A stretch of DNA of 64,000 bases from Agroathelia rolfsii (Eukaryota; Basidiomycota; Agaricomycetes; Amylocorticiales; Amylocorticiaceae): the NCBI GenBank assembly GCA_018343915.1, contig JABRWF010000001.1:682001-746000 (forward strand), written 5' to 3'. The notes beneath the pieces are model-generated. The model did no database searches, was not told the origin of the DNA, and saw only the letters and a program-made list of their open reading frames with translations. Numbering within the stretch: position 1 is the stretch's first letter; each line of letters begins with the position of its first letter. This document shows positions 1-64,000 of this stretch, piece after piece. The position numbers and the translations under genes are program-made.

Positions 1-1858
1 TGCCATTCTCGGCGCCCTTCTGGTAGTGGATACGGAAATTGAAGTCTGCTAAGAAGAGGGACCAGCGAGCCTGGCGACGGGTAAGGTTACGAGCGGTTGT
101 CCAGTACTCCAGGTTTTTGTGGTCTGTCCAGATTTCAAAAGGTTTGGGTAGGCCTTGGAGAAGGTGATGCCAGTGATCTAGAGCGTGGATAACTCCCAGC
201 ATTTCCTTGTCCCAGATGTCATAATTCCTCTTAGCATTGTTCATGGATTGGGACAGGAAAGCAATTGGATGCCAGGCACCGGACTCATCTCTTTGACTAA
301 GAACTGCACTGGTAGCGTATGAGGAAGCATCTGTCTCGACCCGGGTAGGGGCCTTCTGATCATAGGAACGTAGAACTGGAGCAGTGCTGAAGGCTTTCTT
401 AAGGTTGTCAAAACTTTCTTGTTCTTCGGAACCCCAGGTCCAGTCGACCTTGCCCGTGAGGCGATCCAGAGGTTTGCAAATTTTCCCAAAGTCCCGAATA
501 AAGCGCCTGTAGTAATTGGCTAGGCCGCGGAATTTACGAACCTCCTTCACGTTCTTGGGAGTTGGCCAGTCCAGAATAGGTTTGACCTTTTCAGGATCCA
601 TACAAACTTGCCGGTGAGAAACAATGAATTCCAGAATGTTGATCTTGGGTTTTTCCACCTCAAACTTATCTAGGTTACCATACAAGTTATGTTCTCGTAG
701 GATCAGAAGGACCTCTCACGTGACTTCCCGCAACTTTTCCTTCGTTTCGGCCCCTATGATAACATCATCAATGTAGACCCGAACAAATCCTAGCTGAACT
801 AAGCAAAGGAGGATGTCGTCCATCAGAGCCTGCATGGAGGAGGGCGCATTACAAAGGCCAAAGGGCATTACTAGGGGTTTGAAGAGTCCTCGAGACGTAA
901 TGAAGGCCGCTTTTCGCTCATCTCCTTCTCTGATGTGAATATTATTGAACCCGGCACAAAGGTCGATTTTTGTGAACCAGCGAAACTGGGTCATGTGCTC
1001 CACAATTTCAGAGATTAAGGGAAGGGGATATGCGTTCTTGACAGTTTGTTCATTTAGGGCCCAGTAATCTTGCACGGGACGAAGCTTCCCATTTTTCTTG
1101 GGTACGAAGAACATTGGAGCAGCGAATTCGCTTTCTGATTTGCGAATGTATCCCTTGGCCAGGTTGTCATCAATCCATTCGTTGAGTGCATCAGTTTCAT
1201 TGCTACTGAGGGGGTATACACGCCCTCTTCTGAGCTTAGTTTCATCAAGCAACTCAATCTTATAGTCTGATGACTTGTGACTAGGTAATCTGCTCGCTTC
1301 CTCTTCAGAGAATACATTGGCAAAGTCTTCGTATCCTGACGGCATGGCAGTGGTGGCTTGTATGGATCCTTTTTTAGGGAGGAAGGTAATTTCCGCGGAT
1401 TTCCAATCAATTACGGGATTCTCGAGGCATAACCAATCAATGCCAAGAATAACATCTTCCTGGCCTATGTCTACAACGCAGAGGGGCAGGTATTTCCTTT
1501 CTGATCCTATTGTGGTGTCAAGTATTGCAACAGATTCAATTTTTCCTATCTGATTGGCGGAATTGTCAATATTAAATAAGGGAATGGGGCGAGGTAGTTT
1601 TTTTGTAGGTATTTTGTGTTTTTGTATGTAGCGGTAGTTTACAAAAGATGAAGAAGCACCTGAATCAATCATAGCGGAAGTAGAGAAATTTCTAAAGGGT
1701 CCATGGAACATAATAGGAACTTTGAGGTGCTGTCCATTCGCACCAGCAAGAGAAAAGTAAGAAGAAGAAGAAATAGAAATATTATTACATGAAGATAAAG
1801 AGGAAAAACGATTCTGAACGTATTGGTCAGACTGAATAGCCCTTTCAGCTGACCTCAA
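1..1858 (-). pseudogene. Gypsy element A pol: protease, reverse transcriptase, start of RNase H (partial)
   Basis: This is the pol region of a Ty3/Gypsy retrotransposon read on the minus strand and cut by the window start. From its 5' side it shows an aspartic protease (DSGAS, about residues 65-69 of the open segment from 1858), a retrotransposon RT with FVPKKNGKLRPV and the YIDD active site (about residue 362), then RNase H sequence (ETDASSYATSAVL) that continues to base 1. The segment from 1858 has no ATG and is entered by a -1 shift from gag at 1861-1867. A TGA at 716-718 interrupts RT where the related element D also has a stop; CGA-to-TGA is the simplest explanation. The product would reverse-transcribe element RNA in virus-like particles, but this copy is broken. 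Integrase lies outside the window. Confidence 0.9.
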
Positions 1859-1860
1859 GA

Positions 1861-1867
1861 AAAACCC
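1861..1867 (-). promoter_or_regulatory. -1 ribosomal frameshift heptamer GGGTTTT of element A
   Basis: The zero-frame codons ATG GGT TTT TCT TGA contain G GGT TTT, an X XXY YYZ slippery heptamer, two codons before the gag stop. Slipping back one base gives GGG TTT TTC TTG and enters the protease-RT frame. The same heptamer occupies the same place in elements B (36477-36483) and D (43569-43575). Its frameshifting function is inferred. Confidence 0.7.
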
Positions 1868-2311
1868 ATCTGATCCTTTAGAGTGGCGATGGCGGCCGCT
1901 TGTTCTTCCATGATTTGCATCACATGGTCGGGAACCATATATGCTGGCGGACTAGCCAGGGGAGGGGACGGAGATGTGGCAGTGGCTGTAGGCACCGAGG
2001 CAGGCTGGACCAATGCTGAAATAGAGGCTTATGTAGGCGGAGCAAATGGCCTTGGCTTATACCCTAAAAGAGGGCAACGACGCTTAGGATGACCTAGCTG
2101 GCCACAATGGAAACACTGCGCCTTTGACCAATCCCTAGGTGGGAACGATGGTCTTCCCTGAAAAGAGGGCTGACTGGTCGAGGGCGTCGCAACTTGAGCC
2201 GCGTTAATCGTGATAGGGTTTGTAGCCAACCCAGCTACAGGGACCCGTGGTCTCCATGTGTCCTGCCATAATCCTGCAGAATGTAGTCCTTGTTCAGCAC
2301 GAAGTGCTGCG

Positions 2312-3148
2312 TGTCATGAGTTGATCTTATAGCTTATCTTGTTCTCCTGATTTTTCTGTATTTTCTACCATTTTTCTTGAATTTCCACCTTTTAATTTGA
2401 GTGCATAGGCTTTATTTCTTTATTTTGGTTTATTACTGCTTTGTTCACATGGTACTGTACTTCATTTGGGTTTGCTTCCTGATCTTCTGATGTACATCAT
2501 TGATGCTTCTTCCATCTTTGATCTTTTCCCATACTGTACTTCTGTTCTAACTCCTCTGATCCTTTCTCTTTCCTTTCTTCTATTTCCCTTGATGTGGAGT
2601 TAAGGACTATTCTTAGAGTACTTGTAAACAGTATATAGAGGCCTGCCCTTGGGGCTTTTGCAATTTAGCTTGACCACCTTTTGCCCTCTGAGTCATTCTC
2701 ACTCACACCTGAAAGTTCTCATCTCCCACTCTCTCTCTTGTGTGTTTTACCCCCCCCCCCATCATCATCTTTGAATTGTTATACCTGGACTCCAAGGTTA
2801 AGGGGATATGCTGTGACTCCATGCTCTAAGGGAGTATAATACTGAGTGAAAGCATGTGTCACCATGATGTGTGAACATGGACTCCTAGGATCAGGGAGTA
2901 TAAAGAATTGTGTCTAGTCCAAGACAGCATGTCCCATCTGGCAAAGGGACTTTAAAGAATACCAGTGATTATATGTTGCATGGAAGCCTTCATGAAACAG
3001 TGGGAGACCTTGCCTCTAGGTCTTTAAACATGAGTTGCACCTCCCTGCTGGGGGAGATTAAAGATATCAGTAGTACCCCCCTCTCCTTTGCCTAGCCTTC
3101 CCAGGCTAGATGTGTTTGGTTGGTTTGAGTCATGAGTGACCCATGACA
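2312..3148 (+). mobile_element. Solo LTR, family F (837 bp)
   Basis: The sequence begins TGTCATGAG, ends CCCATGACA and is flanked by the 5-bp duplication CTGCG (2307-2311 and 3149-3153). It sits inside the gag of element A. A close relative in the opposite orientation forms the right LTR of element N (42123-42980), which sets the sense orientation of this copy as plus. A poly-C tract lies near 2750-2760. No internal region remains, so it presumably arose by LTR-LTR recombination. The roughly 60-codon open stretch seen in both copies is most likely a by-product of LTR similarity. Confidence 0.93.
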
Positions 3149-3336
3149 CTGCGTCCATTGCTTTCTGCACAGTTTCTAAATTTGTCTGATCCCATCCACC
3201 AAGAACATTCCGAATTTTGGGGTTGAGTCCATCCAGAAAGCGTACGCGCCAATCCTCTTCTGATAGGTCGGTTTGTTGAGCCGTGGACCAGAAGTCCGTA
3301 ATATAGTCTTGGGTACTACGGGACCCCTGTTTCAGG

Positions 3337-3826
3337 TGTAATTTGTATAAAAGCTAATACAATATTAACTTCAGTTGGTATAAAGCAACTCATATTATTG
3401 TGTACCTAATACAATATTACTAGGTAGAGTTAGAATGATGAATAGGGGAATTTGGTATGGTACTTACACTTCAGTTAGTATAAAGCAACTGAAGTGCAAG
3501 TAGTGTGACGTGTATCGATATATGTAACAGATACTTCCGTGATTAGTCATGTAACGTGTAATGCGCTATGTTAGAATAGGCAATCCATGCCTCGATGGGA
3601 GTGACGGAGTCACAGTCACGCGGAGCGTGACTGTAATATGTAGCTACGGATTTTTGTAGTAGTTACTCTATTCGTTTGTCCGCGTACCGCGTCCAAGTAC
3701 AAGGACAAGCGCAATGCTATCTTGCTTTTAACATATTACTGGCTGGCTCGCTTTTCTCACACGCTAGTGCGTACGGAAGAAAGGAAAGTATAGAATAATA
3801 AAGTCATACTGTTTGAAATATTAACA
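3337..3826 (-). repeat. Copia-1 3' LTR carrying a mini-element
   Basis: On the minus strand the LTR begins TGTTAATATTTC and ends AAATTACA. It would be 292 bp without the insertion at 3569-3761, matching the 5' LTR. Confidence 0.93.
3569..3761 (+). mobile_element. 193-bp TG...CA mini-element (family S), copy 1
   Basis: The insertion starts TGTTAGAATAGG and ends CTTTTCTCACA, with the duplication CGCTA at 3564-3568 and 3762-3766. The partner LTR (8144-8435) shows the empty site, which proves insertion rather than deletion. The ends form an imperfect inverted repeat. Other copies are at 22985-23168 and 56068-56260, and a fragment at 62894-63023. There is no coding capacity. TG/CA ends with a 5-bp duplication are typical of LTR integrase products, so this may be a solo LTR of a very small (TRIM/SMART-like) element. 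Confidence 0.9.
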
Positions 3827-3834
3827 CTCCCCCT

Positions 3835-6800
3835 TCAAACTGTATCGAGACCCATGAGAAACTTGAAGTAGCTGAACTTTTGTGATTCGAGCGATTTTGT
3901 CAGAGCATCAGCAATCATCTTGTTTGTACTGATGTATTTGAGGTTGATGACATCAAGTTTGATTGCCTCGCGGATATAATGGTATCGAATATCGATGTGT
4001 TTTGATTTGGGGCTGAGAAGACCGTTTTCGGCAAGTTTGATGGCGCTCTGGTTGTCGCAGAAGAGCACTGCTGGTGGTGCATTGTCGATGCTGCCGTTTG
4101 TAAGCTCAAAGAGTAATGAGCACAACCAGACGAGTTCTCGTGTGGCATCAGATGCTGCAATGTACTCAGATTCCATTGTCGAAAGTGAGATAAGCGTTTG
4201 TCGGCGTGATGACCAGCTGATGGCAGCTCCCCCATATAGAAAGACATATCCCGAGATAGAGTGACGGTCATCGTGGCTCCCCCAGTCGGCGTCAGTGTAT
4301 CCGACAAGTCCCTCGTTTGCATCGGCGCTAAACGTGAGTCCTATATTGCGAGTGCCTTTAAGGTATTTGATGACACGACGGGCGGCATGCCAGTGAAGGG
4401 GCGTAGGATCGGCGAGTGAGCGAGCGAGCATGGATGCGGCATATGCAATATCAGGACGAGTTCCGACCGCGGCGTACATGAGGCTGCCAACAAGTGTGGC
4501 ATATGGTTTGCCTCGCATAATATCGCGTTCGGTTTCGGTTGCTGGTTTTGTGCTGAGGTAGGATTTTGGTTCCAAAGGCACATTGACTGTGCGACTGTCA
4601 TCCATGCGTGCTCGTTCGGCGATTTGGTCAATGTAGGCGGTTTGTTTTATAGTGAGGCGGCAGTTTGACCGGTCACGCTGGATTTCGTAGCCTAGGAGCC
4701 AGTGAATCTCGCCTAGGTCAACGAGTTCGTACGTGTCATTCATGCGACGCTTTAGGTCTATCATCAGGTCAATGGATGATGTGACAAGGGTACAGTCGTC
4801 AACATGGACAGCCACGATGATGGTTAACTCATCTGTTACTCGTAGGAAAACGGCGGGATCGAATGACGAGCGCGATAGTCCGATTTTGTCGAAGAGTTCG
4901 CAGACCTTTTCGTACCACTGTCTTCCAGCCTGCTTGAGACCGTAGAGAGCCTTCTTGAGTTTCCAGACCAAATGAGGTGAGTCAGAGACAGCGAAGCCAT
5001 GAGGTTGAAGCATGTATAATGGTTTGTCAAGGTCGCCATTAAGATAAGCATTTTTGAAGTCGACCTGATGTATTTCAAAGTCGTTGACAGCAGCGATGGC
5101 CAGTATGAGTCTGAGGGATGCTGGGCGAGCCGTAGGGGATGCGGTAATATCATAGTCGACGCCAGGGACCTGCGTGAATCCCTGAGCGCAGAGTCGAGCC
5201 TTGTATTTCACGATGTTGTTATGTTCGTCGTGTTTTCGGCGCATAGCCTAGGTGTTTCCTATTATGTTAACACCAGCCGGTTTCTCAACCAATTCATACG
5301 TCCCGGTCCGACTCAGTGCCTCAAGTTCAGCCTTACAGGCCTCGACCCATTTATCCCGTTCGGGACCGTTCATCGCTTCTCGGAACGATGGCTCATCGCC
5401 TGTCATGGCAGCGAGTGCCAGGGCTTCGGTTGGCTCGTCATCGATATCGACTCCCCATCCATCGTCAACTGGTGCTAGGGCCAGTTTTGCTGTCTCTTCC
5501 TGTGCTTGTTTTGCGGCTTTTCTGGTTTCTCGACGGTTGTTGGCTTCTTCTTGTTGTCTCTGTGCGGCTATCGCTATTGCCGATGGTTTTCTGTCTCTTT
5601 GGCCTCGGCCTAATTGCTCGGCATCGGTCTGTTGGTCCTTAGTGTCTGCGTCGGTTGTTGACGATGTATCGCTTGGTGGTTGGGTGACGAGTGGCTGGAT
5701 TTCAAGCGGGATAGGAGAGGAGTTACAGTTGTCTCCCCCTACACGACTATTGCTGGTAGTAATAGTGGGCTCCCCCTCTACAGTAGTGGTCGTGTTATCT
5801 CGGTTGGTGAATCTAACATTTCGCTCGGTCGTAATACGTCTATTGGTTGGCCAGTAGACTCGATGTCCTTTGCTTTCTGGATCCAACCCTAACCACCTAG
5901 CTTCGTTCGCCTTTGCATCAAGCTTACCACTATTTTCGGCCCTCACCCATACAGTTTCACCAAATCGTCTTAGGTGGGATAGGTCTGGTTTCTGGCCTGT
6001 AGCGCGTTCGTGAGGGGTGGATCCAGGCGTTGATGCTGTTGTTGTGCAATTTCGTACGTAAAGTACATGGCGTATAGCTTCTGGCCATAGTGCTTTTGGT
6101 AGGCCGGAGTCGAAGAGTAGGGCACGTGCGCCCTCGAGGAGTGTACGGTTCAGCCTTTCGGCTTTGCCGTTTTGGGGTGGGGAGTCGTGTACGGTGAGAC
6201 GCCGCACCGTTCCAGCATCTTGTAAGTGTTTCGTAAACTCATTGCTAGTGTATTCTCCCCCCCTATCAGATTGTAGCTCCTTGATGTTTGGTGCGGATCG
6301 TTGAACTTTTGCCCATTGCTCGTAAGTCTTGTAGCATTGGAAGGTGTCGGATTTGGCTGACATAAAGTATACGACAGCCTCATCAGTATAGTCGTCAATA
6401 AATGAGCAATAGTACCAGCTGCCACCGAATGATCGATACTGGGCTGGTCCCCAGACATCACAATGGATACGTTCGCCATATCGAGTGCATGGTGGGCTTT
6501 CTCGTTCTTTCGGGTATGGTTCACGAGTTTGCTTTGCCTGTATACAGATATCGCAGGTTGGCATTTCGTTTGTGGTAAGTTTGATCCCTTTTATGACACC
6601 CTCTGAGAGCATACGGTTGAGGCCGATTACGTTGGCGTGGCCCATTCGACGATGAAACTCCTCCATAGTGAGCTCGGTATCTTGTCTGCCTTTGATAGCG
6701 GCAGAGGCAGCGGTAAGTTCGGTATTTGTGATGGTATTTCCCTCGACTAGATACAGGCCACCCTTTAGTGGTATACGGCATATGATCTTGCCGTTTGGGG

Positions 6801-8139
6801 CAAGGAGGTGAGCTGTTTGGTCCTTTTCAAAGTGTACAGAGTAGTTGGCTTTGACTAATGCGCTGACAGATATGAGTGCGTTTGGCATCTGCGGTGCATG
6901 TAGGACGCGTTGCAGCTTCAGGATAGCGGTTCCAGTATCGGTTTTGATCCGAATAGGTACGGTGCCTTCGGCTGTTGCTTTGAATGTACGACCATCAGCA
7001 GATGTGATTGGAACTGGGGGTATTTCGGTGTATGTGACGAAGTTTTCACGGCGTGGTTCGAAGTGCCGAGAGGCTCCAGAGTCAAGGATACGTGTGTTTT
7101 TATTTGCATCCCTGTTGTTTTTGACTGACGTAAAGTCCGTTGCTACTGCAAAGGCATAGATATCTTCAGTCTCTGGATTTTCCGATGCTGTGCTAGGGGC
7201 GATTGCTATATTAGCAGAGTCCCCATCCTTCCCCTTGTCCTTTCCCTGGCTATATCTACCCCTCATCCATGGTGCTTGGCCCTCCTTATCACCACCCTTT
7301 GCCCAGCAGACCTTCTTCGAATGACCTGGTTTGCCACAGTTCTGGCACGTTGATGGGTCCCCCCCTTTCGAGATACCTGCCTTTTGTGCGGGTATACTTG
7401 CACGCAAAGCTGATGTGGTGCCAGAGGATTGGCTGTTCTTTTGTAGGATTTGGTCGTCCTGAATCATTGTCTCGATTGAATTCAGGAGGGTTTCGGGGGC
7501 TGGGAGGTTGTCGCCATTTGACCGGTGGTTTGAGAGGTATGTTCGTATTTGCTCTCGGTATCGTTGGGGCATTGCAAGGATGATTGCACCTGAATATCCC
7601 TCATCGTCGAGTAGCTTGCCACCTGCACTAACATAGCGTTTGCGTAGGCGGTCAAGCTCATTGAGCGTCTCGTGTGGGTCACCATCATCAGGACATCTCA
7701 CTTGGAAGACATCCATTAGGTAATCCAGTCGTACTAATGCATCGCGTTTGGTGAACTTCTTCTCTAGGAAGGCCCATACTTCAGCTGCCGTCTCGAGGTT
7801 TGACACTCTCATCATAAGGGGTTCTGGCAGTGTTTCGAAGATTGCGGTGCGTGCTTCATGGTCCTTCTGTTCCCAAGTTTCAAGTCTCTCTTCCCAATCC
7901 TCTAACTCACTCTCGCTAGGGGTTGTTGTTTTCCCTTTGCTGTCGGTTCCTCTGGTAGGTTTTTCCGGTTTAACCGCACGGCCAGTCATGTGCCGCTTAA
8001 GCTTCTTCGAGATGAGGTACGAAGTCATTCGGGTGGAGTATAGGATCCAATTGTGGCCATCTTGATCTAACTTGGGTAGCTTTATGCTGGAAGAGCCAGT
8101 TTCGACGCGTACGAGGGTGGAAGCGGCTGAGGTGCTCAT
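3835..8139 (-). pseudogene. Copia-1 Gag-Pol polyprotein with one in-frame TAG
   Basis: A single 1,435-codon frame is interrupted only by TAG at 5248-5250, in the stretch between integrase and RT. Relatives, including Copia G, have tryptophan at the equivalent place (TSKWVYK), so TGG-to-TAG is likely. Domains in order: UBN2-type Gag from the start codon, zinc knuckle (CQNCGKPGHSKKVC), protease (ILDSGASRHF), GAG-pre-integrase zinc region (CDICIQAK), integrase core with DVWGP, SDRGGEY and NGKAERLNRTL (DDE residues present), RT with the active-site variant VHVDD, and RNase H (STMESEYIA, KHIDIRYHYI). Either a single nonsense mutation inactivates it, or it survives by readthrough or trans-complementation. 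The ATG lies inside the primer-binding site. Confidence 0.9.
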
Positions 8140-8143
8140 AACC
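8134..8143 (-). other. Copia-1 primer-binding site overlapping the gag start codon
   Basis: Immediately after the 5' LTR the minus strand reads GGTTATGAGC, complementary to the anticodon arm of eukaryotic initiator methionine tRNA (GCTCATAACC). This matches half-tRNA priming as described for Drosophila copia and yeast Ty5. The ATG at 8137-8139 is the polyprotein start, so the start codon is inside the primer site. Confidence 0.75.
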
Positions 8144-8435
8144 TGTAATTTGTATAAAAGCTAATACAATATTAACTTCAGTTGGTATAAAGCAACTCAT
8201 ATTATTGTGTACCTAATACAATATTACTAGGTAGAGTTAGAATGATGAATAGGGGAATTTGGTATGGTACTTACACTTCAGTTGGTATAAAGCAACTGAA
8301 GTGCAAGTAGTGTGACGTGTATCGATATATGTAACAGATACTTCCGTGATTAGTCATGTAACGTGTAATGCGCTAGTGCGTACGGAAGAAAGGAAAGTAT
8401 AGAATAATAAAGTCATACTGTTTGAAATATTAACA
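8144..8435 (-). repeat. Copia-1 5' LTR (292 bp)
   Basis: This is the ungapped partner of the LTR at 3337-3826 and shows the empty site ATGCGCTAGTGC where the other LTR carries the mini-element. It is followed by the target duplication TCAGG. Confidence 0.93.
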
Positions 8436-8440
8436 TCAGG

Positions 8441-9300
8441 TTCTTTATCTTGTCCAGGGCTGACCTTTTGTAGTCCCATGATCCATAAAGCCCTCGGAAG
8501 GCCTTGTAGAAATCTTGGAAGACAAAGGGGCTTTCCGGCTTGACCTCTCCTTCTTCCTCCTGTTTGATCATGTTGGACCACTTTTCCGACCACCTTCTCG
8601 GGCCTCCTTCCAATAGTGAAATTAATAACCTGCCCTTGTCACGATCGGAGCTATACAAGGTAGGGTTTAATCTGAGATAATTTTCGAATCCCAGAATAAA
8701 ATCCTTGTATTTTTCACGGTTGCCCATGAACTTTGAGGGCTCCTTGCCCCTTTCCTTTGTCGAGGCCACCGTGACTACCTAAGGAGCGGGTGCAGGAGCA
8801 GGTGTGACTGCCGGGCGATCGGCAATTTCCACAAGCTTCCGCTGTGTCTCCGTCATGTGTCGCATCATCTCAGTAGTCTGGCGCTGCATCTCGAGCATTT
8901 GCCCCATGAATTGTTCAAAGCCAGACATGTTTGGAGAAGGAGGGCGAGTGACGGCTGGAGTGCGGGTTTGTGGGGTGGGGATTAGTGTTTGGATTCTCGG
9001 AGTAACCACAGGTGTGGGGACACAGGATCGAGTACGTGAAGCGATGGGTTCCGGAGCAGGTTTGGGTTCTCGGTAGTCAGAAGGTGAAGGGTATTCTTCT
9101 TCGGGTTCCTCCTTGTCATCTTCTTCTTCTTCGGATTCCTCTGGTGATGTGGGTTTAGGAGGTGAAGGGGCCTTGGGCGGGGTAGGAATTTTAGGAGGTT
9201 GGGAGAAGGTGGGCTGGGGGGCAGGAGCAGATACGGATGGGTGAGCAGAGGTTTTGGCAACGGGTTGTGCGGGTGCCTTTCCTTTTCTGGATTGGCTCAT
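8441..9300 (-). pseudogene. Gypsy element A gag, N-terminal half, with in-frame TAG
   Basis: The gag start of element A is the ATG at 9298-9300. The first 170 or so residues are Pro/Ser/Thr-rich with an acidic run, then a helical MSGFEQFMGQMLEMQRQT region. TAG at 8779-8781 falls where the related gag at 32225 encodes glutamine (CAG), so it is probably a C-to-T nonsense mutation. Beyond it comes the retrotransposon gag core (KFMGNREKYKDFILGFENYL, then RRWSEKW). The frame is cut by Copia-1 at 8436 and resumes at 3331 with KQGSRSTQDYITDFW. The capsid protein would package element RNA; this copy is inactive. Confidence 0.88.
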
Positions 9301-9708
9301 AAAATGTGGAGCGAAGGCTCAACACGGATTCTTGTCTTCTTCAACTTAGGCACCAAGCGGAGTACCTCTAGTAACGTATAAAGGAAAGTAAAAGGATTTG
9401 ATTTGGGCAGGCAGTTTTGCACCTAAAAGGTGTCCCTAGAAGCAGCAAGCTAACCTTGCAGTAGCGCCTTTGGGTAACAACACAAGGTTTCCCTGGAACG
9501 TGCAGGTACTCTCAAGCCTAAATCTGAACGGGTTAGAACTGAGTATTAGATCTCAGCTAATTGCTTCCGCAAACAGTTCAAGCCCAAAAACAAATTTGAC
9601 AAAAGAAACGTATATAAAAATCTTTTCTTGCTTGTGCTAATTAGCAGAGAATCAATCTGCACACTGGAGCGGGGCTCAACAGTGGTTTTAGATTTAGCTT
9701 CAACCTAA
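9301..9708 (-). other. Untranslated leader of element A between 5' LTR and gag
   Basis: About 400 bp separate the LTR end (9709) from the gag ATG (9300). I see no open frame. The leader starts ATTAGGTTGAAGC next to the LTR; element B starts its leader with a similar TTAG. No TGG-type tRNA primer site is obvious, so the priming mechanism is unresolved. Confidence 0.5.
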
Positions 9709-10256
9709 TGTCAAGGCTTGCGCACTTGACTTAACCAAACAACGTAAACCCTCTTGAAGGTACGAGGGTGGACTGTAAGGTCCCTTTTACAATGTGTATA
9801 TGTCTGGTTTTACTAGGCACATACATGCTCCCGTTGCTATCCTTTGTAATAGTAGTCTAGCAAATCTACTTTGCTAGGATTGCGGTCGGTACTCTAGCCA
9901 AAGGCTTCCCATGTGCTCTCTTTGCGTCAAATAGATTTTTACTAAACTTTCTTACTCGGAGTAGGCGGCTTAGCCCTCCGTACTACTACTAACGCCTAAG
10001 GGGTCTTGTTACTGCCCCTATGTTACAAGTCGATCTTTGTATTATAATTTTATTTCAAATTTTTCACTATTTTTCTGATTTTTTCCTGATTTTTCTCTAT
10101 TTTTTGGCGTATATATTGTACATTACATAAGCATACACTCTGATGACTAAGCAAGTCATGTGACCAGTCGACCATGTGACTGGCCATCATGTGACCACTA
10201 GTCATGTGACATATTATGTAAACAGAGTCTAGAGCATGGGTCCGGATCATGGCATC

Positions 10257-11131
10257 TGTCAAGAGCTGCCTTCGCAGCTAGCTCGGGCGGTGCGGCGATG
10301 CCCCTGGAGCGCTAACTGCTACAGCTGCTCACTGCCAGATGGCAGCCCTGTGGGTTCGTGGAGTCGCCTCTTCGATATCTCGGGGCCTGCGGTGATACGG
10401 GTGGCGCGGCGAGCAGTCAGGCGTACGGCAGGTTGAACGGGAGGTCCGGCGAGATCAGGCGTAGAGCGAGAGATGTCAAGCCAGAGAGAAGAAGCTAGAC
10501 GAGACACTCAAGGACGCTCAAGTCCACAGGTTGACCGCTGGCGATGCAGTGGGTGTAGGGCTTGTTTAGGGCCAAACACACTTAATTTTCCGACTACTGT
10601 AACTACTACATCAGGTACAGTACATATATACGAAGTACAGTAGTCGTAGAAAGATAAATAAAGAAATGGGAGAAAACAATAAAGACAATAAGTAATAGCG
10701 CGCGCCGCGCGCTCTGGTAGTCGTGCCACGCTGTGCACGAAGGCAGGGGTACATTCCTTCGGAACCATCGGCGGTCTGATCGTCGATCAGAGCGCAATCA
10801 AGATGGAGAATCAAGCGCGATCTTCCCAGATAGGAAAGATCCGCTGGTGCGGGCACATGGCAACTCGAGGAATGTGGTCGAGAAGGCCAGTCGGCATGTG
10901 GGACGCTCTGATGGACAGAAGCGCATCAATGATGGGAAGGAAGCGCGGGAAGGCACTGTGCACATGGCTCCGGGGAAACGTCGGCGGACACATCGGAAAC
11001 GCTTCCGATGCACGGGATACACGGCGACTCAGAAGGGAGGGCATCGCCAGTGACTCCGTCGTAGATGTTCGCGTGTGTCGATGTGTGCAATCGGGACGTT
11101 TGGCGGCCGGGTGCATTGGCGGGTCGTGACA
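10257..11131 (-). repeat. Element E 3' LTR (left copy, 875 bp)
   Basis: On the minus strand it begins TGTCACGACCCGCC after the polypurine tract and ends CTCTTGACA. The overlapping open frames inside it in several phases are repeated in the right copy and have no recognisable domain, so I do not call genes here. Confidence 0.9.
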
Positions 11132-11999
11132 GTATCCCCCTACTACGTCCTGAGCCCTCGAAGGACCAGTTGACTCCAGACGTAGGGGAAACACCGTAGG
11201 CGTGCGGTTTGACGAACTAGAGGAGAAAGTTGAAAAGTAAAAGTAAGAAATAAAAAGGTAAACAATTTCAAGTAAAAAAAGGATAAAAGTGATAACACAA
11301 GAAATTGAAGTTTAAAAGGAAAAGCAGCGCAAAGGCGCATAGAAAGTGGGAAGTGAACATAAAGACAAAAGTAAAATTTCCACAAGAAAACGCACAAGGC
11401 GTAGAGAAAGTAAAAGGAATAGTAAAACAACAATTTAAATGGAAAGAAAAAGAGGAATCGCGTCAAGGCGCATGGAAGAAGTAAGGAAAACGGCGCAAAG
11501 CGCAATGAAGATAAAAGGAGGAAAATGCAAATTAAAAGAAGTATAACAAGGATCGCAAAAAAGGTCGGGGTTCCCGGCGATGAAGGGTGAAGAGCCGGAA
11601 CTTGAAAAGATTAAAGGCAGTGAATGGTGAAGCGTATACTTGGTAGAAGTAAAAACGTCGGGGTGCTCGGCGAGAGCACGTCTTTGTAAAAACAATTGTA
11701 AGGGGTTAACCCAAGGAAAGAGATGGTAACACATTGAAAATGTGGGACAAGGGCCAATCATGGCAAAGAATGCGAGAATGCAAAGACAAGAAGAAAGCCA
11801 ACAAGGGCAGAAGAAAAAACAAAGGTGAAAAACAAGAGGGACATGGCAGGGACACAGTGGGAAAGAAGAATGTTGAAAAACAAACAAAATGAATAGGTTA
11901 GAACGTAACCTTTGACGGGCGAAGCGCTTGGCGCTAAGGAAAAAGTGTGACGGGCTTGCTCCTGGAACGGGCGACGTGCATGGTAAACCTCTTGGAGGC

Positions 12000-12515
12000 T
12001 GCGGCACGAAGAGACGGGCGACGACGCTGGGAAGCATCGAAGGACGGGCGACGACGCTATGGAGCATCGAAGGACGGGCGACAATGCTATTGAGCATTGA
12101 AGGGACGGGTGACGACACTGGGAGGTGCCGGAGGCGGGCAACGTGCAGAACAATTCCATCGGAGATTGCGGCGAATGTTGATTGGTCTGTCAATGCTCAT
12201 GAGGCCAGTACGAAGCACTCCCTCTGATTTGGTGACCAGCAAAATGCGTTGCGCGGGCTGGTCTACCCAGTGGTATATGGCTCGCCAAAAGGCCCAAGAG
12301 CAGCGACAAGAACAAAAGAAAATGTGCAAACCCAAGAGGAAAGTCCAACACGAAGGACGGACGGTCCGAGGACCGGGAGAACGGGCGACGACGGTGACAA
12401 GGCGTCGAAGGATCAGGCGACAACGCTGACGAGCGCTGAAGGAAATGGGCGACGACACTAGAAGTGTCGAAGGGACGGGCAACGACGTTGGAAAACGCCG
12501 AAGGGCAGGTGCAAG
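12000..12515 (+). repeat. GC-rich imperfect tandem repeats in element E
   Basis: Two blocks (about 12010-12140 and 12370-12510) contain repeated units of roughly 30-40 bp built around GACGGGCGACGAC followed by a variable part and CATCGAAGG or GTCGAAGG. The repeat order is irregular and the open frames across it change phase, which argues against coding. A second polypurine-like box (GTATCCCCCTACT) follows at 12570 and another on the opposite strand near 12915. Confidence 0.7.
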
Positions 12516-13512
12516 GTGGGAAGAGAAGGTGAAGACAAAGTAATAAACGGACGAGCGGGGACGGCGGCGGGAGCGTATCCCCCTACTCGGTGGATGTCCT
12601 ATTCATCCATGATAAATAACGGGCGAGGTAGTCAACAGAAGCGAGAGTATCGCAAACATCTTTGGCGCGGTGTCACAACAACATCACTTTGTGATGGTAG
12701 ACTATGCTGCCGCTGATATTTACGAAATCCAAAGACCGTTGTCAGGTGGCTTTGCAAAGGCCGGGGGGTGTTGTGCGCGCGGGTGCCATGTGTTGTTTGA
12801 AGATTTCAGTCGCGATAATTTACTTCATGCTCTGAGCTCCAACGGGTGCCACATGAGGCGAGTAATGTGTGCGTTGTAGGCTTCGGCGAACCAAGGCAGG
12901 AGCTGGCTAGGCTTAGGGGGTACTGTCGATACCAAGGATGAAAAAAATAAAGTCAATCGGGATCCATGGCGATGAGCGTTTGGAACCTGATGAAAAAGTC
13001 ATTTCAGAGGTTACGGCGGGAGTGTGCAGCGGTACGAGTACCCTGCAGCGGATGGTGCCGAAAAATTCCAAACAGGGAGAAGAAAAAACGGCCAAAACAA
13101 AATGTGGCAAGGGGAGAAAAACAATAAAGTGTAAAATGTCAAACAAATGATGAAGAGTATACAAGTATACTACAAAAGAAGGAAAGTGTTCCATATGTGT
13201 GCCATGAAAAGAAATAAAACAAAAAGGAAACAAAGTGAACCACATGCACAGGAAATAAAACAAAGTGTGCAAAGTGTGAGAATAGAAATGTACAAGAAAG
13301 GTGAAGGAGAAAAGGGGTAACTTCCTCCGCACGTCGAAATCGATGATGGTGCTGTCGGGTCACGCGGCGTGTTGTGTGTGTATGTCTGGGCCGCTTCGAT
13401 TGCCAATCGGGCTGTGCGGCGTGTGACGCATACGCAACAGGGTCGGAAGAAAACTTTTTTTCGTGCACCGCGTGACGCTGTGACCGTGCAACTACTCTTA
13501 CTTCACTACAGC

Positions 13513-14443
13513 ATGGCTCCTCAAAACAATAAAGGAAAAGGCAAGGCCAGGCTACCCTCCTCCAACATCAATCAAGAGGAGGAGCTTGAGCGCCAGATGC
13601 GCGAGCACGAGGAGACAATGGCGCGTCTGCGTGAAGAACGGAACGCGGCGCGACGAAAACACGAAGCAGCGGAGCGTGCGGCGTAAGAGAAGAAAAAACA
13701 GGAAGAAGAGGAGAGACGACGCAAGGAGGAGGCGAAGCAGCGCAAGGCTGAGGCGGCAAAGCAGGCGGAGCGGTGGAAACCTGCCCGCATCATGCCTGAG
13801 GGTGGTAGGGCGCGTAAGCGCGCTGGTGACGCCAAAGTCGTCGAGGTCGAGGCCCCCGCGACGAAGCAAAGGGCGACGGAGCCATTGCCTCTAGTGGTAA
13901 GTCTTCCCAATGAAACAAAAAAATAACTCTTTTCCCTCAACAGCAATTGGACAGGCATGCGACGCATGCCAACGACGATCGAAGGCCTGCAAGTGGCCGC
14001 GAGATGGTGGGGCCAAGTGCGTGCCGTGTCAGGCCAGCCACCTCAAATGTAACGGGATCGACCTCGTCAGGCCCGGGAATGGGCTAGGGGCTAACGACCC
14101 CCTCGTTGTGGGGCTCCTGGGTGCCCTGGAAAGGATCACCGAGGTCCTCGAGGCCATTGCGGGTGGACTGGTGGGATGAGCGACAAGCGGAGGTGCCGGC
14201 GTGCAGCACGTCGAGGCTGTCGAGCCGCCCTCAGTGGAGGAGTTGGCCGCGGAGTCGATCGCCGGACCCTCCGGCATAGCAAGGGATGATGATGCTGAGG
14301 GGATGGCCGAAGAGGTCGGCGAGGAGAGGATTGAAGAGCGACCTGAGGAGGATGAGGGTGAGGCGGCGAACGAGAACGAGGAGGGGAAGGGCGAGGAGGA
14401 GGACGTCGCCGAAGGCTCCGGCGCGTCTTCGCCTTCCCAGTAA
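13513..14443 (+). pseudogene. Decayed Zn(II)2Cys6-type coiled-coil gene inside element E
   Basis: Two exons fit one protein: 13513-13896 and 13955-14443, joined by a 58-bp GT-AG intron (GTAAGT donor, GGACAG acceptor). Exon 1 encodes a basic and acidic coiled coil (EEELERQMREHEETMARLRE) and has a TAA at 13684-13686. Exon 2 opens with C-x2-C-x6-C-x9-C-x2-C-x6-C (CDACQRRSKAC ... CVPCQASHLKC), the fungal binuclear zinc cluster pattern. It then has a hydrophobic helix (DPLVVGLLGALERI), a TGA at 14177-14179, and an acidic tail in the same frame to TAA at 14441. It is antisense to the host retroelement. Zn2Cys6 proteins usually bind DNA; the intron and opposite orientation suggest capture of genomic DNA. 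The two stops make it a pseudogene here. Confidence 0.75.
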
Positions 14444-14890
14444 TTGGTTGTATATCCATCGTAGTTGTCGCGGCCCACGGCCACTAATGCATCCTGTGTT
14501 GGCATCCAAATGTATGAAGAAGGAAAATATAGAAATGGAAAAACAACAGGCACTAAGGCCAGGAAAGCCATGACAAGCAGAGAAGAATGAAAAGATAAGT
14601 CTTGTCAAGGAGAACAATGATGGTACAGCAATACTGTCCAAGTATAAAGTAGTCCAAAAGGAGTGTGAATTCAAGGGAATGACGAGACCACAAAGAAATA
14701 TAAAAAATGGAAGGTCTTGTCATAGAAACATGATGATACTACAAAATACTATCAAAGTATGACGTAGTCACAAAGAAATTAAAAGGACAAATAAAAGAGT
14801 AGTCGGAAAATACTGTCAAGCAGGATTTTCTGACTCGAAGGTCAGGAAGAAAGAAAGGAAGGGACAAATAAGAAGGTAGTCGGAAAATAC
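14444..14890 (-). repeat. 5' interior of element E: short direct repeats, no gene
   Basis: This stretch next to the right LTR repeats motifs such as GTAGTCGGAAAATACTGTCAAG (near 14792 and 14878) and GGACAAATAA. The copy at the LTR border lies where a primer-binding site is expected (minus strand GTATTTTCCGACTAC), but I cannot match it to a tRNA. Confidence 0.5.
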
Positions 14891-15765
14891 TGTCAAGAGC
14901 TGCCTTCGCAGCTAGCTTGGGCGGTGCGGCGATACCCCTGGAGCGCTAACTGCTACAGCTGCTCACTGCTAGATAGCAGCCCTGTGGGTTCGTGGAGTCG
15001 CCTCTTCAATATCTCGGGGCCTGCGGCGATACGGGTGGCGCGGCAAGCAGTCAGGCGTATGGCAGGTTGAACGGGAGGTCCGGCGAGATCAGGCGTAGAG
15101 CGAGAGATGTCAAGCCAGAGAGAAGAAGCTAGACAAGACACTCGAGGACGCTCGAGTCCACAGGTTGACCGCTGGCGATGCAGCGGGTGTAGGGCTTGTT
15201 TAGGGCCAAACACACTTAATTTTCCGACTACTGTAACTACTACATCAGGTACAGTACATATATACGAAGTATAGTAGTCGTAGAAAGATAAATAAAGAAA
15301 TGGGAGAAAACAATAAAGACAATAAGTAATAGCGCACGCCGCGCGCTCTGGTAGTCGTGCCACGCTGTGCACGAAGGCAGGGGTACGTTCCTTCAGAACC
15401 ATCGGCGGTCTGATCGTCGATCAGAGCGCGATCAAGATGGAGAACCAAGCGCGATCTTCCCAGATAGGAAAGATCCGCTGGTGCGGGCACATGGCGACTC
15501 GAGGAATGTGGTCGAGAAGGCCAGTCGGCATGTGGGACGCTCTGATGGACAGAAGCGCATCGATGATGGGAAGGAAGCACGGGAAGGCGCTGTGCACATG
15601 GCTCCGGGGAAACGTCAGCGGACACATTGGAAACGCTTCCGATGCACGGGATACACGGCGACTCAGAAGGGAGGGCGTCGCCGGTGACTCCGTCGTAGAT
15701 GTTCGCGTGTGTCGATGTGTACAATCGGGACGTTCGGCGGCCGGGTGCGTTGGCGGGTCGTGACA
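14891..15765 (-). repeat. Element E 5' LTR (right copy, 875 bp)
   Basis: It has the same length as the left LTR with scattered substitutions, many at CpG sites, and is followed by the target duplication GCATC. Confidence 0.92.
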
Positions 15766-17210
15766 GCATCACTCTGACTCATTATAACTAATAATGGTGC
15801 GATATCACGCCATACTTAGCATTACTGCACACAGACCATGTAGCTGCGTACAGACCAGGTAGAATTAGTATATAACCCTGTAGTGCCTCCACCTGAAGAC
15901 CTCAGATTCGTTCTCTTTGTCTTCAGGTAAGCACAGTAGTGCTTTGTATTAAATAAATGTTAACATAATAAAACCTTTGTCTTCAGAGCCCTTCATCTCT
16001 ATAGGCTATCAGAGCCTGTCTCCCTCCCTCTCTCTCTCCCCACCAAATCCTCTCTGCTGTGTGCTAGGAGGTAACAAGTGTGCTCTGTGCTGCTTGTTGT
16101 TTAAAGGCAGCTTAGTGCTCCTTTACGTTAGAACGCGTAAGACAGGTCCAGCCCTTTGGGTGACCATTCGCGTTTCTGTAAACAAACACATCGTGCTTAG
16201 TGCACTTAAGGGAACAAAGGCATTGCCCTACGTTCCTCGCGGTTAAGATACATCGCACGCCTAACAGCATACACAAGATAGTTTGTGTTCTGCGTGTAGA
16301 CCTCGCTTGAAAGTCTTGCAGACTTAGAGTAAAGCCCGGTGACACAAAGACTCAAACTTGCGTGATAGTTGTGACAGCGCAAGGAAGTGTACACCCACGC
16401 GTCCCTAGCCTTGGGAGTTGTAAAACAGCCGTTACTTGGCTACCCCGTACCTTTGAGGGGTTAATGTAGGCTTAGGTTGAGTTTTGGTGACAAGAGTCAG
16501 GTGTGCTCTTGACACCCTACCTGAATGAACAGGGTTTGTATCACGCGCAATGCCCCTTTGTATTGAGGACTTATGACTCAGAAGGCCCTCTGGTACTAGG
16601 GCTACGTATTCTACTTAGATGCCATTGAGGCCTTATACTAAATAGGCAAGAAGGGGGGGGAGAGAGGGGTGTGGGCTAGGAGAACAAGCCTGAAGGCGAG
16701 ATATATATTAGTATTTATGTACGTGTACAAGAGGGGGGGGTGCCCTTACCTGAAGGCGAGAAGGTCAAAGCTAAGGTTTAGGTAAGGGCTACAAGCTTGT
16801 ATTTATACATAAAATGAAGGGCCCGTGCGCAGCCTTAATGGTCTGTGCACAGCAGGGTTCGTAAGCGGAAATGACTAGAATGCAGGGGCAGTGCTTTATG
16901 CCTAAGTCCAATGAGCAACCGATCGGAATGATGAGTCTAGTACTCCTTAGTAATTGCACAGTAATCGGAACGACCCTGGTTCCTAAGTCTAGACCTTTTG
17001 ATGAAAAGGAATGATCTAGACTCCGCCTTCCTAATATACTCTTGTCACAAGCACTCCTGTCACGTGGGGCTAACACAGCCAGTCACATGCGCGTCAAGAT
17101 GTTGCCTGCAAGGTATTTCGTCCGTATCTCAGTCAATAAAAATCGTAAAAATACAATAAAAATATGTACATGTCCGTAAGAAAAAGGCGAAAAATGTCCA
17201 ACTCATAACA

Positions 17211-17902
17211 TGCACGTCCTAGCCCCCTATTCTCTCTCTCTCTATCTCTCTCTTCCCCCTTATTAAGTGTAAGGCCTATAGGGCATCTTAGTAAGCGTAT
17301 GAGACCTCGTTACAAGGAGGTCATTAAGTGCCAAGTCCCTAATATACCGGAGGGCATACGCATGATAGAAGTCCTATTCATTTAGGCTAGGGCAGTAACA
17401 AGTCCCTGCGAACATCTGTAGACCACGGTGGGCTAAGCCGCCTATTCTGAGTAAGAAGCATAACAATAGTATTTGACATGAAGCAAGTAACACGGGAAGA
17501 CAGCAACATCTAGAGTACCGATACACAAGCCTAGTAAAGTACTAAAGGAGTGCTCTATTACAAAAGAATAGCAACGGAAGCACGTGGGTGTTCGTATATA
17601 TCCAACCAAGCAATACACATAAAACCCGGCTTTACAGCCTGCCCTCGTACCTTACAGAGGGTTGTGTTTGTTGGATTAGTCAAGCGCGCAAGCCTTGACA
17701 GAATGATCTAGACTCCATCTTCCTAATATACTCTTATCACAAGCACTCCTGTCATGTGGGGCTAACATAGCCAGTCACACACATGTCAAGATGTCACCTG
17801 CAAGGTATTTTGTCCATATCTCAGTCAATAAAAATTGTAAAAATACAATAAAAATATGTACATATCCGTAAAGAAAATGCAAAAAATGTCCAACTTATAA
17901 CA
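17211..17902. mobile_element. Rearranged family C LTR fragments
   Basis: 17211-17700 is a 5'-truncated family C LTR in plus sense, ending CCTTGACA. 17701-17902 is the last 200 bp of a minus-sense copy, ending ATAACA. They abut the LTR of element A to form an imperfect palindrome. A CT-rich tract lies at 17233-17265. No gene is visible. Confidence 0.8.
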
Positions 17903-18977
17903 CTATATGCCATTCTATTTATCTTATTAGCTCTAGTCAGGCTGATACTGCTATAGATATGACTAAAGCCCTTAAAAATACACTTGGGGAGTCTATATCT
18001 ACCTAAACCATGTATAGGAGACTAAGAGAGCAGGGTTTAAAGGCTGTAACCAAGAAAAAAAGTTCTAATCTTAAGCCTCATCATAAAAGGGCTAGATTAA
18101 ACTTTGCTCTTGAGCACCAGCACTGGACTCTGGAGGACTAGAAGAGGGTGATCTGGTCTGATGAGACTAAGATCAATAGGATTGGGTCTGATGGAAGGAA
18201 ATGGGTGTGGAAAAAGAAGGGAGAAGGGCTTAGTAATAGGTTAGTTCAGGGAACACAAAAGTTTGGTGGTGGAAACATCATGTTGTGGGGATGTTTTGGA
18301 TGGGATGGGGCTGGATATGCAACCAGGATTATTGGGAAAATGGACTCAGAAGTCTATGTGTCTATTTTAGAGGATGAACTCCAGGATAGTATGGAGTTAT
18401 GGAACAAAAATACTAACAATATTATATTTCAGCAGGATAATAACCCTAAACATAAGAGCAAACTAGCCATGAAATAGTTTGAAAACTATGAATTGGAAGT
18501 TATGGAGTGGCCTGCTAACTCCCCAGACCTCAATCCTATTGAGCATCTATGGGATTACCTCAAAAGAAAGCTAGCAGACTATGATGAGCCTACATCATCA
18601 CTTACTAGGCTTTGGGAGAGGATAGAGAAGGAGTAGAATGCTATTCCAGTATCTGTTTGTCAAAAGTTGATTGAGAGTATGCCTAGAAGGGTGGCAGAGG
18701 TGATAAAAGCAAAAGGAGGATATACTAGATACTAAATTTAATAAAATTTGTATTTTGAAAATGTCAGCAACAAAACTGTCTCAATAATACCCCTTGAAAG
18801 AATAATACATAACTCTATGGTTTATTGACCAAATCACATGACCTAGGGCTCAATTTAAAGCAGATATAGTATACTTGATAGGAGTATTTTTAGTATAATT
18901 TTAAGTATTTTATTTCTGGAGATATAGATCAAAAATTGTAAAAAATGCAAACATTGAGACAGTTTTGTCACTCAGTG
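17903..18977 (+). mobile_element. Truncated Tc1-type transposon, copy 1
   Basis: The left end and transposase N-terminus are missing. The right terminal inverted repeat ends CACTCAGTG before TA at 18978-18979. The sequence matches the complete copy at 26823-28443. Confidence 0.9.
17906..18735 (+). pseudogene. Tc1-type transposase, 5'-truncated, several stops
   Basis: The residual protein matches the C-terminal two thirds of the transposase at 27065-28081. The first catalytic Asp (VIWSDETKINR) is in the open segment 18148-18477, followed by the second (FQQDNNPKH) and the distal Glu (LNPIEHLW). In-frame stops occur near 18003, 18138, 18475 and 18634. At the position where the other two copies have TAG, this one still encodes tryptophan (MELWNKN), so it descends from a different source copy. 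Confidence 0.88.
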
Positions 18978-19064
18978 TATAAGACAAAAAACTACAAAAG
19001 ATACAAAAGGAATAATTGTCTTAATATATACAGAAGTATATACTATATTTGTAGCTGTGTATTG

Positions 19065-19186
19065 TGTTGTAATCAGAAAAATTCACACTCTATAATGGCA
19101 AGATAGCTCAGTTGGTAGAGCACATGTATATATAATGGGAGGCCCTGGGTTCAATTTCTAGTCTAGCCAATTTTCTACTTTTATCA
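19065..19186 (+). mobile_element. 122-bp TG...CA mini-element with a tRNA-like body (family T), copy 1
   Basis: It begins TGTTGTAATCAG and ends TTTTATCA, with duplication TATTG at 19060-19064 and 19187-19191; the intact Copia G LTR shows the empty site. It holds a 72-nt tRNA-like sequence (19097-19168). A second full copy lies at 23547-23669 and fragments at 57167-57209 and 62008-62030. TG/CA ends with a 5-bp duplication suggest insertion by an LTR-type integrase rather than by LINE machinery. Confidence 0.85.
19097..19168 (+). tRNA. tRNA-like sequence, probable pseudogene, anticodon position ATA
   Basis: The 72 nt fold as a cloverleaf: D-arm GCTC/GAGC with T8, A14, G18 and G19, a 7-nt anticodon loop ATATATA with T33, and T-loop TTCAATT. 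Internal promoter-like A box (TAGCTCAGTTGG) and B box (GGTTCAATT) are present. The acceptor stem has one mismatch and the anticodon stem another. An ATA anticodon is not used in normal eukaryotic tRNA sets, and the sequence lies within a repeated insertion, so I treat it as a mobile tRNA relic rather than a functional gene. Confidence 0.6.
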
Positions 19187-19206
19187 TATTGTCCTTATTA
19201 TCCAAC

Positions 19207-19949
19207 AAGAAAAGTACTATGTAATTTTACTAATGTATCAGAAAAGTCTTTTTCCTAATGTGCTGAGCCCAAACCTAGTCAGATTATGGCCTAGCCCCAG
19301 CTTACTTGTCCTATAAGCTTGAGCCAGTATATTAATACTCTTATAGCTACAAAAAGGAGCATTCTATTAAAATAAAAATAGATGGAGATATTAAGGATGA
19401 CTCCCTAGCTATGCAATGATTATTACAGCATAAACAATCTGCTATATATTAGACAAGGGTCATGATTGTTATTGTCATAACAAAGCTCCTGTTTCATTTA
19501 AGCATGTGATAGCACCTGATGAAAAATTGGACAAAGCTTGAAAAGTCTCATGACTAGATTACCTTTTCATCAAAATCATGATGCGATGGTTGTTGTGAGG
19601 CTGATGTTATTAACATAGAAACTGCAATCAATCATATCTCATCTTCTGACTCAGAGATCCTAATACTGTGTCTGATGGCATTTATCTGCCCTATATGCGC
19701 ACCGTCAAACGTGCATTCAAGTTATCATGATGTATTTAAAAATAAGTAGGTGTATACTTATCTAGCTTTTTTTTTAGACCAAACGCGCTAGGCAATGTGA
19801 TGTAAATCACTCAATCTACTGATGAAATTTAAAAGTAAAAATCAATCAAATGCATGAATCGGCTTAAATACCAAAGGCAAGCTATTGCAGAGGCGGTTCA
19901 ACGGCAATACCAGTTCTATTCACATCTATTTCTACCGCAATTGTGCATC
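19207..19949. other. Upstream region of the GMC gene, no gene seen
   Basis: This is AT-rich sequence with many stops in all frames and no repeat that I recognise elsewhere in the window, so it probably contains the promoter of the following gene. A TATA-like TATTTAAAAATA occurs near 19733-19745, and a poly-T run near 19767. Confidence 0.4.
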
Positions 19950-22777
19950 ATGAAAGCCTTTCAACTCTTGGCAGTCCTTCAGATACTTTTTCGACCTACT
20001 AGGCATTTTGTTCAAGCATTCAGCTCATCCTGCTTATTCCCCAACATCTCAGCGGAGAAGTTCAAAAGTGTACATTATGATTATGTCATAATTGGTAAAA
20101 TAAAATAAAATAGCTTCGATTTTGGTTAAAAGATGGTTAAATTTGTACTATATAGGTGGTGGTACGGCTGGTATGGCGCTGGCTACTCGGTGCATTGAAC
20201 TGCCACATCCAATCAGAAATTCATACTAATGTAAAGACTTCAAGACTTTCCGAAAACCCTCTTGTTCGTGTTGGTGTTATTGAAGCGGGAGTATATCATA
20301 TCAATGATCCATTAGTCGATGAGCCTGGTACGTAGTCACCTAAATTTCTTAGCACTTAACTTTGATGCCAAAAATCCCAGGCATTTCCGGAGAAGCTATT
20401 GGTAATACGGAGTATGATTGGGTATTTGCGAATGTACCTCAACCTGGTGCTAATTACCGAAATATATCACAACCACGGTTTGTATCCTTTCCTTTCTTTC
20501 TTATGTATGATTAAATTAACGCTACTAACTCACATGACAGTGGAAAGATGCTTGGTGGATCAAGCGGTCTCAATCTTCTTGCATGGACTCGCGCATCAGA
20601 GACCGAGTATAATGCATGGGAGTATTTTGCACCAGGAACGGGATGGAATTGGAAAGGACTGCTCCCTTTTATGAAAAAAGTAAGTTGTAATATCAGAAAA
20701 AGATGCCGTGAACATAATGTTTACAGGAATAGACAGAGAACATAGACCATAACTTGACTAATACGTTCCCCGGGATATCCGTGGATACGGCAAAGGCGGT
20801 TTCTTCCTGTGCATCTAAGTTTGAGGGTTTCACAGGAGCAATAAACGTAAGTGTCACAATATGCTCCAAGTACACGGGCGGTCTGATATACTTCCAGGGG
20901 TCGTACAATGTAATTTATAGCGATATTGTTTCTCCTTGGGTGTCCTCCCTGAATAATTACGGTATACCCACCAATGCAAATCCGGTATATTGACTTTCAG
21001 GTTTAAAACATGAGCATTTAAGCCTGATGTCTTGACTCTTAGGATAGCGGAAGTACAGTTGGTATACAAAACTCAAGACTAGCCTTGAATAGGGCCCTTG
21101 GTGTACGCTCTTACTCAGCCACATCATACTATTGCCAAGGAGCCTGGCGTCCAAATCTAGCTGTACTCACGAACGCATTGGCAACAAAAATCTTATTTGG
21201 TATGTCCCACTTTGAGAGTTTCGAAGTAAATTTAAGTTGATTTTTCTTTAGACTCAAGCAAGACTCAAGCAGTAGCTACAGGCGTTCTCTTCTCTAGTAA
21301 CTCCAAGAGTTATTCTGTCATAGCCACTAGGGAGGTCATCCTATCGGCGGGCGCAGTGCAGACACCGCATCTTCTAGAGCTTTCTGGAATAGGAAACTCA
21401 ACCATACTTAATAATATTGGCATAGAGACAATGATTGACCTGCCGGGGGTCGGCGAAAACATGCAAGAGCAACTTTACGCACCAGTACAATTTGTTTTAA
21501 ATCCTGGACATATAACCTTTGGTAACGACTTTTGGGCCAACATTCTTAACCAATTGAGCAATAATGACTTATCAGATATGCTACGCAACAACGCCACTTT
21601 TGACAAAATTCAACAGGAGGAGTAGTCAGTCACTTTTCCTCTTTCTATCTGGATTGTATCGCACTAAGGAAATGTGCATCTTTGGTAGCAATGTTAATGG
21701 TACTGGATGGTTAGCTGCGGTTAATTCAGCCATTGCCTACATTCCGTATCAAAGTTTTTTGAGAGCTTCCGACCAAGCGTTCATGTTGCAATCTTTTGAT
21801 GAAAGCATCGCTGTAATGGGCGTCTTATCACCGATGCAAAAGATGAGTTATGCCATCTACAGAAGCTATCTCACAAACAATGAAGTCCCTCAAGTCGAGA
21901 TTATTCAATTCTCAAATGGCTTACTTGATCTAGAGAATGGAGAGAGTTATATGAGTATCCTTGCAGGCTTGCAGGTACGTATTTTTCTCTATACATGTGT
22001 CTTTCTTGCTCAACTCAGAGTAGCATCCGCTTGCACGAGGCACAATTGTGGGTTAGCTTGAAATATTGAATCTACTGTCCTCACAATGATATCCAGCATA
22101 TTGTCACAACCGACCCTACTATTCCACCTGCAATCGATGGAAACTACCTAGGCAACAGCTATGGTACCGTCTGCCTATCCTTGCGTTGTAGAGTCTAGAC
22201 AGTAATCTATTTCCAGATGTCCAGCAGGTTCTTCAGGCTTTAAAGCTTTCCATAGGTGCTGCAAGAGCTTCACCTGTTTCAAATGATATCGCCTTTCAGC
22301 AATATCCTCCAGCCAATTCCACCGACGAAGAACTCATTGAGTGAGTACCTAGAAACTCGGAATTTCCATTTCTATTTTGATTTTGAGTACTTGTACTATA
22401 TTAATACTCTTAGCTGGATACGGGAAAGCATTGGTGTACGCTGAGTTGAAAGTAGCTTGCCTGATTGTCGTGTACTGAAAAAATTTCCACGGTAACCATA
22501 GGTCGGATCTCACATCTTAGGAACAGCTGCTATGGCTCCACGTGAAATCGGAGGTAATGGAAACAAGATGTCATAAAATCTTTTATACTTATTTTTACTA
22601 AAAAAGCTACATATTATAGGCGTTGTAAATGCGTCGCTTATCGTGTATGGAACCAGTAACTTGCGCATTGTTGATTGCAGTATTATACCGTTGTCCATTG
22701 CATCCCATACACAACAAACGGTGTATGCAATTGCAGAGAAAGCAGTAGCCATGATTCTTGATAATGTTTCCCCTTGA
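19950..22777 (+). CDS. GMC-family FAD oxidoreductase (aryl-alcohol oxidase-like), 16 exons
   Basis: By eye 16 exons join into a 653-residue frame without stops: 19950-20094, 20156-20189, 20245-20327, 20381-20477, 20541-20679, 20733-20846, 20898-20984, 21043-21199, 21252-21624, 21689-21974, 22024-22047, 22097-22163, 22217-22340, 22414-22435, 22502-22553, 22620-22777. A hydrophobic N-terminus may be a secretion signal. Features in order: FAD dinucleotide motif (IIGGGTAGMALATR), GMC signature 1 (KMLGGSSGLNLLAW), signature 2 (SAGAVQTPHLLELSGIG), HPLARGTI, and the two active-site histidines (SHILGTAAM; IASHTQQTVYAIAEKA). Such secreted enzymes oxidise aromatic or other alcohols and release hydrogen peroxide for ligninolytic peroxidases. 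Substrate is not inferable. Exon borders at 20733, 22024 and 22436 are the least certain. The gene is flanked by transposon debris but itself undamaged. Confidence 0.9.
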
Positions 22778-22984
22778 ATTATCTGTGCAGTTAAAACACA
22801 CCATGCTTTGCATGAGAATAAGGATCTGGGAAGGAGGGTATTGTTAATCGTGAAATTGAAGATACAATACTTAAATACTAAATTCAGTTCTAACTTAGGC
22901 AAAGATTGCATGTATATCATTATTAGTTGTAATGCTCAGGCCAAAATGGGACATGCAGGAGTTGCATCATGCACAACTAGTTGG

Positions 22985-23168
22985 TGTTAGCCAGCCAGTA
23001 TTCAGTTAAAAGCAAGTTTGCATTACGCTTGCCGTTATACTTGGATGCGGTACGCGGACAAACAAATAAAGTAGCTACTACAAAAATTCGCAGCTACATA
23101 ACATGGTCACACTACATGTGACCATGACTCCGTCACTCCCATCAAGGCATGGATCGCCCATTCCAACA
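22985..23168 (-). mobile_element. 184-bp TG...CA mini-element (family S), copy 2
   Basis: The sequence runs TGTTAGCCAGCC ... CATTCCAACA, flanked by GTTGG (22980-22984 and 23169-23173). It is the reverse orientation of the copy at 3569, with which it shares the inner part including CTCCGTCACTCCCATC. It lies about 200 bp downstream of the GMC stop codon, possibly in its 3' untranslated region. Confidence 0.88.
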
Positions 23169-23546
23169 GTTGGACCATCTGTAATAAAGTCAAGCAAGCC
23201 TGCTAGCCAAATTTAAAACAAAAAGCAAGATAAATTCACGCTTGTCATTGTACTTGATCACGGTATGCCGATAAATGGTGTATATACATCACGAAAATCT
23301 CAAAAACCAGGTGACGCATGGTGACTGAGTGACAAACAAGACCAAGCAAGGAGATTGAATGCCTAGGCATTACTATGTTACAAGGCTTGCTGCAATGGTC
23401 ACATTTGACTACTAGTATTACTAGGCTTATTCAAGACTTACTAACACTAACCCAGCTCAACATAGGCATAACTTGGAGGAGATAGTATTATATTTGATAG
23501 AAAAGATACCATTGCTTGCAGTACCATTGGACATTATTGTTAACCT

Positions 23547-23669
23547 TGATAAAACTAGAAAATTGGCTAGACTAGGAATTGAACCCAGGGCCTCCCATTA
23601 TATATACAGGTGCTCTACCAACTGAGCTATCTTGCCATTACTAGAGTGTGAATTCTTCTAATTACAACA
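23547..23669 (-). mobile_element. 123-bp tRNA-like mini-element (family T), copy 2
   Basis: In reverse it begins TGTTGTAATTAG and ends TTTTATCA; the duplication is AACCT (23542-23546 and 23670-23674). The empty site is seen in the related repeat at 58.2 kb (CAACCTACC in reverse). Confidence 0.85.
23565..23636 (-). tRNA. tRNA-like sequence, copy 2, anticodon position ATA
   Basis: This 72-nt copy is better preserved than that at 19097: anticodon stem CCTGT/ATGGG and T-arm CTGGG/CCTAG pair with G-U wobbles, and T8, A14, G18, G19, T33, T54, T55, C56, A58 and C61 are all present. The acceptor stem keeps one A-A mismatch. It lies inside a repeated TG...CA insertion and has an ATA anticodon, so it is probably a pseudogene or mobile tRNA relic. 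Confidence 0.6.
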
Positions 23670-23775
23670 AACCTACCTTGGGGTATAAGAACCCCTAAGT
23701 ATAAGATCAGCCTAAGTCACCTGTATAGTAATTTGAATAATAATGCTCACTAGCATTTAACTTTTAACTATTTGT

Positions 23776-24611
23776 TGTCAAGGAATTATTCTTGACTATG
23801 CAGAAATAATCAAAAATAAGCTCCTAATACTTAGCAAAGTACCTAAGACTCAAGTTTTCCTATACTATATAAACCTCTATATCTATTGGGGGTAGTAAGA
23901 GTACTCTGCTTATGTCTTACAAAGCTTCTAGAGACTTAAGTTGGAGAAATATAGAGACTCTGGAGGTTCTAATTTATGCATCATGTATCTAACTAAGTAA
24001 TCTAGGGAATTTCACCCTACTATGTAAGATGAGATATACCCTAAGATGCTAGGCTAGGCCTAGAGGTAAATAAACCCTGAAGGTGAAGCTAATTGAGTAA
24101 TACTAAGAGAAATACAAACACCTAATACTTGCCTAAAGGTAAAGAGGTCAAAGCTGGCCTTTCAGGATAAGTTACATCAACTACTTATACTATTTATAAA
24201 AGCTCTGCACTAGTTCCAATATAGAAACAAGAGATAGAGAAAGTAGAATATATAGGGGAAGACCATTTACCTAATTCTAATGGATAGCCATATAGAGATA
24301 CAACACTTCTGGAGGCTCTACACTTAGGAGTAGAAGCTCAGAGGTATATAGCAGAACTAGTATCTATTAGGAATTAGTTAGTGATCAGAGGTTTATACTC
24401 TAGAGTTGTATAGAATAGTGAATAGAAAATGCACAACTCACAATTACTTCTATAGTATATAGCTTAGTTATATGAGGGCCAATTATAGAACTACTCACTA
24501 CCTATAGACTATGCTCTAAGGGTAATAAAAGAAATAAAAAGTTCAATGTATATTTTTAAATAATAAGAGAAAAATCAAAAAATTTATAGTCTATAATTCC
24601 AACTTATAACA
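23776..24611 (-). mobile_element. Solo LTR L1 (family L, 836 bp)
   Basis: Plus-strand ends are TGTCAAGG and CTTATAACA, with near-duplication TTTGT/TTTAT at 23771-23775 and 24612-24616. It matches 31358-32215 but is richer in A and T, with CpG sites mostly replaced. Confidence 0.85.
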
Positions 24612-24650
24612 TTTATTCTTTGAGCAATTTCAAGCAAGATATACAGGATA

Positions 24651-25227
24651 TGTTATGAGTTAGACAGTATGCCTGTAATTTTTGCCCTTTTCTTATAAAC
24701 ATATATATATTTTTATTGTATTTTTATGATTTTCCTTAATAAGTTATAGATGAAATACCTTATAGGTAACATCTTGACATATATATAACTAGCAGTGTTA
24801 GCCCCATGTAACAGGAGTGCTCATGATAAGAGTATATTAGAAAGGCAAAGTCTAGATCATTCTTATTTTATCAAAAGGTCTAGACTTAGGAACCAGGGAT
24901 GTTCCAATCACTATGTAATTACTAAGGAGTATTAGACTCATCATTCCAATTAGTTGCTCATTGAACTTAGTCAGAAAGCACTGCCCCTGCATTCTAGTCA
25001 GTTTTGCTTATAAACCCTACTATATATAGACTATCAAGGCTGTGCATAGGCCCTTCACTTTATGTATAAATACAAGCCTGTAGCCCTTACCTAAACCTTA
25101 GCTTTGACCTTCTTGCCTTTAGGTAAGGGCACCCCCCTCTTGTATTCCTTACATATCCACTAATATATATCTCACCTTTAGGCTTACATCTGTCCTAGCC
25201 CACTCCCTCTCTCCCTTTCTCCCTATT
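24651..25227 (+). mobile_element. Family C LTR, 3'-truncated
   Basis: It begins TGTTATGAGTTAGAC and follows the family C LTR as far as the CT-rich tract, where a fragment of element E's LTR takes over. CpG sites are strongly depleted relative to 45868-46869. Confidence 0.85.
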
Positions 25228-25407
25228 AAGAGCTGCCTTCATAGCTAGCCCAGGCAGTGCGGCAATGCCTCTGGGGTGCTAACTGCTAAGTGACTCACTA
25301 TCAGATAGCAGCCCTGTAGATTCGTGGAGTTACCTCTTCAATATCTCAGAGCTTGTGGTGATACAGGTGGTGCAGCAAGCAGTTACAGTGTATAGCAAGT
25401 TGGATGG
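25228..25407 (-). mobile_element. Fragment of element E LTR
   Basis: It matches the first 180 bp of 10257-11131 (AAGAGCTGCCTTC ...), with many C-to-T and G-to-A differences at CpG sites. It is cut off by the next LTR at 25408. Confidence 0.8.
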
Positions 25408-26599
25408 TGTCAAGGGATCACTCTTGACTATATGGAGATAATCAAAATAATCTCCCAACACTGAACTATCAAGGGTGTACTCCTTGACTAAAGGACATTG
25501 GGCATGGAGGGCCTACTTGTACGCTTTAACCAAACAATACACTTACTCAATGTTATGTCTAGTATCTACATAAGAGTTTTCCCACAGATATCCAACCTTT
25601 ATTATATTGAAGGTGGACCAGGTACTTTCTTAGCTTTTATGTAATCAATGCTCTTATTCACATGCAAAGGGGGATTTGCACTACCCACAAGTAAGGAGAG
25701 AGAGAGAGAGAGAGAGAGACTAAGGGCTAGGACGTAGGGCCTAGGCCTAGAGAGTATACCCTGAAGGCGAAGATATATTAGTAATCTATAAAATGAATAC
25801 AAGCCTTTTTGGTTACTTGCCTGAAGGCAAAGAGGTCAAAGCTGAGCTCTTTAGGATAAGTTACATGCACTATATATACTACTATAGAATGGTCCATGTA
25901 CAGTATGGATGGTCTGTATGCAGAGGGAAATAGAAGCATAAAGGTGGCAATGCAGGGGAAGAATGTTTACCCTAACTCCACCAGGCATCTGTGTGGAGAT
26001 CCGTTTCCGGACCAGTACCGGTAACTGTTAGGAATAGTTTAGGGAAAGGAAGGCTGTGTTTCTAGGCTGTGCGTGATAGTGAAATAGAAGTATGCACAGC
26101 CCTGAGATTACTCCTGTGGCATGCGGCTTGGAACACGTAAGGGCCAATCACATGACCACTGCACTGCCCATAGTCCACGCCCTAAAGGGTAATTTTTATA
26201 AGAAAATAGAGAAAAGGAAAGAAAATGTGATAACTAATTATCCAAATAATACAAGAAAATATCTGAAAAATCAGCAAAAATTGCCTTCTCATGACATGAA
26301 CAAAGTACCTAAAATATAAGTTTTCCCACACTACCTAATCCCCTTAATCTATTGAGGGTGGCAAGGGTACTCTCCTTATATCTTATAAAGCTCCGAAGAC
26401 TTTTGTTGGAGGAGGGCGGAGGTTCTGGAGACTCTAAATTATGTGTCATGCATCTAACTAGTTACTCTAGGGAATTTCACCCTACCAATTGAATGTGTTA
26501 GTATGCTAAGACACGGGGCTAGGCCCGGAGGTTAATGAATCCTAAAGGCAAAGTTAATTGAGTAATACTAAAGAAGATATAAACATCTAATTATTGAAA
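25408..26599 (-). mobile_element. Family L LTR (copy 3), truncated, split by solo LTR K1
   Basis: 25408-25466 and 26302-26599 match the start and middle of LTR L (TGTCAAGGGATCACTC ...). Its other end is lost near 26600. The insertion within it is K1. Confidence 0.8.
25467..26296 (-). mobile_element. Solo LTR K1 (family K, 830 bp)
   Basis: Plus-strand ends TATCAAGGG and CTCATGACA are flanked by TGAAC (25462-25466 and 26297-26301). A plus-sense relative is at 29156-30001. It contains a (GA)n run at about 25688-25720. Confidence 0.88.
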
Positions 26600-26822
26600 T
26601 CATGAGCTTATTATGACATGTCACAAATGTAATGAATGCCTGTTATAGGCAAGTTTCCTTATTTGTTCTTCTGCTGTATGTACGAGTTTCTCCTATCTCT
26701 CCGTGTTTCTACTGTACTTCTCTTTTCTTGCTTTCTTTACCTACTGTCATGGCCAATTCACAAGAGATTGATTGTTACGATTATTTAGTATTTTACATGT
26801 ATATAAGAATGATCTACATATA

Positions 26823-28443
26823 CACTGAGTGACAAAACTGTCTCAATGTTTGCATTTTTTACAATTTTTGATCTATATCTCCAGAAATAAAATACTTAAA
26901 ATTATACTAAAAATACTCCTATTAAGTATACTATATCTGCTTTAAATCAAGCCCTGGGTCATGTAATTTAGTCAATAAACCATAGAGTTATGTATTATTC
27001 TTTCAAGGGGTATCATTGAGACAGTTTTGTTGCTGACATTTTCAAAATATAAATTTTATTAAATTTAGTATCTAGTATATCCTCCTTTTGCTTTTATCAC
27101 CTCTGCCACCCTTCTAGGCATACTCTCAATTAACTTTTGACAAACAGATACTGGAATAGTATCCCACTCCTTCTCTATCCTCTCCCAAAGCCCAGTAAGT
27201 GATGATGTAGGCTCATCATAGTCTGCCAGCTTTCTTTTGAGGTGATCCCATAGATGCTCAATAGGATTGAGGTCTGGGGAGTTAGCAGGCCACTCCATAA
27301 CTTCCAATTCATGGTTTTCAAACCATTTCATGGCTAGTTTGCTCTTATGTTTAGGGTCATTATCCTGCTGAAATATAGTATTATTAGTATTTTTACCCTA
27401 TAACTCCATACTATCCTGGAGTTCATCCTCTAAAATAGACACATAGACTTCTGAGTCCATTTTCCCAATAATCCTGGTTGCATATCCAGCCCCATCCCAT
27501 CCAAAACATCCCCACAACATGATGTTTCCACCACCAAACTTTTGTGTTCCCTGAACTAACCTATTACTAAGCCCTTCTCCCTTCTTTTTCCACACCCATT
27601 TCCTTCCATCAGACCCAATCCTATTGATCTTAGTCTCATCAGACCAGATCACCCTCTTCCAGTCCTCCAGAGTCCAGTGCTGGTGCTCAAGAGCAAAGTT
27701 TAATCTAGCCCTTTTATGATGAGGCTTAAGATTAGAACTTTTTTTCTTGGTTACAGCCTTTAAACCCTGCTCCCTTAGTCTCCTACACATGGTTTGGGTA
27801 GACACAGACTCCCCAAGTGTGTTTTTAAGGGCTTTAGTCACATCCATAGCAGTATCAGCCTGACCAGAGCTAATAAGACAGATGGAATGGCGTATAGCAG
27901 TAGAGGAAAGCTTAGAGGGACGGCCTCCTAAGCTTTTAGAAAGGTGGGGACAGTGTTTAGAACATATTCTGCTAACAGAAGAATGGGATACACCAGTAGC
28001 TTTAGCAATATCCCTAGTAGAATGATGTTTATTAAGCAAGCAGATAACATCAAGGACTTGTTGATTGGATAAAGGTTTCATAGTAGTATAGAGATGATGG
28101 TGGTAGCAGTTTAAGAGTTGTTTGTGTTTATTTGTACTAAATAGGGGGTATTTAAATGTGTGGTGGCACTGCTTACATAATTAGTATAGTATAACTTGTG
28201 TTTTACTATAAAAAGTATATTTCAATTAAGTGGCAACAAAACTGTCTCAATGATACCCCTTGAAAGAATAATACATAACTCTATGGTTTATTGACCAAAT
28301 CACATGACCTAGGGCTCAATTTAAAGCAGATATGGTATACTTGATAGGAGTATTTTTAGTATAATTTTAAGTATTTTATTTCTGGAGATATAGATCAAAA
28401 ATTGTAAAAAATGCAAACATTGAGACGGTTTTGTCACTCAGTG
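26823..28443 (-). mobile_element. Tc1-type DNA transposon, copy 2 (1,621 bp, both ends present)
   Basis: It is flanked by TA (26821-26822 and 28444-28445). The terminal inverted repeats are each about 211 bp (26823-27033 and 28233-28443). Each repeat holds two related boxes, an outer CACTGAGTGACAAAACTGTC and an inner inverted ACAGTTTTGTTGC, resembling the IR/DR layout of Sleeping Beauty-like elements in which transposase binds twice per end. Confidence 0.95.
27065..28081 (-). pseudogene. Tc1-type DD34E transposase with one in-frame TAG
   Basis: A 338-residue frame starts at ATG 28081 and ends at 27065. Two N-terminal helix-turn-helix regions (NQQVLDVICLLNKHHSTRD; GRPSKLSSTAIRHSI) precede the DDE core: VIWSDETKI, IFQQDNDPKH, and LNPIEHLWD with 34 residues between the second Asp and the Glu, the Tc1 spacing. 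The only break is TAG at 27398-27400 within MEL*GKN. The copy at 63255 has the same TAG, while the 18-kb copy has TGG. The enzyme would cut and paste the element at TA sites; without readthrough it lacks two catalytic residues. Confidence 0.92.
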
Positions 28444-28562
28444 TACTACAATCTATAGTGTCTTGTGTGTTATTTTTCCTCTGCTTGATCTTATTGTGAC
28501 ACTCTGGTCATTTATTGATCACACCACATTACGTGTTATACCAGCTCTCATACTCTTCAATA

Positions 28563-28576
28563 GGTTATGAGCCCTG
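28563..28576 (+). other. Copia H primer-binding site
   Basis: GGTTATGAGCCCTG directly follows the LTR and is complementary to the initiator methionine tRNA anticodon arm, the same type of site as in Copia G. The embedded ATG opens a short frame (MSPVML, then stop). Confidence 0.75.
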
Positions 28577-31357
28577 TCATGCTCTAAGGCTGACATTATA
28601 TTGGATCAAAAACCATTAATCTTTTGGCTAGTGGATGCCAACAAAGTATATTGAATATATAGATCAGCAGAACTTTACATTACAGTATCAAAGCTGTTAA
28701 CAAACATATAGTCATGTTTGGCTGAGACAAAATGGCTATCTTGAAGGAGAAGAAGATAACAATTATTTCTCATCACAAGAAGAGTGGGACAATTGGGACC
28801 CATATCACGCGGACTGGCCCAAAGATTTCCCCATCAAGCAATTTAACCTTTCTAATTTAGAAGAAGAAGAATTTCAAGAATTCACATTTGATTCATCACG
28901 TTCAACTCATGATCTCACAGATCAGACATTACATTGCTCATGTGTTCTTTATGACCCTTTAACTTTTAATCCTGATCAAACATCAGAAGATCCAGATCTC
29001 ATAAAGAAACTGGCACAATTAAGCTGACCACCCATGCCAAACAAATTCTTTGGACCTATTACTGCATTTGAGTATTACTTTCTCTATAAGGACAATTAGG
29101 AAATGTCACCTTCTAAAGAATTCAATAGCATGCCCAAACTTGAAGAACAAGGCACTGTCATGAGAAGGACAATTTTGCCAATTTTTCGATTATTTTCTTG
29201 TACTATTTGGATGAATATTTAATTAGTTATCACATTTTCTTTCCTTTTTCTTCAATTCTTATAAAAGTTACCCCTTTAGGGCATGTACTATGGGCAGTGC
29301 AGTGGTCATGTGATTGGCCCTCATGTGTTCCAAGCCGTATATCACAGGAGTAATCTTGGGGCTGTGCGTACTTCCATTTCATCATTATGTACAGCCTAGG
29401 AACACAGCCTTCCTTTTCCCTAAACTATTCCTAATAGTTACCAGTACTGGTCCAGAAACAGACCTCCACACAGATGCCTGGTGGAGTTAGGCTAAATGTT
29501 CTCCCCCTGCATTGCCACATTTATACTTCTATTTCCCTCTGCGCATAGACCATCCATGCTGTGTACGGACCATTCAATATTAGTATAAATAGTGCATGTA
29601 ACTTGTCCTGAAGAGCTCAGCTTCGACCTCTTCACCTTCAGGCAAGTAAACCCCAGGTTGTATTCTCTTATATAGATTACTAATAAAAATCTTTGCCTTT
29701 AGGGTATTATCTCTCAGGCCTAGGCCATCATCCTAGCCCCTCTCTCTCTCTCTCTCTCTCTCCCCTTTTTACTTGGAGGTGGTGTAAATCCCCTCATGTG
29801 TGAATTTATAAGAGCATTAATTACTTAGGAGATAAGAAAGTACCCGGCACACCCTCAATAGATATAGGGATTGCGTAACTGTGGGAAAACTCCTAAGTAG
29901 GTACTTCTATTACTTAATAGTTAAGAGTATATTGTTTGGTTGAGTGTACAAGTAGGCTCCCCACACCCAAAGTCACGAGATTAAGGAGTGTACCCTTGAC
30001 AGGCATAAATTACAGGGAGTGGCTTGTCAGGACAAAAGGAGCTATTAAGGCATCAAAGGGCTAAGACTTCTTAGAGAAGCGATTGGATAGCAAGACGGAT
30101 GGAATTGCCAACTTCTTAGGTGAAAAGATTGATATTCACAATCAGATTAGTAATGCAATCTGACAATGCCTTCCCACATCAATTCTGATGAAATATGATA
30201 ACATCAAAGAAGTTTGCGAAATCCTTGCTAAACTTAAAGTCAAATTTAGAAGCTGCTTACCGGCTAACAAGGCCGCTATGATGGCAAAACTTTTCCAAAT
30301 CAAGTGTACGGACAATCACCAAATTAGGCAGCACCTGATGAAACTTGAGAATATCAAGAAAGAGCTTGTTGATATGGGCACCTCCATGCCAGACTATGTT
30401 TACATCAATACAATTATGAATTCACTTCCCCCTACATATGACGCACTCATCAGTTCTGTCACATTATCTTACGTTGTCAGTAAGACCAATGCGGGGCATC
30501 CAGACAAATATATTGAAATCTCTATGAACCTAGTTGTCACAGCTGTGCAAAAAGAGGCCGATTGCTGCATTATTCAAAGGGGCGGCAAGCATCACAAATC
30601 ATCCAACACCGCTGCCGAAGCTTCTGCCGCTGACACATCAAATTCATTATACAGAAAGGGAAATCATAGGGGAAATCAAGGATGCAGTTGTAGTTATTAC
30701 CAAGGAAACCATCCTAGTCACATAAATCGAGGTGATAACAGCAACATCACATGCTTTGTATACGGTAACAAGGGTCACAAATTGCCACAATGCCTATAGC
30801 ATAAGAGCAAAGTGAACGTCACAGCACTCAAAAAGGGAAAGAAGAAGAATTCAAATGAAAAAGCCTTATCTACATCTACAGATATCCCATCTGAAGAGAA
30901 ATCCAAAGAATCTTATGGCCTGAGTACTGTTGCCGACTATGACAATGTTATGTCACATGATACATCTGAAATCGCTACCATCACAGCAAATGCTACACAT
31001 TATGTCGATGTTTTTGATTCTGGTGCATTGTCACATATGATGCCTAATAAGGAGCATCTTACCAAATTGGTCAAAATCCCAGGAGGACATCCCATTCATG
31101 CCACAAATAATACCATTTTTCACGCCACTGCAATCGGTCACATGAGGATTGAATTCCCTAAAGCAAATAGTGGCCAGACGATTTATCTTAGGGACATGCT
31201 GCACACCCTTATCTTATTAGGGGCTCTTGACTCAATAGGATGGTCTTGGGAAGGTGGCAAGAATCAAATTCAAATATTCAATAAGAAGGGTCATCACGTT
31301 GCTACAGTGCATAGATCGGGCATACTTTACCATATTAGGCATATCCCTGAAGCTATT
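28577..31357 (+). pseudogene. Copia H gag-protease region, decayed and truncated
   Basis: Open but stop-ridden coding runs from about 28740, is split by solo LTR K2 and continues from 30002. 30188-30799 encodes the Gag core (EVCEILAKLKVKF, NSLPPTYDALI) and a zinc knuckle altered from CxxC to a degenerate CFVYGNKGHKLPQC. After a TAG, 30812-31357 encodes an acidic linker and the protease-like FDSGALSHMMPNKEHL, close to the Copia motif DSGASxHM. Integrase and RT are missing because LTR L2 cuts the element at 31358. The product would be a Copia capsid and protease. Confidence 0.8.
29156..30001 (+). mobile_element. Solo LTR K2 (family K, 846 bp)
   Basis: It begins TGTCATGAG, ends CCCTTGACA and is flanked by GGCAC/GGCAT (29151-29155 and 30002-30006). 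It contains the shared Gypsy-LTR stem arms (29601-29613 and 29636-29647), a third arm at 29694-29703 and a CT repeat near 29737-29763. Confidence 0.87.
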
Positions 31358-32215
31358 TGTCAAGGGATCACTCTTGACTATACGGAGATAATCAAAAATA
31401 ACCTCCCAACCTTTAGCAAAGTACCTAAGACAGAAGTTTTCCCACACTACACAAACCCCTTTATCTATTGAGGGTGGTAAGGGTACTCTGCTTATACCTT
31501 ACGAAGCTCCGGAGACTTAAGTCGGAGGGGAGCGGAGTTCCCGGAGGTTCCGAATCACGCATCACGCATCTAACTAACTAGTCTAGGGAATTTCACCCTA
31601 CTAATTGGAATTTATATGTGCTAAGACGTGGGGCTAGGCCCGGAGGTTAGAGAACCCTAAAGGCAAAGTTGATTGAGTAATTTCTAAGAGGAATACAAAC
31701 GCTAAATACTTGCCTGAAGGCAAAGAGGTCAAAGCTGGCCTTTCAGGACAAGTTACATCAACTACTTATACTACTACGAAAGCTCCACGCTAGTTCTGAC
31801 GCGGAGACAAGAGATAGAAAAAGTAGAATATGCAGGGGGAGACCTTTTCCCTAACTCCGACGGGCAGCCGTGCGGAAATACAACACTTGCGGAAGCTCCG
31901 CGCTCAGGAGCGGAGCTCCTTAAGAGTTCTGGAGCGGAAGCTCAGAGGTATGTAGCGGAACCAGTATCCATTAGGAGTCAGTCAGTGATCAGAGGTTTGT
32001 ACTCTGGAGTTATGCGGAATGGTGAACAGGAAATGCACAACTCACGATTACTCCTGTAGCGTGCGGCTTAGTTATATAAGGGCCAATCATAGGACTACTC
32101 ACTGCCTACAGACCACGCTCTGAGGGTAATATAATAAAAGAAAAATGAAACAAAATATAATACATTGTTTAAATAATAACAAAAAATTCATAGTCCAAAA
32201 TTCCAACTCATAACA
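31358..32215 (-). mobile_element. Family L LTR (L2, 858 bp) at a chimeric junction
   Basis: The ends TGTCAAGG and CATAACA are intact, but flanking bases CTATT and ATAAC do not match, and the two sides belong to different elements (Copia H on the left, Gypsy D gag on the right). This marks a deletion or recombination breakpoint. CpG content is high, so this copy is younger than L1. Confidence 0.82.
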
Positions 32216-32672
32216 ATAACCAAGATGCAAAGAAAGTTGGTCGAAATCACAGATCGTCCTGTGCCTACCCCTGCCCCAGCTCCAGTCCCTCAGGTAGTCA
32301 CAGTATCCTCTACCAAGGAAAGAGGAAGAAAGCCCTCAAAGTTTATGGGTGACCATGAGAAATATAAAGACTTTATCCTGGGTTTTGAAAATTATCTGGG
32401 TCTGAACCCCACCTTGTATAGCATAGATTGCAACAAGGGCAGGCTGTTGATTTCTTTGTTGGAAGAGGGTCCAAGAAGGTAGTCGGAAAAATGGTCCAAC
32501 AAGATTCAGGCAGAAGAAGAAGTCAAGGGAGCACCTCCCTTTATCTTTGAAGACTTCTATAAGGCTTTCTGTGGACTCTATAGGTCATGGGATTATAAGA
32601 GGTCAGCTTTGGACAAGCTGAAGAATTTGAAGCAAGGGTCATGCAGTACCTAAGATTACATCATAGACTTCT
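32216..32672 (+). pseudogene. Gypsy element D gag, N-terminal fragment
   Basis: It matches the gag of element A: RKLVEITDRP, TKERGRKPSKFMG, KYKDFILGFENYLGLNP. In-frame TAGs occur near 32480 and 32650. The proline-rich N-terminus is missing, cut by LTR L2. The frame is interrupted after DF at 32672 by element N and resumes at 42981. Confidence 0.85.
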
Positions 32673-33412
32673 TGTCAGGGCATGGCCAGAGGCCATGACC
32701 AACCACTCCAAACAACCATAAAAAGGGGGGAGGGGGTAGGAGACAATGGAAAAGGTGGTGGGGAACTGAGAAAATAAACATGGTGGGAATACCCCTGGCA
32801 AGGGCTAACAAATGCCAAACATCATTGGACTTTACATACCTGTGTCCCTAACAGAGCAGACTATTGGGATACCCTATCCCTCACTGATTATTAGAGTACA
32901 CAGCCTCTCTTGACAATATAGACATAGAACATAAGCAGAGATAAGCCAGCATCATCATCACCAAGACATGAGAAAGTGAAAGAGTAGATTGAGCAAAGAA
33001 CACTGAGTGGTGAACAGAGTGGTCTGAACTAGAGAAGCATTTTCTAGGACAGCCAGCCTTAAGTACATACATAAACTGTACAGTAGCTGAGTCCTAATAT
33101 TGAAGAGGAGAATGAAAGTGTAGCCACATCAGCCACAAAGAGGAGAAATGCAAACATGTAAAGTAAAAAGCATATCCAATAAGATCAAAGATGAGATAAG
33201 ATAATCAGAGTAGAAAATAAGGTAAAGGAATACTACCCTAAGGTCTCTCTAAAAGGATTCAATGATCAGAAAAGAAATGCAAGTACAGTAAGCAAAACAT
33301 TCAATGCACAAAATCAAAGAAAATTATATAAAATAAAATAAAATCAGGAAAAATATAGAAAAACCAGAGAAAAATCAAGAGAGTAGAAAAGCCAAAAGTT
33401 CAACTCATGACA
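32673..33412 (-). repeat. Element N left LTR (740 bp)
   Basis: Plus-strand ends are TGTCAGGGCATGG and CAACTCATGACA. Minus-strand sense starts TGTCATGAGTTGAAC like family F, but most of the rest differs. Confidence 0.75.
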
Positions 33413-33787
33413 TTACTCCCTTCCTAAGGTGAAGCTGTCCCTAGCTTCACAAATAAAAGTAGGGGTAAGCAGTGAAAGAAAAAGAAAAGAAAATTCAAAC
33501 CAAAAATTCAAAATCAAGAGTTGGCCTTGAGAAATAAAAAGAGGGGTTAAGGCACAAAAGGAACCACTAGGGTTTACATGATAGAAGGGTGAATACATGT
33601 CATAAAAATCATAAAACATTAAAGGCATCAAAAGAAAATAAACTTCAAAATATAAAACACCTTGATATAAAAGAAACATAAAAGGGGTTAAAACTTACAG
33701 GATGAATGCAAGCCAGACCATCCAAAGTCAGAGGGAGAAGTGCCAAGGTGTCTGGTTGCAAAGGCAGAGCATCTCTAGCTAGCATGC
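33413..33787 (-). other. Element N interior, left part; no gene seen
   Basis: This AT-rich sequence between the polypurine tract and the insertion site of element B contains only short accidental frames. Confidence 0.55.
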
Positions 33788-33792
33788 CAACT

Positions 33793-34777
33793 TGTTACAA
33801 GTTGCTCAAAGTATTATAATTTTATTTTGAATTTTTTATTATTTTTCTGAATTTTTCCTGATTTTTCTCTATTTTTTGATATATATATATTGTATATTAC
33901 GTAAATATACACTCTGATGACTAAGCAAGTCATGTGACCAGTCGACCATGTGACTGGCCATCATGTGATCACTAGTCATGTGACATATTATGTAAGCAGA
34001 TTCTAGAACATGGGTCCGGATCATGACACCACTTCAGACTCACTATAATAATAATGGCGCAATATCACGCCATACTTAGCATTGCTGTGCACAGACCATG
34101 TAATTGTGCACAGACCAGGTAGAAATAGTATATAACCCTGTAGTGCCTCTACCTGAAGACCTCAGATTTGTTCTCTTTGTCTTTAGGTAAGCACAGTAGT
34201 GCTTTGTATTAGATAGAATGCTAACATAATAAAACTTTGTCTTCAGAGCCATCATCTCTTAAGGCGTGACTGCCTGTCTCCCCCCCTTTCTCCTCCTCTC
34301 TATCCCTTCCAAATCCCTTAGGCTTTGTGCCAGAGGGTTACTGTGTGCTTAGTGCTACAGTAGTTAAAGAGGTTGCTCTGTGCCCCTCTTTTGTTAGCGT
34401 GCATAAGACAGGTCCAGGCCTTTGGCTGACCATTTGCATTGCTGTATACATCACATAGTGCTTAGTGCACTCAAGCAAGCAAAGGCATCGCCCTGCATTT
34501 ATTGCGGTTAAGATACATTGCACCCATATCTGCATACACAAGATATTTCTTGTCTTGACAATAGGCCTTGTGTGAAAGCTTAGTAAGCTTGGAGTAACAC
34601 CTGGTAATTGAAGAGCTAGAAGTTGCGTGAGAGCAGAGACCGGGCAAGGAAGTGTACACCCATGTATCCTAGGTCTTAGGAGTTGTAAAACAGCCTTACT
34701 GGCTACCCCGCACCTTACAGGGGTTGACGTAGACACTAGTTGAGTTTTAGTGGCAAGAGGCAGGTGTGCTCTTGACA
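33793..34777 (+). repeat. Element B 5' LTR
   Basis: It begins TGTTACAAG and ends CTTGACA. It contains two TGCACAGACCA boxes, TATATAAC, stem arms at 34151-34160 and 34179-34188 (one mismatch) and a third arm at 34239-34246 after AATAAA. Transcription probably starts near the first arm. Confidence 0.92.
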
Positions 34778-35178
34778 TTAGAACGAATCTCCCCTCCCCT
34801 TTCTGCGCTAGCTGCTTTGTGCAACTAGAGGTGGTGTTGTGAGCCACATTATTTTGAGCAAGAAACAATTACTGTAGAAAATTTTGTAAACTACCACGGT
34901 CAAGTACGATACTAAGTAGTAGTCTTCACATTCGTACATCTCTTGTTTTGGGAGTATTCTTGGCCAGCTTGCAAGTAGTATTAGTATCCACGGTTGCATT
35001 GGTTTTTTTGAGCTATTAAAGGGAACATCACCTGAGTGGATAGACGAAAAAGACTCCAGTCGCTACAAGTAGCCCAAAACAAGTAGCATATATTCAGTAG
35101 AATTAGGCCTAGCTCAAAGGGCAAAACAAAAACCTTTTATCTTGTACAAATCACTTTGGGAGTCTCCAGTCTTTACTG
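34778..35178 (+). other. Element B leader
   Basis: About 400 bp of untranslated leader start with TTAGAACGAATC at the LTR edge. No convincing tRNA primer site is visible. The gag frame is already open near its end, so the true gag start may lie slightly upstream of 35179. Confidence 0.5.
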
Positions 35179-36486
35179 TTGAGCTTGCCCACCATTTCAC
35201 ACCAAACCCCACCTCAAGAACCCACTCCTCCTGCTGAGTCAGAAGAAGAATCCTCAGAAGAAGAATCATCGGAAGCCGAATCCTCTGACGAGGAAAATCC
35301 TATATTCTTACCCCCATTCCCATCGGCTCATACGTCAGCACAAGTTTCAGCCCACGTATCACCTCAACCAGAATCACCCATGGCACAACAAGTCAACAAT
35401 GCTGCACTTATGCAGCAGCTCATCCAAAACCAGACAATGATGATGCAGTGGATGCAGCAGCAAGGCGAGTCGCGAGGCAAGCCAAAAGAAATTGGCCATG
35501 CGCCACCTACGTTCGACGGACAATGGGTTAATTATCATCCATTCCTTCAAAAATTTCAGGCTTATCTGGAATTGAACCCAAGAGTGTATGTCACGGATGA
35601 GGAAAAGGTCAAGTACCTTTTAGGGTTAATGGTGGAAGGTGCCATGGCTTGGTCCAGCCTGTGGTACACCGAATTAGGACTACAGAACCGGGTACCTGGG
35701 CCCGTAACATACCAGGAAGTAATTGAAAGCTTCAAATCCTTATTTGGGGCCTTTGACAAAAAAGTAGCAGCAAGAGACCAGCTGCGTCACCTGCAACAAG
35801 GCACCACATCCACAAGGAATTTTGGGATGGCCTTTATGTTGTTAGGTAAAAGGACAGGGTTATCCAATGATGACCTTAGAGAGAAGTACCTGGAGAGGAT
35901 GAACGTCAAGCTCCGACGTATCATTACAGGCTGGGATAGGGACACCTCAACCCTAACCAAGTTGATGAATGCAGCACACAACGCAGAAGTCAACCTAATG
36001 AAGGAGGAGATGTTATCCAGCAAAAGATACTGGTACAACAACAACCCCCAGTCTGACCTCCAGCGGAACGATCCTGACGCGATGGATATCTCGGCTACTA
36101 TATTGGGAAGGACACCCAATGTATCAAAAAACCCATTCCTGAGTGCAGGTCCTGCCCAGCAGACCTCCCCGTTGCAAGTGGCTGCAATGCAAAACAATCC
36201 GACCACACAATCCAACAATCCGTTTAGGCGGAAAGACATCATCTGTTATAATTGCCAAAAGAAAGGGCATATAGCACGGGACTGTAGGAGTCCAAAAGCT
36301 GATAAAGGCAGCTCAAACAATCCTTTCCAGAAGGTGGCAGCAGCATCAGCGCCCACACCAACATCACCACCACCGCCAGCGAACCAGGGGCCAACAAGTA
36401 GCCTGATGACACAGGATGACATGTTTAACATGATCCAAGAACAAGGCCAAATGATTGTGGCCTTAAAAGACAAGCTGGGTTTTTAA
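35179..36486 (+). CDS. Element B Gag
   Basis: The frame ends at TAA 36484-36486. The first in-frame ATG is at 35381 (MAQQVNNAALMQQ), but the acidic segment before it (EEESSEEESSEAESSDEE) resembles the N-terminal part of element A's Gag, so a non-ATG or spliced start is possible. A helical Gln/Met-rich stretch is followed by the retrotransposon gag core (PTFDGQWVNYHPFLQKFQAY ...) and one CCHC zinc knuckle (CYNCQKKGHIARDC) near the C-terminus. The last codons hold the slippery GGGTTTT. The protein forms the particle that packages element RNA. No stop or frameshift interrupts it. Confidence 0.9.
   Translation: MSLPTISHQTPPQEPTPPAESEEESSEEESSEAESSDEENPIFLPPFPSAHTSAQVSAHVSPQPESPMAQQVNNAALMQQLIQNQTMMMQWMQQQGESRGKPKEIGHAPPTFDGQWVNYHPFLQKFQAYLELNPRVYVTDEEKVKYLLGLMVEGAMAWSSLWYTELGLQNRVPGPVTYQEVIESFKSLFGAFDKKVAARDQLRHLQQGTTSTRNFGMAFMLLGKRTGLSNDDLREKYLERMNVKLRRIITGWDRDTSTLTKLMNAAHNAEVNLMKEEMLSSKRYWYNNNPQSDLQRNDPDAMDISATILGRTPNVSKNPFLSAGPAQQTSPLQVAAMQNNPTTQSNNPFRRKDIICYNCQKKGHIARDCRSPKADKGSSNNPFQKVAAASAPTPTSPPPPANQGPTSSLMTQDDMFNMIQEQGQMIVALKDKLGF
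36477..36483 (+). promoter_or_regulatory. -1 frameshift heptamer GGGTTTT at the gag-pol junction of element B
   Basis: In the gag frame CTG GGT TTT TAA the heptamer G GGT TTT precedes the stop directly. A -1 slip gives GGG TTT TTA AAT CAG and continues open into pol at 36537. Position and heptamer are conserved in elements A and D. Confidence 0.75.
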
Positions 36487-39400
36487 ATCAGTCAGAGTAT
36501 GCGGCCAATGCTACTGATCAATTTGTACAAAATAAAATGTCTTCTATTTTTACTTCTTCTTCCTTTTTGATTTCTGCTTCTTCTGTACAAGGTGTGCATG
36601 GACAACACCTAAATATACCTATTATGTTCCATGGACATTTCTCTACTATTTCAGTATCGGCTATGATTGATTCTGGAGCAACCTCCACCTTTATAAATAA
36701 AAAATTTGTAGAAAAACATAACATAAAAACTTCACAACTACATAAAAAAATTCCTTTGTACAATATAGATAATTCTCCCAATGCGATTGGTTTCATTTCA
36801 GAATACGTTACGCTCTTGACCCAGATAGGACAGGAAAAACAACGATTGGTATTCTTAGTAGTAGACATTGGTACCGAAGATGTAATCTTAGGTATTGACT
36901 GGCTAAGACTAGAAAACCCTGTCATTAACTGGAAAAAGGGGAATGTAACTTTAATGGACGACTTGCTAAAAGATAAGGAATACAAAAAAATCAATAAAAT
37001 CATAAAAGATGAGGAATCCCCTCCAAAATTGGCTGCAACTGTGAGTTTGCCACCCCAATACCAACAACATGCCAGGGTATTTTCTGAGGCCGAGTCTCAA
37101 TGCTTTCCTACCAGTAAGCCATATAACCATAAAATCGAACTGGTAGAAGGAGTAGAGATGAAACAAGCCAAGGTATACCCCCTGTCAATCCCAGAGTTAA
37201 AAGAGCTAGATGTGTACCTTGAGGAGAATCTGGCAAAGGGCTACATAAGAAAATCCCAAAGCCCTTATGCCTCACCTTTCTTTTTCATACCCAAGAAAAA
37301 TGGAAAATTAAGACCTATAGTGGATTATCGTCGACTAAATAATATCACTATAAAGAACTCCTACCCGCTACTGCTCATCTCCTCTATCGTTGACGGACTC
37401 TCTAGGGCCAAAATATTTACCAAACTAGATCTACGATGGGGATACAATAACGTATTGATCAAAGAAGGACACCAAGAGCGGGCAGCATTCATAACCCCTC
37501 AAGGACTCTTTGAACCCCTAGTAATGACATTTGGTTTATGTAACGCCCCAGCCACATTCCAAGCCATGATGGATGAAATATTTGCAGACCTAATCGCACA
37601 AGGATTAGTGTATGTATATATAGATGACATCATTATTGCCACTGCCAACCTAGAAAAACACCAACGATTGGTACATGAAGTTTTACAAAGGTTAGCGGAA
37701 AATGACCTATTCGCAAACTTAGAAAAATGTCTATTCGAAGTACCTGAGGTGGAATTCCTGGGCGTAATAATTAGCTACAACCACGTACAAATGACCAATG
37801 AAAAGGTGCAAGCAATCCTAGACTGGCCTGTCCCTAAGACAGTCAAGGATGTGCAAAAATTCAGAGGTCTAGCTAATTATTATCGGAGATTTATCAAAGG
37901 GTTCAGCAATATTACTAAGCCCCTCGATAAATTAACAGGCAAAGGCGCTTGGAGATGGGAAAAGGAGGAACAGAAATCATTTGACGATCTCAAAAAGGCT
38001 TTCACTACAGCCCCAGTGTTGGCAATATACGATCACCAAAGAGAAAGTCGAATTGAAACTGATGCCTTGGGTTACGCAACGGGTGGAGTCTTCTCCCAGT
38101 TGCAGGATGATGGTGAATGGCACCCCATCGCCTTCCATTCCAAATCCATGGATGATGCTCAACGAAACTATGACATCTGGGATAAGGAAATGCTGGCAAT
38201 TATCCGAGCATTGGAAGAGTGGCGTCATTATATCATTGGATTGCCCAAACCGGTAGAAATTTGGTCTGATCATAAGAATTTGGAGTATTGGGCAACAAGT
38301 CAGCATTTGAGTCGACGACAAGCACAATGGTACAGGATCCTACAAGAATACAATTTTACCCTGTGCTACAAAAAAGGGTCAACCAATGGACGAGCTGATG
38401 CCCTATCCCGACGACCAGATTTTTACACGGAAGAATCTCAGGACAATCTCAATGTCACTGTCTTACAACCCGCCCATTTTAAAATCATGGCTGCAAAAAG
38501 AGGTCATGTTTTGGTTGAAGGAGAAAAGGAGATCCTGGCAGAAGTTAGACGGGAAAGCACCGAGTGTTATGAGTTCACTAACTTTAGTCTGATTTTTCTT
38601 TTATTTTTCCTTTATTTTATCCTTTCTTTTCATTGATAGTTTAGTATTACTTAGGTTAGGGTTTAGGTCATGTGATTTGTACATCACATGATTATTACTA
38701 TATTAACCTCATCATGTACACCTGTAGACTTTAGACTGTTGTCTTTGTCTACAGGTGAGTAACCTATGTATTTTCTACTCTACTTTAATTTAACTTTGTC
38801 TACAGTTCCCTTTTCAGCATCACTAAGAAGTGTGAAGCTAACCTAGAGAGGTAGCTAGCCCAGAGAGGTAGCTAGCCTAGAGAGGTAGCTAGGCCAGATG
38901 GACAAGGAGTCCAGCCTTGAGGCCATCTTAGTGAGAGCATGAGTGGTGTTGGGAGGGGGACCTCCTGACACCGAGCTGTTGGAATCCCTCTATCAGATTG
39001 TCAAGATAGGTCCACAACAAATTGCCTTGGGATTACAGGATTGGGAAACAGAAGACGGACTAGTGCTATACAAAGAAAAGGTATTCGTGCCCCCCAATAA
39101 AAGTCTAAAAGAAAAGATTTTGGCCAAATACCATGACTTGGCGCTAGCAGGACACCCGGGACGCACAAAGACACTAGAACTTATCAGCAGAAATTACTAT
39201 TGGATTAACATGACAAAAGAAATAAACCAATACGTAGATTCTTGCCTACTATGCCAAGCGAATAAACCTAGCAGACAAGCATTACCTGGATTACTCCATC
39301 CCCTCCCCGTACCAGGCAAACCATGGGAACATGTAACCTCAGATTTGATTGTCAAATTACCCAAGTCACACGGGTTTGACTCAATTCTAGTGGTAGTAGA

Positions 39401-40451
39401 TAGGCTAACAAAACTGGCACACTTCATACCAACCAATGAAAACATCTCTGCCAAAGACGTAGCTGATCTATATGTCAAAAATGTATTCAAACTTCATGGT
39501 ACACCGTCAACATGGACCTTGGATCATGGCCCCCAGTTTGCAAGCCAAGTGATGAAAGATATACATGCAAGTTTACATATCAAAACTGCGTTGTCCACTG
39601 CATACCACCCACAAAGTGATGGACAAACCGAGCGTGTAAATCAGGAGGTAGAACAGTACCTTAGAATTTTCTGCAATCATTGGCAAACAAATTGGGTGGA
39701 TTGGCTACCTTATGCGGAATTCATGCATAACAATAGGAAAAATGAGAGTACACGCACGAGTGCTTTCGAACTCACCTATGGTTATATTCCAAATTGGGAA
39801 GCCAAGGACATCCCAGATCCAACTCCAGGGGCCTTCAACTGGATAGAAAATGCCAAGGAGGCACAAAAGGAAGCCCAAGCAGCATTAGGGATGGCAAGAG
39901 AGCAAATGGAACAGTCGTACAACAAAGGAAAAAAGATGTTCCCAGACATTGAGGAAGGACAGGAGGTTTGGCTTAATACACGGAACCTGAAGCTTGATAG
40001 ACCATCCAAAAAACTAAGTCAAAAATGGATTGGACCCTACAAAGTACAGAAGAAGCTGAACGACCTGAACTACCAACTGGATCTCCCAGACAACCTCAGG
40101 ATCCATAACGTCTTTTACGTACATTTACTAAAGCCTCATCATGCCTCAGACCATCACCAAAAACTGCTGCCCCCTGTAGAAGTAGAAGGAGAAGAAGAGT
40201 ACAAAATGGAAGAAGTACTCAATTTGAGATTGCGGCGTGGAAAACTGGAGTTCTTAGTAACTTGGAAAGGATATCCAGGGGAACAAACCTGGGTCAGAGA
40301 ATCCGATATGCATGCAGACGATGCTATCAAAGATTTCTACAAGTCCAATCCAAGTGCACCAAGAAAAATCAGCACAGCAACGTTTGGTCTCTTACCTTTC
40401 CAAACTTGGGATAACTTGACAGAATGGCAACCCAAGGCGGATTGCCCCTAA
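36484..40451 (+). pseudogene. Element B Pol (protease, RT, RNase H, integrase, chromodomain), interrupted by a solo LTR
   Basis: The -1 frame runs 36484-38564, is interrupted by LTR R (38565-38970) and resumes at 38971-40451. Aspartic protease: MIDSGATSTF. RT: PKKNGKLRPIVDYRRLN and YIDDIIIA. RNase H: IETDALGYATGGVF and NLEYWATSQHLSRRQ. Integrase: HHCC zinc region (HPGRTKTLEL ... CLLCQANK) and catalytic residues in TSDLIV, LDHGPQFAS and DGQTERVNQE. C-terminal chromodomain: KMEEVLNLRLRRGKLEFLV, TWKGYPGEQTWVRESD. Frame is the same on both sides because LTR plus duplication equal 411 nt, but the LTR contains stops, so only protease-RT-RNase H can be made. All catalytic residues appear intact. Confidence 0.92.
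38565..38970 (+). mobile_element. Solo LTR R (406 bp) in element B pol
   Basis: It begins TGTTATGAGTTCAC, ends CCTCCTGACA and is flanked by CCGAG (38560-38564 and 38971-38975). It contains an 11-bp perfect inverted repeat (38719-38729 with 38747-38757), a third arm GTCTACAG (38798-38805), and three tandem copies of AGAGAGGTAGCTAG(C) near 38846-38895. A fragment resembling its 3' end lies near 54695. Confidence 0.93.
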
Positions 40452-40462
40452 GAAGGGGGTAA

Positions 40463-41445
40463 TGTTACGAGTCGCTCAAAGTATTATAATTTTATTTTGA
40501 ATTTTTTATTATTTTTCTGAATTTTTCCTGATTTTTCTCTATTTTTTGATATATATATTGTATATTACGTAAACATACACTCTGATGACTAAGCAAGTCA
40601 TGTGACCAGTCGACCATGTGACTGGCCATCATGTGATCACTAGTCATGTGACATATTATGTAAGCAGATTCTAGAACATGGGTCCGGATCATGACACCAC
40701 TTCAGACTCACTATAATAATAATGGCGCAATATCACGCCATACTTAGCATTGCTGCGCACAGACCATGTAATTGTGCACAGACCAGGTAGAAATAGTATA
40801 TAACCCTGTAGTGCCTCTACCTGAAGACCTCAGATTTGTTCTCTTTGTCTTCAGGTAAGCACAGTAGTGCTTTGTATTAGATAGAATGCTAACATAATAA
40901 AACTTTGTCTTCAGAGCCATCATCTCTTAAGGCGTGACTGCCTGTCTCCCCCCCTTTCTCCTCCTCTCTATCCCTTCCAAATCCCTTAGGCTTTGTGCCA
41001 GAGGGTTACTGTGTGCTTAGTGCTACAGTAGTTAAAGAGGTCGCTCCGTGCCCCTCTTTTGTTAGCGTGCATAAGACAGGTCCAGGCCTTTGGCTGACCA
41101 TTTGCATTGCTGTATACATCACATAGTGCTTAGTGCACTCAAGTAAGCAAAGGCATCGCCCTGCGTTTATTGCAGTTAAGATACATTGCACCCATATCTG
41201 CATACACAAGATATTTCTTGTCTTGACAATAGGCCTCATGTGAAAGCTTAGTAAGCTTGGAGTAACACCTGGTGATTGAAGAGCTAGAAGTTGCGTGAGA
41301 GCAAAGACCGGGCAAGGAAGTGTACACCCGCGTATCCTAGGTCTTAGGAGTTGTAAAACAGCCTTACTGGCTACCCCGCACCTTACAGGGGTTGACGTAG
41401 ACACTAGTTGAGTTTTAGTGGCAAGAGGCAGGTGTGCTCTTGACA
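40463..41445 (+). repeat. Element B 3' LTR
   Basis: It follows the polypurine tract and ends CTTGACA before CAACT. Promoter-like boxes GCGCACAGACCA (40754-40765) and GTGCACAGACCA (40774-40785), TATATAAC near 40797, stem arms 40819-40828 and 40847-40856, AATAAA and third arm 40907-40914 are present. Confidence 0.93.
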
Positions 41446-41450
41446 CAACT

Positions 41451-42122
41451 GGTGTCTTGTTATGACACAGAGCCAATTCCTCATGGTTGTTCACAGAGCA
41501 TCCCTAACCAGCCATGTGCTTAGAGTCATGATACCATTGCAGAGCCTACCTAACCAAGGGTTTTCAGCCAAAAACAGTAGTGGTTAAACCATACAGACAT
41601 CCTATAAATCAAAAGAAAATAAAATCAAAAAATATTCATCAAGCTTTTCATCCATAGTAGCATAGTTATAAAAACCCATGCCACCAAAAAAATACACTAG
41701 CCACTTTTCCCAGTATTGCAGCAGCAAGGCTACTACAACCCTTCCTACTTCATGGCAGTGAAACAGAGAGACCATCACTTTTCCCAGTACCAATGAAAGC
41801 ACAAGTGCAATCATGGCCCTTCCTACTTCATGAAAGTGCAAAGGCACATAAAAGTGCAGAGAGACACAACCTAATTTTCCCAGTATCTATACAGCCTAAG
41901 CAACAAAGACCCTTCCTACTTCTCAGGTGTGGAGGCTGGCATAAAGCACAGCAGAGGGGGATGGTAGAAAGCATGACAACACAGAAAATAGAAAAACAAA
42001 CAAAACAATGAAGGGGTTTAAAAAAAGAAATAGCCACTTAGCATTAATGGTGGGCCTAAACATCCATTCATCTGCAAAGGTCCTAGACCTAGGCAGGAAA
42101 GAGTTGGTAGAGCTTGACCAAA
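41451..42122 (-). repeat. Element N interior, right part, with imperfect tandem repeats
   Basis: Between about 41700 and 41930 three imperfect units of 80-95 bp repeat TTTTCCCAGTA ... CCCTTCCTACTTC. No conserved open frame exists. Beside the right LTR the minus strand reads TTTGGTCAAGCTC, a possible primer-binding site that I cannot assign to a tRNA. Confidence 0.6.
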
Positions 42123-42980
42123 TGTCATGGGTCACTTATGACTCAAACCAACCAAACACATCTAGCCTGGGAAGGCTAGGCAAAGGGGGGGGGGGTACTA
42201 CTGATATCTTTAATCTCCCCCAGCAGGGAGGTGCAACTCATGTTTAAAGACCTAGAGGCAAGGTCTCCCACTGTTTCATGAAGGCTTCCATGCAACATAT
42301 AATCACTGGTATTCTTTAAAGTCCCTTTGCCAGATGGGACATGCTGTCTTGGACTAGACACAATTCTTTATACTCCCTGATCCTAGGAGTCCATGTTCAC
42401 ACATCATGGTGACACATGCTTTCACTCAGTATTATACTCCCTTAGAGCATGGAGTCACAGCATATCCCCTTAACCTTGGGGTCCAGGTATAACAATTCAA
42501 AGATGATGATGGGGGGGGGGGTAAAACACACAAGAGAGAGAGTGGGGGATGAGAACTTTCAGGTGTGAGTGAGAATGACTCAGAGGGCAAAAGGTGGTCA
42601 AGCTGAATTGCAAAGGCCCTAAGGGCAGGCCTCTATATACTGTTTACAAGTACTCTAAGAATAGTCCTTAACTCCTCATCAAGGGAAATAGAAGTAAGGA
42701 AAGAGAAAGGATCAGAGGAGTTAGAACAGAAGTACAGTATGGGAAAAGATCAAAGATGGAAGAAGCATCAAAGATGGAAGAAGCAGATCAATGATGTACA
42801 TCAGAAGATCAGGAAGCAAACCCAAATGAAGTACAGTACCATGTGAACAAAGCAGCAATAAACCCAAAATAAAGAAATAAATCCTATGCACTCAAATCAA
42901 AAGATATAAATTCAAGAAAAATAGTAGAAAATATAGAAAAATTAGGAGAACAAGATAAGCCATAAAATCAACTTATGACA
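42123..42980 (-). repeat. Element N right LTR (family F, 858 bp)
   Basis: It runs from TGTCATGGGTCAC to CTTATGACA on the plus strand and is highly similar to the solo LTR at 2312-3148. It contains poly-G tracts near 42187 and 42512. Confidence 0.85.
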
Positions 42981-43577
42981 CTTCTGGTCTACTGCGCAGC
43001 AAACTAATCTTTTGGAAGAAGACTGGCGCATGCATTTTCTAGATGGGTTAAACCCCAAAATCCAAAATGTACTTGGAGGATGGGACTAATCCAATTTGGA
43101 GACAGTCCAGAAGGCTATGGACGCCACTCTGTGTGCTGAACAAGGATTGCATTCTGCAGGTCTTTGGCAGGATACATGGAAACCTCAAATCCTGGTGGCT
43201 GGATTAGCCACGCACTCCATATCAATTAATGCAGCCTAAATTACTGTGCCCCCAACCAGTCAACCCTCATTTTAGGGAAGACCATTGTTTCTACCTAGGG
43301 ATTGGTCAAAAGCACAGTGTTTCCACTACGGCTAGCTGGGTCACCCAAAGCATCATTGCCCCCTCCTTGGCTACAAGCTGAGATCATTTGCACCTCCCGG
43401 ACAAGCTTCTGTTTCCGCATCCATCCAGCTGGTCACTATACCATTGCCCCCCTCTACTGCTACCCTGCCTTCAGTATTGATGAGCCCACCAGTGTATACA
43501 GTCCCTGACCATGTCATGCAGATTATGGAAGAGCAAGCAGCTGCCATTGCTGCTCTAAAGGACTAGATGGGTTTTTC
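42981..43577 (+). pseudogene. Gypsy element D gag, C-terminal half
   Basis: It continues the gag interrupted at 32672 and corresponds to 3331-1855 of element A, without the LTR that splits A. The zinc knuckle region is eroded, and a TAG (43564-43566) precedes the conserved ATG GGT TTT TCT TGA. The slippery GGGTTTT is at 43569-43575. Confidence 0.82.
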
Positions 43578-45867
43578 TTGAGGTCAGCTGAAAGGGCTAT
43601 TCAGTCTGACCAATATGTACAGAATCATTTTTCTTCTCTTTCTTCATATAATAACATTTCTATTTCTTCTTCTTATTTCTCCCTTACTAGTGTGAATGGA
43701 CAGTACCTCAAGGTTCCCATTATGTTCCATGGACCTTTTAGAAACTTCTCTACATTTGCTATAATTGATTCCAGTGCCTCTTCTTCCTTTGTAAATTATA
43801 GATACATAGAAAAACATAAAATACCTACAAAAAAATTACCTCGTCCTATTCCCTTGTACAATATAGACAACTCCATGAACCAAATTAGGAAAATTGAATC
43901 TGTTGCAATTTTGGACACTACAATTGGATCTGAAAGAAAATACCTGCCGCTCTGTGTTGTCGACATTGGCCAGGAAGATGTTATCCTGGGCATCAACTGG
44001 CTCTGCTTAGAAAACCCTGTGATTAATTGGAAATCTGCAGAGATTACCTTCCTACCTGAAAGGGAAGTTGCACAAGCCACCACTACCATGCTGCCTAGAT
44101 ATGAAGACTTCGCCAATGTTTTCTCTGAAGAAGAAGCAAGTAGATTACCTAGCCACAAGTCATCAGACCATAAGATTGAGTTGCTTGATAAAACCAAGCT
44201 CAGACAAGGGCATGTATACCCCCTCAGTAGCAATGAAACTGATGCACTCAATGAATGGATTGATGACAACCTGGCTAAGGGATATATTTGCAAATCTAAA
44301 AGTGAATTTGCTGCCCCAATATCCTCCATCCCCAAGAAGAATGGGAAACTTTGTCCTGTCCAGGATTACCAAGCTCTGAACAAACAAACTGTCAAGAATG
44401 CCTATCCCCTCCCCCTTATTTCCGAAATTGTGGAACACATGACTCGATTCAGTTGGTTCACAAAAATTGACCTCTATGCTGGGTTCAATAATATTCACAT
44501 TAGGGAAGGAGATGAGTGTAAGGCAGCTTTCATTATATTACGCAGCCTCTTTGAGCCTTTAGTCATGCCTTTTGGCCTATGTAATGCTCCGTCCTCTATG
44601 CAAGCCTTAATGGACAATATCCTCCTCCACCTAGTCCAGTTGGGATTTGTTAGGGTCTATATCAATAATGTCATCATTGGGGCTAAAACCAAGGAAAAGC
44701 TATGAGAAATTACCCAGGAAGTCCTTGCCATCTTGAGGGAGCACAACCTTTATGGTAACCTGGATAAATTTGAAGTAGAGAAACCTGAGGTCAACATCCT
44801 TGGCTTTATTATCACCCACTGACAAGTTCATATGGATCCAGAAAAGGTTAAACCTATCCTAGATTGGCCAATTCCTAAGAATGTCAAGGATGTTTGCAAG
44901 TTCCAAGGTTTAGCCAATTACTATCAATGTTTTATCCGTGACTTTGGAAAGATCTGCAAGCCTTTAGATCGTCTTAATGGAAAGATTGACTGGACCTGGG
45001 GTCTCAAAGAACAAGAAAGTTTTGAAAGTCTCAAAAGGGCCTTTAGTACTGCTCCTGTACTATGCTCCTACAATCAAAAGGCCCCAACCCGAGTTGAGAT
45101 AGATGCTTCTTCATATGCTACTAGTGCAGTCCTTAGTTAAAAGGATGAATCTGGTGCCTGGCATCCAATTGCTTTCTTATCCCAATCCATGAACAACACG
45201 GAAAGGAATTATGACATCTGGGACAAAGAAATGCTGGAAGTCATCCGCACTCTGGATCACTGGCGTCACCTGCTTCAGGGTCTACCTGAACCTTTTGAGA
45301 TCTGGACTGATTACAAGAACCTTGAATACTAGACAACTGCTCACAACCTCACCCACTGTTAGGCTTGATGGTCCCTTTTCCTGGCAGACTTCAACTTCTG
45401 CATTCATTACCAGAAAGGTGCTGAAAATAGCAAGGCCGATGCACTATCCCGATGCCCTGATCTCCAGGTTTCCAATGCAGAAGATAATCACAATGTAGTT
45501 CTACTTGATCCGAAATTGTTCAGGATTAATGCCGCCTGAAGAGGTCATGTTCTTATAGAAGGAGAATCCAAACTGCTCAAGAAAATCCGGAATGCTTCCC
45601 CTGAAGCAGAGGTTGCAGAGGCACTCTAGTTAGTTAAGGACCTTGGACCAGTTAAACTTCAGAAGGGACTTGAGGAATGGAATTAAGAAAACGGTGTCAT
45701 TCTATGACAAGGAAGGGTCTATATACCTGCAGACAAGGAAATCCATACTCAGATCATCTCGATGTACCACAATAGCTTACTCAGTGGTCACCCCGGGCAA
45801 CACAAGACTCTTAAACTAGTATCACACAACTACTAGTGGCCCGGCATGACCAAAGCTGTAAATTGTC
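43578..45867 (+). pseudogene. Gypsy element D pol: protease, RT, RNase H, integrase N-terminus
   Basis: It is homologous to A's pol. The protease motif is mutated (IDSSASSSF instead of DSGAS). RT ends in YINN instead of YIDD, so both catalytic aspartates are lost. Stops occur at 44703, 44821, 45138 and further on. RNase H (VEIDASSYATSAVL) and the integrase zinc region (GHPGQHKTLKL) follow. The sequence is interrupted at 45868 by solo LTR C. Most changes are G-to-A or C-to-T. Confidence 0.9.
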
Positions 45868-46869
45868 AAGGCTTGCGCGCTTGACTAATCCAACAAACAC
45901 AACCCTCTGTAAGGTACGAGGGCAGGCTGTAAAGCCGGGTTTTACGTGTATTGCTTGGTTGGATATATACAAACACCCACGTGCTCCCGTTGCTACTCTT
46001 TCGTAATAGAGCACTCCCTTAGTACTTTACTAGGCTCGTGTATCGGTACTCTAGATGTTACTGTCTTCCCGTGTTACTCGCTTTGTGTCAAATACTATTG
46101 TTGTGCTTCTTACTCAGAGTAGGCGGCTTAGCCCACCGTGGTCTACAGATGTTCGCAGGGACTTGTTACTGCCCTGGCCTAAATGAATAGGGCTTCTATC
46201 ACGCATATGCCCTCTGGTATATTAGGGACTTGACACTTAATGACCTCCTTGTAACAAGGTCTCGTATGCTTACTAAGATGCCCTATAGGCCTTATACTTA
46301 ATAAGGGGGAAGAGAGAGAGAGGGAATAGGGGGCTAGGATGTGCGTAAGCCTGAAGGCAAAAATATATTAGTTGTTATATATAGGGATACAAACGGGGGT
46401 GCCCTTACCTGAAGGCGAAAAGGTCGAAGCTAAGGTTCAGGTAAGGGCTACAGGCTTGTATTTATACATAAAATGAAGGGCCCATGCGCAGCCTTGATGG
46501 TCTGTGCGCAGCCGGGGTTTGTAAGCAGGATCGTATAAAATGCAGGGGCAGTGCTTTGTGACTAAGTCCGATGAGCATCCAATCGGAATGATGAGTCTAG
46601 TACTCCTTAGTAATCGCACAGTGATCGGAATGACCCTGGTTCCTGAGTCTAGACCTTTTGATGAAAAGGAATGATCTAGACTCTGCCTTCCTAATATACT
46701 CTTGTCACAAGCACTCCTGTCACGTGGGGCTAACACAGCCAGTCATACGCACGTCAAGATGTCGCCTGCAAGGTATTTTGTCTATATCTCAGTGGATAAA
46801 AATCGTAAAAATACAATAAAAATATGTACATGTTCGTAAAGAAAAGGCGAAAAATGTCCAACTCATAAC
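45868..46869 (-). mobile_element. Solo LTR C (1,002 bp) in element D pol
   Basis: Plus-strand ends TGTCAAGG and CATAACA are flanked by TAAAT (45863-45867 and 46870-46874). It is the same LTR family as that of elements A and D, with high CpG content, so it inserted after D had decayed. It contains a perfect 13-bp inverted repeat (46401-46413 with 46436-46448). Confidence 0.92.
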
Positions 46870-48154
46870 ATAAATGAATACGTGGAAACCTGTCAAGTCT
46901 GCATTCAAAACAAGTCCTCCCGCCTTCCTGCTTTTGGCCCTCTGGAACCTTTACCTATGCCAACCCATCCATGGGACCACATTACTATGGATATGATTGT
47001 CAAACTCCTAGACTCCCAAGGCTATGATAGCATCCTTGTAGTAGTTGATAGATTTTCCAAAATGACTCATATTATACCGACTATGGAGAAGATCAATGCA
47101 ATTGGAATAGCAGAGCTCTTGTGGTCACATGTCTTCAAGCTCCATGGATTACCATCTTGAATTACCTCAGACCGAGGACCCCAATTTGCAAGCAAGGTCA
47201 TGAAGGAAGTTCATAAACAACTAGGGATCATGACAGCAATGTCTACGGCTTATCACCCATAAACCAATGGACAATTAGAATGGGTAAACCAGGAATTAGA
47301 AGCATACCTAAGGTTCTTTATGTTACACCGTCAGGATGATTGGGCTTGTTTACTTCCCTCTGCTGAATTTGCCCTGAATAACCACCAGCACTCAGCCACC
47401 AAAATCTCCCCCTTCTAGATGAACTATGGATTTGATCCTAGAATGGACTTCTCTCTTACCGGGATTTTTAAAACCCCTGCCGTGGAAGATTGGTTACATG
47501 TAATATTAGATACTCAGGCTAATGCTTAGGCCGCTCTTAATCTAGCCACAGAAAAGATGAAGGAGTCATTCAATAAACATATCTGTGAATCACCTCACTG
47601 GCAAAAGGGGGACAAGGTCTAGCTCTCTACTGAAAATCCCAAGACCTCTCAGCCAACTAGGAAGCTTTCTGCCAAATTTGCAGGACCTTACAAAATCCTG
47701 GAAAGGATTGGTCCCCTTGCCTATTGTCTCAAAATCCTCCATACTTGGTCCATTCATGATGTCTTCCATGTCTCCCTGTTATCCGGACATAAGCTATCCA
47801 AACAAGATCAACCTCCACCCAAACCCGTGGAGGTAGAGGGAGAAGAAGAATAGGAAGTTGCTAAAATCAAGGACTCCAGGATCTCAGGAAGACCCAAACA
47901 TCTTGAATACCTTGTTAGCTGGAAGGATGCACCTGGAGAAGACAACTAGGAACCCACTAATAACCTGACTCATGCCAAAACTAAGATACAAGAATTCCAC
48001 AAGAAGTACCCTAATGCACCTAAATGCTTAAATACTACAGTCTTTGGGGAGCTACTATTCAGACCAATCAAAAATTATACGGAAACAGAAACAAGGGAAA
48101 ATGCCGGATGGGAACTAGGGAAGTTCCGGAGTAACTCCCTTGAGAAGGGGGTAA
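46870..48154 (+). pseudogene. Gypsy element D integrase and chromodomain remnant
   Basis: The CxxC half of the integrase zinc finger (CQVCIQNK), the core with [17 protein letters not shown] and NGQLEWVNQE, and a C-terminal chromodomain-like region (HLEYLVSWKDAPGEDN*EPTNNL) are recognisable through many stops. It ends at the polypurine tract GAGAAGGGGGTAA before 48155. Confidence 0.85.
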
Positions 48155-48751
48155 TATTATGAGTTGGACATTTTTCGCCTTTTCCTTATGAACATGTACA
48201 TAATTTTATTGTATTTTTACGATTTTTATTGACTGAGAAATGGACAAAATACCTTGCAGGCAACATCTTGATGTGCGTATGACTAGCTGTGTTAGCCCCA
48301 CATGACAGAAGTGCTTGTGACAAGAGTATATTAGGAAGGTAGAGCCTAGATCATTCCTTTTCATCAAAAGGTCTAGACTCAGGAACCAGGGACATTCTGA
48401 TCACTGTGTGATTACTAAGGAGTACTAGACTCATCATTCTGATTGGTTGCTCATCAGACTTAGTCTTAAAGCACTACCCCTGCATTTTACATGTTTCTGC
48501 TTACAAACCCCAGCTGTATACAGACCATCAAAGCTGCGCACGGGCCCTTTCATTTACATATAATGTTGGATAATAAGGACAATACACAGCTACGAATATA
48601 GTATGTACTTTTGTATGCGTCAGAACAATTATTCTTTTTGTATCTTTTGTAGTTTTTTGTCTTATGTCCCACAATTAACGTACATGTATAAAACCGATAC
48701 ATTTTATCTACCAAATATACAAGTCATTTTCTCATCACATTTATTCCAACA

Positions 48752-48765
48752 GGTTATGAGCCCTG
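48752..48765 (+). other. Copia G primer-binding site
   Basis: GGTTATGAGCCCTG begins at the base after the LTR and is complementary to 14 nt of a yeast-like initiator methionine tRNA anticodon arm (CAGGGCTCATAACC). The embedded ATG opens a five-codon frame (MSPEL, stop) upstream of gag. Confidence 0.8.
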
Positions 48766-48852
48766 AGCTCTAACTAACTTCATTTAAATCCGCTGCTTAT
48801 AACTCTGAACTCTCTCTGCTTATCACACCCTTGATTGACACTTGCCGATACA

Positions 48853-51800
48853 ATGTCAAAAGATACTTCCACCAGTGATCTCGGCCGTATGGACCACCTT
48901 CGTGGTGCCGAAAACTATAGTGCGTGGAAATGGAAAATGGAAGACGTACTTGAGGAGCTGGGGCTCCTTGGTCACGTAAAAGGTGAAATTACTCAACCGA
49001 AGGAGAGCAAAACTACAGAACGCCAGGAATGGAATCAGAAGCAGCGGAAGGCGCTTCGGGTGATCCGATCGCATGTGGCTGAGAAAGTGGCCAGCACCCT
49101 TGCTGTGGCTGAAACCAGTATGCAGGCCTGGAATATTTTGAAAAATCGTTTTCAGGCTTCGGGTGATTATGCGGCACTCACACTCAGACGGAAAATGTAC
49201 CGAACTTTTTGTTCGGAGGGTGAGTCCGTCGAGGAGTTTATTAATAAATTCAAAGGATGGCAGGATGAACTACAGCTTATGAACAAGCAGTTAACTGGTG
49301 AAGATTTTTGTTATTTACTTATGTCAGCTTTACCAGATTCGTGGGAGCCATTCATCAAAGCGGCGTCAGGAGAGGATTACAAAGATCCGGAGAAGCTGAT
49401 GTCAAAGATTGCCGAGGAGGATAACCGGCTCCAGGCGCGGCATGGAACTGATGAGACCACACTTGCCTTTAAAGGTAAGGCTGGAGGTCGAAGCAGTGGA
49501 AAAGCACCAGTAGAATGCTTTAATTGTGGTAAAAAGGGTCATATTGCTAAATTTTGTAGGTCTAAGGGCAAGAAAAAGGATGATGGCGCAGCCACTGGCA
49601 TGGCCAAGTCATTTCCTATTACAGCAGAAGCCCTACTCAGCGAAAAGGATGAAAATTTATGGCTGGGCGATACAGGTGCCAGCGTACATGTAGCATTTGA
49701 CAAATCATTTTTTAGGAACTACACCACATTGAACATCAAGCAGATTAAAGGCGCCGGTTCTGCAAAGGTCGCAGGCACTGGCTGCATTGACGTCATCACT
49801 CATGTTGGTGACAAGACATACAAGCTTACACTTAAGGATGTCTTACATGTGCCGAGCATGAAATTCAACCTTATTTCTTTGGGACGGATGGAAAAGGCAG
49901 GTTTATCATTTTATTTGACAGATGGCCGAATGGACGGTATCGAGCAACCGAGCAATACAACGATTATTCAAGGCGAGCGGCTGGACAGCCACCTCTACAA
50001 GATGCATGTGGAACCCCAGCATGTCACTCCCGTTACCTACCCCGTGACCCAGTCCAGAACTGAAGCACAGCCACAAGGACCAGTGCAACGGTCTTGGACT
50101 GAATGGCATCAGGCGCTTGGGCATATCAATTTCCCAGCACTGCAATATTTACAGCAGAAGGGCATGGTCACGGGATTCGAGGTCACCACTAAATCACCTG
50201 AATCAACAGCGTGTGAAGCATGCATCCAGGCCAAGAGTCATGTGAAGAATATCCCAAAGGAAACAGCAACAAAAATCCACCAGATTGGGGAACTTGTGGT
50301 TTCGGATGTATGGGGACCAGCCCGGGTAACCGGCATTAACAAACACCGGTATTTCTTTTCATTTACTGATGCTGCAACCCATCATACAACGGTATATTTC
50401 TCGGACCAAAAGTCCGATGCTCCTAAATTTGTTCAGGCTTACAAAGCATTTTTGCTAACCCAAACAGGAAAGCAGATGAAAACACTTAGAGTAGATAATG
50501 GTAAAGAATATATTAACTCTGAGTTACAGGACTATTTACGAAAAGAGGGCATTCGAATTGAAACCACGGCGCCACATTCGTCATTCCAAAATGGCATTGC
50601 TGAGCACATGAACCACACACTCGTTGAAGCTGCAAGGGCCATGATTTTTGGTGCTGACGTCAGTATCTCACTATGGCCAGAAGCCGTGGCCTATGCATGC
50701 TATATCAAGAATCGCACCCCTCACAGAAAATTAGTCAGCGTCACACCCTATGAAGCCTTTTGGGGCAAGAAGCCCGACATCAGTCACATCCGCCCATTTG
50801 GTTCAAAGTTCTGGGTCCATGTTCCGGACCAGAAGCGTCACAAGCTCGAACCAAAAGCCCGGGAATTCATTTTTACTGGGTTCTCTGAAACGTCACTCGC
50901 ACACCGTTACTGGTCACCTCAATCACGCCAGATCCTTACATCACGCAACGTCACATTCATACCTAATGATCGTGTCACATCGTCACCCGGTCCTGTGACA
51001 TTCAAGAAAACATCAATTGAAGACACATGGTCACAGGAGGAGGAGGAAGATGAAGATGACAATGATGGAAAGGGTAGTGAGGAGGAAAAGGAGGAGGCTG
51101 GTAGTGAAGAAGATAAAGAGGATGAGGAAGAAGGTGACGAAAAAGGAAACCATGACGAAGAGGAGGAGATGCCTGAAGAAGATGACGATGAGGGAGATGA
51201 TGAAAATTCCCAAAACAAGAAATTATCTATCAAAATCAAACCCCGAAAACTACGCCGATCCCAGCGCCTTGCCGAAAAGGAGAAAGCCAAAGAAGGCAGC
51301 TCGGACGCACCTGCAGAAGAAACTCACCATGACGTTCATTTCGCTTACGTATTTGGAGTTATGGAGGGACAGGAGGAGCCGAGGACGTGGTCTAAAGCTA
51401 ATAGAAGCAGGGATGCCAAGAAGTGGAAGGGAGCGATGGATCGGGAAATGGGTCAGTTGGTGGATAGAAAGACATTCAAACTCGTAGGTCTTCCGGCCGG
51501 ACGCCGGGCACTCACTTCCAAATGGGTATACAAGATCAAACGAGATGAAAAGGGGAACATTGTCAAGTACAAGGCTCGACTTGTCGCACGTGGTTTTGAG
51601 CAGAAACCTGGCATTGACTACAAGGAGACGTTTGCTCCTGTGGTTCGTCATGACTCACTACGCATGCTGTTTGCGATGGCGGCGGAGAAGGATATGGAAA
51701 TTCATCAGATGGATGTAGTTGGTGCTTACCTAAACGGGAAGCTGGAGGACAATATCTATATGGAGCAGCCGGAGGGATTCGACGATGGGTCTGGACGAGT

Positions 51801-52914
51801 TTGGAAGATGGATCGGGCGATTTATGGATTGAAACAGGCAGGCAGGGTCTGGAACACCGATCTCAATCAGGCGCTTATCGGACTCGGATTCACTCCTATG
51901 GCAGCTGACCCCTGTGTGTATGTTAGGACATACAGCGCACAGCTTGTCATTATTTCTGTGTACGTGGATGACATGGTCATTTTTGCTGACTCAGCCAAAC
52001 TGCTTGGTGCGACCAAGGCAGCTATAGCTAGCAAGTTCGAGACGACCGACCTTGGGCAGGTTCGGCACATTCTTGGCATCGAGGTCACTAGGGACCGATC
52101 CGCGCGGAAGCTCACTCTGTCGCAGGGTGCTTACACGAGATCTATCCTTCAGAAATATCACATGATCACATCATTCCCATTTGACATACCTGCGGAACCT
52201 AACGTGAAGCTCGCTAAAGCCGCCGATGACGCAACCATCACTCAAGCACCTTACCAGTCTGCTATCGGCGCGTTACTCTATCTGGCCATCCTCACCCGGC
52301 CGGATATCTCATTCGTCGTGCAACACCTCTCTCAGTTCAACTCAAGGCCGACGAACGCTCACTGGAACGCCGTGAAGCGCGTTTTCAGATACCTACGAGG
52401 CACCATCGACGATGGCATTACATATTCACACACCCCCACCAAGCTGAATGTCATCGCTTATTCAGACGCCGACTGGGCCTCCGATATTACCGACCGCCGG
52501 TCTGTTACCGGCTTTGTCTTTTTACTCTGCGGCGGCCCGGTCTCGTGGTCCTCCAAGAAGCAACCTTCCGTGGCTTTGTCAACCATGGAAGCCGAATACA
52601 TGGCCCTCAGTAGCACTGGACGTCACGCTGCCTGGGTCACCTTGTTCTTACAAGGAGTCGGAGCCAAACCGACAAAGCCCATCACCATTTTCGCCGATAA
52701 TGCTGCCGCTAACCAGCTCGCCCGTAACACTGTCCACCACTCACGTGCCAAACACATCGACATTCGTTATCATTTCATTTGCAAACAAATCTCCAACCAC
52801 GTCATCGACATTACGTACACGCCGAGCAAGATCAATCGTGCTGATATCCTAACGAAAGCCCTTCCTGGCCCTGCTTACAAATCATTGAAGGAAATGCTGG
52901 GAATTCGTCGCTGA
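48853..52914 (+). CDS. Copia G Gag-Pol polyprotein (1,353 aa)
   Basis: I start at the ATG at 48853 (MSKDTSTSD); the frame is open slightly further upstream but without an ATG. Order of domains: UBN2-type Gag with zinc knuckle (CFNCGKKGHIAKFC, about residue 225), protease (WLGDTGASVHVA), GAG-pre-integrase zinc residues (HQALGHIN ... CEACIQAK), integrase core (SDVWGPAR, VDNGKEY, FQNGIAEHMNHTLVEAAR), an acidic linker (about residues 725-785), RT (SKWVYKIKRDEKGNIVKYKA; active site YVDDMVIF) and RNase H (TMEAEYMALS, KHIDIRYHFI). All expected catalytic residues are present and length is typical for the family. It makes capsid and enzymes for copying and integrating the element. Confidence 0.96.
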   Translation: MSKDTSTSDLGRMDHLRGAENYSAWKWKMEDVLEELGLLGHVKGEITQPKESKTTERQEWNQKQRKALRVIRSHVAEKVASTLAVAETSMQAWNILKNRFQASGDYAALTLRRKMYRTFCSEGESVEEFINKFKGWQDELQLMNKQLTGEDFCYLLMSALPDSWEPFIKAASGEDYKDPEKLMSKIAEEDNRLQARHGTDETTLAFKGKAGGRSSGKAPVECFNCGKKGHIAKFCRSKGKKKDDGAATGMAKSFPITAEALLSEKDENLWLGDTGASVHVAFDKSFFRNYTTLNIKQIKGAGSAKVAGTGCIDVITHVGDKTYKLTLKDVLHVPSMKFNLISLGRMEKAGLSFYLTDGRMDGIEQPSNTTIIQGERLDSHLYKMHVEPQHVTPVTYPVTQSRTEAQPQGPVQRSWTEWHQALGHINFPALQYLQQKGMVTGFEVTTKSPESTACEACIQAKSHVKNIPKETATKIHQIGELVVSDVWGPARVTGINKHRYFFSFTDAATHHTTVYFSDQKSDAPKFVQAYKAFLLTQTGKQMKTLRVDNGKEYINSELQDYLRKEGIRIETTAPHSSFQNGIAEHMNHTLVEAARAMIFGADVSISLWPEAVAYACYIKNRTPHRKLVSVTPYEAFWGKKPDISHIRPFGSKFWVHVPDQKRHKLEPKAREFIFTGFSETSLAHRYWSPQSRQILTSRNVTFIPNDRVTSSPGPVTFKKTSIEDTWSQEEEEDEDDNDGKGSEEEKEEAGSEEDKEDEEEGDEKGNHDEEEEMPEEDDDEGDDENSQNKKLSIKIKPRKLRRSQRLAEKEKAKEGSSDAPAEETHHDVHFAYVFGVMEGQEEPRTWSKANRSRDAKKWKGAMDREMGQLVDRKTFKLVGLPAGRRALTSKWVYKIKRDEKGNIVKYKARLVARGFEQKPGIDYKETFAPVVRHDSLRMLFAMAAEKDMEIHQMDVVGAYLNGKLEDNIYMEQPEGFDDGSGRVWKMDRAIYGLKQAGRVWNTDLNQALIGLGFTPMAADPCVYVRTYSAQLVIISVYVDDMVIFADSAKLLGATKAAIASKFETTDLGQVRHILGIEVTRDRSARKLTLSQGAYTRSILQKYHMITSFPFDIPAEPNVKLAKAADDATITQAPYQSAIGALLYLAILTRPDISFVVQHLSQFNSRPTNAHWNAVKRVFRYLRGTIDDGITYSHTPTKLNVIAYSDADWASDITDRRSVTGFVFLLCGGPVSWSSKKQPSVALSTMEAEYMALSSTGRHAAWVTLFLQGVGAKPTKPITIFADNAAANQLARNTVHHSRAKHIDIRYHFICKQISNHVIDITYTPSKINRADILTKALPGPAYKSLKEMLGIRR

Positions 52915-53710
52915 GGAGGAGTGTTGGATAATAAGGACAATACACAGCTACGAATATAGTATGTACTTTTGTATGCGTCAGAACAATTATTCTTTTTGTA
53001 TCTTTTGTAGTTTTTTGTCTTATGTCCCACAATTAACGTACATGTATAAAACCGATACATTTTATCTACCAAATATACAAGTCATTTTCTCATCACATTT
53101 ATTCCAACATATAAATACAAGTATGTAGCCCTTACCTGAACCTTAGCTTCAACCTCTTTGCCTTCAGGTAAGGGCACCCCCCCCATTTTGTATTCTCTAC
53201 ATAAAACTAATATACCTCGCCTTCAGGCTTGTTTTTCCTAGCCCACAACCACCTCTCTCTCTCTCTCCACTATTTAGTGTAAGGCCTAAGGGCATCTAAG
53301 TAGTTTACGTAAGCCCTAGTACCAAAGGGTGGCCCAAGTTATAAGTCCTCAATACAAGGAGGCAGTGTGCATGAACCAAGTCCTATTCATTTAGGCCAGG
53401 GCAGTAACAAGTCCCTGCAAATATCAGTAGACCATGGTGGGCTAAGCTGCCTACTTCGAGTAAGAAGTATTTCAATAGTATTTGATATGAAGCAAGTAAC
53501 ACAGGAAGACAATATGTCTAGAGTATCGATACATAAGCCTAGTAAAGTACTAGAGAATTACACTATTACAAAGAGGTAGCAATGGGAGCACGTGGGTGTT
53601 TGTTGAAATATCCAACCCAGTAACACATGTAAAACCCGGCTTTACAGCCCGCCTTTGTACCTTATAGAAGGTTGTGTTTGTTGGATTAGTCAAGCATGCA
53701 AGCCTTGACA

Positions 53711-53940
53711 GAACGCTCTAATGGGCAGAAGCATATTAGTGATAGGGAGGAAGTGTGAAGGATGGCTATGCATATAGCTCCGGGGAAATGTCAGCAGACA
53801 CATTGGAAACGCATCCAATGCATGGGGTACATGGTGACTCAGAAGGGAAGGCATCGCTGGTGATTCCATTGTAGGTATTTGCATAGTTGATGTGTGCGAT
53901 CGGGACATTCAGCAGCCGGGTGCATTGGCGGGTCATGACA
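53711..53940 (-). mobile_element. Fragment of element E LTR
   Basis: It matches the last 230 bp of the E LTR as read on the plus strand (CGCTCTAATGGGCAGAAG ... GGGTCATGACA), with many CpG losses. It joins the end of D's LTR to a Copia G-like fragment. Confidence 0.8.
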
Positions 53941-54687
53941 GGAATGCCATGAAGCACATTTTCAGATACCTACAAGGCACCATTGACAATGGCATTACAT
54001 ATTTGCACACCTCTACCAAGCTAAATGTCATTACTTACTCAGACGCCGACTAGGCCTCCAACATCACTGACCGCCAGTCTGTTACTAGTTTTGTCTTTCT
54101 ACTCTGTAGCGGTCCGGTCTTGTGGTCCTCCAAAAAGCAACCTTCTATAGCTCTGTCAACCATAGAAGCTGAATACATGGCCCTCAGCAGTACTGGATGT
54201 CACACTGCCTGGGTCACCTTGTTCTTACAAGGAGTCAGAGCTGAACCGACAAAGCCCATCACCATTTTTGCCAATAATGCTGTCACTAACCAGCTTGCCC
54301 ATAACACTGTCCACTACTCACATACCAAATACATCAACATTCATTATCATTTCATTTGTGAACAAATCTCCAACTGTTTCATTGACATCACATACATGCC
54401 GAGCAAGATCAATTGTGCCAATATCCTAACAAAGGCCCTTCCTGGCCCTGCTTACAAATCATTGAAGGAAATGCTGGGAATTTGTCACTGAGGAGGAGTG
54501 TTGGATAATAAGGACAATACATAGCTATGAATATAGTATATACTTTTGTATGTGTCAGAACAATTATTCTTTTTGTATCTTTTGTAGCCTTTTGTCTTAT
54601 GTCTCACAATTAGCATACATGTATAAAACTAATACATTTTATCTACTGAAAATATAAGTCATTTTCTCATCCTATTTATTCCAATAG
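53941..54687 (+). pseudogene. Old Copia G-like fragment: RNase H end plus 3' LTR
   Basis: 53941-54491 encodes the RT/RNase H end related to Copia G (SSKKQPSIALSTIEAEYMAL), with TAG near 54050. 54500-54687 is its 188-bp LTR ending TTCCAATA. All four CpG sites that are easy to compare with the intact LTR have been lost by transition. Confidence 0.9.
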
Positions 54688-54900
54688 TATAAGTAGTGTT
54701 AGAAGAGGGACCTCCTAATAGTATATAAATAGAAGCACATGGGTATTCAAATAAGCACTAACCTAGTAATACATATAAAACCTGGCATTACAGCCCACTT
54801 GCCTGCTTACTAAGCAAGTTGTGTTTGTTGGTGCCATTAGGAGCATAAGCCCTGATACCACCATCTTCATCTAGGTCTTCAATAGTGAGTATTCCCTATG
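54688..54900. other. Patchwork of LTR fragments
   Basis: A short piece resembles the 3' end of LTR R (GGGACCTCCTAATA) and another resembles family C (AAACCTGGCATTACAGCCC). The last part (from about 54825) may be the upstream continuation of the Hsp70 pseudogene, but similarity is weak. Confidence 0.5.
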
Positions 54901-55864
54901 TGTTATGAGTCGCTCATTGTATTATAATTTTCTTCTGAATTTCTCATTATTTTTCTGAATTTTTCCCAATTTTTCTCGATTTTCTGATATATATATTGTA
55001 TATTACATAAGCAGATACTCTGATGACTAAGCAAGTCATGTGACCAGGCAACCATGTGACTAGTCATCATGTGACCACTAGTCATGTAACATATTATGTA
55101 AACAAGGTCTAGAACATGGGTCTAGATCATAACACTACTTTAGGCTCATAATAGCACAATATCATGCCATACTTAGCATTACTGCACACAGACCATATAG
55201 TGTGCATAGACTAGGTAGAACTAGTATATAACCCTGTAGTGCCCTTATCTGAAGACCCCAGATTCATTCTTTTCATCTTTAGGTAAGCACAATAGTGCTT
55301 TGTATTAAATAAGATGCTAATATAATAAAATCTTTGTCTTCAGAGCCTACTCTTTTAGGCTAGAGAGCCTGTCCCCTCCCTCTCTCTCTCTTCAAAAATC
55401 CTCTCTACTCTATGCTAGGAGGTAGTCAGTGTGCTCTATACTACTGATTGTTTAGAGAACACTCCATACCCCTCTATGTTAGAGTATATAAGACAGGTCT
55501 AGGCCTTTAGCTGACCAATTGTGCATCTATATACAAAACATCATGCTTAGTGCACTCAAGCAAGTAAAGGCATTGCCCTGCACTTGTTGTGGTTAAGATA
55601 TATTGCATGCCTAGTGGCATACACAAGATAATTTGTGTTCTAAGTATAGACCTTGCTTGAAAGTCTTGTAGACTTAGAGTAAAGCTTGGTGATACAAAGA
55701 CTTGAGTTTGCATAATAGCTGCAATAGTGCAAGGAAGTATACACCTATGTGTCCCTAGTCTTAGGAGTTATAAAACAGCCAATACTTGGCTACCTCATAC
55801 CTTTAAAGGGCTGATGTAGACTTAGGTTGAGTTTTGGTGGCAAGAGACTGATATGCTCTTGATA
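54901..55864 (+). mobile_element. Solo LTR B2 (family B, 964 bp), degenerate
   Basis: It begins TGTTATGAGTCGC and ends CTCTTGATA, flanked by CTATG (54896-54900 and 55865-55869). Compared with element B's LTRs it is CpG-poor. It is inserted in the Hsp70 pseudogene. Confidence 0.9.
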
Positions 55865-55869
55865 CTATG

Positions 55870-56440
55870 AAGAAATTGCAAATCTTTCTTTTCTCCACTA
55901 TAGCTAATAGTTAGGCCTCTATCCTTATCTAGGTCTTTAGGGGTGAGCATTTGCTAACTAAGGACAACAACCTGCTTAGCAAGTTTAAGCTCAACAGTAT
56001 TCCTCCTACTCCTTATAGTGTTTCTCATATTGAGGTCACCTTCAAGATTGATGCTAATAGTATTATATATGAGAAAAGCAAGCAAGCCAGTAATATATTA
56101 AAAGCAAGATAGCATTGCACTTGTCCTTGTACTTGGACATGGTACATAGACAAACAAATGAAGTAACTACTACAAAAATCTGTAGCTACATATTACAGTC
56201 ACACTCTACATGACTGTGACTCCATCACTCCCATCAAGGCATGGATTGCCCATTCTAACATTATAAAGGTCTCTACTACTAATAAGGGCACTAGCAAATC
56301 TGAGCAGATCACAATTTCAAATGAGAAGAGCTATCTATCTTGGGAGGACATCAACTATATAGTTGCTCAGACCTGAGCTTCCTCAATAGATGAGTATATA
56401 TTCAATAAAGATCTCCTGCTCTTTGAGAATGATATTGTAA
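55870..56440 (+). pseudogene. Hsp70 (DnaK/BiP-type) C-terminal fragment
   Basis: The translated fragment follows the Hsp70 substrate-binding domain: KKLQIF, then [30 protein letters not shown], and after a mini-element KVSTTNKGTSKSEQITISNE and LSWEDI. Stops occur in FSTIANS*ASILI* and after IVAQT. The mini-element at 56068 splits it within the DANGI-type motif, and removing it with one copy of TTATA restores the frame. The functional relative would be an ATP-dependent chaperone. Whether this was a retrocopy or a normal gene cannot be told from this part; no intron is visible. Confidence 0.85.
56068..56260 (-). mobile_element. 193-bp TG...CA mini-element (family S), copy 3
   Basis: It runs from TATGAGAAAAGC to CATTCTAACA, flanked by TTATA (56063-56067 and 56261-56265). 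It has the same length as copy 1 and opposite orientation. The first TG has become TA. Confidence 0.87.
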
Positions 56441-57166
56441 CTAAAGCAAGTACCTATATAGATATCAACTACTGATTGCTATGCCCCCTTAAGCAACTGT
56501 GTTCCCTCATGCCAGTCTCCCCCTATGCTATACTTTCCCTTAAGCCACTATGCCTATATGAGCAACTATGCTACCTTGAGTGACTGTATCCCCCTATGCC
56601 ACTCTCCCTATAATATGCTTTCCCTTGAAAAATCATGCCCCTTTACACCACTATCCTCCCCCTATTACATTTCTCCCTTAGTGACTGTATCCCACCACAC
56701 TATATTCTTGAGTGTGAATATTTGCATAAGGCTCAAAAATATTGTAGGACATGTTTAGGGGCATTAGGGACAATGTTTGCATTGAGAGGTGTATATTGCA
56801 ACTAAAAGGAGTGCTTATATAGATAGCAACTATAGATTGCTATTTTGGCTCAAGCTGCCATCCATTTCTCAGCTGCTGTCTATTTTTGAGCCCTTGTCTG
56901 TTATTGAGCCACTCTCTTATTAAGTTGTCATTTTTTGTTTATTGCAATGACTTTACTTCAAAAAGCTTAATAAAGTCATAAAAAGCATTAAAAACTATAT
57001 ATAGAGAGTTGCTTAAAAATAAAAAAAAAAATCTAAGTTTATCTCCAACAAGGAGATTCCAGGAGTCTACCTCTAGAGGTGGCCTAAAAGTTGCAAAAAA
57101 GTATAAAAAGTATAAAAAGTTGAAAGTTACAAGTCAAAAAGTGCCATGTAATTTTACAAATGTAAG
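56441..57166. repeat. Low-complexity region with degenerate short repeats, no gene
   Basis: 56470-56700 contains irregular repetition of phrases such as TGACTGTATCCC, CCACTATGCC and TATGCTTTCCC. GTACCTATATAGATATCAACTA near 56449 recurs as TGCTTATATAGATAGCAACTA near 56813. An A-rich stretch follows near 57015-57120. Confidence 0.5.
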
Positions 57167-57209
57167 CTATCTTGCTATTACTAGAGTGTAAATTCCTCTG
57201 ATTACAACA
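57167..57209 (-). mobile_element. Fragment of tRNA-like mini-element (family T)
   Basis: In reverse it reads TGTTGTAATCAGAGG ... AGCAAGATAGCT and stops inside the D-arm of the tRNA-like part. Confidence 0.7.
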
Positions 57210-57214
57210 TATCC

Positions 57215-58040
57215 TGCTTATTATCCCTATTGGTACTGCTAAGTTCTCAAGATCATCCATATTATTGCCAAGTACAATAATCCAACTAGTGAATTTAACC
57301 AGGATTTTGCTCAATATTATATCTTGTTTGTCTGCTAGTTTGGTTATGATCCTAGTATTTTATCAATATAGAAAACATGGAGGCTTCCTCAGGTTGGGTT
57401 TCTTCAACTAGATGATGAAGATCATTTTGGATTTGTCAATCCTGCCAAAGTTATCCAAGCTATACACCTCATTCCTGATTATAATCTGGGCCAGACAAAC
57501 ACATACCTTGAGCCATCAAAGATTTCTCGGAAACCTGACAATAATGATGAAGATTGGATGGCTTACCGTGTCAACTTGTAAGTAAATTCATAAATACAGG
57601 TTTACTTCTTACAAAACCTACTTTAATGCTTAGTTTCTGCAATTGTGACATGTTTATGCGATTTTGAGGATGCAGTGTTGGTCACATTAAGACCACAAAT
57701 GCACTGGACCTCTAACTATTCAAATCCAAGATAGAGCTCAGCTAGACAACAAAATGGATGATGTAGAAAACATTGGTAAGTTTCTTTAGTTACTTTGCCA
57801 AATTTTGAACTTTTACTGATATAATCAACTTTTGCTTACTGCTAACCTGAATTGCTGCTGTTGTGGCAGATGTAGATCTTGAACATAATGCCTTGTTTTT
57901 GTCTGATGAAGGGGATGAAGAGGAAGAGGAGGATAAAAGGGATGGTGAAAACACTCCAGAAGATGATCCTGCCAATGAAAAAGATGGAGAAAATTGGGAG
58001 GAGGAGCTCTTGGATGCTGCAGGAGCAAGCAATTGGTAGT
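57215..58040 (+). pseudogene. Decayed C-terminal end of an unassigned repeat-associated protein
   Basis: Reading through stops gives SEFNQDFAQYYILF, LPQVGFLQLDDEDHFGFVNPAKVIQAIHLIPDYNLGQTNTYLEPSKI and DNNDEDWMAYRVNL, then a possible intron (GTAAGT at about 57578), RDMFMRF-like and VGHIKTT pieces, and an acidic tail (EGDEEEEEDKRDGENTPEDD ... NWEEELLDAAGASNW). The pattern is reminiscent of C-termini of large uncharacterised proteins common in Agaricomycete genomes, which I recall as associated with DNA transposons, but I cannot name the family. It is immediately followed by repeat P. Confidence 0.5.
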
Positions 58041-58490
58041 ATTTAACTACTATAGTCTCCTGTCTTGTGTATCTTGCTCGAAATTGCTCAAAGAACAAAT
58101 AGTCAAAAGTTGAATGCTAGTGACTTGGATGCATTTAATGACTGCCAATGGGCATCATCATCCAAATTACCATACAGGCAACTTAGGCTGATCTTATACT
58201 CGGGGGCTCTCATACCCCAAGGTAGGTTGATGATAATGTCCAATGGTACTACAAGCAATGGTATCTTTTCTATCAAATATAGCACTCTCTCCTCCGAGTT
58301 GTGCCCATGTTGAGCCGGGTTAGTGCTAGTAAGTCTTGAATAAGCCTAGTAATACTAGTAGTCAAATGCGACCGTCGCGGCAAGCCTTGTAACATAGTGA
58401 CGCCCAGGCATTTGATCTCCTTGCTTGGTCTTGTTTGTCACTCAGTCACCACGCGTCACATGGTTTTTGAGATTTTGGTGATGCTGTCCT
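58041..58490 (+). repeat. Repeat P, second copy
   Basis: It matches 24650-23290 in reverse, with the empty sites for both insertions found there. It lies directly after a decayed acidic protein end and may be the 3' end of that element. Confidence 0.7.
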
Positions 58491-59049
58491 TGTCATGAAA
58501 TCATAGTTTTACACCTTCTTTGGGCAGTAGAGCAGGCGTTAGCTCTAAACGCAGTACTGGAAAGTTGGATTCCGCTTTCAAAAGAGCAGTTATATATACA
58601 TCGTGTTTAGTAGTTACTTCACGGACCCCCGCAAAGAACCAAGATGCTTATCACTTATTTGTTTGATGTAAACTCCCAAGAAGCGGTAAAATGCCTCTTC
58701 AATCATATCATATTATTAGTTATCATGAAGATAAGAGTCTCTATAGCAAGATACAATGGTTTTAAGATGGACAATGTCCTCCTAATATAAATCATAGTCA
58801 TCACTTACTTTTTTGTTCATCATGATTCTCTATCACAATACAATAGGTTTAAAATGAACAACGTCCTCCTGATACAAATCATATCCATCATTTACTTTTT
58901 TGTTCATCATGATCTTAACAACGAAAAACTATCAGAATCTGATGTAAGGCAAGCCACTACATTTATCACATATTAACCGATTCCACTTAAAAACTTCGCT
59001 TTTGTGTCTACAACATCAATCTCTTGCTTAAAACCTGTCGGCTTTCACT
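58491..59049. repeat. P450 upstream region with an 88-bp tandem duplication
   Basis: 58738-58826 and 58827-58913 are imperfect direct repeats (TCTCTAT ... ACTTACTTTTTTGTTCATCATGAT). No gene is visible. The repeats end about 135 bp before the P450 start codon, so they may be part of its promoter. Confidence 0.7.
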
Positions 59050-61389
59050 ATGACTATGATTGATGTCATAATTCCAGGAGTATTGTTCCTGTTACCATTA
59101 GGATACTACCTGATTTTTATTCGAGACAATAACTTGAAAGATGTTCCAGAACCGGTTTGCTTATCTACATGGTCCCTCATCACTTAAGTACTAAGACACT
59201 ATAAGCAGCCCTCAAAGCATTGGTTGTGGGGCCATGATCTCGCTATCTATGCAAACAATGCCGGGGATACATATCGTCAATGGTTTGACGATTTCGGCCA
59301 ATTAATAAAAGTCAAGGGAGCATTTGGCGTAAGTGATAACTATTCTATAAAATGGTGGCAGTATAGTTGACTAGAATAAAGCACCCATACATTGTAAGCA
59401 ATACACAAATACTGAAAACTCTTTTATAACTTGCATTGTAGCTTGTTACCTCTGACACTGAAATCACCAAGCATATCTTGGTTACTCATATATATGACTA
59501 TCGTGAGTATTTTAACATAAATGTGCTGCAACTAAATATTCATGATATAGACCATAGCAAAGTGGTTCGTCCGCGCATAGAGCGTCTACTTGGAAAAAGC
59601 TTGGGCTGGGTGGAGGGAGAGAAGGAGCATAAAAGAATGCGAAAGCTTATCAGTAAAAGCCTTTCGTAGGTTTTTTAGCCACTCGATGAATTATTAATTT
59701 TTTTAATTCTTTTGATTAGTATAGGGACATTGAAATTATTTACTTCCACTATTTATGACTGTGCACAGCAAAATATTGCTCACCTTGTGGAAAACACTAT
59801 TTGCAAACACCAAGCAAGCGGACCAACAGTCATCAATATACTTGATTGGACATCCAAAGTAACGTAATTCTAGTCTTAATGTATATCACAAGCAGATTCG
59901 ATAGTGATTTATACCACAGACTCGATATTACTGGTCGAATATCTTTTGGTTTTGACTTTGCACTGGGAGAGTCGGATGATGCAAAGGCTATCCTTGGAGC
60001 ATGGAGAAAAATGGCCGCAAGCGGAGTTGGAAAAAAGGGATTCACAGTACGAGGCTGTTTCTACTTCTAGTCGGTTTGATTTTGGATTGAAAATTATGCA
60101 TTTGACTACAGGCGCTTGCATTACTGCGTCGCTTTTCGTTTCTAAATTATTTACCAATTAAAGCCAATCGCGCACACAGTGTTGTAAAGACTACAATTCA
60201 GGTATTTTCGTTATTCTCGTGATAAGTGAAGTTGACTTATATGTAGAGTAGAATGGTGTGGCCCAGGAGATGATTCGTCGAGGATGCGATATAAAAAGCA
60301 CAGACCAAAAACCAGATCTCCTAAGTATTCTCTGTAAGGTTACATCACAGTTTCTATATTTCATTGTCAAACTTGAAAGAGAAAATATAGTAGCCGCTCA
60401 TAGTAGAGGAGAAATAGATGAACAAGAGCTTATGGATCATGTATGTTTTTTTATTCACGTAATATCTCGCTTGCTTATATATTAATTAGATTAGCATGTT
60501 CATGTTTGTTATGCCTTCCACAGTAAACTCGGCAGGTTAAGCTAATACTTCAATTTTAAAAGAATGGCAGGTCATGAAACAACGGCACAAACAATAGCAT
60601 TTACTCTTTGGGAGTTAGCACGCAACCCTATGACTCAAGAGCGCTTGCGTACTGAGATAAATAGTTTCCCCGGAGAGCCTAGCTTCGATGATTTTTTGAC
60701 GAAACTGCCGTTCCTTGATGCAGTATGTCGGGAAACGTGTGTCGCCTTCAGATTTAATTATATTTTCGCATTTACACATCCATTTCGCTAGGCTGAGGAT
60801 GCACCCAGCACTGCCCTACATGGAACGCGTGGCTACGAAGGATGATATTCTACCATTGGCCGTTCCTATTGTTACAAGTAACAAGTCCCTGGTCAACAGC
60901 TTGAAAATTGAAAAGGGTCAAGTATGGCCCACCTTTTCTGTGCAATGTTAAACATTATTTAATTTCTCCTTCTGGTTTAGATTATTGTAACGCCTATAAT
61001 TTCTATCCAGCAGCAGAAAACAGTGTGGGGCGAGGATGCATGCGAATGGCGACCGGAGAGATGGCTGGAAAATTCGAAGAGCATCCCAGATGCCTCTCTA
61101 CTCCCTTCGGGCTGGAGCAATTTACTTTGTTTTAGCGATGGTCCGCGAAACTGTATTGGGTGGAGACTGGGACTATTTCAATACAAGGTTAGGAGATATA
61201 AGCAATGGAAATAGTATGCTAATGCACTATATGAAACAGATAATAGTCTACTGCGTTTTCAAGGAATTATCATTCGCTGATACTGGAGCTGATCTTGTTT
61301 CAAAGGTTGCATCTTCCTTACAGCCATGCTTAAAGAATGCTATAGAGAGTGGACCTAATCTTCCCCTCTATGTTCAACTAGTAGTTTAG
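59050..61389 (+). CDS. Cytochrome P450 monooxygenase, 13 exons
   Basis: By eye 13 exons give a 546-residue frame: 59050-59154, 59206-59328, 59442-59502, 59563-59665, 59720-59863, 59920-60046, 60112-60201, 60252-60440, 60490-60535, 60571-60736, 60792-60921, 60981-61187, 61240-61389. An N-terminal membrane anchor (IIPGVLFLLPLGYYLIFI) fits an ER location. Family marks are: LGWVEGEKEHKRMRKL (helix C), the I-helix oxygen-binding AGHETT, the K-helix-type TLRMHPALPY (ExxR is altered by the splice junction: RETLR), WRPERWL, and the haem loop FSDGPRNCIGWRLG with the Cys ligand. It would oxidise a hydrophobic substrate with electrons from P450 reductase; substrate unknown. Exon 9 and its borders are the weakest. 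No stop breaks it. Confidence 0.9.
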
Positions 61390-61518
61390 AACAGAGACAA
61401 AAGAGAGTAGTCTTAGTGTTTACAAATTAGTATCTATATATTAATTCATGTTGCGTCAAGCCTTTTTGACCCATCCAAATTAAGAAACGACAACCTATCA
61501 AAGGCATTGCCTTATTTG
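61390..61518. other. 3' flank of the P450 gene
   Basis: This AT-rich sequence probably contains the polyadenylation region; no other feature is seen before the mini-element. Confidence 0.4.
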
Positions 61519-61705
61519 TGTTGCGGTACAATCCATGACATCGTGACATGTAATAGTCATGTGACTACAGACTAGAGTAGTGTCGACATTTTGTAGTAGC
61601 TACTCATCTGTTTGACTCCATATGACAACACTGTACGAGACAAGCGGAACTCTATTCTCCACTGAGTCTGTGTCTGAACTGGTCTAAGGCTTGCTTTTCA
61701 TCACG
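61519..61705 (+). mobile_element. 187-bp TG...CR mini-element (family Q), copy 1
   Basis: It begins TGTTGCGGTACAATCC and ends CTTTTCATCACG, with near-duplication ATTTG/ATTTC (61514-61518 and 61706-61710). A reverse copy lies at 62335-62521. Its middle (TTTTGTAGTAGCTACTC) resembles the family S element (TTTTGTAGTAGTTACTC), so the two families are probably related. Confidence 0.8.
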
Positions 61706-61710
61706 ATTTC

Positions 61711-62007
61711 TACTTTTAATCAACATTTCAAAATTTACAGAACTCTTCGCCAAGATAATCTTGGATCTTACAAGTGCCCTGCTAGAATAGGCAATTCATT
61801 ACCTTAGAGTGAGTGATAAAGTATTGGTCACACAAAGCATAATAACACAGTGATATTTTGAAATATTAGTCAGTGTTTTTATCTCTAGATTTTACTTACA
61901 ATTTATCCTGTAGCAAAATCAGATATAAAGTCAATTTTTATAGCAAGTAGGGTTATAGAATTTATGTATGCTTTTATTTTGGGTAGAGGAATAAGAAAGT
62001 TGCCTTT
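61711..62007. other. AT-rich spacer, no gene seen
   Basis: A short match to the start of family S (AGAATAGGCAATTCAT, near 61781) is the only recognisable piece. All frames are closed. Confidence 0.4.
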
Positions 62008-62334
62008 GATAAAACTAGAAAATTGGCTATATATCAAGGCTTATACACTTGACTTTACCAAAAGGTACAACCTGCTTTATAAGCTTGCAGGTGGGCTGTA
62101 AGGCTAGTTTTTATATATATGACTTGTTTGGTATTTTATAGATACCTATATGCTCCCATTGCTACCTGTTGTAATAGTATACTCAAATGTTCTACTTTGC
62201 TTGAATTATGGTTAGTACTCTAGCTAATAGCTTCCTATGTGCTCTCTTTATGTCAAATAAAACCCTTAAGTACTTCTTACTGAGGATAGGTGGCTTAGCC
62301 CTCTATAGTCTACATAATGTCTACAGGGACTTGT

Positions 62335-62521
62335 TATGATGAAATGCAAGCCTCAGACTAGTTCAGACACAGACTCAGTGGAGAATAGAATTCTACTTGT
62401 CTTATATAGTGTTGTTATACAGAGTCAAATAGATAAGTAGCTACTACAAAATTTTGATGCTACTCTAGTCTGTAGTTACATAACTGTTACATATCACAAT
62501 GTCATAAATTGTACCACAATA
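62335..62521 (-). mobile_element. 187-bp mini-element (family Q), copy 2
   Basis: It runs from TATGATGAAATGC to GTACCACAATA, flanked by CTTGT (62330-62334 and 62522-62526). The length is identical to copy 1. Confidence 0.85.
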
Positions 62522-62561
62522 CTTGTTACTGCCCTGGCCTAAATAAATAGGACTTGGTTAC

Positions 62562-62750
62562 TATTGGAATAAATGGGATGAGAAAAATGACTTGTATTTT
62601 TGGTAGATAAAATGTATTGGTTTTATACATATATGCTAATTATGAGATATAAGACAAAAGACTACAAAAGATACAAAAAGAACGATTGTTCTGACACATA
62701 CAAAAGTACATACTATATTCATAGCTATGTATTGTTCTTATTATCCAACA
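62562..62750 (-). mobile_element. Solo Copia G-family LTR (189 bp)
   Basis: It runs TATTGGAATAAATG ... TTATCCAACA, flanked by GTTAC (62557-62561 and 62751-62755). The first TG has become TA and CpG sites are lost. Confidence 0.9.
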
Positions 62751-62893
62751 GTTACATACAAATACCTCCTGGTTTATTAAGGACTTTAACTGGCTTATGC
62801 CCTCTTATAATAGGGCCTATATATATGCTTACTAAGCTACCCTAAAGGCCTTACACTTAGAAAGGGAGAGAGAGAGAGAGAGAGAGGAGATAT

Positions 62894-63023
62894 TGTTAAA
62901 AAAGTGAATAAGCCAGTAATATATTAAAAGCAAGTTTGCATTATGCTTGTTATTATACTTGGATGTGGTATATAGATAAATGAATAAAGTAACTACTACA
63001 AAAATCCATAGCTATATACTATA
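62894..63023 (-). mobile_element. Family S mini-element, truncated (copy 4)
   Basis: It begins TGTTAAAAAAGTGAATAAGCC and follows copy 3 up to CATAGCTATATA, where a family B LTR fragment takes over. Confidence 0.75.
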
Positions 63024-63254
63024 TATCAAGAGCACACCTGCCTCTTGATTACTAAAACTCAACCAGTGCCTACAAAAACCTCTATAAGGTGCAAGGTAGC
63101 CTATAAGGGCTGTTTTACTTCTCCCAAGGCCTGGGATGCACAGGTGTACACTTCCTTGCACTATTATGACTTTTATGCAAAATTGAGTCTTCTTGTTACT
63201 AAGCTTTACTCTAAGTCTACTAGACTTTCAAGCAAGGTCTACAATTTAAACATA
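63024..63254 (-). mobile_element. Fragment of family B LTR
   Basis: It corresponds to the last 230 bp of element B's LTR in reverse (TATCAAGAGCACACCTGCC ...), degenerate, and is cut by the Tc1 copy. Confidence 0.8.
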
Positions 63255-64000
63255 CACTGAGTGACAAAACCGTCTCAATGTTTGCATTTTTTACAATTTT
63301 TGATCTATATCTCCAGAAATAAAATACTTAAAATTATACTAAAAATACTCCTATTAAGTATACCATATCTGCTTTAAATCAAGCCATGGGTCATGTGATT
63401 TAGTCAATAAACCATAGAGTTATGTATTATTCTTTTAAGGGGTATCATTGAGACAGTTTTGTTGCTGACATTTTCAAAATATAAATTTTATTAAATTTAG
63501 TATCTAGTATATTCTCCTTTTGCTTTTATCACCTCTGCCACCCTTCTAGGCATACTCTCAATCAACTTTTGACAAACAGATACTGGAATAGCATCCCACT
63601 CCTTCTCTATCCTCTCCCAAAGCCCAGTAAGTGATGATGTAGGCTCATCATAGTCTGCCAGCTTTCTTTTGAGGTGATCCCATAGATGCTCAATAGGATT
63701 GAGGTCTGGGGAGTTAGCAGGCCACTCCATAACTTCCAATTCATGGTTTTCAAACCATTTCATGGCTAGTTTGCTCTTATGTTTAGGGTCATTATCCTGC
63801 TGAAATATAGTATTATTAGTATTTTTACCCTATAACTCCATACTATCCTGGAGTTCATCCTCTAAAATAGACACATAGACTTCTGAGTCCATTTTCCCAA
63901 TAATCCTGGTTGCATATCCAGCCCCATCCCATCCAAAACATCCCCACAACATAATGTTTCCACCACCAAACTTTTGTGTTCCCTGAACCAACCTATCACT
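63255..64000 (-). mobile_element. Tc1-type transposon, copy 3 (partial, runs off window)
   Basis: The left inverted repeat begins CACTGAGTG after TA (63253-63254). The transposase C-terminus (63497-63763) is almost identical to that at 27065-27331, and the same TAG occurs at about 63830. The remainder lies beyond the window. Confidence 0.93.

What the first reader, a model, noticed from the sequence alone, without database searches (positions are those of the whole stretch)
38719..38805. Three-armed complementary structure conserved and covarying across at least five Gypsy LTR families
In LTR R, arm a CACCTGTAGAC (38719-38729) is the exact reverse complement of arm b GTCTACAGGTG (38747-38757), and arm b's core recurs about 45 bp later as arm c GTCTACAG (38798-38805). 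Family B has the same layout with other bases: ACCTGAAGAC / GTCTTCAGGT / GTCTTCAG (15891-15986; 40819-40914). Family C has a 13-bp stem, GCCCTTACCTGAA / TTCAGGTAAGGGC (46401-46448), with a third GCCTTCAGG-type arm. K (29601-29703) and L (31708-31753 and beyond) follow with small bulges. The change from GAA/TTC to GTA/TAC occurs in all three arms, which is compensatory. Arm a can pair with b or c but not both. Arm b overlaps a GTAAG/GTGAG donor-like site and arm c resembles an acceptor; in family B, arm c lies just after AATAAA. Inference: an RNA switch at the R region controlling splicing, 5' poly(A) suppression or strand transfer.
Basis: partly seen in the sequence, partly recalled or inferred. 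Interest (0 to 1): 0.78.

Follow-up and report, generated by a model that had tools for sequence, protein, structure and literature searches.

The report
Retrotransposon intron that may rebuild itself
Several fungal jumping-gene families carry a short intron-like stretch inside their end repeats, laid out so that splicing it out of the RNA need not lose it, because the last 12 letters before it are repeated at its end and could let the copying enzyme put it back; the layout is clear in the DNA, the mechanism is inferred.

Summary
The three arms are real, above chance, and recur in five LTR families (R, B, C, K, L). They are better read as the start of a self-primed transcript than as an a-or-b/c switch. 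The hairpin loop holds a 10-11 nt sequence complementary to the site 2 nt after the 5' LTR (Tf1-type self-primer). Its first base is an A 34-35 nt after the TATA box start in 148 of 150 rows, the likely transcription start. Arm b is the next 12 nt plus a 5' splice site; arm c is the same 12 nt ending an intron of about 50-61 nt. So exon 1 is only primer + 12 nt. Identity of b and c ends at the primer end in all five families, although R's primer is 10 nt and the others' 11. Arm a lies upstream of the inferred start, so the hairpin hiding the 5' splice site would exist only in the RNA's 3' copy. Proposed mechanism: the 5' copy is spliced; the primer is cut off; strong-stop cDNA ends in the 12-mer, anneals to arm c of the unspliced 3' copy and recopies the intron. 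Seven intronless LTR copies were found, two in one element with matching target duplications. No transcript data were available.

The parts
38565..38970 (+). R family solo LTR (406 bp, TGTTAT..CTGACA), target-site duplication CCGAG on both sides, inserted in the B element's pol
38699..38706 (+). R TATA box, starting 34 nt before the inferred start
38719..38729 (+). R arm a, reverse complement of the 5' splice-site region, upstream of the inferred start (U3 side)
38733..38742 (+). R self-primer AGACTGTTGT (10 nt), first base = inferred transcription start
   Evidence: complementary to ACAACAGTCT after the R 5' LTR in L006, L014, L017
38743..38754 (+). R rest of exon 1 (12 nt, core of arm b) CTTTGTCTACAG
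38755..38805 (+). R predicted intron, 51 nt, GTGAGT..CTACAG; its last 12 nt (38794-38805) = arm c = copy of exon 1's last 12 nt
33793..34777 (+). B element 5' LTR; element 33793-41445 with target duplication CAACT (33788-33792, 41446-41450)
34129..34136 (+). B 5' LTR TATA box
34151..34160 (+). B 5' LTR arm a
34164..34174 (+). B 5' LTR self-primer AGATTTGTTCT (11 nt; one G-U wobble with this element's primer-binding site)
34175..34186 (+). B 5' LTR 12-nt rest of exon 1 (one T for C against the 3' LTR)
34187..34246 (+). B 5' LTR predicted intron, ending in arm c 34235-34246
34780..34790 (+). B primer-binding site AGAACGAATCT, 2 nt after the LTR
40463..41445 (+). B element 3' LTR: arm a 40819-40828, primer 40832-40842, 12-mer 40843-40854, predicted intron 40855-40914 (arm c 40903-40914)
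15869..15990 (+). second B-family LTR: TATA 15869, arm a 15891-15900, primer 15904-15914, 12-mer 15915-15926, arm c 15975-15986
46348..46466 (-). C family LTR core: TATA 46462-46466, arm a 46436-46448, primer 46421-46431, 12-mer and 5' splice site 46404-46420, arm c 12-mer 46351-46362
29584..29705 (+). K family LTR core: TATA 29584, arm a from 29601, primer 29619-29629, 12-mer 29630-29641 with GC-type 5' splice site, arm c 29691-29702
31654..31770 (-). L family LTR core: TATA 31766-31770, arm a up to 31753, primer 31726-31736, 12-mer with GC-type 5' splice site 31709-31725, arm c 12-mer 31657-31668
53128..53176 (+). further C-family hairpin
25083..25130 (+). further C-family hairpin with CCTAAA/TTTAGG in place of CCTGAA/TTCAGG

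Best explanation
These are LTRs of self-primed Gypsy (Tf1/sushi-like) retrotransposons that carry a short spliceosomal intron inside R, built so that splicing does not remove it from the next generation. Shown from sequence: primer complementary to the primer-binding site, 12-nt repeat, splice signals, and inverted repeat. Inferred: transcription starts at the primer's first A, so the 5' copy of R lacks arm a and its 5' splice site is easier to reach; the intron is spliced there. Arm a is present only in the 3' copy (end of U3), pairs with arm b and keeps that copy unspliced. After the primer pairs with the primer-binding site and is cut off, strong-stop cDNA from a spliced RNA ends in the complement of exon 1's last 12 nt. 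Those 12 nt plus exon 2 match arm c plus exon 2 of the unspliced 3' copy without a gap, so the cDNA anneals there and copying continues through the intron, the 12-mer, the primer and U3. Each such cycle makes arm c a copy of arm b.
For: (1) Primer/primer-binding-site match: B at 10 distinct places, allowing C/T and G/A at its CpG, 7 of them the exact AGAACGAATCT; C/K/L pattern TGACANNAGGTYRAAGCT 208 hits, reversed control 0; R 10 nt in 3 of 27 loci, most others being solo or 3' LTRs. (2) TATA start to A+1 is 34 or 35 nt in 148 of 150 rows, 36 in two. (3) b/c identity is 0.62-1.00 at offsets 1-12 (lowest at the CpG, offsets 8-9) and at offset 13 is 0.04 (R), 0.05 (L), 0.32 (B), 0.43 (C), 0.77 (K; 0.09 at 14): the boundary is the primer end in all five, also with R's 10-nt primer. 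(4) b and c differ together between families (positions 1, 6, 9) and match copy by copy inside C: position 2 is T/T 35, C/C 6, T/C 1 of 42; total mismatches 24 against a permuted mean of 40.8, 0 of 20,000 permutations as low. On a tree built without b and c, position 2 changes 5 times in b and 6 in c. (5) 12-mer plus splice-site signature: 11 in the window, 0 in 10 shuffled windows. (6) Opening the 5' splice site costs on average 5.2-9.4 kcal/mol from A+1 and 7.1-20.9 with U3, larger with U3 in 140 of 147 rows; shuffling the last 18 nt of U3 gives 5.3-8.0. (7) Seven LTR copies with the exact intronless junction (5, 2, one of these with a mismatch outside the junction); two are the 5' and 3' LTR of one element, 98% identical, TSD CCCAG.
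Against: No transcript, splice-junction, 5'-end or poly(A) data. Deletion between the 12-nt repeats would give the same intronless product as splicing. The 5' splice site is still mostly paired in the predicted 5' RNA (mean 0.71-0.79 against 0.89-0.99 with U3; in B only 24 of 34 rows rise with U3), and in K the energy gain is small (5.2 to 7.1, 17 of 22 rows). Whole-leader folding is not significant for K and L (z -1.6, -1.0). Within R, B, K and L, b and c do not co-vary (permutation p 0.22-1.0); their variation there is almost all at positions 4, 5 and 10 (CpG or C-to-T decay). Some single columns beyond offset 13 also match (for example R 16, K 16, L 15, 20, 21). The tree rests on short pieces (about 220 bp less the masked parts), gave no support values, and some of the 42 copies are LTR pairs of one element (L069 and L147 both carry the C). 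Tandem-intron by-products were not found. Only five related families in one genome.
Confidence: 0.6

Rival explanations
1. Self-priming is real, but only unspliced RNA is ever reverse-transcribed (as in retroviruses); the hairpin and intron merely tune the spliced/unspliced ratio, and b = c is a shared splicing motif under selection.
For: Splice signals and hairpin over the 5' splice site. Keeps the intron without any new step. Intronless copies look rare: 5 exact junctions among 492 hits; the 95 one-mismatch rows listed are all intron-bearing K/L type (392 further rows were not shown, and intron-bearing C copies fall outside that pattern).
Against: Gives no reason for b/c identity to stop at the primer end in five families, nor for T/C differences at positions 1 and 2 to occur in both b and c. 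The intronless LTR pair suggests that an intron-free template was copied.
Confidence: 0.21
2. One reading: arm a pairs alternately with b or c at the RNA's 5' end.
For: Arms are mutually complementary as stated.
Against: Expected a-c pairs 0.00 in the five window copies; arm a starts only 17-22 nt after the TATA box start and lies upstream of the sequence complementary to the primer-binding site, so probably not in the 5' RNA.
Confidence: 0.05
3. DNA-level element: the inverted repeat around the start site is a core-promoter or protein-binding site, and the 12-mer repeat is a leftover of a tandem duplication or of intron insertion.
For: The repeat straddles the inferred start; direct repeats flanking introns are known products of duplication (recalled, not tested).
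Against: A fixed leftover would decay independently; instead b and c stay equal while differing between families, and arm a tracks splice-site differences including GT to GC.
Confidence: 0.08

Closest known systems
Tf1/Tf2, Tj1 and the Tf1/sushi group of self-primed chromodomain Gypsy retrotransposons
   Same: First 11 nt of the Tf1 RNA complementary to the primer-binding site, RNase H cut between 11 and 12 (PMC7175516, passage); Tj1 likewise proposed (PMC4600332, section 3); B integrase has a Tf2-1-like SH3 domain and a chromodomain.
   Different: The passages and listings I saw do not describe an intron inside R whose 3' end repeats the post-primer exon; R's primer is 10 nt. A cryptic intron in Tf2 is mentioned (PMC7175516, passage); its place is not given there.
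[quoted passage not shown]
   Same: Same logic of one splice donor treated differently in the two RNA copies through structure (PMC3694450, abstract).
   Different: There it selects the poly(A) site; here donor and acceptor both lie in the LTR and strand transfer is proposed to restore the intron.
Cryptococcus Tcn2-Tcn5
   Same: Fungal Gypsy elements proposed to have novel priming (PMC7175516, passage).
   Different: The original description was not seen; whether they share this layout is unknown.

Membership tests
Tf1/sushi self-primed chromoviruses | primer-binding site next to the 5' LTR complementary to the 5' end of the element's own RNA | tested here: met
   complementarity and position met for B, R and the C/K/L group; that it is the RNA's 5' end is inferred from TATA spacing
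Tf1/sushi self-primed chromoviruses | chromodomain integrase | tested here: met
   PF00385 and SH3_Tf2-1 in B; other families not tested
Tf1/sushi self-primed chromoviruses | three-duplex 'pretzel' around primer and primer-binding site | not tested
   described for Tf1-like elements in PMC10085805 (passages)
Tf1/sushi self-primed chromoviruses | RNase H cut at the primer end | not testable with these tools
   needs biochemistry
spliceosomal intron | GY..AG ends, branch-point motif near the 3' end, short fungal length | tested here: met
   GTRAG or GCAAG donors, YAG acceptors, about 50-61 nt; CTAAT/CTRAC-like branch motif (motif recalled) clear in B, C, K, less so in R and L
spliceosomal intron | is spliced in RNA | tested here: inconclusive
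   exact intronless LTR pair, but repeat deletion gives the same product; no RNA data
foamy-virus-type donor control | donor masked only in the 3' copy | tested here: inconclusive
   predicted opening energies agree, weakly for K; start site not mapped
foamy-virus-type donor control | poly(A) signal downstream of the donor | tested here: inconclusive
   AATAAA in B and K window copies, not in C, L, R window copies

The most novel reading that the evidence does not exclude
A retroelement intron that is inherited through reverse transcription of spliced RNA: exon 1 is reduced to the disposable self-primer plus 12 nt that are duplicated at the intron's 3' end, so first-strand transfer itself reinserts the intron every cycle, while a U3-R hairpin keeps the 3' copy unspliced as the template.
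Probability: 0.58. Interest if true: 0.88.

Novelty: new variant of a known kind. Interest (0 to 1): 0.8.

Why it matters
Reverse transcription is expected to erase introns, so retroelements that keep one must protect unspliced RNA. This layout suggests a different answer, an intron restored by strand transfer, and makes it directly testable from ordinary RNA sequencing of the host. It would also give self-priming an unsuspected consequence and explain why a duplicated 12-mer stays identical while it changes between families.

Tried and rejected
a-c switch: rejected on predicted pairing. My first guess that arm a is the RNA's 5' end was dropped when the loop proved complementary to the primer-binding site. 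My first guess of an 11-nt R primer (GACAACAGTCT after the LTR) found no primer-binding site, only the LTR's own antisense loop; reading the LTR ends showed 10 nt. Family D (LTRs 10256-11136 and 14890-15770): no self-primer by 9-11-mer search. Partners of the intronless copies L125, L129, L130 were sought at expected distances: L138 matches L125 on one side only (87%), L142 matches L130 on both sides at 92% and 75%, unlike a partner LTR, and nothing convincing for L129; partners of L126 and L131 were not sought. Tandem-intron LTRs, a possible by-product, were not found for C (0 hits); other families not tried. Viral contigs: no match to two motifs, no relative of the integrase. MAFFT misaligned arm a between families, so pairs were counted on family-anchored positions that I set; no covariance model and no R-scape-type test was run. 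Nine paper searches: no listed title or abstract start speaks of an intron inside a self-primed LTR; most subscription papers are not held.

Dropped or double rows: L032-L034 (partial R hits) were not used; the window copies of R (1) and B (2) repeat fetched loci; three window C copies are counted twice (45 rows = 42 places), corrected. One search uses all 40 listed C hits (39 fetched + the window's own) plus two further window copies. B used 30 of 40 listed hits, K and L 20 of 40 each plus window copies (two K, one L).

Full report
Setting. The window is G000:C1:682001-746000 of a 37.67-Mb, 8-contig genome, probably fungal; named matches of the B integrase include Tf2-like proteins of Rhizoctonia and Ceratobasidium and a protein of Parasitella (best 120 of 2755 listed; the top hit is unnamed). 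R (38565-38970) is a solo LTR with duplication CCGAG inside the B element (33793-41445, LTRs 98% identical, duplication CAACT). B's frames match zinc knuckle, protease, RT, RNase H, integrase, Tf2-1-like SH3 and chromodomain models; the gag model is just under its cut-off.

Observation. Stems over splice-donor-like sites are far above chance. R's exact stem is at 17 places genome-wide, reversed control 0. I collected R 27 of 30 matched loci, B 30 of 40 listed, C all 40 listed, K and L 20 of 40 listed each plus the window's own, and further window copies. The lists of 40 for B, C, K, L were the best scored of 506, 399, 549 and 528 first-look candidates, so copy numbers are lower bounds. Arm a follows the splice-site letters at four pair positions between families, including the GT-to-GC donor of K and L, and at +8 inside C. 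In the unspliced leader of the five window copies the donor is mostly to fully paired (-3 to +6: 0.57-1.00) and a-c pairing is nil; energy z-scores for the whole leader are strong for C, B, R (-3.8, -3.0, -2.9) and weak for K and L (-1.6, -1.0).

Self-primer. The conserved loop is complementary to the sequence 2 nt after the 5' LTR: B AGATTCGTTCT with AGAACGAATCT (10 distinct places, 7 exact; the window element itself has T for C in the LTR loop, a G-U pair); C, K, L AGCTTYGACCT with AGGTYRAAGCT (208 genome hits, control 0); R AGACTGTTGT with ACAACAGTCT in three elements. Complementarity begins at an A lying 34 or 35 nt after the start of the TATA box in 148 of 150 rows and 36 in two. In Tf1 the primer is the first 11 nt of the RNA (PMC7175516, passage). 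So the start is most likely this A, downstream of arm a.

Twelve-nucleotide repeat. After the primer, exon 1 has 12 nt more before the donor. The predicted intron ends with the same 12 nt. Identity is high up to offset 12 and falls at offset 13, or at 14 in K. R, with a 10-nt primer, keeps the rule. b and c differ between families yet match inside each, and at positions 1 and 2 in family C they match copy by copy: position 1 T/T 41 and C/C 1, position 2 T/T 35, C/C 6, T/C 1, of 42. These pyrimidine changes have no evident effect on splicing. Against this, within R, B, K and L the variation is almost all at deamination-prone positions and is not coupled, as expected after insertion.

Mechanism. 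If the primer is removed before strong-stop synthesis ends, cDNA from a spliced RNA ends in the 12-mer. It can anneal without mismatch to arm c plus exon 2 of an unspliced 3' copy, and extension recopies the intron. The new arm c is then a copy of the old b, which explains both the sharp boundary and the concerted change. The hairpin can only form where arm a is transcribed, the 3' copy; opening the donor costs more there in 140 of 147 rows (R 28/28, B 34/34, C 42/42, K 17/22, L 19/21) and shuffling the 18 nt removes the effect. The 5' copy's donor is not free of structure, though: mean pairing 0.71-0.79 against 0.89-0.99. Foamy viruses use the same asymmetry for poly(A) choice (PMC3694450, abstract). 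Every step after the sequence anatomy is inference.

Intron loss. Junction-spanning patterns found 5 exact intronless copies of K/L/C type among 492 hits with up to one mismatch (100 rows listed; the 95 one-mismatch rows are all intron-bearing) and 2 of B type (one with a mismatch outside the junction), controls 0. L127 and L128 are the two LTRs of one element (98% identical, CCCAG on both sides, D-type LTR sequence inside the second). So an intron-free template has probably been copied, as the model expects when the 3' copy is spliced too; repeat deletion in a parent is the alternative.

Verdict.

Noticed in passing
window 29642-29647 and 31709-31713 region; L085-L124: K and L families use a GC-type 5' splice site (CAG|GCAAGT) in 22 of 22 and 20 of 21 copies read (one L copy has A at +1), with arm a adapted to it.
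   Followed up: partly
L006/L007, L014/L016 (and L017/L015): R elements with matching target duplications have LTRs only 3.2 and 5.1 kb apart (a third pair, 11.4 kb apart, may hold nested insertions), so some probably lack genes and depend on relatives.
   Followed up: partly
window 10256-15770: Family D element (881-bp LTRs, 96.6% identical) sits inside a B-type LTR (10020-10251 + 15767-16515); no self-primer by the search made.
   Followed up: partly
window 34766-34777; L133: The LTR ends carry a short inverted repeat (CAAGAG/CTCTTG in B, GTCAAG/CTTGAC in C) just before the primer-binding site, reminiscent of a U5 stem; read by eye only.
   Followed up: no
window 17903-18981, 26819-27897, 63252-64000: Near-identical (96-98%) copies of a transposon with a Tc1/mariner-like transposase frame (name recalled from the look of the translation).
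   Followed up: no
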